Shown: positions 1-44,590 of the stretch, in pieces
Numbering within the stretch: position 1 is the first letter of the stretch
How the letters are laid out: every line of letters starts with the position of its first letter
NCBI GenBank assembly: GCA_003576975.1
Contig: QEVD01000048.1
Span: 1 to 44,590, forward strand
Source: Candidatus Zhuqueibacterota bacterium
Lineage (GTDB): Bacteria > Zhuqueibacterota > Zhuqueibacteria > Zhuqueibacterales > Zhuqueibacteraceae
Reading direction: 5' to 3'
DNA length: 44,590 nt
The notes under the pieces: generated by a model
The model's input: the letters and a program-made list of their open reading frames with translations, nothing else
The model's database searches: none
Told to the model about the DNA's origin: nothing
Position numbers and translations under genes: made by a program

Positions 1-1013
1 ACGGCTTCGGCGAGAAATTGCAGAACGAGCTGCTGCCGCATGCCGCCGACAACTTTGCGCACGCCGACTTCGCGGGCACGGTGCTGCGAGCGGGCGGTGG
101 CGAGATTCATGAAGTTGATGCAGGCAATGGCAATGATGAGAGCCGCAAGCGCCGCAAATAAATAACTGTAGGTCATCGCGCTCAACTCGCCTGGCTTATT
201 GTCGAAATCCGAGCGCAGGTGAATCTCGGCGAGTGGTTGCATGCTCAAAGAGAGCCCGGCAAATGCAGGCGGGCCGTTGCTGTAATGCTTCTTGACAAAT
301 TCGGGAAATTTGGCGGCGACATTGGCCGCAGAAGCTTTTTCATCCAACAAAACATAAGTAGGATAACTGAACATCCACCAATTGCTCAATTGCCGCGGCA
401 AAAGGTTGTTGAATGGAATGAGAAAATCCGGACGCACATGCGAGGTCGCGGGAATCTCCTGCAACACACCGGTGACTTGAAATTCGCGCTCGCCGCGTTC
501 GATCTGCAAAATTTTCCCAAGCGGATTTTCTGTGCCAAAATATTTTTTCGCGGCGGCGTGGCTCAAGACTACGGAATTAAGATTTTGCAGCGCAGTCGTT
601 GCGTCGCCTTGTTGCAGAAAAAAATCAAAAACCTCAAAAATGTTGGGATCGGCGTAATAAAACTCTTTCTCGTAAAATTGCTGATTTTGATATTTCACCG
701 GTGTACTGTTATAGGGCGATTGCAAACGCACGGCCAGACGAATCTCAGGAAACTCTTCCGCAAGCGCCGGCCCAATCGGTGCGGCCATCACCGAACCGGT
801 GTGCACGTTTCCCTCGCGAGACATGTGCATAATCATGCGATGAATGCGATCGGCCTTTTGATGAAAACGATCATAACTCAACTCGTGCCGAATAAACAAA
901 AGCATGAGCGCGCAACACGCCATCCCAACAGCGAGGCCCGCGATATTGATGAAGGCGTAACCTTTGTGCCGCAGCAGATTGCGCAGCGCGATTTTGAGGT
1001 AGTTTTTGAGCAC
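1..1013 (-). CDS. P1: MacB/FtsX-type ABC permease, 3' part outside window
   Basis: Partial gene: the N-terminal 337 codons are present and the reading frame is open to the window edge. The start is a GTG at 1013-1011, giving VLKNYLKIALRNLL, which aligns with the M(L/F)xNYLK start of the other copies; a GGAGA ribosome binding site lies just upstream. One membrane segment (about residues 20-42) is followed by ELSYDRFH, a periplasmic MacB-like domain with the PLAEIHLRS motif, then a second membrane segment (IACINFMNLATARS) and the cytoplasmic coupling motif REVGVRKVVGG. Its periplasmic domain most resembles P12 (FDNKPGELSAMTY here, FDDRAGELGSMTY in P12), although the two sit at opposite ends of the array. 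It is the last array gene visible, and more copies may follow outside the window. Substrate unknown. Confidence 0.9.
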   Translation of the reverse strand, partial: MLKNYLKIALRNLLRHKGYAFINIAGLAVGMACCALMLLFIRHELSYDRFHQKADRIHRMIMHMSREGNVHTGSVMAAPIGPALAEEFPEIRLAVRLQSPYNSTPVKYQNQQFYEKEFYYADPNIFEVFDFFLQQGDATTALQNLNSVVLSHAAAKKYFGTENPLGKILQIERGEREFQVTGVLQEIPATSHVRPDFLIPFNNLLPRQLSNWWMFSYPTYVLLDEKASAANVAAKFPEFVKKHYSNGPPAFAGLSLSMQPLAEIHLRSDFDNKPGELSAMTYSYLFAALAALIIAIACINFMNLATARSQHRAREVGVRKVVGGMRQQLVLQFLAEA

Positions 1014-1020
1014 AGTTTCT

Positions 1021-1097
1021 CCATTTCGGATTTGGAATTGCGGATTTCGGATGCTTGATTTGCTCTTTTTTCGCAATCCGAAATCCACAATCCGCAA
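1021..1097 (-). repeat. Heptamer inverted-repeat spacer P2/P1
   Basis: The spacer is filled by 7-bp-periodic sequence of the GGATTTC/GGATTGC type. Arms at 1037-1052 and 1076-1091 pair over 16 positions with one G-U wobble, around a loop of about 23 nt. On the minus strand it begins at the P2 stop codon and ends at the GGAGA ribosome binding site of P1, so the spacer is essentially a hairpin plus a Shine-Dalgarno sequence. Confidence 0.8.
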
Positions 1098-3479
1098 TCA
1101 TTCATACCGCAGCGCTTCCACCGGATTTGCTAGTGCAGCTTTGAGGGCTTGCGCACTCACGGTGAGCAGCGCGATCAACAGCACCAATCCGCCCGCAAGC
1201 GCGAACAGTTGCCAATCAATCGTCGTGCGATAGGCGAAATCTTGCAGCCAGAGATTCATCGCAAACCAGGCGAATGGCCACGCCACGAAATTGGCAAGTG
1301 CGACCAGGCGCACAAATTCTTTCGAGAGCAGATTGAAGACATTGCCCACCGAAGCGCCCAGCACCTTGCGAATGCCGATCTCTTTGGTGCGCTCTTCCGC
1401 CGCATAAGAAGCCAGCGCAAAAATGCCCAAGGACGCAATGATGATCGCAATCACCGCAAAAATCGCAAAAAGCCTCGACTCTTTTTGCTCCTGCTGATAA
1501 AGTTGGAAAAACGTCTCATCGAGAAAAGTGAACTCGAAAGGATAGGCCGGTGAGATGGCTTCCCAATGCTTCTGCACGGCCGCCAGTGTCGTCTGAAGGT
1601 TCCTGGGATCGACCTTGAGCGCGAACACGTTGGCGAAGGGCCGCATCGAAATAAACAGCGGATCGATGGCTTCCTTCAAAGAAGAAAAATGAAAATCCCG
1701 CACCACGCCGACGACATGACAACGCGTGGTGTCGAACATTGTGCGGCGCATCTCTTTGTCAAGCGCTTCTTCATTGGTCCAGCCCAGCATTTTGACCGCG
1801 GCTTCATTCAGCAGCGCGGCCTGGGTTTTGTCCGTCGCGAAGTCGCGCGAAAAATTTCGGCCCGCGACGATCTCCAAGCCGAGCGTTTCGGCGTAATCAA
1901 AATCCGTGTACAACGTGCGGAGGCGGAAGTTTTCATCCTTGCCGGTAACGGTGAAAGACATCGCATCGTGAAATCCGCCTGGGTGCCCCGACATCGCCGA
2001 GGCTTTCACGATGCCGGCCTCCTGCCGCACGCGCTCGACAAACGTTTCCTGCTGCCGGCGCATCTCACTGTTGTTGATGGGAACGAGTAGAACTTGCTCG
2101 GCGCGAAAGCCGAGATCTTTTTGTCGCATGAACTCAAGCTGCTTGCCGACGAGCAATGTCGCGATGATCAACACCGCAGAAATGCTGAATTGAAAAACCA
2201 CCAGACCTTTGCGAACCAGCACGTCGGTCGCCTGCTTCGAAAAGCGGCCCTTGAGCACGCGCGCCGGCAAAAATCCCGACAATAAAAAGGCTGGATAACT
2301 GCCTGCGAGCAACGCGACGATGAGTAGCAGGCTCAGCAAGGCTCCGGTCAGCAGCGGATCGGTGAAGCGGATTGCAAGATCAAGCCCAAAGGCGGCATTG
2401 AACCATGGCAGCAGTAGCTCGGCCGCGGCAATGGCGAGAATGATGGCAAGGCTCGTCATGAAAAACGATTCGCCGAGGAATTGCAGCATGAGGCGGCCGC
2501 GATGCGCGCCGAGTACTTTGCGCACGCCGATTTCACGGGCGCGGCGGCCGGCGCGGGCCGTGGTGAGGTTCATGTAGTTGATGCAGGCGATCGTGAGAAT
2601 GAACAAAGCCAGCGCGCCGAAAATATAAATCGCTTGCTTGTCGCCGTGCCGCACACCTTGTTCGTAGCGAATGTCTTTTTGAAAGTAAACGTCTGCCAGC
2701 GGTTGCAAAGTGAGATCGATACGCCGGCCGTTGCGTTTGAAATCCTCGCCGAGGTATTTGTCGATGAACGCCGACAACTGCGCCTCGACCCGTTGCGCTT
2801 CCTGAGGGTTGTCGATCAGCACGTAAGTCAGAAAACTGTTGCTCCACCAATTATTGAACCACATTTCGCGCTCGAAATTTTTCAGGGAGGCCACAAAATC
2901 AAAATTCAAATGCGTGCGGCCCTGCTTTTCGGCGAGCACGCCGGTGACGATGAAGTCATAGCGATCATCCAGGCGCAGGGTTTTGCCCAGCGGATCTTCC
3001 GCGCCGAAATATTTGCGCGCCATCGCCGCAGTTAAAACCACACCGCTCGGATTGGCGAGCGCGTTTGCAGGATCACCCTGCGCCAAAGGAAAAGAAAAAA
3101 ACTTGAAAAAGTTTTCATCGGCGAGGAAGAATTTCTTTTCCATGAAAGCATGATTCGCATACATGACTAAACCGTCGCTGGGCAGCACGCGCAGCGCATC
3201 ACGAATGCTTTCCGGCAAGTCATTCTTCAGCGCGGGTGCATACGGTCCGGAGGTGATGCCGATGAGATAGCCCTTTTCATTCACTTCCGATTTGCGCAGC
3301 ACGCGATAGATTTGCTCGCCCCGCACAAACGCCTTGTCATAACTCAGTTCAGCTTGCAGATAGAGCAGAATGAGCAAAGTGACGGCCAATCCCACTGCCA
3401 AACCAAAAACATTGATAAGTGAAAACAGCTTTTGCTTCTGCAACACGCGCAGCGTGGTTTGGAAGTAATTTTTAAACAT
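1098..3479 (-). CDS. P2: MacB/FtsX-type ABC permease
   Basis: Predicted inner-membrane permease of 793 residues. I start it at MFKNYFQTTL (3479), after GGAGAAGCC; the longer in-frame extension is just translated spacer repeat. It has a first half (membrane segment 22-42, periplasmic domain to about 285, membrane segments, coupling motif [11 protein letters not shown] at 315-325) and a second half beginning with the membrane segment at about 425-445 and ending with KEIGIRKVLGA at 699-709. The periplasmic motif seen as DIHLHS in most copies is the divergent DVYFQK here, and ERTKEIG replaces the usual QRTKEIG. The C-terminus is of the AWPFAWFAMN subtype and ends EALRYE. Function is assigned at family level only; it presumably uses the locus ATPase, since no nucleotide-binding domain is fused to it. 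Confidence 0.93.
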   Translation of the reverse strand: MFKNYFQTTLRVLQKQKLFSLINVFGLAVGLAVTLLILLYLQAELSYDKAFVRGEQIYRVLRKSEVNEKGYLIGITSGPYAPALKNDLPESIRDALRVLPSDGLVMYANHAFMEKKFFLADENFFKFFSFPLAQGDPANALANPSGVVLTAAMARKYFGAEDPLGKTLRLDDRYDFIVTGVLAEKQGRTHLNFDFVASLKNFEREMWFNNWWSNSFLTYVLIDNPQEAQRVEAQLSAFIDKYLGEDFKRNGRRIDLTLQPLADVYFQKDIRYEQGVRHGDKQAIYIFGALALFILTIACINYMNLTTARAGRRAREIGVRKVLGAHRGRLMLQFLGESFFMTSLAIILAIAAAELLLPWFNAAFGLDLAIRFTDPLLTGALLSLLLIVALLAGSYPAFLLSGFLPARVLKGRFSKQATDVLVRKGLVVFQFSISAVLIIATLLVGKQLEFMRQKDLGFRAEQVLLVPINNSEMRRQQETFVERVRQEAGIVKASAMSGHPGGFHDAMSFTVTGKDENFRLRTLYTDFDYAETLGLEIVAGRNFSRDFATDKTQAALLNEAAVKMLGWTNEEALDKEMRRTMFDTTRCHVVGVVRDFHFSSLKEAIDPLFISMRPFANVFALKVDPRNLQTTLAAVQKHWEAISPAYPFEFTFLDETFFQLYQQEQKESRLFAIFAVIAIIIASLGIFALASYAAEERTKEIGIRKVLGASVGNVFNLLSKEFVRLVALANFVAWPFAWFAMNLWLQDFAYRTTIDWQLFALAGGLVLLIALLTVSAQALKAALANPVEALRYE

Positions 3480-3484
3480 GGCTT

Positions 3485-3561
3485 CTCCGTTTCGGATTTC
3501 CAATTGCGGATGATGAATTGAAGCTTTTATTAAACCGCATTCCGAAATCCACCATCCGCAA
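3485..3561 (-). repeat. Heptamer inverted-repeat spacer P3/P2
   Basis: GGATTTC-type spacer between the P3 stop and P2. ATTGCGGATG and CATCCGCAAT on the minus strand form a perfect 10-bp stem, and further heptamers (TTTCGGA, TCCGAAA) allow alternative pairing. It ends in the P2 ribosome binding site GGAGA. Confidence 0.75.
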
Positions 3562-5958
3562 TCATTCGTACCGCAGCGCGTCGACGGGGTTCGCCAGCGC
3601 GGCCTTCAAAGCACGATAACCGATCGTCGCGCCGGCGATGATGAGAGTAACGGCGATCGTCATGGCAAACACGCCAAGGCCGACATCGATGCGATAGGCA
3701 AAATTCTCCAACCAGTTGTTCATCACGACGTAAGCCACCGGTGCGGCAACCGCAAAGGCAACCGCGATGAGCACGGCAAATTCTTTGGAGATCAAACCGA
3801 GAATATCAACGACGGTGGCGCCGAGCACTTTGCGCACGCCGATCTCCTTGGTGCGTTGCGCCGCCATGAACGCAATCAAACCGAGCAGGCCGATGCAGCC
3901 GATAAAGATTGCAATGCCGGCAAACGCGCGAAACAGTTGCGACATCTTCAGCTCTTCCTCATAAAAACCGGCCAGGCGTTCATCCAAAAACTCGTACCTA
4001 TACACAAACTCCGGAAAGGTTGCGCCCCAAATTTTCTCGATATGATCCAGAGCCGCTTTCATATTCGAGGCTTCGATTTTGAGACTGGCTTCATAATAAG
4101 CCCTGCGATTAGCGGCCAGTAGGCACGGCCGGATTTCTTCTTGCAACGGCCGCGTATGAAAGTCCTGCACCACGCCGACAATCGGCATGTACGGCCGCCG
4201 CCCCAGCTTGAACATCTTGCCGATGAGATCATGCGGCGTGTAGCCGATTTTTTTCGCAAAGGTTTCGTTAACCACCAGCTCCGAAATTGTGTCACTCGCA
4301 ACATAGCTGCGGCCCGCGACCAGCTTCAAGCCATAGGTCGGAATGTAATTCACATCGGCAAATTTCAAATCTGATGCGAAGGTTTCTTCCGGCCCGTTTA
4401 GCGTGTGACGCAAATTGGTGTCCCAGGTATTTCCAGAAGCGGCGCTGGAATAGCTGAACGAAACGTTGCGAATGTGGCTGTTCTGCAGCAACTGCGCGCG
4501 CAGCGTTTGCAGCTTCGCCGTCTCATTCACCGGCAAAGGCACCGTCACAATAGCCTGTTTGTCGAATCCCATCTCTTTATTGCGGAAATAATCCATCTGT
4601 GTGGTAACGATGAATGTGCCGATGATCAGCATCTGCGAGATGATAAACTGAAACACCACCAAGCCACGCCGCAAAAACAAACCGCCGGCGGCCGAAGTGT
4701 TTACCTTGCTCTTGAGCGCCAGCGCCGGCACGAAGCGTGATAAGACGAATGCCGGATAAAGCCCGGCGAGCAGGCTCACGGCAAGAATCAAAATAGATAA
4801 GAAAGAGAAAACAGATAAACTGCCTAGCAGATCAAGGCTGATCTTGAGCCGCAACATGTCATTCAATGCCGGCAATAACAGTTCGGCGAGCATGAAAGCG
4901 AGCGTCGCTGCGAGCAAGGTAATGGTAAAGGTTTCACCGAGGTATTGCATAATAAGCTGTGACCGAAATGCGCCCAGCACTTTGCGTACGCCCACTTCTT
5001 TCGCGCGATTGATCGCCTGGGCCGTCGCCATGTTGACGAAGTTGATGCACGCGGTAACGAGCAGAAAAACGCCAATCAGCCCGAGCGCCCACAGCGTTGT
5101 TTTGGAAGTCGCGCGCTGGCCGTAATTGCCGTAACGGCCGTCATAATGCACCTCGCTCAACGGCTGCACCTTGTGAACGCGTTTGTTCGCGTCTTTCGCA
5201 TTCGGATGATACTTTTCCTTGAAATCGACGAGCTGGCTTTCAAACTCGTGCGCCGTAAAATTGGGGGGCAAAACCACAAAGGTGTTGACATTCGAACTCA
5301 AATTGCCCCAAGCTTCCACATCCCAACCGGTTTGCGGCAGCGTTTTCCACGAGATTAGCACCGAAAAAGGGAAATCGGTGTGAATCGGAAAATTCTTGAC
5401 GACGCCGGTTACTTTCAAATCAATTTGATTATCCATCCGGATCGTCCGGTCCAGCGGGTCAGCGCTGGCAAAAAATTTTTTCGCAAACTCTTCCGTAAGC
5501 GCGACGCTATTTGGCTCGGCCAGGCTTTTCGGATCGCCGGCAATCCAGGGGAAATCAAAAATCTCAAAAAACTCGGGCTCGACAAAAGCTACCCGGTCAT
5601 TCTCTTGAAAACGGCGCACCCCTCCGTCGTCCTGGGTCATGGCAAAGAGGCCGCCATAGTTGCCATAGGCGACGGCAACTTTTTCCAGAGTCGGAAAATC
5701 CTGCCGCAAGGCCGCGGCCATCGGTATCGGAGATCCCATCGTTTCACTGATAATGTCGTTGATTTTTTCATCGGTCACGATACGATAAATGCGGTCGAAC
5801 TTGCCGTGGAAGCGGTCGAAACGCAGCTCGTATTGGATGATAAGAAAAATGAAGAGACAGCACGCCATACCCAGCGCCAGGCCGAACACGTTGATGGCGG
5901 TGTAATTTTTTTGGCGGCTGAGCTTGCGCAGCGTGGTGATGAGATAGTTTTTGAGCAT
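3562..5958 (-). CDS. P3: MacB/FtsX-type ABC permease
   Basis: Permease of 798 residues starting MLKNYLITTLRKLSRQ, directly after the spacer; upstream is GGAAAAATT, a weak ribosome binding site compared with its neighbours. The post-TM1 motif is ELRFDRFH instead of ELSYDRFH. First coupling motif [11 protein letters not shown], second [11 protein letters not shown] at 704-714. The first periplasmic domain carries PLSEVHYDG, one of the most divergent versions of the DIHL motif in the set. The second half has IVGVVQDFHTRPL. The C-terminus is the AAPVAY subtype, shared with P4 but not with P2 or P5-P9, and ends DALRYE. The last membrane region (AMTIAVTLIIAGATIGYRAL) departs from the usual ALLIALLTVSAQAI. 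Substrate unknown. Confidence 0.93.
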   Translation of the reverse strand: MLKNYLITTLRKLSRQKNYTAINVFGLALGMACCLFIFLIIQYELRFDRFHGKFDRIYRIVTDEKINDIISETMGSPIPMAAALRQDFPTLEKVAVAYGNYGGLFAMTQDDGGVRRFQENDRVAFVEPEFFEIFDFPWIAGDPKSLAEPNSVALTEEFAKKFFASADPLDRTIRMDNQIDLKVTGVVKNFPIHTDFPFSVLISWKTLPQTGWDVEAWGNLSSNVNTFVVLPPNFTAHEFESQLVDFKEKYHPNAKDANKRVHKVQPLSEVHYDGRYGNYGQRATSKTTLWALGLIGVFLLVTACINFVNMATAQAINRAKEVGVRKVLGAFRSQLIMQYLGETFTITLLAATLAFMLAELLLPALNDMLRLKISLDLLGSLSVFSFLSILILAVSLLAGLYPAFVLSRFVPALALKSKVNTSAAGGLFLRRGLVVFQFIISQMLIIGTFIVTTQMDYFRNKEMGFDKQAIVTVPLPVNETAKLQTLRAQLLQNSHIRNVSFSYSSAASGNTWDTNLRHTLNGPEETFASDLKFADVNYIPTYGLKLVAGRSYVASDTISELVVNETFAKKIGYTPHDLIGKMFKLGRRPYMPIVGVVQDFHTRPLQEEIRPCLLAANRRAYYEASLKIEASNMKAALDHIEKIWGATFPEFVYRYEFLDERLAGFYEEELKMSQLFRAFAGIAIFIGCIGLLGLIAFMAAQRTKEIGVRKVLGATVVDILGLISKEFAVLIAVAFAVAAPVAYVVMNNWLENFAYRIDVGLGVFAMTIAVTLIIAGATIGYRALKAALANPVDALRYE

Positions 5959-5965
5959 AATTTTT

Positions 5966-6041
5966 CCATTTCGGATTTGGGATTGCGGACTGCAGAGGCT
6001 TCATTGTCTAAAGACCGCCATCCGAAATTCACAATCCGCCA
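5966..6041 (-). repeat. Heptamer inverted-repeat spacer P4/P3
   Basis: GGATTTG/GGATTGC-type heptamers on one side and CCGAAATTCACAATCCGCC on the other, complementary across a short loop. The repeat begins at the P4 stop codon. The P3-proximal end reads GGAAAAATT, so the ribosome binding site is weaker than in the other spacers. Confidence 0.75.
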
Positions 6042-8471
6042 TCATTCATACCGCAGCGCCTCCACCGGATTCGTCAGCGCGGCTTTGATGGCCTGGTAGC
6101 TGACTGTCAGCCACGCGATCAACAGGGCCAACACGCCGGCGAGCACGAAAATAATCGGATTCAAATCCGTGCGATAGGCAAAATCTTGCAGCCATTTGTT
6201 CATGGCAAAATATGCGACCGGCGCGGCGAGGGCGAAGGCGATGGCCACGAGTTTGGTGAAATCTTTCGACAGCAGCAGAATGATTTGTTGCACGGAAGCG
6301 CCGAGCACTTTGCGCACACCGATCTCTTTGGTGCGCTGCTCGGCGATGAAGGAGGCCAGCCCAAACAAACCCAGGCAGGCGATAAGAATGGCGAGAATCG
6401 TAAAACCACCGAAAATTCTGCTCTGGCGCTCCTCGTTTCGGAAGAGACGGCCAAAATCTTCATCCAGAAAAAAATAGCGGAAGGGATAACCCGGTTCGAA
6501 CGCCTGCCACTTATCTTGCAGAAAGGCGATGGTCGACGGAATATTTTCGGGGCGGATACGCGCGACGACATTGGCAAACTCACGCGGCACGATGCTCATC
6601 ACCAGCGGCTTGATTTCCCGATGCAGCGATTCGATGTGAAAATCCTTGACCACGCCAATGATGGTGCGAACGTCGCTCTGCTCGGGCGTCGTGCCAATTT
6701 CTGTAAGCGTTTTGCCGAGGGCGCTTTCCGGCGTCATGCCCATGAGCCGCGCTGCCGTTTCGTTGATGATGCAGGCTTCCGAGGTGTCGCTGACGAACTC
6801 GCGCGCAAAGGCGCGGCCTGCAACCATTTCAATCTCCAGCGTGCTCAACAAATCCACGCTTCCCCGAAAAATTTGCAGCGGATAAACCACTTCTTCCGGC
6901 GCGCCCTCGGGCCGAAAGGCGGTGTCGTTGTCAAGGCGGCCAGGCACGCCGCTCGCCGCCGCAACATCTACGAAGCTGGGATTCTGCAATAGCTGCTCAC
7001 GAAATGATTCATAATTGCGCAAGCCGGTCGCGGTTTCAATCGGCAGCACCACTACTTGTTCTTTGGTGAAGCCGAGGCGTTTGTTGCGCATGTAATCGAG
7101 CTGTTTGAAAACCACGCCGGTGCCGATGAGCAGAATGATGGAAATCGCAAACTGCAAAACCACCAGCGTGCTGCGCAACCACGAGCTTTTCGCGCCGGCT
7201 TTCAAACTGCCCTTCAACACGGCGATCGGTTGAAAAGAGGAAAGCACCAAAGCAGGATAGACGCCGGCGAGCAAACCTGTAATCAGTGCGACGATGGCGA
7301 GGCTCGTTACAAAGCCGGCATTGGCAAAAACGTACACTGGCAATTCCTTGTCCGCAAGACGATTGAACGCCGGCAGCAGCAACTCGATGAGCAAGAGCGC
7401 AATGAGCAGCGCCAGAAACGCCAGCAACACGGATTCGCTGAGAAATTGCTTAACGAGCTGCAAGCGCACGGAGCCGAGCACTTTGCGCATGCCAACTTCT
7501 TTAGCGCGATTGGCGGAGCGCGCCGTCGCCAGGTTCATGAAGTTGATGCCCGCGATCAGCAGAATGAAGAGCGCAATTGCGGTGAGAATGTAGAGATAAT
7601 TGATGTCGCTGGTCGCACCGATTTGATTCTCGACGCGGGAATGGAGATAAATGTCCGGAACGGCTTCGAGAAAATATCCCCACTTGGCGCCAGCGGCGAT
7701 GGCTTGGTCATAAGATTGTCCGAGCACGGCTTCGATCTGCGGCGCCACGTATTTCCTGACCAGGCCGGGGAATTTGGCTTCGAGTTGGGCGGGTGAAGCG
7801 CTTTCTCGCAACAAAACGTAGGTATAATATGAATTGCTGATCCAGCGCGGGTTTTCGCTCTGCGGCCGCGAGTTGAGCGAAACCAGCATATCGAAGCGCA
7901 GATGCGAGTTGGCCGGCGGATTTTTCAGCACGCCGGTGACTTTGTAATCGGCGCGATTATCGTAGCGTAGCACTTTGCCGAGCGCTGGCTCACTGCCGAA
8001 ATATTTTTCAGCCATCGCTTCGGTGATAACGATGCTGTTCGGCTCCGCCAGCGCGGTGTTCGCCTCGCCTTGCACGAGCGGAAAGCTGAACATGCTCAAG
8101 ACCCTGCCATCCGCATAGATCAGGTTGTCTTCATAAAAACGCTTCTCGCCATGACTCACCAACACACGATTCACCGGCCAAAAGCGGCCAGCGTTTTCCA
8201 CCTCGGGAAGTTCCCGCACCAGCGTCGCGGCCATCGGTGCGGATGTCGTGGCGGATTTGACAAAACGCCCGCCGATGCCCGCGTCCAGCGCGACGCGATA
8301 AAGCCGATCAGCATGTTGATGAAAGCGATCGTAGCTCGATTCGTGCTGCACATACAGCATGATGAGCGCGCAGCACGCCATGCCGATCGCCAGGCCGGCA
8401 ATGTTGATGACCGAATAGCCCTTGTGTTTGCGCAGATTTCTAAAGGCAATTTTGAGATAGTTTTTGAACAT
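6042..8471 (-). CDS. P4: MacB/FtsX-type ABC permease
   Basis: Permease of 809 residues. The frame is open 28 codons further upstream, but that stretch is translated heptamer repeat (IRSPQSQIRN), so I start at MFKNYLKIAFRNL after GGAGATGCT. First membrane segment (INIAGLAIGMACCALIMLYV) is followed by HESSYDRFH, where most copies have ELSYDRFH. The periplasmic motif is PDIYLHS. Coupling motifs are KEVGMRKVLGS and [11 protein letters not shown] (715-725). The second periplasmic domain contains IIGVVKDFHIESL. The C-terminal subtype is AAPVAY, as in its neighbour P3, with [16 protein letters not shown] at the end. The two adjacent AAPVAY copies may be a local duplication. Substrate unknown. Confidence 0.93.
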   Translation of the reverse strand: MFKNYLKIAFRNLRKHKGYSVINIAGLAIGMACCALIMLYVQHESSYDRFHQHADRLYRVALDAGIGGRFVKSATTSAPMAATLVRELPEVENAGRFWPVNRVLVSHGEKRFYEDNLIYADGRVLSMFSFPLVQGEANTALAEPNSIVITEAMAEKYFGSEPALGKVLRYDNRADYKVTGVLKNPPANSHLRFDMLVSLNSRPQSENPRWISNSYYTYVLLRESASPAQLEAKFPGLVRKYVAPQIEAVLGQSYDQAIAAGAKWGYFLEAVPDIYLHSRVENQIGATSDINYLYILTAIALFILLIAGINFMNLATARSANRAKEVGMRKVLGSVRLQLVKQFLSESVLLAFLALLIALLLIELLLPAFNRLADKELPVYVFANAGFVTSLAIVALITGLLAGVYPALVLSSFQPIAVLKGSLKAGAKSSWLRSTLVVLQFAISIILLIGTGVVFKQLDYMRNKRLGFTKEQVVVLPIETATGLRNYESFREQLLQNPSFVDVAAASGVPGRLDNDTAFRPEGAPEEVVYPLQIFRGSVDLLSTLEIEMVAGRAFAREFVSDTSEACIINETAARLMGMTPESALGKTLTEIGTTPEQSDVRTIIGVVKDFHIESLHREIKPLVMSIVPREFANVVARIRPENIPSTIAFLQDKWQAFEPGYPFRYFFLDEDFGRLFRNEERQSRIFGGFTILAILIACLGLFGLASFIAEQRTKEIGVRKVLGASVQQIILLLSKDFTKLVAIAFALAAPVAYFAMNKWLQDFAYRTDLNPIIFVLAGVLALLIAWLTVSYQAIKAALTNPVEALRYE

Positions 8472-8474
8472 AGC

Positions 8475-8555
8475 ATCTCCATTTCGGATTTGGGATTGTG
8501 GGCTTCGGATGCCTGACTGGATATTATTCCGCAATCCGAAATCCCCAATCCGCAA
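8475..8555 (-). repeat. Heptamer inverted-repeat spacer P5/P4
   Basis: TTTCGGATTTGGGATTGTGG on one side and CAATCCGAAATCCCCAATCC on the other (plus strand) give a long imperfect stem. The repeat starts at the P5 stop codon and ends in the P4 ribosome binding site (GGAGATGCT). Confidence 0.78.
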
Positions 8556-11001
<2,446 letters not shown>

Positions 11002-13407
11002 TTATTCATAGCGCAACGCTTCGACCGGATTGGCCAACGCCGCGCGAATCGCTTGCGCGCTTACCGTGAGCAGAGCAATGAGCAACGCCATTCCGCCGGC
11101 GAGCACGAAGGCCCACCAACTCATCTCAATGCGATAAGCGAAGTTCTGTAGCCATCTGTTCATCGCAAACCACGCCACCGGCCAGGCGATGACGTTTGCC
11201 AACAGCACGAGCTTGACGAAATCTTTGGACAGCAGTGTTGTGACGCTTGCCACGCTCGCGCCGAGCACTTTGCGAATACCGATTTCTTTGGTGCGCTGTT
11301 CCGATGTGAAAGAAGTCAAGCCGAGTAGTCCGAGGCAGCCGACAAATATTGCGAAAGCAGCGAAAGTACCGGCAACCCGGCCTAAATTCTCTTCGGCTCG
11401 GTACAATTTTCCATGCTCATCGTCCATAAAGAAATACTCGAACGGGCGGCTCGGCAAAAATTCCGACCAAGTTTGTTGCAGGTAGGCCAGGGTTTCCTGG
11501 AAACTTTCCGGAGCGATACGAACGGCCAAATAGCGGTCGAAAAAATTATGCCCTGATTCTGTGTCTGCGACATCGAGAACAAACGGCCCAATCGGATTGT
11601 GCAATGAGGCGTAGTGGAAGTCTTTCAGCACGCCGATGACAACCTGCGTGCGTCGCCGGCCGGTGAACCCTTTGCCGAGGGCTTCTTGTGGCGATCCCCA
11701 ATTCAAATGGCGCACCATGGCCTCGTTGATCATGACTGCCAATGAATCATCCGTCGAAAATGCTTTGTTAAAGCTTCTGCCGGCAACCAATTCCAGATTG
11801 AATGTCTCCACAAAATCGTAGCCCACCATCAAGCGCTGAAACTGCTGATTCTCCGTGAAGCCTTGCGGTTTAAAGGGGTTTGTTTGGTACTTGCTGCCCA
11901 ACACCTCTTCGGAAGTCGTGACATGCAGCACCTGGCTATTTTGCAAGAGCCGGTTTTTTATTTCATCGTAACGCGAGGCCAAGTTCGCGCGCAAAATATT
12001 GATCATGACCACCTGCTCTTTGTCAAAGCCAAGATTCGCTTGCTGCAAGTAGCGCAGTTGATTGTAGGCGATAAGCGTCCCAATGATCAAAATGATTGAA
12101 ATCGCAAACTGGGCGACGACCAGCCCCTTGCGCATGACCGCCGTCCAATCAAAGCCGGCAAGATTGAGCTTGCCTTTGAGAACTTGAATCGGGCGAAATG
12201 CCGACAAAACGAACGCGGGATAAACGCCGGCAACAAAACCTACTAAAACGATTGTCCCAATCAGGCTGAGCAAAAGGACGCTATTGCCGAGCAAATCGAA
12301 TGCGATGGCTTTGTCGAGAAAACTGTTGAGAATGGGCAAGGAGAGATCAACCAGCGGAATCGCGAGGGCCACGGCCAGCAGACTCATGATAAACGACTCG
12401 CCCAAAAACTGCCCGATGAGCTGCGCGCGTTCAGCGCCGAGCACTTTTCGCATGCCAACTTCGCGCGCCCGCTTGGCCGACCGCGCCGTGGCGAGATTCA
12501 TGAAGTTAATGCAGGCGATCAGCAGGACCAATCCCGCGATCACGGAAAAGATATAAACGTAAGCGATGTTGCTGTTGGGTGCGATTTCGAAATCCAAATG
12601 CGAATGCAGATGGATATCGGTCAATGCCTGCAAGTGCAACGATACTCTGTCCCGGATGTTATCCGGAAAATAGGATTCAACAAAACCTGGCAATTTCGCG
12701 GCCAGGGCATCGGGAGACGTGCCCTCGGTCAGAAGCAGATAAGTCCAGCACGGGTTCCAGTTCCAACCCTCCGGCTTGACGCCATTCTGCATGCCGGTGA
12801 TGGTACTGAACGAGGCGAGAAAATCAAACTTGAAATGCGAATTTTCCGGAACCGGCGCAATGATGCCGGTAATTTTCAAATCATGCTGTCCTTCAAAACG
12901 CAGCGTCTTGCCCAAGGCGTCCACACCGCCGAAGTATTTTTTCGCCATGGCCTCGGTGATCACCACCGAATAAGGCGCGTGCAACGCGGTTTTAGGATCG
13001 CCTTTAATGAACGGAAAGGTGAAAACTTCAAACACTGTTGAATCCACGAAAAAGAATCTGCGCTCATTGAAGCGAAGCTCCGGTCCATTATCCAGAGTCA
13101 AGGTCGGCGCCTGCATGTTGAAAAATCTTACAGCGTGTTCGATCATCGCCGGATAATCATTGGCCAGCGTGGGCGCGACGGAGAAAGGCTGGCTGGAAGA
13201 ATGCTCCGCCGGCGCAATCACCTCGGTCAGCCGGTAAATTCGATCTGCCTTTTTATGATAACGATCATAACTCAGCTCATCTTGTATGAACAGCAAAATG
13301 AGAATGAAGCAGGCTACTCCGAGAGACAACCCGAGAGCATTGATGAGCGAATAACCCTTCTGCCGGATGAGATTTCTGACGGCGATGATGAGATAATTTT
13401 TGAACAT
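11002..13407 (-). CDS. P6: MacB/FtsX-type ABC permease
   Basis: Permease of 801 residues starting MFKNYLIIAVRNLIRQ, with a good AGGAGT ribosome binding site 5-7 nt upstream. Post-TM1 motif ELSYDRYH; periplasmic motif ALTDIHLHS; first coupling motif REVGMRKVLGA; second KEIGIRKVLGA at 707-717. The second periplasmic domain contains VIGVLKDFHYASL. The C-terminus is AWPVAWFAMN, the majority subtype, ending [16 protein letters not shown]. The spacer upstream is the only one in the P8-P1 run with a different repeat family (GCGT type), whereas the spacer downstream is the usual GGATT type. Substrate unknown. Confidence 0.93.
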   Translation of the reverse strand: MFKNYLIIAVRNLIRQKGYSLINALGLSLGVACFILILLFIQDELSYDRYHKKADRIYRLTEVIAPAEHSSSQPFSVAPTLANDYPAMIEHAVRFFNMQAPTLTLDNGPELRFNERRFFFVDSTVFEVFTFPFIKGDPKTALHAPYSVVITEAMAKKYFGGVDALGKTLRFEGQHDLKITGIIAPVPENSHFKFDFLASFSTITGMQNGVKPEGWNWNPCWTYLLLTEGTSPDALAAKLPGFVESYFPDNIRDRVSLHLQALTDIHLHSHLDFEIAPNSNIAYVYIFSVIAGLVLLIACINFMNLATARSAKRAREVGMRKVLGAERAQLIGQFLGESFIMSLLAVALAIPLVDLSLPILNSFLDKAIAFDLLGNSVLLLSLIGTIVLVGFVAGVYPAFVLSAFRPIQVLKGKLNLAGFDWTAVMRKGLVVAQFAISIILIIGTLIAYNQLRYLQQANLGFDKEQVVMINILRANLASRYDEIKNRLLQNSQVLHVTTSEEVLGSKYQTNPFKPQGFTENQQFQRLMVGYDFVETFNLELVAGRSFNKAFSTDDSLAVMINEAMVRHLNWGSPQEALGKGFTGRRRTQVVIGVLKDFHYASLHNPIGPFVLDVADTESGHNFFDRYLAVRIAPESFQETLAYLQQTWSEFLPSRPFEYFFMDDEHGKLYRAEENLGRVAGTFAAFAIFVGCLGLLGLTSFTSEQRTKEIGIRKVLGASVASVTTLLSKDFVKLVLLANVIAWPVAWFAMNRWLQNFAYRIEMSWWAFVLAGGMALLIALLTVSAQAIRAALANPVEALRYE

Positions 13408-13420
13408 GTTGGACTCCTGA

Positions 13421-13481
13421 TTTGTAATGCGTAAAACGTAAAGCGTGAGGAGACAGCCTACGCATCACGCTTTGCGTTTTA
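13421..13481 (-). repeat. GCGT-type heptamer inverted repeat, P7/P6 spacer
   Basis: Arms at 13432-13448 and 13465-13481 are inverted repeats over 17 positions with one mismatch (TAAAACGTAAAGCGTGA). The sequence has 7-bp periodicity (AATGCGT, AAAACGT, AAAGCGT) but is unrelated to the GGATT heptamers in the neighbouring spacers. Same position and orientation: it begins at the P7 stop and ends before the P6 ribosome binding site. Confidence 0.85.
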
Positions 13482-15887
13482 TCACTCGTAACGAAGCGCC
13501 TCCACGGGGTTCGCCAGCGCGGCCTTGATCGCTTGCATGCTCACGGTGAGCAGCGCAATCACCACCGCCAATCCGCCAGCCAAAGCAAAAATCCCCCAAC
13601 CGATTTCGATGCGATACGAAAAATTTTGCAGCCACCTGTTCATCGCGTACCAGCCAATCGGCCACGCCAGCATATTCGCGAGCAACACCAATTTGACAAA
13701 ATCTTTCGAGAGCAAACTGACAATGCCCGCAAGCGAAGCGCCCAGGACTTTGCGTATGCCGATCTCTTTGGTGCGCTGCTCGGCGACGTAAGCTGCAAGG
13801 CCAAAAAGGCCAAGACAGGCAATGGCAATGGCGAGCACGGCAAAAACCCCCAGCGTTTGTGTCAAACGTTCTTCCGACAAATAATATTGCTCGAAAGTTT
13901 GATCAAGAAACTTGTACTCAAACGGATGCCTCGTCTCAAAACGCGCCCACGTGGCGGCGAGAAATTGCAGCGTTTCGGGCAGATCGTTTCCCGCCAGCTT
14001 GACGCTGAGATGGTTGAAGCGCCGGTCAGTGATGTACAGCAACACCGGTTCGATTTTTTGATGCACCGAGCGAATGTGAAAATCTTTCACCACGCCGATC
14101 ACCGTCAACGTCTGCGGGTTATCCGTGCCCAAGGCCAGGCGCTTTCCGATCGGTGTCGCCCACCCGAGTTGTCTTGCCAGCGTCTCATTGATCAACACCG
14201 CAGAAGAATCCGTGGAAAAAGTTGTATTAAAATCGCGGCCGCTGGCAATTTCAAGTCCGAGGGTTTTGGCAAAATCGAAATCCACGCCGACGGTGGGAAC
14301 CGCGAAGCGCGCTGACAGCGGCCGGCCTTCGGGCAAAATGTCAAAGCCCATGGCGCCGATGCCCGGACCACCGCTGGCATAAGCCGCCGAGATGATATTG
14401 GGGTGCCGCAACAATTCAGTTTTAAAAGCATGAGCCTGCGTGCGAAGGGTCGAGCTTGGGATCGCCAGCATGACGACGTGCTCCCGTTCAAAGCCCAAGT
14501 TTTTTGTGCGCATGAAATCGCGCTGCCGATAAACGACAAGCGTGGCGATGATCAAAAAAATCGAGAAGCAAAATTGCGTCACTACCAACATCTTGCGCGA
14601 GCGCACACCCTGCCAGCGGCTTGTATATCCGTTCTTGAGCGCAGCAATGGGTTGAAAAGAGGACAAAACAAATGCGGGATAACTGCCCGCGGCCAATCCC
14701 ACAAACAGCGCCACGCCCAACATGCCGATCAGGAGCGCCGGATTGACCAGAGGTTCGAACACCAGCGCACGCAGCGTCAAACGGTTGAACGCAGGCAGAA
14801 GCAATTCGACCAGAACCGCGGCGAGCATCAACGCAAGCAGCGCGAGCGCAAATGCTTCTCCCAAAAACTGCCAAATGAGTTGGCGCTGTTCAGCGCCCAC
14901 GGCTTTGCGCAATCCAATCTCCGCGGCGCGGCGCGCCGCCCGCGCCGTGGCCAGATTCATATAGTTGATGCAGGCGATGATCAAAACCAAAACCGCGATG
15001 ATCGCCAAAACATAAACTGTTTGAATATTGCCGGCATTACTGTTCATTTGAAATTGCAGCGGAATGTTTGCCGCTTTGAGATGCACGTCCGCCAGAGGCT
15101 GCAAATAGGGGAAATACTTATCGGCCCAGCGCGCCATGTATTTTTGCATGAACGCCGGGAATTTGGCTGCAAGCGCCTGCGGTTCAGCCCCAGGCGCGAG
15201 CAGCGCATACGTGAAGGCGGTTTGCGTGATCCAACGATTCATCCAACTGAAGCGTTCGGCATATGCCGAGTTGGTTGAAGTCGACCATGAGATCAAAATG
15301 TTGAATTGAATATGAGAGCGCATCGGCGGTTTCTTCGCGATGCCGGTCACGGTCAGCGGCATGTCGAACAAACCGACCAACACTTGTCCAATGGGATCAG
15401 CCTCGCCGAAAAATTGTTGCGCCGTTTCCTCCGTGATAACCGCAGTCAGCGGCGCGCGCAACACCTGCCGGCGGTCGCCGGCAACCAGTTCAAAATCGAA
15501 AATGTCGAAGAAGGTTGAATCGGTAAAGACAACGTGATTGATTTTCAGCTTTTTCTCGCCGTAACTCACCAACATCTCATCCCACCACGGCCGCAGGCGC
15601 ACGGCGCTTTCCACTTCGGGATAATCCTGCACCAGCGCCGGCGCGAAGTTGCCGGGCATCTCCGCGGTGTGTGTCACCTCGCCGCCTTCCTCGTGCACGA
15701 TTTTATTGATGCGATAAATACGCGCACGCTTGCCGTGAAAATCGTCGAACGCCAGTTCGTTCTGCACATAAAGAAGTATCAGCAGGCAACAGGTGATGCC
15801 CACAGCCAGGCCGAGGACGTTGATCAGCGAATAGCTTTTGTGCTTCAAGGCCTGGCGCAGCGCGATTTTGAGATAATTTCTAAACAT
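13482..15887 (-). CDS. P7: MacB/FtsX-type ABC permease
   Basis: Permease of 801 residues starting MFRNYLKIALRQALKH after GGAGAAGCC. The post-TM1 motif is ELAFDDFHGK, less conserved than in the other copies; periplasmic motif PLADVHLKA. The first coupling motif EIGLRKAVGA is changed from the usual KVLGA, while the second, KEIGIRKVLGA (707-717), is canonical. The second half has [13 protein letters not shown]. The C-terminus is AWPIGWYAMN with SYRIEIGW replacing the usual AYRIEIGW, and ends EALRYE. A MacB-type pseudo-dimer would put one altered and one canonical coupling helix on the ATPase. Substrate unknown. Confidence 0.93.
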   Translation of the reverse strand: MFRNYLKIALRQALKHKSYSLINVLGLAVGITCCLLILLYVQNELAFDDFHGKRARIYRINKIVHEEGGEVTHTAEMPGNFAPALVQDYPEVESAVRLRPWWDEMLVSYGEKKLKINHVVFTDSTFFDIFDFELVAGDRRQVLRAPLTAVITEETAQQFFGEADPIGQVLVGLFDMPLTVTGIAKKPPMRSHIQFNILISWSTSTNSAYAERFSWMNRWITQTAFTYALLAPGAEPQALAAKFPAFMQKYMARWADKYFPYLQPLADVHLKAANIPLQFQMNSNAGNIQTVYVLAIIAVLVLIIACINYMNLATARAARRAAEIGLRKAVGAEQRQLIWQFLGEAFALALLALMLAAVLVELLLPAFNRLTLRALVFEPLVNPALLIGMLGVALFVGLAAGSYPAFVLSSFQPIAALKNGYTSRWQGVRSRKMLVVTQFCFSIFLIIATLVVYRQRDFMRTKNLGFEREHVVMLAIPSSTLRTQAHAFKTELLRHPNIISAAYASGGPGIGAMGFDILPEGRPLSARFAVPTVGVDFDFAKTLGLEIASGRDFNTTFSTDSSAVLINETLARQLGWATPIGKRLALGTDNPQTLTVIGVVKDFHIRSVHQKIEPVLLYITDRRFNHLSVKLAGNDLPETLQFLAATWARFETRHPFEYKFLDQTFEQYYLSEERLTQTLGVFAVLAIAIACLGLFGLAAYVAEQRTKEIGIRKVLGASLAGIVSLLSKDFVKLVLLANMLAWPIGWYAMNRWLQNFSYRIEIGWGIFALAGGLAVVIALLTVSMQAIKAALANPVEALRYE

Positions 15888-15891
15888 GGCT

Positions 15892-15973
15892 TCTCCATTT
15901 CGGATTACGGATTGTGGATTACGGACGTTGAATTGAAGTTTTCAATCCGCAATCCACAATCCCCATTCCGCAA
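15892..15973 (-). repeat. Heptamer inverted-repeat spacer P8/P7
   Basis: GGATTAC/GGATTGT heptamers near 15900-15927 face AATCCGCAATCCACAATCC (plus strand). The stem is long and the loop short. It runs from the P8 stop to the GGAGAAGCC ribosome binding site of P7. Confidence 0.78.
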
Positions 15974-18373
15974 TCATTCATACCGCAGCGCGTCCGCCGG
16001 ATTCGCCAGCGCGGCGCGAATGGCTTGCGCACTCACCGTGAGCAGGGCAATGAGCAACGCCACTCCGCCTGCCAATGCGAAGGTCAACCAACCAAGCTCG
16101 ATGCGATACGCAAAGTCCTGCAGCCATTTGTTCATCGCGTACCACGCCACCGGCCACGCGAGCAGATTTGCGATCAGCACGAGTTTAACGAAATCCTTTG
16201 AGAGCATTGTAACCACGCCGCTTACCGAAGCGCCCAGCACTTTGCGAATGCCGATTTCTTTCGTACGCCGCTCGATGCTGAAAACGGCCATGCCGAACAA
16301 GCCGAGGCAGGAAAGTACAAGCGCTAGTCCGGCGAACCACGTCGTCATCTTCATGAGTTTTTCATCGGCGGCGTAAAGCTGGTGGAGATGATCGTTGAGG
16401 AAAAGATAAGTAAACTCGCTTTTCGCCGTGAGCTTTTCCCACGCCGTTCTTAAATACGCCAGCACTTCCGCTTCATGACCAGGCTGATAAGCGACGACGA
16501 GCTGTTCCGCGTATTCGGAGTATTGAATCACCATTGGTTTGATCGGATAATGTAACGAACGGTTGTGCATATCTTTGATGACGCCAATAACCGTCCCTTG
16601 CAGCGCCGAATAATTCAGTTCTTTGCCGAGCGGAGATTCGAGGCCAAGCTCGCGCACCGCGGTTTCATTGAGCAGAATGGAAACACGCGGCAAAAGATTG
16701 TAGCTTCCGGTGCGATAGACGTCGAGCGTGTCATTGGGGCTGCTGCAATCGAAATCGCGGCCTTCCAGAAGCTGAATGTGGAAGGTCTTGAGCAAATCGC
16801 AATCGGCGCTGATGAACTCCGTGAACATATTGCCTTCACCGCGAGGACGGGGCATTACCGTTTCAGCAGTAAGGTAGCCTGGCAACCAACTCGACAGCGT
16901 TGCCGCATTGACAGCGGAATGTGAAAGCGCCGCCTGCTTCAAGACTCCCGCCTGCTTTTCCAATCCGGCGGTTTTGACCACCAAAAGATTATCGTGCCGA
17001 TAGCCCAGATCTTTGGTGCGCGTGTAGCGCAGTTGCTCAAACATCGTTCCGACGCAAACCAGCAACGCGATGGTGACGCCGAATTGCGCAACCACCAACG
17101 TTTTGCGCAGCCGCGTCGACGCCCGCGCGCCCGCGCCCTGCCCTTTCAGCATCGCGACGGCGTTGATCTTTGAAAAAAAGAGCGCCGGATATAATCCCGC
17201 CACCACGGTGAAAAAAATCAGCACGAACAGATTTCCCCACAAAAAGATGTGATTGTTCAAATAATCGATCTGCAATTCTTTTCCCAGTAGCCCGCCAAAA
17301 GATCGGTGCGCCATTTCCACGATTCCCAGCGCCAACGGCAGCGTCAGCGCGGCAATCAATGCGGTTTCGATCAAAAACTGCAAAATCAATTTTGGCGCGG
17401 TCGCGCCAATGATTTTGCGGACGCCGACTTCTTTTAAACGTTGCGTGTAGCGCGCGGTCACCAGCACCATGTAGTTGATGCACGCAATCACCAGCACGAG
17501 CAACGCGATGCCGGCAAAGACGTAGAGATCGCGCACGTTGGTCTGCTCGACGTCATCAAATGGAATGGCGGCGGCAAGATGAATGTCCGTGAGCGGCTGC
17601 AGCACCAGTTTTTGTTTGTCGCGCTCACCGCCGGTGCGTTGCACCAAATCCGGAAATTTTTGTTCAATGTTCTGCCGGCCAATTTGAGATTTGAGACGAA
17701 CGTAAGTTTTCATCTCGAACCAATTCCAGGTAATCGTGCCGGTGGCCGGCGCAAACAGGCTGAAGGGAAGCGCGGCGTCGAATTTAAAATGCGCATTCTT
17801 CGGCACGTCTTCCATGAGCGCAGCGACTTTGACTTCGGCTTGCGGAGTCGTTCGAGAATTGACCCGCACCACAAACGATTTGCCCACGGGATTCTCATCC
17901 CCAAAAATTTTGCGGGCGAAGGATTTGGTGAGCACGGCAGCATTCGGCTCGGCGAGTGCTTTGGACAAATCTCCATGAATAGATGAGAAACTGAAAACTT
18001 CAAAGAAAGCCGGATCGGAAAAAATAACGCGCGCTTCCGGATACTCTTTGTTTTGGTACTCGATGGCTTTGTTCATTAAACGAAACTGGGTCGCGCTCTC
18101 AATCTCCGGAAAAGTTTCGGCCAGTGCTGTAGAGAGAAAACGCGGCGTGGTCGCGCTTAAAGATTTTCCCTCTTCGCCGGTGCTTTCCACCATCAATCGG
18201 AAAACATTTTCAGGGTCACGATGGAAACGGTCATAACTCAGCTCGTTCTGGATATATAACCCAATGAGCGCGCAACAAGCCGCTCCCAGCCCCAGCCCGA
18301 CGACGTTGATCGTCGTGAACAGCCGGTGCCGCAGCAGATTGCGCAGCGCAATTTTCAAATAATTACTGAGCAT
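15974..18373 (-). CDS. P8: divergent MacB/FtsX-type ABC permease
   Basis: Permease of 799 residues. The frame is open to an ATG six codons upstream (18391), but alignment favours MLSNYLKIALRNLLRH at 18373. No clear Shine-Dalgarno sequence precedes either start. Post-TM1 ELSYDRFHRD; periplasmic motif PLTDIHLAA; first coupling motif KEVGVRKIIGA; second KEIGIRKVLGA at 705-715. It is divergent from the other array copies: INYMVLVTARYTQR replaces INFMNLATARS, the second periplasmic domain has VIGVIKDMHNRSL, and the tail is ANPADALRYE. It follows the hydrolase gene with a 109-bp gap rather than a heptamer hairpin, and a 23-bp tandem duplication lies just upstream. Substrate unknown. Confidence 0.92.
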   Translation of the reverse strand: MLSNYLKIALRNLLRHRLFTTINVVGLGLGAACCALIGLYIQNELSYDRFHRDPENVFRLMVESTGEEGKSLSATTPRFLSTALAETFPEIESATQFRLMNKAIEYQNKEYPEARVIFSDPAFFEVFSFSSIHGDLSKALAEPNAAVLTKSFARKIFGDENPVGKSFVVRVNSRTTPQAEVKVAALMEDVPKNAHFKFDAALPFSLFAPATGTITWNWFEMKTYVRLKSQIGRQNIEQKFPDLVQRTGGERDKQKLVLQPLTDIHLAAAIPFDDVEQTNVRDLYVFAGIALLVLVIACINYMVLVTARYTQRLKEVGVRKIIGATAPKLILQFLIETALIAALTLPLALGIVEMAHRSFGGLLGKELQIDYLNNHIFLWGNLFVLIFFTVVAGLYPALFFSKINAVAMLKGQGAGARASTRLRKTLVVAQFGVTIALLVCVGTMFEQLRYTRTKDLGYRHDNLLVVKTAGLEKQAGVLKQAALSHSAVNAATLSSWLPGYLTAETVMPRPRGEGNMFTEFISADCDLLKTFHIQLLEGRDFDCSSPNDTLDVYRTGSYNLLPRVSILLNETAVRELGLESPLGKELNYSALQGTVIGVIKDMHNRSLHYPIKPMVIQYSEYAEQLVVAYQPGHEAEVLAYLRTAWEKLTAKSEFTYLFLNDHLHQLYAADEKLMKMTTWFAGLALVLSCLGLFGMAVFSIERRTKEIGIRKVLGASVSGVVTMLSKDFVKLVLIANLLAWPVAWYAMNKWLQDFAYRIELGWLTFALAGGVALLIALLTVSAQAIRAALANPADALRYE

Positions 18374-18381
18374 GAAATGGC

Positions 18382-18427
18382 CCGAAGTCAATTTATCAAG
18401 GAGACCGAAGTCAATTTATCAAGGAGA
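18382..18427. repeat. 23-bp exact tandem duplication
   Basis: Two adjacent identical 23-bp copies, 18382-18404 and 18405-18427, beginning CCGAAGTCAATTTATC. They lie immediately upstream of P8 and within the 109-bp gap after the hydrolase gene. No other repeat is seen in this gap. Confidence 0.95.
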
Positions 18428-18482
18428 TTGTTTTTGATTCTTCAAAACTGTGGCAAAGCAAGGACAGCGACTAGGCAAACAT

Positions 18483-19334
18483 TCAATGCGCGTGAGCTTG
18501 ATTGATCACGTCCCGAATGGCCTTCACGACGGTTTCGGGTTTCTCGCGTTGCATGTTGTGGCCGCTATCCGTAACAACGATGAGCTTACCGTTGGCACTG
18601 AGCGCCGCCAATTCACCCTGCAACTCCCGCCAGATTTCTTCCTGCTGCTGCGCGTTGTGCTCTGGAAGCCATTGATGGCGCCCGGCCGCAAGAACAACAA
18701 GAGGAAGATCCCGCGGCAGCTTTAATTTTGGATAAAGCGCGCGGCTCTGTTCGAGGCCTTCATATTCAAGCCGAATGGCTTCCGGCAAGCCGGCGCGCGA
18801 TTCCGCCAGCATGGCCTGCCGCTGCTGGCGCTCCTCCGTGGTGAGGATTTCATCGCGGCGTCTTTCAAAATTTTCGTGCGGGCTGTCGATCAAAACCAAA
18901 CCGGCAACGGCATGCGGATAAAAATGTGCAAACGTTCTGAGATGCCACCCTCCTGCTGAATGTCCGACCAAGACATAGGGCGCCGGCGCATCGATGCAAT
19001 CCAGCAACGCTTTTAACTCCAGCGCAATTTTCTCGGAGGTTCGGGGCGCGAGAGCCGCCTCGCTTCTTCCCATGCCAGCGCGATCATACGAAATAACCGT
19101 GGCAAATTTCGACAAATCTTCAATCACAAAGCGCCACGCACGCGAGTCTTCCCGCATGCCGGCTTCGAGCACAACCGTGGCAGGGCCGTTGCCGTTCACG
19201 CACGCGTAGAGACTGCGTTCTCCGATGCTAAACACGGAACAGCTTGTGGCCACGGTAAAATTTTGTCCCCGCGTTTCGGCCTGAAAAAGAAAAAGCGTTC
19301 CAATCGTTGTTGCAAGAACAACTGTTGCTTTCAT
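18483..19334 (-). CDS. Secreted alpha/beta hydrolase
   Basis: Protein of 283 residues with an N-terminal hydrophobic signal (residues 3-18, likely cleaved near residue 23), so probably periplasmic. The alpha/beta hydrolase fold is supported by the nucleophile elbow GHSAG (Ser126), VISYDRAGMGRS (80-91), LVLIDSP (Asp150, a possible acid) and GHNM (His259). The oxyanion-region HG motif is replaced by EAGMREDSRAW. An AAGG lies about 7 nt before the start. It sits between P9 and P8 with gaps of 41 and 109 bp, all on the same strand, so it is probably co-transcribed. The substrate cannot be read from the sequence. It could be an esterase or lipase-like enzyme acting on something the neighbouring permeases handle, but that is inference. 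Confidence 0.88.
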   Translation of the reverse strand: MKATVVLATTIGTLFLFQAETRGQNFTVATSCSVFSIGERSLYACVNGNGPATVVLEAGMREDSRAWRFVIEDLSKFATVISYDRAGMGRSEAALAPRTSEKIALELKALLDCIDAPAPYVLVGHSAGGWHLRTFAHFYPHAVAGLVLIDSPHENFERRRDEILTTEERQQRQAMLAESRAGLPEAIRLEYEGLEQSRALYPKLKLPRDLPLVVLAAGRHQWLPEHNAQQQEEIWRELQGELAALSANGKLIVVTDSGHNMQREKPETVVKAIRDVINQAHAH

Positions 19335-19375
19335 CCATTTGCCTTGTTCAGGATGTAAATCTTTGCGTGCCGATC

Positions 19376-21820
19376 TTATTCGTACCGCAACGCTTTAACT
19401 GGATTCGTCAACGCGGCCTTGACTGCTTGCGAACTTACGGTTATGAACGCGATGAGCAGCGCCAAACCGCCCGCGAGCGCGAACATCCACCAACCGATGC
19501 TGATGCGATATGCGAAGTTTTGCAGCCAGTGATTCATCGCGTACCAGGCAACCGGCCAGGCGATGAGGTTGGCGAGCGCGACGAGCTTGAGGAAATCACC
19601 GGCGAGCAGAGAAACGATGTCGGCCACCGAAGCGCCGAGCACTTTGCGAATGCCGATTTCTTTGGTGCGCTTGGTAACGGCCAAAGCCGACAATCCGAAC
19701 AAGCCGACGCAGGCGATGACAATTGCAAATAATGTCGCAAACGAAACGATTTGCGCCCAGCGTTCTTCGGCGCGATATTGGCGATCGAAATCTTCATCGA
19801 GGAAATAGTAATCGAACGGTTTTCCGGGGGCGGCTTCACCCCACGCGTTGCGCAGCCGTTCGAGCGAATGCGAGAAATCGCCGGGGGTGAGACGAACAAA
19901 AATATACTTGATGGCTTTTTCCGGCGCGAGATAGAGCACCAATGGTTTGATCTTTTCGTGAAGTGAGGCAAAATTAAAATCCTGCACGACACCGATGATG
20001 GCTGGCTCTTTCATGATCGGATTTTGCCAATTTCCCAGACTGAAGTCGCTGAACTTTTGGCCGCTGCGCGCCGGATCCTTCCAGCCGAACGCTGATGCCA
20101 GCGCTTCATTGACGATCACGGCGCCGGTCACATCCGAAATCATCTCCGGTGAAAAATCGCGGCCCTGCACAATCTTCATACCCATGGTCTTGATGAAGTC
20201 TGTGTCGACGCGCATGACATTCACCTGCCAATTTGCACCGTCTTTTGTGCCGAATGATTGCCACGACGGTTCTTTATTGAAGCCGTCGGAATTGCCGGTG
20301 ACGCCAGCGATGCTGCTATATCCGCGCAATTGTTGGCGAAAACGTTCCAACCTCTGCTCACCCTCTTCGCCGCGCGCGTTGGTGGGAATGACAATGATTT
20401 GTTCTTCATTAAAACCGGGATTTTGTGTTTTGAGATGATAAAGCTGGCGGGACATGATCATGGCGCAGATGATCAGCAGCACGGAGAGCGAAAACTGCAC
20501 GACGACAAGACTCTGGCTCAAGCGGTGTTTGCTGCCGAGCGCGAGCCGATTTTTTAGAATCGCAATGGGTTGAAAGCCGGAGAGAAAAACGGCGGGATAA
20601 CCGCCGGCGACGAAAGCAACAAATAAAACCAGGCCGGCGAATACACCATAAATTTGCCAGTTGCCAGGATAGTGAATCACCAGAGTTTTGTTGGCCAGCG
20701 AATTAAAGGTTGGCAGAAAAAATTCGGCCAATGCAATGCCCATGAGCAGGGCCAGTATGCTGAAGATCAGGCTTTCTCCCCAGAATTGCCACAGCAGCCG
20801 GCTACGAGTAGCGCCAACGGTTTTGCGCATGCCGACTTCTAATGTGCGGCTGGCGGCGCGGCCTACAGCCAGCGTCGTAAAATTAATGCAGGCGATCAAC
20901 AACACGATCAGCCCGACGCCGGAAAGAATGTAAGAATATGCCGGATTGCTCGCCGGAAAAAAACTGTTTTCAACTCCCGTGGTGAGATGGAGGTCCAGCA
21001 ACGGTTGCAACGACAATTGCAAAGCGCCCTCTTCTTTGGCAATCCACCCAAGAATTTGCCAGGTGTTGATCATGTCCTGGTAATAGTTTTTCTCAAAGGC
21101 GCGGAATTTGGCTTGCAACGCGGCAGGTTGCACGTTATCGGCAAGCTGAATGAAAGTGGCAGCCCCCCACGACGTCCAACTCGTTTCCAAATCCCGGTAA
21201 CTCGGCTTGTTCTCGTAACGCAGGAGAAAATCGAAAACGATACTGGAATTGCTGGGAATCTCGCGCGCGACGCCGGCAACGGTAAAATCCTCGTCGCCGT
21301 CGCCAAAGTTCAGTGTCAGCGTTTGACCGAGCGGCGCGGCATTGCCAAAATATTTTTGCGCCATTGCTGCGCTCAAGACAATGGCTTTTTTATCATTGAG
21401 AACGGATTCAGCGGCGCCGCTGAGCAACGGGAAGCTGAACATTTTGAAAAAATCGCTATCGGCAAAAAGCACTTGCTCCTTCGTCGCGTTTTCCGGCGAG
21501 GTGCGGACAACGGCATTGCTTTGCGCGAAGCGGGTGGCAAACCGGATTTCAGGAAAATTTGCTTTTAACGTCGGCGCCAAAGGCAGCGGCTGGCCGCCGT
21601 TGATCTTGATGCTGCCGGCAGGCGTTTGGGTGCGGAGATTGACGCGATAAAGGCTTTGGGCGTGCTCATGAAATTTATCATAGCTCATTTCATACTGCAC
21701 GAAAAGGAAAACCAAAATGCAACAGGCCACGCCGACAGCCAGGCCGAAAACATTGATGAAGGAATAGGTCTTGTATTTGAGTACGTGGCGGAAGGCGATT
21801 TTGAGATAGCTTTTGAACAT
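19376..21820 (-). CDS. P9: MacB/FtsX-type ABC permease, first of unit B
   Basis: Permease of 814 residues. The frame continues 24 codons upstream, but that part is translated repeat (ITSNQRPATRNQ), so I start at MFKSYLKIAFRHVLKY; AAGGA precedes it by 8 nt. Post-TM1 motif YEMSYDKFHEHA; periplasmic motif PLLDLHLTT; first coupling motif LEVGMRKTVGA; second KEIGIRKVLGA at 720-730. The variant INFTTLAVGRAASR replaces INFMNLATARS. The second half has an insertion around SLGNWQNPIMKEPA before IIGVVQDFNFASL, explaining its length. The usual SKDF after the second coupling helix is AGDF, and the tail is TNPVKALRYE. It lies 82 bp after the small gene that opens unit B. Substrate unknown. Confidence 0.93.
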   Translation of the reverse strand: MFKSYLKIAFRHVLKYKTYSFINVFGLAVGVACCILVFLFVQYEMSYDKFHEHAQSLYRVNLRTQTPAGSIKINGGQPLPLAPTLKANFPEIRFATRFAQSNAVVRTSPENATKEQVLFADSDFFKMFSFPLLSGAAESVLNDKKAIVLSAAMAQKYFGNAAPLGQTLTLNFGDGDEDFTVAGVAREIPSNSSIVFDFLLRYENKPSYRDLETSWTSWGAATFIQLADNVQPAALQAKFRAFEKNYYQDMINTWQILGWIAKEEGALQLSLQPLLDLHLTTGVENSFFPASNPAYSYILSGVGLIVLLIACINFTTLAVGRAASRTLEVGMRKTVGATRSRLLWQFWGESLIFSILALLMGIALAEFFLPTFNSLANKTLVIHYPGNWQIYGVFAGLVLFVAFVAGGYPAVFLSGFQPIAILKNRLALGSKHRLSQSLVVVQFSLSVLLIICAMIMSRQLYHLKTQNPGFNEEQIIVIPTNARGEEGEQRLERFRQQLRGYSSIAGVTGNSDGFNKEPSWQSFGTKDGANWQVNVMRVDTDFIKTMGMKIVQGRDFSPEMISDVTGAVIVNEALASAFGWKDPARSGQKFSDFSLGNWQNPIMKEPAIIGVVQDFNFASLHEKIKPLVLYLAPEKAIKYIFVRLTPGDFSHSLERLRNAWGEAAPGKPFDYYFLDEDFDRQYRAEERWAQIVSFATLFAIVIACVGLFGLSALAVTKRTKEIGIRKVLGASVADIVSLLAGDFLKLVALANLIAWPVAWYAMNHWLQNFAYRISIGWWMFALAGGLALLIAFITVSSQAVKAALTNPVKALRYE

Positions 21821-21823
21821 GAT

Positions 21824-21857
21824 CTGGTTCCTTGTTGCTGGTCGCTGGTTGCTCGTA
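21824..21857 (-). repeat. ACCAGCR-type heptamer tract upstream of P9
   Basis: On the minus strand the leader reads as successive 7-mers ACGAGCA, ACCAGCG, ACCAGCA, ACAAGGA, ACCAGAT just before the P9 start. The AAGGA of the fourth unit also serves as the likely ribosome binding site. A second small direct repeat (ACGCGGATG twice) lies further upstream in the same spacer. Confidence 0.6.
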
Positions 21858-21902
21858 ATCTCTGCAAGACTGCGGCATCCGCGTTCGTCCACGCCATCCG
21901 CG

Positions 21903-22121
21903 TTAGGCTTTTTGCTTCACCTTGTACATCACCCGGCCAAGATAACCGGCTTCGCTGATCTCGGCGATATAAAGCCCGCTTTGAAGATAAGCGCGGGTTT
22001 TCAACGTGCGCTCGGAAAGTCCGCTCAATAGCTCGTTCGCTTCCCAATCTTTTTCGCTGTCACTCAAAAGAATCGACTCGCCACCCTCTACGATTTTTTG
22101 CAGAATCTCTTTTAAGCTCAT
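21903..22121 (-). CDS. Small hypothetical protein (72 aa), first gene of unit B
   Basis: I do not recognise this protein. The start is well supported: AAGGAG lies 6 nt before the ATG at 22121. The sequence MSLKEILQKIVEGGESILL opens with a predicted amphipathic helix, followed by a polar, acidic stretch and a C-terminal part (SGLYIAEISEAGYLGRVMY) with beta-like character, ending in the basic KVKQKA. There is no signal peptide, membrane segment or cysteine. It is the first gene after the regulatory region at 22238-22397 and lies 82 bp before P9, so it is likely co-transcribed with P9 to P1. A regulatory or assembly role is possible but unsupported. Confidence 0.7.
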   Translation of the reverse strand: MSLKEILQKIVEGGESILLSDSEKDWEANELLSGLSERTLKTRAYLQSGLYIAEISEAGYLGRVMYKVKQKA

Positions 22122-22237
22122 GGGTTCTCCTTGAATTGTGGAAGCTCAGATATTCTTGTCCGCAATCAATTATAGTGATTAGACAAATTCATTCAGGCCA
22201 TGGTTACATAAAGCCACATTAGGGCAAGGTGAAATAT

Positions 22238-22251
22238 TCAACAATCATGCC
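22238..22251 (-). promoter_or_regulatory. Sigma-54-like promoter element of unit B
   Basis: The minus strand reads GGCATGATTGTTGA. GG and the downstream G are spaced as in the sigma-54 -24/-12 consensus (GGCAC-N5-TTGC), but the last base is A, not C. The same element with 13 of 14 identical bases lies at 32104-32117 ahead of unit A, at the same distance from the same palindrome. Assignment to sigma-54 is inference. Confidence 0.5.
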
Positions 22252-22313
22252 TCTGATGTTTTTCAAAGAATTATAGTAACTTGGGAAGTGGGATAGGCAG
22301 GAAAGCTGTCCGC

Positions 22314-22347
22314 TGGTATGGCAGTAGGTGTTCGCCAGCGAACAGTA
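22314..22347 (-). promoter_or_regulatory. Conserved 34-bp block with palindrome, probable activator site
   Basis: Contains the perfect palindrome TGTTCGCCAGCGAACA at 22329-22344, then ACTGCCATACCA on the minus strand. It matches 29 of 34 bases with 32181-32214. It is located about 97 bp (centre to -12) upstream of the sigma-54-like element, a typical position for an NtrC-family enhancer site; the protein that binds is not known. Confidence 0.6.
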
Positions 22348-22360
22348 TATTTAAAAAGCC

Positions 22361-22397
22361 GAACAGGCGACCCATTGGAGAAAGGGATAACCTGTTC
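22361..22397 (-). terminator. Possible terminator after P10
   Basis: GAACAGG (minus 22397-22391) pairs perfectly with CCTGTTC (22367-22361) around a 23-nt loop, and the stem is followed by GGCTTTTT. The stem is short and the loop long, so termination would be weak. It lies 78 bp after the P10 stop and directly before the palindromic block. Confidence 0.4.
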
Positions 22398-22443
22398 AAG
22401 GTCACGCGAGAAGTTCTTGTTGATTTCAGAAAGGTGAAAGAAA

Positions 22444-22471
22444 ACACTGATAACTGATAACTGACTACTGC
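22444..22471 (-). repeat. CTGATAA-type heptamer tract after P10
   Basis: On the plus strand ACACTGA, TAACTGA, TAACTGA, CTACTGC succeed each other with 7-bp period, starting 3-4 nt after the P10 stop codon. This is a fourth heptamer family in the locus. Confidence 0.6.
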
Positions 22472-22474
22472 TTT

Positions 22475-24910
22475 TCACTCATACCGCAGCGCCTCAACCG
22501 GATTCGCCAGCGCTGCTCTCACCGTCTGAGCACTGACGGTAAGCAACGCAATGACCAACGCCAATCCGCTGGCCAGCACAAAGACACCCCAGCCGAGATC
22601 GATGCGATAAGCAAAGCTTTGCAGCCAGCCGTTGATGAAATAGTAAGAAACCGGCCACGCGATGAGGTTGGCAATCACGACCAGTTTGACAAACTCTTTT
22701 GACAACAGACTCATAATGCCCGGCGTCGTGGCGCCCAGGACTTTGCGGATGCCAATTTCTTTCGTTCGTTGCTCGGTCGCGTACATGGCCAATCCCAGCA
22801 GGCCAAGACACGACACAAAGATTCCCACACCGGCAAAGATGGCGAAGAGTTTTCCCAGCGCCCGATCGGCGCGGTAATAGCGTTCCAGGCGATCATCGAG
22901 AAAATACGCTGTGAACGGTTGTCCGCCGCTGAAGGATTTCCATTTTTCCTCCACCGCGCGAATAGTGGCCGGAATATCGCCTTGCAGACGCAGCACAATG
23001 CGCGTCGGAGCTCCGCGTGAGAACAATGTCACCATCGGCAAAATCTGCTGGTGCAAAGGCTCGTAATGAACGTCTTCCGTCACGCCAATAATGTTCAACA
23101 CCCTCTCGCCGTCGCCAAAATAGCCGTGGAGCTTGCGGCCGACCGGCTCTTGATATCCCAGTAGTCTCGCCGCTTGTTCGTTGATGATCACGGCGTTGGT
23201 TGAATCGGTGGAAAAATCCCGGGAGAAGAATCGCCCTTCTTTCAAGCGCACGCCCAGGAAGGGAAGAAAATCATAATCACACCAGAGTTGGCGTAACATA
23301 ATGAGATTGGAATTAGTTTCGCCTTCGCGCCAGTAAGCCGCACTGCCAATGTCATTCCCGGGGAGATTCTGCGTGAAGGCCGCCGCCGCAACGCCGGCCT
23401 GGTTCAGCAGCGTCTCCTTGAAGCTTTGTGCTTTGCCCCGGCCCAACAGCCAGGTATTATCCACCACCAGCATTTGCTCTTTGTCGAATCCCAGATGGCG
23501 CGCCCGAATGAACTGAAGCTGGCGATAGACGGCCATTGTGCCCACCATTAATGCAATCGAAATGGCAAATTGCAAGATGACCAGCGCGCTGCGCAACCGG
23601 CTGCCGCGCATGCCGCTGCGCAACTCACCCTTCAAAACATTGGCCGGCTGAAACGAGGAGAGAACGAATGCCGGATAACTTCCGGCCAAAACGCCGACCA
23701 CAATTGTAAAGGCCAACAGCCCCGCAACCGCCCGCGGGCTGGCCAAAACCTCCAGCGAGAGTGATTTTGAAATAAGCTCGTTGACAGTGGGCAACATTAG
23801 CTCCATGATGCCGAGACTGACCAGCATGGCTATCGCCGCAAGCAACACCGCTTCGCCGATAAACAAGAGAATCAACTGCGGCGTCAGCGAACCTAAAACT
23901 TTGCGCACGCCCACTTCTTTGGCGCGGCGGGTGGCGCGCGCGGTGCTGAGGTTCATAAAGTTAATGCAGGCAATCAGCAGAATGAACACGGCAACCATGA
24001 TAAGGGCGTAAACCGTGGCCGCGTTGCCAGGCGGAAAAACTTCCTCATCAAGATGCGAATGCAGATGAATGTCGGTGATCGGCTGGAAGCGATAACGATA
24101 ATACATCCCCCTCGCCTGCATGTGCTTCCAGTCGCCTCCCAAAGTTGCCTCCACCGCCGGACGAACGTTCTCTTCGACAATCGTTTGAAAGGTGGACTCG
24201 GCCAGTTCGCGTGAAGCCCCTTTTTTCAACAGAACGTAAGTGTACCAGGAATTGTTGATCCAACTGTGTTCTTCTGAGATGGAACGGCCAACTAAAGAGG
24301 CCAGAAGCCCAAAACGCCAGTGCGATTGTGAAGGAAATTCCTTCACGACGCCGCAGATCATGAACTGTGAGCGCCCGTCAACTTCCAACATCTTGCCGAG
24401 CGCAGGCTCGTCGCCAAAATATTTGCGCGCTGTGGCGTCTGTAATGACAATGGTGTTGGGCCGGGTCAAAAACGTGTTGGCGTCGCCTTCCAGCACCTCG
24501 CAGGAAAAAACCTTGAAGAACGACGAATCGGCAAAAAAGAGCAAATACTCATTAAATGCTTTATCACCATAACGGACGGCGCAATCACTGACCGGTGTGC
24601 CGCCACGCGCCCGGATGTGGGTTGCCGCTTCGACTTCCGGCAGGTTTTCCCGCAGGCTCGCGGCCACCGGACCGCTGCTGCGCGCCGTAATAAACTCGCG
24701 GTCTTGTACTTGAGCATCAAGCGTGATGCGGTAGAGGCGATCGGCATTTTTGTGGTGGCGGTCATAGGAAAGTTCATCACCAACAATCAACAGAATGATC
24801 AAACAACAGCTCATGCCGATGGCGAGTCCGGCGATAATGATGCCGGTGTAAATTTTCTGGCGGAGCAACTTCCGCAGGGTAATCGTCATTTCATTTCTGA
24901 GCCTTGACAT
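22475..24910 (-). CDS. P10: MacB/FtsX-type ABC permease, last of unit A
   Basis: Permease of 811 residues with an atypical N-terminus, MSRLRNEMTITLRKLLRQK, lacking the NYLK start of the other copies; an alternative start is the second ATG seven codons in (24889). First membrane segment GIIIAGLAIGMSCCLIILLI, then DELSYDRHH; periplasmic motif PITDIHLHS; coupling motifs KEVGVRKVLGS and KEIGIRKVLGA (717-727). The second domain has the unusual IIGVTEDVHYEPL, where a lysine or arginine before DFH is otherwise common. The C-terminus AWPVSYYFIN is intermediate between the two subtypes, ending [17 protein letters not shown] hairpin with a T-run and then the second promoter region follow. Substrate unknown. 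Confidence 0.93.
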   Translation of the reverse strand: MSRLRNEMTITLRKLLRQKIYTGIIIAGLAIGMSCCLIILLIVGDELSYDRHHKNADRLYRITLDAQVQDREFITARSSGPVAASLRENLPEVEAATHIRARGGTPVSDCAVRYGDKAFNEYLLFFADSSFFKVFSCEVLEGDANTFLTRPNTIVITDATARKYFGDEPALGKMLEVDGRSQFMICGVVKEFPSQSHWRFGLLASLVGRSISEEHSWINNSWYTYVLLKKGASRELAESTFQTIVEENVRPAVEATLGGDWKHMQARGMYYRYRFQPITDIHLHSHLDEEVFPPGNAATVYALIMVAVFILLIACINFMNLSTARATRRAKEVGVRKVLGSLTPQLILLFIGEAVLLAAIAMLVSLGIMELMLPTVNELISKSLSLEVLASPRAVAGLLAFTIVVGVLAGSYPAFVLSSFQPANVLKGELRSGMRGSRLRSALVILQFAISIALMVGTMAVYRQLQFIRARHLGFDKEQMLVVDNTWLLGRGKAQSFKETLLNQAGVAAAAFTQNLPGNDIGSAAYWREGETNSNLIMLRQLWCDYDFLPFLGVRLKEGRFFSRDFSTDSTNAVIINEQAARLLGYQEPVGRKLHGYFGDGERVLNIIGVTEDVHYEPLHQQILPMVTLFSRGAPTRIVLRLQGDIPATIRAVEEKWKSFSGGQPFTAYFLDDRLERYYRADRALGKLFAIFAGVGIFVSCLGLLGLAMYATEQRTKEIGIRKVLGATTPGIMSLLSKEFVKLVVIANLIAWPVSYYFINGWLQSFAYRIDLGWGVFVLASGLALVIALLTVSAQTVRAALANPVEALRYE

Positions 24911-24975
24911 CGTATCCGAACCTCACACATTTTTGCGCCTAGCGCTGCCCATTTCACACAGCCGCAAACGCCGGG

Positions 24976-27360
24976 CTATTCATATCGTAACGCCTCCACT
25001 GGATTCGCCAGCGAGGCTTTTATGGCTTGCGCGCTTACGGTTAGCAGGGCGATGAGCAATGCCACGCCGCCGCCCAGCAGAAACGGGCTGATCTCGAGAT
25101 CGATATGATACGCAAAATTTTGCAGCCACTCGCGCAAGGCGAAGTAGGCAATCGGCGCGGCCACAACAAAAGCCAGGGCAACCAGCCGGGTAAATTCTTT
25201 TGAGAGCAGCAGCAAAATTTCCGCGACCGAAGCGCCCAAGACTTTGCGAATGCCGATTTCACGTGTTCTTTGCTCTGCGGTAAATGAGGCCAGCCCAAAC
25301 AAGCCGAGGCAGGCGACAAACAACGCCAAAAAAGCGAAGCCACTGAAAAGTTGCCCGAGTTTTTCTTCCGAACGATAGAGCCGGTCAAAATCCTCGTCGA
25401 GAAAGCGATAGTTCAACGGCAAATCCGGTTCTAACACCCGCCATTGTGTTTCGATAAAATTCAGCGTATTCGCCACGTCTGTAGGCGCAATGCGAATCGC
25501 CGCGCTCCACGACCACTCTGGCTTGATGTCCAGCACCAGCGGCTCGATCTTTTGGTGCAACGATCTGAAATTGAAATCCTTCACCACGCCGATGACCTGG
25601 CCCATTTCTTCATCCCAAACTTTGAACGGCTTGCCGATGGGATCACTCCAACCCAATTCGCGCACCGCGGTTTCGTTCAAAATATAGGCATTCGTGACAT
25701 CAGTCGCAATCTCCTGGGAGAAACTTCGGCCGTGCAGCAGTTGCAATCCCAGGGCAGCTATGGTTTGATGATCGCCGAACATCGTATAAAAACTTTTGTT
25801 GTCAAGATCCTGCTGCTGTCCCGGCCAATTATAGCCGCGGCTTGTGCCCACGCGGCCGGGAACGCTGCCGGCAAGCGCCACATGAAGAATATTGGCGCTG
25901 CCCGACAAATTCTGCCGGAATGTTTCGAAGCGTTCTTTGACCGACCGGCTCAAGCCAAGAAACACCACCTGTTCTTTTTTGAAACCCAGATCGCGGGTTT
26001 TCATGTAATGCAGTTGTTTATAAAGCGTAACAATGGCCACGAGCAAAAAGACGGCGATGCCAAACTGCACGACGATAAGGCTCTTGCGTAAATGCGCGCC
26101 TTTCACGCCGCGCGTTACCAGCCCTTTTAAAACTTTGGCAGGATCGAAAGCGGACAAAACCAGCGCGGGGTAGATGCCGGAAAGAATGCCGGTGAGAAGT
26201 CCGATGCCGATGAGCACAAACAACATGCCGGAGTTGGCAAACGGATCAAAACTGATCGCGCGCCCCAGCACGTTGGGGAGGTACGGCGCAAAAAGTTGCA
26301 ACATAGCCAGCGCCAAAATCATCGCCAGCACACTGGCAAAAATCGATTCGCCGAACAATTGCAGCATCAACTGCTGGCGGTAAGCGCCGGCAACTTTACG
26401 CACCCCAACCTCCCGGGCGCGTAACGTTGCGCGCGCCGTGGCCAAATTGACAAAGTTTATGCCGGCAATGAATAAAATAAAAAAAGCGACAACCGAAAAA
26501 ATGTAGAGATACCTTTTGTCGCTATTGGTGCCAACATCCCAGGTGATATTGGTGGTGAGATGAATATCGGGTAAAGGCTGGAGCGCCAAAGCCGTATTTT
26601 TCGCGGTATCTTCACCGCGGTATTTGCGCAGAAAATCCGGAAAACGGGCGGTGAGTTGCTGCGGAGCAAGGGCGGGCGGCAGCAAAAGATAGGTGTAATA
26701 ATTAAAATTGATGTATTCTTCCAGCGCTTGCTCACCCATGAAAGCCTTGATGGTGCTGAACGAGGCGAGATACTCAAACTGCAAATGCGAGTTGCTGGGA
26801 ATGCTCTCCAAAACACCGGTGACTTGCATCTCCCAATTCGCCGCGCCCCCCAGGAACGTCATGGTCTTGCCCACCGGATTTTCGCTGCCGAACCAAGCCT
26901 CTGCCGCCGCGGGCGTCAGCACCATGGTGTTCGGCATGGCCAGCGCGGTTTTCGGATCGCCCTGGCGCAAATGAAAACTGAAGACATCGAAGACAGAGGA
27001 ATCGGCGTAGAAAAAACCGTCAACGGTTCGAACCTCGGCGCCATATTTGAGGTTGACGCGGCTGCTGTTGGTGAAGAACCGCACGACTTCAAGATCGGGA
27101 AATTCCTGTTTCAAATGGGGCGCATATCCCGAAGCGCTGATGGCCGAGCGTTGATTCGAATCCTGCGCCGGCGTGTGCAACAAACGGTAAATGCGCTGCG
27201 CGTTTGCATGAAAACGATCGTAGCTCAACTCATGCCGAACATAAAGCACAATGACAAAACAGCAGGCCAGCCCGATCGCCAGCCCGGTGATATTGATGAA
27301 GGAATAACCTTTGTGTTTAAGGAAATTTCTGAGCGCAATGCGAAGATAATGTTTGAACAT
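24976..27360 (-). CDS. P11: MacB/FtsX-type ABC permease
   Basis: Permease of 794 residues. An ATG nine codons upstream is in frame (MKFHFRDHFMF), but alignment favours MFKHYLRIALRNFLKH at 27360. Post-TM1 motif ELSYDRFHAN; periplasmic motif PLPDIHLTT; the first coupling motif REVGVRKVAGA replaces the usual VLGA, and the second uses REIGIRKVLGA (700-710) where nearly all others have KEIG. The variant GINFVNLATARATLR follows the second membrane segment. The second half has [13 protein letters not shown]. The C-terminus is the AAPIAYFALR subtype, close to P12, and the tail is [14 protein letters not shown]. It lies 53 bp after P12 and 65 bp before P10, with no heptamer hairpin at either junction. 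Substrate unknown. Confidence 0.93.
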   Translation of the reverse strand: MFKHYLRIALRNFLKHKGYSFINITGLAIGLACCFVIVLYVRHELSYDRFHANAQRIYRLLHTPAQDSNQRSAISASGYAPHLKQEFPDLEVVRFFTNSSRVNLKYGAEVRTVDGFFYADSSVFDVFSFHLRQGDPKTALAMPNTMVLTPAAAEAWFGSENPVGKTMTFLGGAANWEMQVTGVLESIPSNSHLQFEYLASFSTIKAFMGEQALEEYINFNYYTYLLLPPALAPQQLTARFPDFLRKYRGEDTAKNTALALQPLPDIHLTTNITWDVGTNSDKRYLYIFSVVAFFILFIAGINFVNLATARATLRAREVGVRKVAGAYRQQLMLQLFGESIFASVLAMILALAMLQLFAPYLPNVLGRAISFDPFANSGMLFVLIGIGLLTGILSGIYPALVLSAFDPAKVLKGLVTRGVKGAHLRKSLIVVQFGIAVFLLVAIVTLYKQLHYMKTRDLGFKKEQVVFLGLSRSVKERFETFRQNLSGSANILHVALAGSVPGRVGTSRGYNWPGQQQDLDNKSFYTMFGDHQTIAALGLQLLHGRSFSQEIATDVTNAYILNETAVRELGWSDPIGKPFKVWDEEMGQVIGVVKDFNFRSLHQKIEPLVLDIKPEWSWSAAIRIAPTDVANTLNFIETQWRVLEPDLPLNYRFLDEDFDRLYRSEEKLGQLFSGFAFLALFVACLGLFGLASFTAEQRTREIGIRKVLGASVAEILLLLSKEFTRLVALAFVVAAPIAYFALREWLQNFAYHIDLEISPFLLGGGVALLIALLTVSAQAIKASLANPVEALRYE

Positions 27361-27413
27361 GAAGTGATCCCTGAAATGGAATTTCATCGTCTCCCAGCAT
27401 GTGTCAGGTTTCC

Positions 27414-29822
27414 TTATTCATACCGCAAGGCCTCAACCGGATTCGCGAGCGCCGCCTTGATCGCCTGATAGCTTACCGTCAAAAACGCGATGATCACGGC
27501 TAAAACGCCGCTGAGCAAGAAGACCTGAAGCCCGATGTCCGTGCGATAAGCAAAGTCTTCGAGCCATTTTCGCATGGCGAGGTAGGCGATGGGCGTCGCA
27601 ATCAAAAAAGCAATGAGCACCAACCTGGCAAAATCTTTCGACAACAACAGCACCACGCCCGGCACAGAAGCGCCCAGCACCTTGCGTACACCAATTTCTT
27701 TGGTGCGCTGCTCGGTGGTGAATGAAGCCAGGCCCAAAAGCCCGAGTCCCGCAACAAAGATTGCCAGGCTGGAGAAAAGCCCCATGATGCGGCGCAAGGT
27801 ATCTTCGGATTGATAGATGCTGTCGACCTTGTCATCCAAAAAAGAATATTCCAACGGGTGTGCGGGATCGAATTCCAGCCACGCCTGTTTCAAAATCTCC
27901 AGCGCCCGCGGCGCCTGCTGGGGCAAAATGCGAAGCGCGAGAAAATCCATGCGATAGGGCATGAGATGAAAGACTGCCGGCGCAATCTGTTCGTGCAAAC
28001 CGCGAAAATGAAAATCCTTGGTCACGCCAATCACCGTGCCTGTTTTGGCAATATCCGGTCCCTCGCCCAGCCAACTGAACTTTTTGCCGAGGGCGGCTTC
28101 CGCAGTGCCCCAGCCGAATTTTTTAACCGCCGCTTCGTTGACGATGAACGCCGCACTGCTGTCGCTGGCAAAAGCAGGTGAAAAATCCCGGCCAGCGGCC
28201 AGATCAATGCCGAGTGTTTTTACAAAATCATAATCGATCTGAAAGGTATAGACAACCTGTTCTTCCTCGGCATTCGCGCTTTCAACGCGCGCGCCGGTTT
28301 GCCACCACCCCTCGTCCGCCGGCATGGACGACGAAGCCGTCACGCTGCTGATTTCAGGGTGACGCAGCAATTCGGTTTTTAGCGTCGGCCATTTGCGCCC
28401 GGCCTCACGGCCGGTGAGCGGAACAACCACGACCTGTTCCTTGTCGAAGCCGAGCTTTTTATTGCGCATGAATTCGAGCTGATTGTGAATGATGAGCGTG
28501 CCTGCGATCAAGACAATTGAGATGGCGAATTGCGCCACGACCAGGGCCTGGCGCAGGCGCGCACCGCCGAGGTGGCGTGAAAATTTTCCCTTCAACACCT
28601 CCACCGGCTGAAAGCGGGAGAGAAAAAACGCCGGATAACTGCCCGCCAAGATGCCCACCAACAAAGCAATCGCAATGAAACCAGCAGCGACAAAGCCCTC
28701 TTGAAAATAATTCACCTCCAGCGCTTTGCCGGAAAGCTGATTGAAAAACGGCAGGAAGAATTCCACCAAGCCCGCGGCAACGATGAGCGCAAGAAACGCC
28801 AACAACAGCGATTCACTGAGAAATTGCATGATCAGAATGCTGCGCTGCACGCCCACCAGCTTGCGCACGCCCACTTCTTTGGCGCGCTGTTGCGAGCGGG
28901 CCGTGGCGAGATTCATGAAATTGATGCAGGCAATGATCAAAACGAAAAAAGCCAGAGCCGAGAAAAGATAAAGATACGTCATGCTCCCCAACTCGCCGGC
29001 GCGATCGTCAAAGTTGGAATGCAGGTGGATGTCGGTCAACGGCTGCAACTGCAAGGCAAGTTTGGGGTAACCAGCGGGGGTATTGGCATAGTGTTTTTGA
29101 ATGAAGTCGGGAAATTTTTTCTCCAGTTCTGCCGCGGGCACGTTTTCCGGCAACAGCAAATAGGCATAGTAGGAAAATCCCCACCAGTTGTTGAGATTCG
29201 TACCCGCGCCATTTTCAAACGGCACAATGAAATTCGGTTGCAGATGAGAATTGGAGGGAATCTTGGCGAGAACACCGGTCACTTTGAATTCACGATTGCC
29301 GAGTTCAGCCGTGAGCGTTTTGCCCATCGGGTTTTCATTGCCAAAATACTTTTCCGCGGCCTCGGGACTGATGATGATGGCATGCGGATCTTGCAGCGCC
29401 GTGCGCGGATCGCCCTGTTGCAAAGGAAAGTCGAACAGTTCGAACAACTGCGCATCGGCGAAATAAAATTTCTCCTCATAGAATTTTTTCTCGTGCTGCG
29501 CAACCAAGACCCGGCGCGCCGTTTCCCGCAGCCGCACGGCGGTAATGACTTCGGGATATTCCTGCTGCAACGCCGGCGCAATGGGCGCGGACGTTACCGT
29601 GAGCGGGGCGCTTTTCTGACCATTCTGTTCGAACGTTGCCAATACGCGATAAATGCGCTCGGCTTTTTCATGAAAGCGATCATAGCTCAGCTCATTGCGC
29701 ACGTAAAGCAGAATCAAATAGCAGCACGCCATGCCCACCGCCAGTCCGGCAATGTTAATGGCCGTGTAGCCTTTGTGTTTAATAAGATTTCTCCGGGCGA
29801 TTTTCAGATAGTTGTTGAGCAT
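27414..29822 (-). CDS. P12: MacB/FtsX-type ABC permease, first of the array
   Basis: Permease of 802 residues; it serves as the reference copy. Layout: membrane segment (about 22-42), ELSYDRFHEKAERIYRV, first MacB-like periplasmic domain ending in PLTDIHLHS, three membrane segments with the cytoplasmic coupling motif KEVGVRKLVGV, then a fourth (VVAQFAISIVLIAGTLII), a second periplasmic domain (VIGVTKDFHFRGL) and three more segments with [11 protein letters not shown] at 708-718. Every complete copy ends exactly 95 residues from the first residue of that second motif. The chain thus resembles two MacB membrane units joined, without a fused ATPase, so one chain may equal a MacB dimer. I start at MLNNYLKIARRNL; no Shine-Dalgarno is visible, and the upstream extension begins at TTG. 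C-terminus: ATPIAYLAMR. It directly follows the ATPase gene. Substrate unknown. Confidence 0.93.
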   Translation of the reverse strand: MLNNYLKIARRNLIKHKGYTAINIAGLAVGMACCYLILLYVRNELSYDRFHEKAERIYRVLATFEQNGQKSAPLTVTSAPIAPALQQEYPEVITAVRLRETARRVLVAQHEKKFYEEKFYFADAQLFELFDFPLQQGDPRTALQDPHAIIISPEAAEKYFGNENPMGKTLTAELGNREFKVTGVLAKIPSNSHLQPNFIVPFENGAGTNLNNWWGFSYYAYLLLPENVPAAELEKKFPDFIQKHYANTPAGYPKLALQLQPLTDIHLHSNFDDRAGELGSMTYLYLFSALAFFVLIIACINFMNLATARSQQRAKEVGVRKLVGVQRSILIMQFLSESLLLAFLALIVAAGLVEFFLPFFNQLSGKALEVNYFQEGFVAAGFIAIALLVGILAGSYPAFFLSRFQPVEVLKGKFSRHLGGARLRQALVVAQFAISIVLIAGTLIIHNQLEFMRNKKLGFDKEQVVVVPLTGREAGRKWPTLKTELLRHPEISSVTASSSMPADEGWWQTGARVESANAEEEQVVYTFQIDYDFVKTLGIDLAAGRDFSPAFASDSSAAFIVNEAAVKKFGWGTAEAALGKKFSWLGEGPDIAKTGTVIGVTKDFHFRGLHEQIAPAVFHLMPYRMDFLALRILPQQAPRALEILKQAWLEFDPAHPLEYSFLDDKVDSIYQSEDTLRRIMGLFSSLAIFVAGLGLLGLASFTTEQRTKEIGVRKVLGASVPGVVLLLSKDFARLVLIAFLIATPIAYLAMRKWLEDFAYRTDIGLQVFLLSGVLAVIIAFLTVSYQAIKAALANPVEALRYE

Positions 29823-29986
29823 AGCGCATGGCGCAAAGAGCGTCGCGATGAACGCTCGGCTCTGCGCGCCCTCCGGTTGAAAGAGGTTCGACAAGTTTGA
29901 GAGAATTGATTCCGCACGGTTCGCGCTCAAACGCGCGAACCAGGCATGCCGCCTGTAATCGTTTTAAAACGTGCGCCGGCGCGGCA
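29823..29986 (-). other. Spacer between ATPase and P12 with hairpins
   Basis: This 164-bp spacer holds no supported gene. It contains a perfect 8-bp inverted repeat GGTTCGCG / CGCGAACC (29918-29925 and 29934-29941, 8-nt loop) and a 12-bp palindrome CGTTTTAAAACG at 29960-29971. The first may attenuate expression of the permeases relative to the ATPase; no experiment-independent evidence for that is visible. Confidence 0.5.
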
Positions 29987-30688
29987 TTAGACCACCATGT
30001 GCGGACGATGCTTTTCCATGAAGTTTTCCGTCACCACATGGCCGTCGAACAGATGGACGATGCGATGCGCGAACTCGGCGTAGGCTGGCGAGTGCGTGAC
30101 CATCACGATGGTGGTGCCAGCTTCATTCAATTCCGTCAACATCTTCATCACTTCATCGCCGTGCGCGGAATCAAGATTACCGGTGGGTTCATCTGCGAGG
30201 ATGAGTTTGGGCTTGGCCACCACGGCGCGCGCCACAGCCACACGCTGCTGCTGGCCGCCGGATAATTGTTGGGGAAAATGATTCTTGCGATGCATGATTT
30301 GCATGTGTTCCAGCGCTTCACTCACGCGCGCCTTGCGCTCCGCCGACGACACGCCGAGATAAAACAGCGGCAGCTCGACGTTTTCGTAAACCGTCAACTC
30401 ATCGATCAAATTAAAGCTTTGAAACACGAACCCGATATTGGATTTGCGGGTGTTGGCGCGCTGGCGTTCGGAAAATTTTGAAACTTCCTGTCCGAGAAAA
30501 TAATACTCGCCGTCGCTAGGATTGTCGAGCAAACCAATGAGATTCAACAGAGTTGATTTGCCACAGCCCGACGGCCCCATGATGGCCACGAACTCGCCGG
30601 CATTGATCTCGATGTTGATGTTGTTCAGGGCCGTGGTTTCAACTTCTTCGGTGGTGTAGAGTTTCTTGAGATTGTTGGTTTTAATCAT
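29987..30688 (-). CDS. ABC transporter ATPase, MacB/LolD type
   Basis: Cytoplasmic ATPase of 233 residues that should energise the array permeases. The start at 30688 is set by AAGGAG 8 nt upstream; an in-frame ATG eight codons earlier overlaps that site. Walker [10 protein letters not shown] (38-46), Q-loop FVFQS (Gln90), signature LSGGQ (142-146), Walker [13 protein letters not shown] (162-173) and H-loop VTHS (His199) are all intact. The [10 protein letters not shown] signature and length fit the MacB/LolD/FtsE group. It is the only ATPase gene in the 32-kb array, so twelve permeases appear to depend on it or on an ATPase elsewhere in the genome. It lies 44 bp after the adaptor gene and is probably co-transcribed with it. 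Confidence 0.96.
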
Positions 30689-30711
30689 CGCTCTGCTCCT
30701 TGTGGTCCACA

Positions 30712-30732
30712 ATTATCAATCGGCAATTGCCG
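30712..30732 (-). repeat. ATTG-type heptamer tract and palindrome
   Basis: Between adaptor and ATPase genes. The 12-bp perfect palindrome CGGCAATTGCCG at 30721-30732 abuts the adaptor stop codon; AATTGCC, GATTGAT, AATTGTG continue with 7-bp spacing on the minus strand. Short, so periodicity could be chance. Confidence 0.45.
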
Positions 30733-31998
30733 CTAGTTTGTTTTCAACACCAATTTGTCAATATCTCCAAAACTGTCGTAGGATGACGTTACGACTTGCT
30801 CGCCGGGCTCGAGGCCTTCCAACACTTCGAACATTTGCGGATTCTGGCGTCCCAGCTTGATCGCGCGCTTCACGCCGTACTGGCCGGATTTGTCGACGAC
30901 ATACACCCACTGTCCGCCGGTTTTCTGATAGAATCCGCCGCGCGGCAACAGCGTGGCTTCGGTGAGATCACCGAGCTGCAAACGAATGTGCAGCGTTTGG
31001 CCGCGCCGAATGCCCGAGGGCTCGCGGCCCTGAAACTCCATGTCCACATCAAAACGGCCGTCGCGAATTTCCGGATAAACTTTCTTCGTGACCAATTGAT
31101 ACGTTTGGCCGGCAAAATCGAATTCCGCCGCCAAACCGACGCTGATGCGCGGCAGATAATGTTCATCAATTCCGGCGCGGACTTTATAGCCCTCCAACAC
31201 ATCGATCTGCCCCAAACGCTCGCCCGGCGTTTTAATCTCGCCGACGATTTCCGCATTGAGCGAAGTGAGCTGGCCGTCAATCGGCGCTTTGATGGTCAGA
31301 TTCTCCAGGTTCTGCTTGGTCACTTCGAGATTGGCCTGCATGCGTTTCAACGAGGCCTCAAGCTGCTCAATTTGAATCTGGCGAAAAAGCGAATCCTGCT
31401 TGAAAGACTCGACGGCCAGCTCGCGCTGCCGGCGGCGATACTCATACTCGTCGCGTGTCTGCTCATATTCCTGCTGCGAAATCAAATTCTGTTCACGCAA
31501 CGTAATCGCACGCTCATGCTGGCGTTGCAGGCGTTGCAATTGATACTCCTGCTCATTAAACTGCTGCAGCAAATTGAGGCGGCTTTGTTCCATCAACAAG
31601 CGCGTATTGCGCAGGTTGTTGCTCTGCTCAAAAAATTGCGCTTCACGAAACATAATGTCGAGCAGCATGTTGGTGTTGGCGAGCTGCAAAATCTTATCGC
31701 CCTCGTTCACCATGTTGCCCGCTTCGATGAAAATTTTCTCCACCCGTCCGCCTTCGATGGCATCCAGATAGACAGTCTTAAGTGGCAAGACGTTTCCCGT
31801 GACGGGAATAAATTCTTGAAACGGCCCGCGCGCCACCGTGGAAATGGTGATTTTCTCCGTATCAACGTTGAGCTTGGAGCTGCTGTCGCCAAAAATAAAA
31901 CTATACAAAACCGCTGAAAAAAACAGCCCGGCAATGGAGAAAAGTGCGATGCGCTTCGGTGGCCATTTCTTTTTTTGAATGGGACGATCCATGAACAT
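30733..31998 (-). CDS. Periplasmic adaptor (membrane fusion) protein, MacA/HlyD type
   Basis: Adaptor of 421 residues that would link the inner-membrane permease to an outer-membrane channel. It starts at ATG 31998; a second ATG two codons in is equally possible and neither has a strong Shine-Dalgarno. N-terminal basic stretch (PIQKKKWPPKR), one membrane anchor (about 18-37), first half of the lipoyl/barrel-sandwich domain (about 65-110), a long Gln/Glu/Arg-rich coiled coil (about 115-235), second lipoyl half (LTIKAPIDGQLTSL, from about 243), beta-barrel and a membrane-proximal domain to the end. It is the first gene of unit A, behind the regulatory region at 32104-32248. No TolC-like outer-membrane gene is present in the window, so that partner must be encoded elsewhere. 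Confidence 0.94.
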   Translation of the reverse strand: MFMDRPIQKKKWPPKRIALFSIAGLFFSAVLYSFIFGDSSSKLNVDTEKITISTVARGPFQEFIPVTGNVLPLKTVYLDAIEGGRVEKIFIEAGNMVNEGDKILQLANTNMLLDIMFREAQFFEQSNNLRNTRLLMEQSRLNLLQQFNEQEYQLQRLQRQHERAITLREQNLISQQEYEQTRDEYEYRRRQRELAVESFKQDSLFRQIQIEQLEASLKRMQANLEVTKQNLENLTIKAPIDGQLTSLNAEIVGEIKTPGERLGQIDVLEGYKVRAGIDEHYLPRISVGLAAEFDFAGQTYQLVTKKVYPEIRDGRFDVDMEFQGREPSGIRRGQTLHIRLQLGDLTEATLLPRGGFYQKTGGQWVYVVDKSGQYGVKRAIKLGRQNPQMFEVLEGLEPGEQVVTSSYDSFGDIDKLVLKTN

Positions 31999-32033
31999 TC
32001 TCGAATGGTTCGTGATTAAGAGATATTGGCCCA

Positions 32034-32084
32034 GCCGGACTCTCGCAAATAGGCTGCTGGAGGAGGTTGGTGCGAAAGTCCGAC
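32034..32084 (-). promoter_or_regulatory. Stem-loop in the leader of unit A
   Basis: Arms 32034-32047 (GCCGGACTCTCGCA) and 32071-32084 (TGCGAAAGTCCGAC) are inverted repeats with 12 of 14 positions matching, around a 23-nt loop. It lies between the sigma-54-like element and the adaptor start, so it would be part of the mRNA leader. No T-run follows on the minus strand. Function unknown. Confidence 0.6.
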
Positions 32085-32103
32085 TACGCCGCCGTGAGAA
32101 ATC

Positions 32104-32117
32104 TCAACAACCATGCC
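32104..32117 (-). promoter_or_regulatory. Sigma-54-like promoter element of unit A
   Basis: Minus strand GGCATGGTTGTTGA, matching the element at 22238-22251 in 13 of 14 bases and followed by ATTTC in both after one or two bases. GG to G spacing fits -24/-12; the expected C after the last G is A. Leader to the adaptor start would be about 90-100 nt. Confidence 0.5.
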
Positions 32118-32180
32118 GATTTTGATTTATAGATACTTAGATCGTAAAAATGACATTGGTTTTGAATAACGAGTGCACGG

Positions 32181-32214
32181 TGGTATGACAGTTGATGTTC
32201 GCAATCGAACAGTA
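32181..32214 (-). promoter_or_regulatory. Conserved 34-bp block with palindrome, probable activator site
   Basis: Contains TGTTCGCAATCGAACA (32196-32211), a 6-bp-arm palindrome, then ACTGTCATACCA on the minus strand. It matches 29 of 34 bases with 22314-22347. The centre lies about 98 bp upstream of the sigma-54-like element, against 97 bp for the other copy. Confidence 0.6.
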
Positions 32215-32219
32215 AAATC

Positions 32220-32248
32220 GAGCAACCTTCGAGCGGTGGAAGTTGCTC
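32220..32248 (-). terminator. Hairpin followed by T-run upstream of unit A
   Basis: GAGCAAC (32220-32226) and GTTGCTC (32242-32248) pair perfectly, extended by CTTC/GAAG with one bulge; on the minus strand it is followed by GATTTT. It occupies the same position relative to the palindromic block as the hairpin at 22361-22397, though the sequences differ. No minus-strand gene ends just upstream, so a termination role is not obvious. Confidence 0.4.
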
Positions 32249-32479
32249 TAATTTCCAAGATTTAACCCGAGCCGGGTTGAACAAGAGCAGCCGCAAATCG
32301 GGGAATCGCACTTGCACGTGGGGTAATCATTTTTTATTTTGATCGCCCGCGAGCAAAAAGAGTTCCTGAAAAAAATCGCCTGGCTTCAAGATGATTTGAG
32401 TTTTGGCGAAGTCAGGGCAATGCCTGTACAGGCAAGGCCTGCAGGAGCATTCGACTCTCATCACTTCAAATTCGGTTTT
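32249..32479. other. Non-coding stretch before the ECF42 gene
   Basis: The frame of the sigma factor is open back to a TTG at 32339, but that part (IAREQKEFLKK...) does not resemble the family. The stretch contains a perfect 12-bp palindrome GCCTGTACAGGC at 32422-32433, about 47 bp before the chosen start, which could be an operator. Also AACCCGGCTCGGGTT near 32264-32278. Nothing else is seen. Confidence 0.4.
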
Positions 32480-33796
32480 ATGGCGTTCAAACCCAATATG
32501 GCTGCACGTCCGCCGCTTGCAAACGAAGAGGCAATCAAACAAGCGCGCGAAATGGTCGATGCGGTTTACCGCTCGGAATCGCGGCGCGTGCTCGCCACGC
32601 TCATTCGTCTGCTCGGCGACTTTGATCTCGCCGAAGATGCGCTGCACGATGCTTTCCGGGCAGCGCTGGAGCAATGGCCGCGAGATGGCGTTCCTGCGAA
32701 TCCTCGCGCCTGGCTTGTTTCAGCCGGCCGCTTCAAAGCCATTGATGCGATGCGCCGCCGCGCCCGCTTCGATGCCTTGCAAGCAGAGCTGGCCGAGCGG
32801 CTCGACTTTCACGGCGGTGAGCGCGAAGAGTGGGACGAAGAAGGCGTCAAAGATGATCAATTGCGACTGATCTTCACCTGCTGCCACCCCGCGCTTTCGC
32901 CGGAGGCGCGCATGGCATTAACGCTGCGCGAAGTTTGCGGCCTTACCACCGAAGCGATTGCACACGCTTTCCTGACAACGCCCTCGACATTGGCGCAGCG
33001 CATCGTGCGCGCCAAAGCAAAAATCCGCGACGCGCGCATTCCCTATCAAATCCCCTCGCGGGAAGATTTGCCTGATCGGCTCGAGACGGTGCTGCATGTG
33101 ATTTATCTGGTGTTCAATGAAGGTTACTCCGCCTCCTCGGGCGAGACGTTGACGCGGCCGGATCTCTCAGGCGAAGCGATCCGCCTGGGCCGGCTGCTCG
33201 TCGATTTGCTGCCGGAATCCGAAGTCATGGGGCTTTTGGCGCTGATGTTATTACATGAATCGCGGCGGCCGGCGCGCGCCTCGCCGGAAGGTGATTTGAT
33301 CTTGCTGGAGGATCAAGATCGCTCACTGTGGAACCGCGATCATATTGCGGAGGGATTGGCACTGGTGCAACAGGCAATCAAAGCGCGCCGGCTCGGTTCG
33401 ACGGCGTTCGCCGAAGTCGGCCCTTACACACTGCAAGCGGCAATCACGGCCGTGCATGCCGAAGCGCCGACGGCCGCGGCAACGGATTGGGATCAAATCG
33501 TCAGATTGTATGACGTGCTGTTGCAGGCACTGCCCTCACCCGTGATTGAGTTGAATCGCGCCGCGGCCATTGCGATGCGCGACGGCCCATCCGCAGGACT
33601 CGCGCTCATCGACGACATCTTTGCGCGCGGCGAACTCGGCGATTATCATCTGGCACACTCGGCCAAAGCCGAACTTTGCCGCAGATTGGGAAGAACAACT
33701 GAGGCGCGAACTTCTTACGAACGCGCCCTGAGCCTCGCACAGCAAGAACCCGAGCGACGATTTCTTGAACGGCGGCTGCGAGATTTGCCAGCTTGA
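32480..33796 (+). CDS. ECF42-type RNA polymerase sigma factor with TPR-like C-terminus
   Basis: Protein of 438 residues from ATG 32480 (or 432 from ATG 32498); no clear Shine-Dalgarno at either. An extracytoplasmic-function sigma factor with a long C-terminal extension (COG4941 group, DUF6596). Sigma-2 region at about 30-100 (VLATLIRLLGDFDLAEDALH, then NPRAWLVSAGRFKAIDAMRR), sigma-4 region at about 125-185 (EARMALTLREVCGLTTEAIA), the family hallmark FNEGYSASSGE at about 210, and helical repeat-like sequence to the end (HSAKAELCRRLGRTTEARTS). ECF42 genes usually sit beside a DGPF/YCII-domain gene; none is present here. It is divergent from the export operon promoter, so control of that operon is possible but not shown. 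Confidence 0.92.
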   Translation: MAFKPNMAARPPLANEEAIKQAREMVDAVYRSESRRVLATLIRLLGDFDLAEDALHDAFRAALEQWPRDGVPANPRAWLVSAGRFKAIDAMRRRARFDALQAELAERLDFHGGEREEWDEEGVKDDQLRLIFTCCHPALSPEARMALTLREVCGLTTEAIAHAFLTTPSTLAQRIVRAKAKIRDARIPYQIPSREDLPDRLETVLHVIYLVFNEGYSASSGETLTRPDLSGEAIRLGRLLVDLLPESEVMGLLALMLLHESRRPARASPEGDLILLEDQDRSLWNRDHIAEGLALVQQAIKARRLGSTAFAEVGPYTLQAAITAVHAEAPTAAATDWDQIVRLYDVLLQALPSPVIELNRAAAIAMRDGPSAGLALIDDIFARGELGDYHLAHSAKAELCRRLGRTTEARTSYERALSLAQQEPERRFLERRLRDLPA

Positions 33797-34107
33797 AGCG
33801 CCGTGCCAATGAACCTGAAACTCTTTGCCTCCTCCTTCATGCCGTCAAAATCACTTTTAATTTGCATGAGGTTCCAGCGGGCGTGCTTGCGTCAAGAACC
33901 GGATCATACTCTAAAAAGATACTTAACAAACCATGCTCTTATACGATTTACAGCGTTTTTCAAATGCGTGTGCAGGATTCGTAGTCCTGCCCCCTCGTGG
34001 GGCATTGTTGCAACCGCGAATTTCATGGCTTCAACAGCCGCCCACAAGGGGCGGGGACTACAAAACCTGTTCATCCAAATAAAAAACGATTTAAATGGAG
34101 TTCCTCC
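33797..34107. other. Non-coding stretch with repeat element
   Basis: This 311-bp gap between the sigma factor and the DUF3224 gene holds the imperfect inverted repeat described at 33981-34061 and a GGAG ribosome binding site at about 34097-34100 before the ATG at 34108. No gene is supported; frames across it lack family resemblance. Confidence 0.6.
33981..34061. repeat. MITE-like imperfect inverted repeat
   Basis: Outer arms 33981-34003 (starting GTAGTCCTGCCCCC) and 34040-34061 (ending GGGGCGGGGACTAC) are complementary over about 17 of 21 positions with a 36-nt centre. GC-rich arms and a compact size of about 80 bp suggest a small interspersed repeat. Only one copy is in the window; no target-site duplication was identified. 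Confidence 0.6.
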
Positions 34108-34123
34108 ATGAGAAACCGATCGT

Positions 34124-34639
34124 TTGCTGTTGCTTTTGCTGTTTTTTGCTGTTTCTTGCGCCTTGCTTGTCCTCGGCGCCGTTGCCCTCGCACAACCATC
34201 CCCGGCAATCTCAAGCACAACCTCGAAGGATTCCACCATGACGCACCATGCTAGCGGAACATTTGATGTGAAACTCACGCCGCAAACGAATGAGCAGGCA
34301 GAGGATGCCAACCTCGGCAGGATGTTGATTGATAAACAATTTTATGGCGATCTTGCCGCGACCAGCAAGGGCCAGATGCTCTCTGCCATGACGGCGGTGA
34401 AAGGCTCGGCGGGCTACGTCGCCATCGAAAAAGTCAGCGGCGCCTTGTACGGCCGTACCGGCTCTTTCGTGCTCCAACACAGCGGTATCATGAAACGCGG
34501 CGCGCCGGAGTTGACTATCACCGTAGTGCCGGACTCCGGCACCGATCAGTTAGCCGGCCTTGCTGGCAAGATGACGATCAATATTGTCGAGGGCAAACAT
34601 TTCTATGCGTTTGAATACACGCTCGATAAAACCCCTTGA
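34124..34639 (+). CDS. DUF3224 protein, signal peptide disrupted by one-base shift
   Basis: The last 133 codons (from ATG 34238, with AAGGA 7 nt upstream) match DUF3224: HASGTFDVKLTPQ, MTAVKGSAGYVAIEKVSG, SFVLQHSGIMKRGAPEL, VVPDSGT, KHFYAFEYTL. Function of the family is not established. The frame extends upstream to a TTG at 34124 through a hydrophobic stretch that looks like a signal peptide ending ALAQPSPA. A much better start, ATG 34108 with GGAG 7 nt upstream, lies in another frame; removing one T from the T6 run at 34142-34147 joins them into MRNRSFAVAFAVFAVSCALL and on to ALAQ, a perfect signal peptide. So either the assembly has an extra T, or the exported form is off and only the internal start is used. 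Confidence 0.8.
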   Translation: MLLLLLFFAVSCALLVLGAVALAQPSPAISSTTSKDSTMTHHASGTFDVKLTPQTNEQAEDANLGRMLIDKQFYGDLAATSKGQMLSAMTAVKGSAGYVAIEKVSGALYGRTGSFVLQHSGIMKRGAPELTITVVPDSGTDQLAGLAGKMTINIVEGKHFYAFEYTLDKTP

Positions 34640-34717
34640 ACTTCGACCTTTTGGCGAGAACCAACCTTTGGCAGATGTTCCAGTCGTGGTTAAATCCTTT
34701 TCGGGTAAGGAGGAAAA

Positions 34718-35578
34718 ATGTCTGTGACGTTATCACAAAACAGCTACGGCAAATCGTCCGTACGCGTGGCGAAAATCACACGCCATGCCGATTATCATGA
34801 TTTCAAAGAAGTCTCGGTCAACATGCAGCTCACCGGCGCGTTTGAAAAGGTTTATAAAGAAGGCGACAATACGCCGGTTTTGCCGACCGATACGATGAAA
34901 AATACCGTGTATGCGCTGGCCAAAAATCACCCGCTGGAAACCATCGAAGAGTTCGGACTGACGCTGGCGCAGCATTTTCTCGATCACAATCCGCAGGTGA
35001 GCGGCGCAGCCATCGAACTGCATGAGACGTTGTGGCAACGCCTTGCCATAGCTTCGGAAAAGAAAAATCCCATGCCGCATCCGCACGCGTTCACGAAAGC
35101 GGGACAGGAAATATGGACAAGCGCAATCACGAACGATCGCAAACGCATCACCGTCAAATCCGGGCTGAAGCATATGGTTATTCTAAAAACCACGGACTCG
35201 GGTTTTTCAAATTTTTTACACGATCGTTTCACCACGTTGCAGGACGCGGATGATCGCATATTCGCCACGGATCTGCAAGCGGAGTGGCTTTATCATCAAC
35301 ACACCCTTGACTTCGCAATGAACCGGCAAACCGTGCGTCAAGTTCTGCTGGAAGCGTTTGCGCAGCACCACAGCCTGTCGGTGCAACACACGCTTTATGC
35401 CATGGGCGAGGCCGTTTTGGAAAAATGTCCGGAGGTCGAAGAAATTCATCTGGTCATGCCGAACAAACATTATCTCTTGTTTGATCTTGAGCGCTTCGGC
35501 ATGGAGAATCGCAACGAAATTTTTACTCCCACGGACGAGCCGTTCGGGAGAATTGCAGGAACATTGCGGCGGGATTGA
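34718..35578 (+). CDS. Urate oxidase (uricase)
   Basis: Cofactor-free urate oxidase of 286 residues, converting urate and O2 to 5-hydroxyisourate and H2O2 in purine degradation. A strong AAGGAGG lies 5 nt before the ATG. Family landmarks: SYGKSSVRVAKITRH near the N-terminus (Lys of the catalytic pair), VLPTDTMKNTVYALAK (catalytic Thr, about 55-70), LKTTDSGFSNF (substrate-binding Phe), then MPNKHYLLFDLERFG with the catalytic His, and FTPTDEPFGRIAGTL at the end. Length fits the family. It lies 78 bp after the DUF3224 gene on the same strand. No HIU hydrolase, OHCU decarboxylase or other purine genes are nearby, so the next pathway steps are not encoded in this window. Confidence 0.96.
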   Translation: MSVTLSQNSYGKSSVRVAKITRHADYHDFKEVSVNMQLTGAFEKVYKEGDNTPVLPTDTMKNTVYALAKNHPLETIEEFGLTLAQHFLDHNPQVSGAAIELHETLWQRLAIASEKKNPMPHPHAFTKAGQEIWTSAITNDRKRITVKSGLKHMVILKTTDSGFSNFLHDRFTTLQDADDRIFATDLQAEWLYHQHTLDFAMNRQTVRQVLLEAFAQHHSLSVQHTLYAMGEAVLEKCPEVEEIHLVMPNKHYLLFDLERFGMENRNEIFTPTDEPFGRIAGTLRRD

Positions 35579-35599
35579 TCAATGTCCGAATAGCCAGGC

Positions 35600-35896
35600 T
35601 TAACCGCCGGCAATTGACCCTAAAACAATAAAGGGTTCCTTGCCCGAAGCGACAGCCTCCGGCAGCGGCGCGTCTGGCGACTCAAGCGACAAATCTTCTT
35701 CACAGGCAAAATATCGCAAAAACGGCCGGCGTTGTAGTGTAACGTGGTCACGGATCGTCCCTCGCAGCATCGGATAGCGGGCCTCAAGCGTGTCGAGCAC
35801 CGAACGCTGCGTGACCGGTCCAACAATGTCAAGTTGCACTTCGCTGCCGACTTGCGCAAGCGTGCGCAGATGATATGGGAGAATGACGCGAATCAT
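35600..35896 (-). CDS. MoaD/ThiS-like small protein ending in Gly-Gly
   Basis: Protein of 98 residues with a beta-grasp-like pattern: [17 protein letters not shown] at the start, a central region [16 protein letters not shown] (about 33-48), and the C-terminus [12 protein letters not shown] ending in the diglycine that is thiocarboxylated or adenylated in sulfur carriers such as MoaD and ThiS. Start supported by GAGGA 8 nt upstream. No MoeB/ThiF-type activating enzyme or molybdopterin synthase large subunit is nearby. It follows the BNR-repeat gene on the same strand with a 130-bp gap containing a hairpin. The pair may be functionally linked, but the role is unknown. Confidence 0.82.
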
Positions 35897-35962
35897 GCAT
35901 GTTCCTCAAATTCCAAAATCAAATTCACAAAAGATAAATTCCAACGTGGTTGTCAAAAAGCG

Positions 35963-36005
35963 GCAAAACGATTAAAGGAATTTGTTCTGCCCCTAATCGT
36001 TTTGC
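35963..36005. repeat. Perfect 12-bp inverted repeat between MoaD-like and BNR genes
   Basis: GCAAAACGATTA (35963-35974) and TAATCGTTTTGC (35994-36005) form a perfect 12-bp stem with a 19-nt loop. On the minus strand the stem is followed by CGCTTTTTG, so it may act as a partial terminator after the BNR gene, reducing the downstream MoaD-like gene. Confidence 0.7.
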
Positions 36006-36026
36006 TTGTGACGACTTGAGTTTTGC

Positions 36027-37205
36027 TTACGGCAGCGTTTGCACTTCAACAGAATACACAGGCGGAAGATCGCGGACAATGGGCGACCAACTATCTCCGC
36101 CATCGGGCGAACAGTAAACTTGCCCGCCGGTGGTGCCGAAATACACACCACACTTGTCGAGCGAATCCACCGCCATGGCGTCGCGCAAGATATTGACGTA
36201 ACAATTCTGTTGCGGCAAGCCTTTGGTTAAGGCTTCCCATTCGTTTCCGCCGGTTTTGCTGCGATACACGCGCAGTTTGCCATCGGGCGGATAATGCTCG
36301 GAGTCGCTCTTGATCGGCACAACATATATGGTATTCGGCTCGTGCGCATGCACGTCGATCGGAAAACCGAAATCAGTCGGCAAATTGCCGCTCACCTCGT
36401 GCCACGACTCGCCGGCATCGTCGCTGCGCATCACGTCCCAATGTTTCTGCATGAACAACACATTCGGCCGCGCCGGATGCATGGCAATGCGATGCACACA
36501 GTGGCCAATCTCGGCATCGGGATCCGGAATGTATTGAGATTTCAAACCGCGATTGATTGGTTTCCACGTCTTGCCCTCATCGTCGGTGCGGAATACGCCC
36601 GCCGCCGAAATGGCGACATAGATGCGCCCGGGATTTTTTGCATCCAACAGAATCGTGTGCAAGCCCATGCCGCCAGCGCCGGGCGTCCATTGCGACCCGG
36701 AGCCGTGGCCGCGCAGTCCGGATAGCTCATGCCAGGTCTTGCCGCCGTCAGTCGTACGAAACATTGCCGCGTCTTCAACACCTGCGTAAACGGTGTCCGG
36801 ATCCGTCAGCGAGGGTTCGAGATGCCAGACGCGCTTGAACTCCCACGGGTGTTGCGTGCCGTCATACCATTGATGCGTGGTGAGAGGCGCGGCAGAAGTA
36901 TCATAAACAAATTTGTTGCTTTCGCCCATGGGCATGCCATCGGGCGTGGTGGTCGGCGCGCCCGCCGGCGTGCCGGGTTGATGCCAGGTTTTGCCGCCGT
37001 CATCCGAGCGTTGGATGATCTGCCCGAACCAGCCGCTGGTTTGCGACACATAGATACGATTCGGATCAACCGAGGAGCCTTTCATGTGATAAATCTCCCA
37101 GCCTGCGAAATGTGGGCCGCTCACCTCCCACTTTTCACGCTTGCCATCTGCGCTTAATATGAACGCACCTTTCTTGGTGCCGACTAAAACTCTAACTCCG
37201 CTCAT
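36027..37205 (-). CDS. BNR/sialidase-like beta-propeller protein, cytoplasmic
   Basis: Protein of 392 residues starting [17 protein letters not shown], with AAGGAG 6 nt upstream. It contains Asp-box (BNR) repeats: [50 protein letters not shown], spaced as in a beta-propeller. There is no signal peptide, unusual for sialidase-like propellers, which suggests a cytoplasmic role. Catalytic residues of true sialidases (the arginine triad, FRIP box) are not recognisable, so I would not call it a glycosidase. It is directly upstream of the MoaD/ThiS-like gene; the two are the only minus-strand genes in this stretch. Confidence 0.9.
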
Positions 37206-37327
37206 AGCTTCTCCTTTCTGATGTTGTGGAAATGCTCACCGAGGGCATCTCGCCTTTCTGTATTATTTAAATGAAACACGTCGGTGCGTATAGATCTAAC
37301 AAAAGACACCTGGCATTATTTAGTCGT
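37206..37327. other. Short gap before the permease/peptidase
   Basis: This gap between the permease/peptidase stop and the BNR start contains the BNR ribosome binding site. No hairpin, repeat or promoter that I can support. Confidence 0.5.
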
Positions 37328-40300
37328 TTAGCGATTCCCCAAATCGACACCGGTGATTTTCATTCGATTGTCGCGCGCATTGGCGTCGATGAGTTTAACA
37401 TCAGGATCAACGCCTGCGACTGCCGGTTGTTGGTCAACGACGAGAAGAATCGTATTGTGACTTGCAGTAATTTTGTGCTTCTTCAAATACAATTCTTTCT
37501 CTCTACCGCTTGAGGTATTTTCACCGAAAATGCCAAGCTCAATATAATCCTCCAACGGTAGCGATCGCAATGTTGCGTTGGCTCCGTTGGAAATCGCGGC
37601 AAGCGAGCTTCCCAACTCATCTGCGTAAATTTTCTCGCCTTTCTCACTAACGCGGTATTTGCTGACGGCAAACTCGATTTCGACTTGATATTTGCCATTT
37701 TCGAGCAGCGTGCTTTGCGCTGCAATCATTTTGTTATCGTAGAACGAGACCTCTTCGAACAAATCCGTGATCAAATACTGCAGGGAGTCGGGCGTGGCCG
37801 CTCTGAGATAATCAACCATCTCAAGAGAAGTGGTATAAGGCGGCTCTTGCCATCTGACCTTTTCAACATAGGCCTTCAAAGCGCGATTCAAGTTTTCTTC
37901 GTCGATGAAATCACTCAGCGCATAAAATACCAATGCGCCTTTTTGATAAGGAATGTGGCTTTGGCGCAGACCCGAATTATACATTAACGGTTTTTCTGCG
38001 CCGGCGTCGTTCGCCCTGCCGGTGAAATAAATGTCGCGGGCTTTCTGCAAAAACTTGCGCAGCTTGGTTTCGCCGTATTCATGCTCCAGCACTTTGAGTG
38101 AAACGTATTCTGCCATGCTCTCCGTGATCATTTTTGCGCCGAGTACGTCCGCCGGCAGCACTTGATGGCCCCACCATTGATGCGATAATTCATGCGCCGC
38201 GCCCAGAAAAGGCAGATTCAAACTGCCGGCTTCGGTATCGTCAATATCGAGCATGAAATTGACTTCCGAATAAGGGATTGTACTGGCAAAGGATTGGGCG
38301 AAGTTCCCCAGCGTTCTCGAATATTCAATGATGCGCGCGTGCTGGTGTTGATACGGGCTGAAATAGTTTTCATTGTACGCCAGCGCGGCCTTCATTCCGC
38401 GCATGAGATGATTCAAATTATAATCGTGTCCTTCATGATAATAAATTTCGAGGTTGATGCCGTTCCAATCTTCACGCGTAACTTGATACCGGCCGGAAAG
38501 AAAAACATAGTCGTGCGTGGCCTTGCCTATTGATTTGTAACGAAGGTAACGTCTGCCATTTTCCGTCCATTCGGTTTGCAGAACGCCGGGGGCAAAAGCA
38601 ATTTGATCAACCGAGGTGCTGACGGTCGCATCAAAAGTAATGTAGTCGGAATCAAACGAACGATGATGATTGCGCAAAGCCGGGCTGTCCGTGGGCAACG
38701 CCGTGGTTTGGTCCGGGCGATACCCGATGCCGGGATAAATAAGAGAAGTAATAAACGTGCCGTTCTTTTCAACGTTGGAGTTTTTGCTCACAAAAGTATT
38801 CGGAATGCTTTCGACTTCAAAATGTAGCTGCAAACTATCGCCGGGTTGCAAGGCGATACGCAGTTTATGAATATCGAAATGTGCTGCCGTGTCTCTGCTC
38901 ACCAGTGCAGCATCGCGGTTGAAGCGGTATTTGGTGTGTACATCAAAAGCATGCTGTACCAGCAGCGTGTCGATGATTTGATCGGATTTATTCAACAAAG
39001 AATACACACCGTCTGATTTGAAGCGCAACGCTTCCGGAAACAAGTCCATATTCACATTGACAGCCATCACGCGCGGCTGAATCATGCTGGCATATTTTCC
39101 ATAACGCTGATCTGCTTCCGTAATAATCCTTTGCGTTTCCTGCTCCGTAAGAATTCGCGGCGATTTTTTTTCGACATAATCTATCCCCAATCCTGCGCCG
39201 AGAAACAGCATGAGCAAGGGCAGAACGGCCAGCGCCCGCCTCTGTTGTAACCGGGCCCGCGCGATTGCCAGCCTTTCTCGCAATGATTCCGGCAGTCCTC
39301 GAATCCAAAACAATAAAGCGCCGCAGCATAGGAGCAAGCCCGCCAAGGCCCAGTACGTTTTATAAACGAAGTATGGAATAAGCGCATGGCCGTATCCGCT
39401 CAATTCCGAATACTTCATGAAGAAATCGGGTTCCGGCGTTTGGTTAAAGCGAAAGATCAGCCGTTCGATTCCCAGCCGCGGCAATTCCGTAATACCGAGC
39501 GCGCCGATTGTCAACAAGAAAAACCCCAGATAGGGATTTGCGACTAACGTTTGAACCAAAAGCGCGGCGCACGCGGCAATAACAAAACCGATGAGATGGA
39601 TGCCATACAAATCAAACAAGTAATGACCAAGCTCAATGTCATAGTAGACTTGGTAGGCTTGTACGATCACGCCGGCAACCATAATGATTGCCAGCAGCAA
39701 CACCTGCATTTTTATGAGCGCCAGCAATTTTGAAAGCAGCAAAACCCAGTTCGGCAGCGGCGTGGCATCCACGAGTTCGTTCAGACGCGCTGCTTTTACG
39801 CGCTGCACTAATATACCGGCGTACAAAAACGTCAACAGATGAATCACGAGAGAAAAAAAGAGAATGGGAAACGCCAACATGACCCACGTGGCGGGTAGTA
39901 GCCGGGTACCATATTGCGGATTCATTTGCATCATGGAAACCGCCACGAACAACGCGCCCACGATCATCAGACTGATAAACGCGCCTCCCGTCACGATAAA
40001 TCTAAACTCGAAATGGGAGAGTTTCCACGCCGCGTTCAAGCGTTGCCGAAAAGAGTAATCAAAACGCACCGCGGGCAACGACACTTTGATGATGCTGTCA
40101 AAATTATTTTTGACCACGCGCTCCGCGTTGCGGGGTTTGCGTGCAAAAGAGCCCGCCGTGTGGCTGAAGCTGAAATATTTGTAGACGGTCGCCACAAGCG
40201 CAGCAGCAATTGCCGTCACAAGTAATCGGTTATAGACAATCAGACCCGCGAGCGGCAGGCCGCGTTCATTCTGCTCAGCCAAAGACCAGTCGCGTGTGTA

Positions 40301-40960
40301 GAAGCCCGTGGCGATTTCACCAAAAGGTTCCAATAGCGCCGCCAGAAAGCGAGTATCCACGCCGGCGAGCAAGCGCAACAACACTTCGCGCGCAATCAAC
40401 AACAACACGACTGTGATGAAACCCGCGTAAACATTGCGTGAAAATGTGACAATGGCAAAAACCAAGGCGCTAAAGAGCAGCAGATTCGGAAGCACGTAAA
40501 CCGCATAAATCTGCGCGTAGGCGCCGAGATGGAAAGGCGCGAGCAACGCCGGATTCACGCCCGGCAATTGCGCGCCCAACAGGAATCCCACGCCAATGGC
40601 TGCCGCAATCACCGCCAGGACGCTGAATGCACTCAAAAATTTTGCGAACAAATAGTCGCGTTTGTTGAATGGGAAGGAATACAAAACGGCATGAATATTA
40701 CTTCTGTAGTCGCGATAAATCGCGCCGCCGATGATCGCCGGCACAAGAAATAGAAGCAGCTTGGTGAAAAAGTTGAAGAAACCGTAGAGGCTCACCGGGG
40801 TGTTTGCCAGGCGCGCCGTGGAGGCGGTTCCTTCGCCGAAAATACCGGAGGCTCCCGCCATCGTGCCCACTGCCAAAATGAAAAAACTGGCGATATAGAC
40901 ATAGGTCGAAGGCGTGGCGAACCAATGCTTCACTTCATGTTTGAAGATTGCTGCGAACAT
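37328..40960 (-). CDS. ABC-2 type permease fused to an M1 family metallopeptidase
   Basis: Chain of 1,210 residues from MFAAIFKHEVKHWF (40960); a TTG ten codons earlier, 2 nt after the ATPase stop, is an alternative. Residues 1 to about 595 hold many membrane segments, apparently two ABC-2 permease halves (each opening with a basic helix such as AWKLSHFEFRFIVTG). The rest is an extracytoplasmic M1-like domain with the zinc motif HELSHQWWGH (His923, His927) and ITESMAEY (Glu947). The GAMEN exopeptidase motif of M1 aminopeptidases is not visible (TEAGSLNLPFLG stands near that place), so the domain may not be a standard aminopeptidase. It pairs with the ATPase at 40993-41871. It may couple export with peptide processing, which is inference. 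Confidence 0.9.
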   Translation of the reverse strand: MFAAIFKHEVKHWFATPSTYVYIASFFILAVGTMAGASGIFGEGTASTARLANTPVSLYGFFNFFTKLLLFLVPAIIGGAIYRDYRSNIHAVLYSFPFNKRDYLFAKFLSAFSVLAVIAAAIGVGFLLGAQLPGVNPALLAPFHLGAYAQIYAVYVLPNLLLFSALVFAIVTFSRNVYAGFITVVLLLIAREVLLRLLAGVDTRFLAALLEPFGEIATGFYTRDWSLAEQNERGLPLAGLIVYNRLLVTAIAAALVATVYKYFSFSHTAGSFARKPRNAERVVKNNFDSIIKVSLPAVRFDYSFRQRLNAAWKLSHFEFRFIVTGGAFISLMIVGALFVAVSMMQMNPQYGTRLLPATWVMLAFPILFFSLVIHLLTFLYAGILVQRVKAARLNELVDATPLPNWVLLLSKLLALIKMQVLLLAIIMVAGVIVQAYQVYYDIELGHYLFDLYGIHLIGFVIAACAALLVQTLVANPYLGFFLLTIGALGITELPRLGIERLIFRFNQTPEPDFFMKYSELSGYGHALIPYFVYKTYWALAGLLLCCGALLFWIRGLPESLRERLAIARARLQQRRALAVLPLLMLFLGAGLGIDYVEKKSPRILTEQETQRIITEADQRYGKYASMIQPRVMAVNVNMDLFPEALRFKSDGVYSLLNKSDQIIDTLLVQHAFDVHTKYRFNRDAALVSRDTAAHFDIHKLRIALQPGDSLQLHFEVESIPNTFVSKNSNVEKNGTFITSLIYPGIGYRPDQTTALPTDSPALRNHHRSFDSDYITFDATVSTSVDQIAFAPGVLQTEWTENGRRYLRYKSIGKATHDYVFLSGRYQVTREDWNGINLEIYYHEGHDYNLNHLMRGMKAALAYNENYFSPYQHQHARIIEYSRTLGNFAQSFASTIPYSEVNFMLDIDDTEAGSLNLPFLGAAHELSHQWWGHQVLPADVLGAKMITESMAEYVSLKVLEHEYGETKLRKFLQKARDIYFTGRANDAGAEKPLMYNSGLRQSHIPYQKGALVFYALSDFIDEENLNRALKAYVEKVRWQEPPYTTSLEMVDYLRAATPDSLQYLITDLFEEVSFYDNKMIAAQSTLLENGKYQVEIEFAVSKYRVSEKGEKIYADELGSSLAAISNGANATLRSLPLEDYIELGIFGENTSSGREKELYLKKHKITASHNTILLVVDQQPAVAGVDPDVKLIDANARDNRMKITGVDLGNR

Positions 40961-40992
40961 GCGTATTGGAAGAGAATGATTCAATGGCAAAA

Positions 40993-41871
40993 TTAGCTCG
41001 CGTCATTTTTAAGTGCGATGAAATAGACATCTTCCAACTGCGGCGCGACGGCGCTAAAATCGCGCGCGGGTTGTTGCGCGGCTTGCACGCGAATGGCGAG
41101 TGAGTTATCAGGATTGTATTTGGAGGAAAGCACATGGTAACGCTCTTCCATCTCTTCGAGCCGCTCACGTGTGATGTTCATTGTCCAAATTTGGCCATTG
41201 ATTTCGTTGAGCGACTGTTCGGGCGTTAGCTTCTTGAGAATGCGCCCGCCGTTCATGATTGCCATTTCATGGCACAATTCTTTCACGTCATCGACGATAT
41301 GTGTGGAAAAGATGACGGTGTTGTGAGCGCCAATCTCGCGCAGCACATTGAGGAAGCGATTACGTTCTGCCGGATCGAGTCCGGCAGTGGGTTCGTCAAC
41401 GATGATGAGCTGAGGATGATTCAACAACAACTGCGCAATGCCGAAGCGTTGTTTCATCCCACCGGAATAGCCCTCGACATGTTTTTTGCGCACTTCGTAG
41501 AGGTTGGTGATTTCCAACACTTCGCGGATGAGCCGTGAACGCTCCGCTCGCGAAGCTATGCCCTTCAGCGTCGCGAAATAATCCAACAAATCTTCTGCGG
41601 ACATTTTGGGATAAACGCCAAACTCCTGCGGCAGGTATCCTAACATTTTACGCAAGCTCATGGGGTCCTGCAAAACATTGATGCCGTTAAACGTGATGCT
41701 GCCTGCGTCCGGACTTTGCAGCGTGGCAATCGTGCGCATCAACGAAGACTTCCCGGCGCCGTTCGGACCGAGCAAACCAAACATGCCAGCGCCGATTTCG
41801 AGATTGACGCCATCAAGCGCTTTGACGCAATTTTTATAGGTTTTGCTGAGGTTGGCTATGCGCAGAGTCAT
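40993..41871 (-). CDS. ABC-2 transporter ATPase
   Basis: ATPase of 292 residues with Walker A GPNGAGKSS (35-43), Q-loop LPQEFGV, signature YSGGMKQR (about 133-140), Walker B LIIVDEPTAGLDP and H-loop STH. The YSGGMKQR and DEPTAGLDP variants and an extra C-terminal domain of about 75 residues fit the ABC-2 drug/lantibiotic-type exporters. The only 32-nt gap to the permease/peptidase ATG (or 2 nt to its TTG) indicates translational coupling. It follows the DUF1697 gene by 11 nt. It is distinct from the ATPase of the large permease array. Confidence 0.95.
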   Translation of the reverse strand: MTLRIANLSKTYKNCVKALDGVNLEIGAGMFGLLGPNGAGKSSLMRTIATLQSPDAGSITFNGINVLQDPMSLRKMLGYLPQEFGVYPKMSAEDLLDYFATLKGIASRAERSRLIREVLEITNLYEVRKKHVEGYSGGMKQRFGIAQLLLNHPQLIIVDEPTAGLDPAERNRFLNVLREIGAHNTVIFSTHIVDDVKELCHEMAIMNGGRILKKLTPEQSLNEINGQIWTMNITRERLEEMEERYHVLSSKYNPDNSLAIRVQAAQQPARDFSAVAPQLEDVYFIALKNDAS

Positions 41872-41882
41872 GCAATTTGCCT

Positions 41883-42419
41883 TTAACTCGATTGGCTCGC
41901 TTTTAGAATTTTTTCAATCGTATTCCAGTTACGCGTCGTTATTTTCCGCCCATATTCCTTTTCTAGCATGCTCATGAGATCGACCGTCCGGTGGAGTATT
42001 AAGATGCTGCAAACCTCGCGGTCATTCGCACGGATGATTTTGCAATTTTTGTCGGGAGTTTCATACGGAATCTTCAGACTGCTCTTGTTTTTCTCCGAAA
42101 GAAAGGTCACAAACAACCGCGTTTGCGGCGTGATTTTTATCCCCGCGAACGGCGCAGCCTCAGCCAGATGCCGTAGCTCTTCAATCTTGCGGACGAGCAC
42201 GCCGATTTCACGGCCAAAATCCGCTGCTAGCTTTTTTTCGATTTTATTTACCAGCGTGCTCTCGCTGATGGACGGCGCGGTAAAAAGCACATTACCGCTG
42301 GCCAGCAGCGTTTTGACCTCGGTGAATGCCAGGGCTTCCAACGACTTCTTGAGTTTGTCCATTTTGACGATGACACCGCCGACGTTGACGCCGCGCAAGA
42401 AAGCAACGTACTCAGCCAT
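41883..42419 (-). CDS. DUF1697 family protein
   Basis: Protein of 178 residues. I start at MAEYVAFLRGVNVGG (42419) with GAGGAG 8 nt upstream; the frame is open 30 codons further, but that part overlaps the YdeI remnant and is not conserved-looking. Family signs: YVAFLRGVNVGG, KMDKLKKSLEAL, VKTLLASGNVLF, and a C-terminal TTRNWNTIEKIL. Function of DUF1697 proteins is not established; they are small cytoplasmic proteins. No signal peptide or membrane segment. It lies 11 nt before the ABC ATPase, but a link with transport is not shown. Confidence 0.92.
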   Translation of the reverse strand: MAEYVAFLRGVNVGGVIVKMDKLKKSLEALAFTEVKTLLASGNVLFTAPSISESTLVNKIEKKLAADFGREIGVLVRKIEELRHLAEAAPFAGIKITPQTRLFVTFLSEKNKSSLKIPYETPDKNCKIIRANDREVCSILILHRTVDLMSMLEKEYGRKITTRNWNTIEKILKASQSS

Positions 42420-42715
42420 GGAATTTTTCTCCTCTTTTTTAGCATCGCCAGTATGGCCTGCAGGCGCCGTGCCCACGTTTCGGGCTTCTTGGCGGTTTGC
42501 AGCCGCCACGCAATCGCGTAGCGGTTCGCCCGGTTCAGCGACTCAAAAAACGCTTTCGCCTTTTTGGCCTTCGCCAGGGCTTGGAGAAAATCCGCCAGCA
42601 GTTCCATCGCCCCTTGCGGATCGTAGGCCTTTTCCCAGCGCCCGTCCTTCCTTGACGCTTCCGCTTCTTTGAGACCGGCAGGCTTCACTCTGCCGGCGGC
42701 AGACAGTCTGGTCAT
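42420..42715 (-). pseudogene. YdeI/OmdA-like remnant, N-terminus lost
   Basis: The frame starting MTRLSAAGRVKPAGLKEAEA matches the C-terminal half of YdeI/OmpD-associated proteins, with GRWEKAYDPQ, then the OmdA-type stretch AFFESLNRANRYAIAWRLQT and AKKPETWARRLQAILAML. The family is usually about 190-200 residues; the first 80-100 residues are missing and the sequence begins 6 nt from the stop of the T9SS tail. No ribosome binding site precedes the ATG. At the other end the frame runs on past the expected stop into the DUF1697 gene (to 42248). Both ends thus look broken, although a small functional peptide cannot be excluded. Confidence 0.65.
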
Positions 42716-42721
42716 TTGATA

Positions 42722-43210
42722 CTATCTCATCAATATCATTTTTTTCGTTTCCTGAAATGCGCCCGCACTCAAGCGGCAAAAATAGATTCCGGAAGGCGCA
42801 CCTCGATTATGATCATCAGCGCCATCCCAAACAATAGTTTTTTCACCAGCGACCTGCAGCCCCTGCACCAGGGTTCTGATTTTCCGGCCCTGTATATCGA
42901 AGATGGTCAACTCGACCTGCGTGGTCTGCGGTAAATGATAGCGTATCTCAGTCGCAGGATTGAACGGATTCGGGTAATTCTGTTTCAACACAAACTCCTG
43001 CGGTTTTGCGAGACGAGTATCATCAATGCTGGTCTGGTTGCCAAGCGCCATTTCTGCGGCTTCCGCCACGGACAAGCCCACCAACTGCTGCAACGAACCG
43101 AGCCTTGCAAGTTCGACATTCAACGCATCGCGCAGCGAGTCGCTGGCAGCAGACCCGAGACTGTCCAAGAACGCGGACACAGAATCGATCAGGGTCTGTG
43201 TGACGAGCAT
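42722..43210 (-). CDS. C-terminal part of T9SS cargo protein (sorting domain)
   Basis: Frame of 162 codons without a signal peptide. The C-terminal 90 residues are a T9SS type A sorting domain: VLKQNYPNPFNPATEIRYHL, VELTIFDIQGRKIRTLV, WDGADDHNRGAPSGIYFCRL, ending KKMILMR. The N-terminal 60 residues are helical and acidic (TLIDSVSAFLDSLGSAAS). The ATG is 8 nt from the stop of the upstream frame and preceded by GAGGTGA. As a T9SS domain needs a Sec signal on the same chain, I read this as the second part of the protein beginning at 44444, split by a one-base shift near 43211-43222; translational restart is the alternative. Confidence 0.75.
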   Translation of the reverse strand: MLVTQTLIDSVSAFLDSLGSAASDSLRDALNVELARLGSLQQLVGLSVAEAAEMALGNQTSIDDTRLAKPQEFVLKQNYPNPFNPATEIRYHLPQTTQVELTIFDIQGRKIRTLVQGLQVAGEKTIVWDGADDHNRGAPSGIYFCRLSAGAFQETKKMILMR

Positions 43211-43217
43211 GCTTCCA

Positions 43218-44444
43218 TCACCTCATGGCAAGGGCGCGTACAGCTTGCATGCCGAGGTCACTGCGATCAAAGAGAAGAAGCGGCATCACCTCCGGTGCGG
43301 CACGATAGTAGAGATTCACGAACTGCGTTCCGGTTTGTGTGGTCAGCAACGCCTCGTCCCGGAAGCGGCGGAAGAGATCGACCTCGAGGGTGTCAACGAT
43401 TGCCGCGGTTGCAATGACACGGCCGGCAGCGGTGCGCAATGCCGGCGGCGGCAGGAAAAGCGCAAGGCACTCGAGCGGGCAACGGCAAAAGTGCATGGTC
43501 ACAAACGCATCGAGCGACTGGTTCAAGCCGTCCGTGATTTTGTAAAGAAAGAAATCAGTTTCGAGGCTTGCGGAGAACAATCCTTCATGCGAATAGGTGA
43601 TGCTGGTATCATTGAACGACTCAATGGTGCCGCCAAATGCCGGCTCGCCCACGCTGAGCACGCGGATGGGATCGCCCTCGGGATCAGAATCGTTTTGAAG
43701 AACGCGCAGGGTTTTGTTGCTGTTGAAAAAATAATCCAGATAGAGATAATCATCCGCGCGGGCGACCGGCGGTTGGTTCGGCAACGGCGCGTTGTGAATG
43801 GTCACTGTGAAATTGTCGCTGCCGTGACGGTAAACCAAATCTTGATTGGGAGGAAGCGGCGGCTGGGTGGCGCCGCGGGAACTGAGGCGCGAAAAACCAA
43901 AGTAGAGAAAATCGCCCATATCAGAGAAATCAGGGTGATCACCGGAGCCGTCGAGCGCAGTGAAGCTGCTGGCGGTCAAACCGGTGAGGCTTCCGCTATG
44001 CCACAAAGTATCGGCAACCACCTGCAAAAAAACGTTGGCGCGAAAAATTCTGCCGGATTGCCGGATAGCCGGAAAGCTGCGAATGAACGCCTGATTCCAC
44101 GGCAAATCGAGCAATCTGATGTCCTCGGCATAGTCAATGTGGTCGATCGCCTCCAAGGGTAGATATGCATCACCGTCGTAGATGTGCGTGACTTCGAGGC
44201 GCGTCAAATCACTCGGTCCCGGCGGCGCCGGCAGGATGTGCTGCATGAAACGAAAGGCGCCGGGATTGCCACCCGTGGTTCGCTGCGTGTGGGTCTCGCT
44301 CGCACCGAATGTTGTGACCACCGTCTCACTCCAGTTGGCGGACTGGTAGGTGCTGTCGGAGATGATGGTTTGGCCATGAAGGGAGCAGCAAGTCATGATG
44401 AGGAAAAGCAGGGGCGGCGCAAGGCAGGCGTTTTCAACTCTCAT
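43218..44444 (-). CDS. N-terminal part of secreted T9SS cargo protein
   Basis: Frame of 408 codons from ATG 44444, set by AAGGAG 8 nt upstream. Signal peptide MRVENACLAPPLLFLIMTCC to about residue 24. Residues 25-200 are an unrecognised, beta-rich domain; 205-305 match a cadherin-like/Big_9 type Ig-like domain (ARADDYLYLDYF, LQNDSDPEGDPI, SITYSHEGLF, FFLYKITDG). Residues 325-405 resemble the CFI-box domain (VIATAAIVDTLEVDLFRRF, then RDEALLTTQTGTQFVNLYYR). Secreted to the cell surface or medium if joined to the sorting domain at 42722-43210. Its start overlaps the end of the upstream GNAT gene by 11 bp. Confidence 0.8.
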   Translation of the reverse strand: MRVENACLAPPLLFLIMTCCSLHGQTIISDSTYQSANWSETVVTTFGASETHTQRTTGGNPGAFRFMQHILPAPPGPSDLTRLEVTHIYDGDAYLPLEAIDHIDYAEDIRLLDLPWNQAFIRSFPAIRQSGRIFRANVFLQVVADTLWHSGSLTGLTASSFTALDGSGDHPDFSDMGDFLYFGFSRLSSRGATQPPLPPNQDLVYRHGSDNFTVTIHNAPLPNQPPVARADDYLYLDYFFNSNKTLRVLQNDSDPEGDPIRVLSVGEPAFGGTIESFNDTSITYSHEGLFSASLETDFFLYKITDGLNQSLDAFVTMHFCRCPLECLALFLPPPALRTAAGRVIATAAIVDTLEVDLFRRFRDEALLTTQTGTQFVNLYYRAAPEVMPLLLFDRSDLGMQAVRALAMR

Positions 44445-44590
44445 GTCGCGATCTCCTTTTGAGTTTTTCAAGATTTAATCGCATAACGTGACGCCGGGTT
44501 CCGGTGCGTCCCACTTCCACAAAGCCCGCTCTTTTAAAGGCACTCACAAATCCCATAAACGGCTGGCCCCGTCTTGCTGCTTTGCTTCTG
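44434..44590 (-). CDS. GNAT family acetyltransferase, C-terminal end only
   Basis: The last 51 codons of a gene entering from the right edge. The stretch FMGFVSAFKRAGFVEVGRTG followed by TRRHVMRLNLEKL is typical of the C-terminal strand region of GNAT N-acetyltransferases (AGFxEVxRR...RPVMRL). The stop codon (TGA at 44434-44436) lies 8 nt inside the start of the T9SS cargo gene, indicating tight packing. Too short for a substrate call. Confidence 0.6.
   Translation of the reverse strand, partial: RSKAARRGQPFMGFVSAFKRAGFVEVGRTGTRRHVMRLNLEKLKRRSRHES

Follow-up and report, generated by a model that had tools for sequence, protein, structure and literature searches.

In the BceRS-BceAB modules of Firmicutes, the kinase BceS senses through the permease BceAB inside the membrane, and BceR is an OmpR-type regulator. 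The system described here resembles them in its link to permeases of the FtsX superfamily and in a kinase whose membrane segments, by hydropathy, lie at the N terminus and expose only a very short loop outside. It differs in that the candidate regulator is an NtrC-type activator predicted to work with sigma-54, and the kinases are compared here in architecture. With NtrC-family two-component activators it shares the REC-AAA+-Fis HTH architecture, a partner histidine kinase, an enhancer and a sigma-54-type promoter. NtrC-type enhancers consist of dyad-symmetric sites, frequently a phased pair, ~80–150 bp ahead of the start.

Promoters of the -24/-12 type, with elements given as TGGCAC and TGC, have been predicted before FtsX-like ABC permeases (COG0577) in Bacteroidia, Opitutia and gamma-Proteobacteria, and this sigma-54 prediction is presented as first evidence (PMC12316311, PLoS One 2025). 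In what that article says of these promoters no activator or enhancer is named, and activator specificity is described there as available for not all of its organisms; the present analysis, in contrast, starts from KSB1 and proposes a specific activator, its tandem operator and a rule of spacing.

The transporter genes also depart from described families. Compared with MacAB, DarBCD and ADOP, the array has a single ATPase and a single adaptor for its eleven permeases in this part of the window. Its adaptor and ATPase are best matched by DarC (212.4 against a cut-off of 450) and DarD (281 against 375) of the darobactin exporter DarBCD, both under cut-off. Two of the eleven permeases were tested, and their best matches are, in order, ADOP, DarB and MacB, all below cut-offs: 306.6 and 328.8 bits for ADOP (TIGR03434, cut-off 622.3), and 116.9 and 153.5 for DarB (cut-off 700).

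Organization of the two units and their leaders

The window, the whole 44,590-nucleotide stretch that was analysed, contains two transporter units:

30733–31998, minus strand: HlyD-type periplasmic adaptor, unit 1 gene 1 (Pfam HlyD_3)
29987–30712, minus strand: MacB-type ABC ATPase, unit 1 gene 2 (Pfam ABC_tran)
27414–29930, 24976–27387 and 22475–24910, minus strand: three MacB/FtsX permeases, unit 1 (Pfam MacB_PCD, FtsX)
21903–22121, minus strand: small gene of 72 aa, unit 2 gene 1 (no family)
19376–21892, 15974–18391, 13482–15887 and 11002–13407, minus strand: first four of the eight MacB/FtsX permeases of unit 2 (Pfam)
18483–19334, minus strand: alpha/beta hydrolase, unit 2 (Pfam)
8556–10919, 6042–8555, 3562–5958 and 1098–3503, minus strand: last four permeases of unit 2 (Pfam)

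For unit 2 the original prediction listed a small gene followed by P9 to P1, in place of which we find eight permeases and an alpha/beta hydrolase behind the 72-aa gene. The start of this small frame is also present in another genome of the window's own species (G194). Orientation and short gaps suggest a single transcript through all of unit 2 (1098–21892 after the small gene), and the array, with its eleven similar genes, looks like a product of permease gene duplication.

Upstream of each unit, on the minus strand, stands the 34-bp block on which the original prediction was built (TACTGTTCG...CATACCA), identical between the two leaders at 29 of 34 positions, as compared with a best 34-mer match of 24 in 500 shuffles. 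The leaders have this block and GGCATGRTTGTTGA in common. From the end of CATACCA to the GG of the downstream element there are 62 and 63 bp in the two leaders, and comparison confirmed that these 60-odd bp are unlike. The block covers the greater part of a tandem pair of operators, spaced by 21 bp, with a sigma-54-type element behind it:

32196–32211, minus strand: unit 1 operator site 1, TGTTCGATTGCGAACA, exact palindrome, one of two in the genome
32174–32190, minus strand: unit 1 operator site 2, TGTCATACCACCGTGCA, degenerate, its start 21 bp downstream of that of site 1
32104–32117, minus strand: unit 1 sigma-54-type -24/-12 element, GGCATGGTTGTTGA, its GG 86 bp from the site 1 centre
22329–22344, minus strand: unit 2 operator site 1, TGTTCGCTGGCGAACA, exact palindrome, one of two in the genome
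22307–22323, minus strand: unit 2 operator site 2, TGCCATACCAGCGGACA, from the leader comparison and the promoter set
22238–22251, minus strand: unit 2 sigma-54-type -24/-12 element, GGCATGATTGTTGA, its GG 85 bp from the site 1 centre

The expected number of such palindromes in the window is 0.02, and the exact palindrome has no other copies in the 7.25-Mb assembly. What had been overlooked is that the ACTGYCATACCA half belongs to a second, weaker operator, which continues to ...CGGACAG in unit 2 and to ...CGTGCAC in unit 1; the offset of the unit 1 site 2 is kept in the promoter set and across phyla. Transcription would start near 32092 in unit 1 and near 22226 in unit 2. A plus-strand sequence within the block, GGTATGACAGTTGA at 32182–32195, matches the sigma-54 pattern with one mismatch; it was weighed as a divergent promoter serving the ECF sigma gene, an idea abandoned since unit 2 lacks the sequence.

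Recurrence of the promoter in the class

Across 194 genomes, the strict full pattern gave six sites in four genomes (two of the sites being the window's), and a reversed-pattern control gave none. A promoter profile (R1) gave 61 matches at E<1e-3, spread over 21 of the 63 class genomes (the class being taken as candidate division KSB1). The genomes are related, which makes the counts here and below non-independent; the E-values are rough, and 7 of the 61 matches are training promoters. Rather than falling at random positions, 51 of the 61 lie at most 500 bp upstream of a MacB/FtsX permease, an HlyD adaptor or a MacB-type ATPase, whereas random positions drawn from these loci fall within 500 bp upstream of transporter-type genes in 7.2% of cases. 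Seven matches lack a transporter gene at that range, and a further three run off the contig. A second profile built from the operators alone (R2, 42 positions) finds essentially the same places, and since it was made from 44 of the R1 matches it is no independent test of recurrence. Its matches at the window's own sites, both of them training sequences, are at 32172–32211 in unit 1 (E 1.1e-7) and at 22304–22344 in unit 2 (E 2.1e-11).

A candidate regulator and its kinase

No NtrC-type gene is present among the 27 window proteins in a Pfam scan, and the regulator was therefore sought outside the window. What the original prediction could only call one unknown regulator now has a named candidate, because one NtrC-type activator has a matching phyletic pattern and, in relatives, lies divergently beside the same promoter. 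It is a single-copy response regulator of 458 aa with a partner histidine kinase, and the ortholog in the window's own genome has a receiver (PF00072), a Sigma54_activat domain (PF00158) and a Fis-type HTH (PF02954). It scores best against TIGR02915, the PEP-CTERM-box response regulator (404.7 bits, cut-off 502.6), and is below the cut-off of all 25 NCBIfam models listed, including NF008469 AtoC, TIGR01818 NtrC and NF007689 ZraR. It differs further in its GAFTDA motif, found in 21 of 22 orthologs (GAFTGA in one), and in a receiver with a DMNFT...G.EG stretch common to PDB 2qr3. GAFTDA is treated as a variant expected to work where it is discussed in PMC4641369.

Orthologs occur once each in 22 of the 63 genomes, 62–100% identical to the reference, and in the eight genomes of the window's family the next paralog has ~45% identity or less. 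Regulator and promoter occur together in 16 genomes, the regulator without the promoter in 6, the promoter without the regulator in 5, and neither in 36 (Fisher p 2.1e-6). The six genomes with an ortholog and no R1 match under 1e-3 are G009, G047, G058, G029, G053 and G031, and three of them, G058, G029 and G009, do carry a tandem site upstream of the regulator, at 2 to 4 mismatches. The regulator is divergent from an HlyD adaptor in 12 of the 22 class genomes that have it, and 11 of the 22 orthologs carry the tandem operator upstream, as compared with 1 of 45 distinct paralogous activators (1 of 49 loci before duplicate genes were removed), a control covering part of all activators in these genomes. 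As judged by hydropathy only, 39 of 70 partner kinases have two adjacent N-terminal segments and 31 have one, in some cases long enough for two; these 70, examined out of 77 kinases, leave no room between segments for a periplasmic domain.

Similar arrangements extend to other phyla. Among 80 wider loci, which overlap the 63-genome set in at least four KSB1 contigs (L196, L198, L200 and L215), the regulator is divergent from an HlyD adaptor in 53, and a kinase-like gene is among the next labelled genes in all 80. In 48 of 79 loci the tandem operator, allowing at most 4 mismatches at 18 defined positions, is present in the 600 bp preceding the regulator, with 0.15 expected from shuffling; the remaining locus has under 120 bp upstream and was left out. 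By this criterion the site is absent in 31 of the 79, Chryseolinea, Fulvivirga and Marinoscillum among them.

A different NtrC-type activator, one of about 55, might read the palindrome of these sigma-54 promoters in the window's lineage, and we consider this unlikely. It draws on the 55 PF00158 matches in the window's genome (G000) and on the position of the candidate, whose regulator-kinase pair is unlinked to the array there (G000:C679). In the six orthologs of the window's family neither an adaptor nor a permease was found beside the regulator in the 8.6–15 kb around each, so that the link in this family rests on orthology. Upstream of the regulator itself there is no operator in this family either. 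The five promoter-positive genomes of 21 that lack the ortholog fit the same alternative; they are G004 (79% complete), G039 (70%), G060 (80%), G059 (86%) and G030 (94%). Against it, the operator in relatives stands between the candidate and the adaptor, a comparable site was found at only the one distinct activator in the control, and all six ortholog carriers of the window's family have promoter matches. The two family members without the ortholog are divided, G002 having no match and G004 three. We favour the candidate as the regulator of both leaders.

Spacing and sequence of the sigma-54-type element

The sigma-54 consensus has GG and GC ten bases apart, TGGCAYR-N4-TTGCW. Both leaders have GG-N10-G, the correct spacing, with A in place of the final C after TTG, as had been noted. 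In the window GGCATGATTGTTGA and GGCATGGTTGTTGA are the only perfect matches to GGCAYG-N4-TTGM, but with one mismatch allowed there are 23 against 21.7 expected, and because such matches are about as frequent as chance the element is convincing only jointly with the block. The genome has one intact rpoN, a check on which the sigma-54 assignment depended; its 489-aa product has the AID, CBD and DBD domains and the ARRTVAKYRE box.

Spacing was analysed in a KSB1 set anchored on site 1, for which 64 matches at E up to 2e-3 were taken and three without site 1 within 3 mismatches (G042:C180, G042:C34:21176 and G059) were removed; the resulting 61 are not identical with the 61 R1 matches at E<1e-3. 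The distance from profile match to gene varies, while that to the -24 element is kept. A perfect GGCAYR-N4-TTG, one each, is present in 51 of the 61. Its distance from site 1 is 71–74 bp (8 cases) or 83–87 bp (43 cases), with no occurrence at any other distance from 20 to 199 bp, although the training promoters of R1 belonged to two distance classes, which the profile could thereby favour. In the wider loci 25 of 42 have 93–98 bp, the other 6 of the 48 operator-bearing loci having no element within 2 mismatches. The distances cluster near 73, 84 and 96 bp, in steps of about one helical turn; the term is approximate because the best period is 11–12. A Rayleigh test is strong over all 93 values and weak when each distinct distance is taken once (n=20; p 0.13 at period 10.5, 0.02 at 11 and 0.004 at 11.5). 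With two sites 21 bp apart and the centre of site 1 ~97–123 bp from the predicted start, the promoters have the layout of NtrC-type enhancers.

The base after TTG is A in 31 and C in 7 of 55 KSB1 promoters (6 of the 61 failed a 2-mismatch filter and were left out), which counts against canonical sigma-54; in the wider promoters it is C in 19 of 42. Genome-wide in six KSB1 genomes, TGGCACG-N4-TTG occurs 112 times against 73 for the reversed pattern, and with the final C 18 times against 19. This hints that the clade does not favour C after TTG, but the reversed control is of different composition and we put no weight on it.

These data also bear on a reading in which a repressor or another non-NtrC factor uses the palindrome as its operator, GG-N10-G is coincidental and transcription relies on an ordinary promoter. 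TGTTC-N6-GAACA is indeed a generic palindrome, and matches to the -24/-12 pattern with up to one mismatch occur at chance frequency in the window. This reading is nonetheless quite improbable, given that all 51 perfect cases fall in two discrete distance classes, that the sigma-54-type element recurs in other phyla, and that the linked regulator is an AAA+ sigma-54 activator.

Proposed circuit

Sites that recur ahead of MacB-like genes, an intact rpoN, a regulator with matching occurrence and neighbourhood, and the spacing classes together suggest that the leaders are, with high probability, sigma-54 promoters with a two-site enhancer controlled by the candidate NtrC-type two-component system. 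The original prediction of a sigma-54 promoter and an NtrC-family activator is thus supported, and co-regulation of both units by one regulator is a prediction from sequence. The histidine kinase, whose membrane segments lie at the N terminus and which has no sizeable periplasmic domain, would phosphorylate the 458-aa regulator. The regulator would then bind the strong palindrome of site 1 and, 21 bp further downstream and on roughly the same face of the DNA, the degenerate second site. Bound regulator could then loop to RNA polymerase–sigma-54 parked on GGCAYR-N4-TTG ~85 bp away, switching on both units: adaptor, ATPase and three permeases in one, and the small gene and eight permeases with the hydrolase in the other. 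We infer binding, looping, activation and one transcript per unit; the signal would probably be either envelope stress or a peptide, exported or antimicrobial. Control of other MacB-like genes elsewhere in the window's genome by the same circuit is also proposed.

That the leaders are copies from a recent array duplication, their likeness being uninformative on regulation, would suit an array that appears duplicated, and is very improbable: whole-leader similarity is absent, the 60-odd bp between block and -24 element differing, and the same sites precede adaptors, ATPases and permeases in other genomes and phyla. Least probable of all is a structured RNA (riboswitch or attenuator), for although the inverted repeats could fold if transcribed, no Rfam family reached its gathering threshold in the window and the predicted start is downstream of the conserved part, which keeps a fixed distance from -24 and a varying one from the gene.

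A broader joint reading built partly on analogy, possible though doubtful, would make the sigma-54 switch part of an ancient, vertically kept envelope-defence circuit spanning KSB1, Bacteroidota, Acidobacteriota, Zixibacteria, Latescibacteria, Gemmatimonadota and others. Its kinase would read the state of its MacB/FtsX permeases in the membrane, as BceS does with BceAB, and its single GAFTDA activator would use a helically phased tandem enhancer to turn on the cell's MacB-like arrays. In the window's lineage the array would have grown to eleven permeases, controlled by two copies of the switch, the regulator having moved away.

With operator and promoter defined, members of the regulon can be listed from sequence. 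The switch recurs before similar transporters in many distantly related bacteria, and control of long MacB/FtsX arrays becomes testable with the operator, promoter and candidate regulator-kinase pair, which occur in many phyla and in cultured Bacteroidota, carriers among which include Roseivirga spongicola (L235) and Labilibaculum euxinus (L236).

Shared elements in the two leaders of the array

The leaders of both transporter units hold TACTGTTCG...CATACCA, identical at 29/34 positions (maximum of 24 in 500 shuffles), and GGCATGRTTGTTGA is present in each, 62–63 bp beyond this block. The original prediction that the leaders share a 34-bp block and a second element at a kept distance is confirmed, and its interpretation as co-regulation is supported. 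The whole 7.25-Mb assembly has just two exact copies of the palindrome TGTTCG-N4-CGAACA, one in each of these leaders; the -24/-12 match alone is unremarkable within the window. The genes behind the two leaders are:

30733-31998, minus: unit 1 adaptor
29987-30712, minus: unit 1 ATPase
27414-29930, 24976-27387 and 22475-24910, minus: unit 1 permeases (three)
21903-22121, minus: unit 2 72-aa gene
down to 1098, minus: remainder of unit 2, eight permeases and one alpha/beta hydrolase

All 11 permeases of the two units carry MacB_PCD and FtsX domains. Divergent from the array lies a DUF6596-containing ECF-type sigma factor gene (Sigma70_r2, r4; 32339-33796, plus), followed by genes for a DUF3224 protein and a uricase; the unit 1 operator falls inside its upstream region. 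Near the window end, 42722-43210 and 43218-44471 (minus) encode Por-type secretion tails (FlgD_ig, Por_Secre_tail) and Big_9/cadherin-like domains.

Recurrence of the predicted promoter ahead of transporter genes

The combined leader pattern was found at six sites in four of 194 genomes, the window's own genome and its two sites included, while the reversed-pattern control gave zero sites. A slightly relaxed pattern, applied to the 63 genomes of the window's class (probably KSB1), added the species twin, G194. A sequence-only profile (R1), built from seven aligned promoters and run on the same 63 genomes, gave 61 matches at E<1e-3 in 21 genomes, with up to eight in one genome (G042); these E-values are rough because calibration was short. 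The original prediction placed such elements upstream of genes, and the matches do mostly precede transporter genes: in 51/61, a transporter frame of matching strand begins no more than 500 bp downstream (permease 34, adaptor 13, ATPase 4; overlap of up to 150 bp tolerated), and for random positions drawn from these transporter-rich loci the figure is 7.2%. The frames were labelled not by Pfam but with purpose-built profiles, derived from activator loci and proteins of the window. Three of the 61 matches reach a contig end and seven lack such a frame within 500 bp, two of them with a permease slightly further downstream (G006:C450, +743; G037:C239, +771).

The window's genome has a third strong promoter copy on a different contig (C749:2345-2455), ahead of another MacB/FtsX-type permease, and the species twin has two copies of this kind on C45. 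At one adaptor-ATPase row (G003:C52:38265-38379, 40664-40780) the promoter stands before the adaptor and again before the ATPase. A good tandem operator elsewhere in that genome (C49:31529-31580) is followed over 500 bp by neither a transporter gene nor a -24/-12 element that could be recognised; it may be an orphan or may serve the opposite strand.

Anatomy and spacing of the predicted operators and promoter

Base counts were taken from 55 R1 matches with clear elements. Site 1, the first of the two tandem predicted operators, has the consensus TGTYCG-N4-CGWACA. Site 2, about TGTnATGnCAGCGGAYA, starts 21 bp past the start of site 1 and is the remaining half of the originally described 34-bp block. 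Its right half, CGGAYA, resembles CGWACA of site 1, and its left half mostly opens with TGT (third base T in 44/55, C in 11/55). The predicted promoter element is GGCAYR-N4-TTG, followed by A in 31/55, T in 9, G in 8 and C in 7.

Distances were measured between the centre of site 1 and the GG in 61 matches anchored on site 1, out of 64 at E up to 2e-3. In 51 of the 61, the interval 20–199 bp downstream holds one perfect GGCAYR-N4-TTG each: 8 at 71–74 bp, 43 at 83–87 bp and zero elsewhere. The step between classes is 10–12 bp. This spacing suggests a constant phase with varying length, as predicted for DNA looping by an enhancer-bound activator.

A candidate regulator and its kinase

RpoN, needed for the sigma-54 reading, is intact in the window's genome, where the sigma-54 activator domain is matched 55 times. 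The original prediction also looked to NtrC-type regulators near the sites, and several KSB1 relatives have them: an NtrC-type gene and a kinase lie divergent from an adaptor, with the promoter in between. With one such regulator as reference (L113:6099-7475, domains by Pfam), 22/63 class genomes have one ortholog apiece at 62–100% identity; next-best paralogs, in the eight genomes of the window's family, reach about 45% or less. The orthologs in the window's genome and its species twin are:

C679:9107-10471, window's genome: regulator ortholog, adjoining kinase broken by the contig end
G194:C1, species twin: regulator ortholog with adjoining kinase

Regulator and adaptor are divergent in 12/22 (G036, G018, G042, G023, G049, G035, G056, G058, G044, G029, G009, G053). 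Within the window's family the regulator is present in six genomes, and in none of them is an adaptor or MacB-type permease labelled in the surrounding 8.6–15 kb. The promoter adjoins the regulator in G043, where the contig stops short of any adaptor position; the G037 contig begins 215 bp ahead of the regulator, and the short available stretches in G047 and G031 show no adaptor.

Across the 63 genomes, 16 have both regulator and promoter, 6 the regulator alone, 5 the promoter alone and 36 neither (Fisher p 2.1e-6, overstated because the genomes are related); G002, of the window's genus, is without either. In the 600 bp ahead of the regulator gene, 11/22 orthologs have a tandem site (up to 4 mismatches), versus 1/45 distinct other activators examined.

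In the reference kinase, two hydrophobic segments lie side by side at the N-terminus with nearly no outer loop; by the same crude hydropathy rule, 39 of 70 kinase relatives have two segments and 31 have one. The candidate's GAFTDA motif is counted in PMC4641369 among the variants expected to stay active in Desulfovibrio vulgaris. At G059:C304:1-2714 another NtrC-type gene, of 461 aa and not orthologous to the candidate, stands with its HAMP kinase beside a weak profile match that is probably false.

Candidate regulator and predicted operators across phyla

When the window genome's own regulator was compared with named genomes, the best 80 loci among the matches listed were 63–78% identical. 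Their labels, as deposited and mostly of MAGs, name KSB1, Aminicenantes, Acidobacteriota, Zixiibacteriota, Latescibacterota, Gemmatimonadota, Ignavibacteria, Caldithrix, Balneola and many Bacteroidota; some carriers are cultured. Past the regulator, on its far side, the next labelled genes include a kinase-like one in 80/80 (on the other strand in L239), and a divergent HlyD adaptor lies within 1.2 kb in 53/80, several of the remainder being cut at contig ends.

On these loci, which have a few KSB1 contigs in common with the class set, R1 gave 17 matches at E<0.01; 16 lie ahead of the regulator gene and are of opposite strand to it. With a looser tandem-site scan, 48/79 loci show operators in the 600 bp preceding the regulator, versus 0.15 by mononucleotide shuffles. 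A sigma-54 element (up to 2 mismatches) accompanies them in 42, lying at 93–98 bp in 25, at 82–86 bp in 11, and at 74, 80, 108, 122, 127 and 131 bp in one apiece; C follows the -12 G in 19/42.

Proposed mechanism and relation to published work

On the favoured reading, the kinase would detect an envelope cue, perhaps inside the membrane or via a partner, for which the permeases are obvious candidates, and phosphorylate the regulator. The phosphorylated regulator would occupy sites 1 and 2 as neighbouring dimers on roughly one DNA face and oligomerise, driving open-complex formation by sigma-54 polymerase. With the switch present in duplicate, this very long array would have its second half (about 21 kb) reliably co-expressed with the sole adjacent ATPase and adaptor.

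As a kind of system, the NtrC/sigma-54 two-component circuit is already known. Sigma-54 promoters at FtsX-like permeases of Bacteroidia and other classes were predicted in PMC12316311, there termed first evidence, and the sigma-54-permease link is therefore already published as a prediction; the portion consulted assigns them neither activator nor enhancer. Titles and abstract openings of the other papers listed, from a library thin in subscription journals and without bioRxiv, yielded none on the candidate regulator, the operator or KSB1 sigma-54 promoters, nor, in the same scope, on the spacing rule. What looks new is which particular circuit this is, how widely it is spread over the phyla and that it serves permease arrays of such length. 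The closest solved receiver domain, PDB 2qr3 ('Two-component system response regulator'), has the LLDMNFT...G.EG stretch in common with the candidate's family, and the structure of a related receiver may thus already exist.
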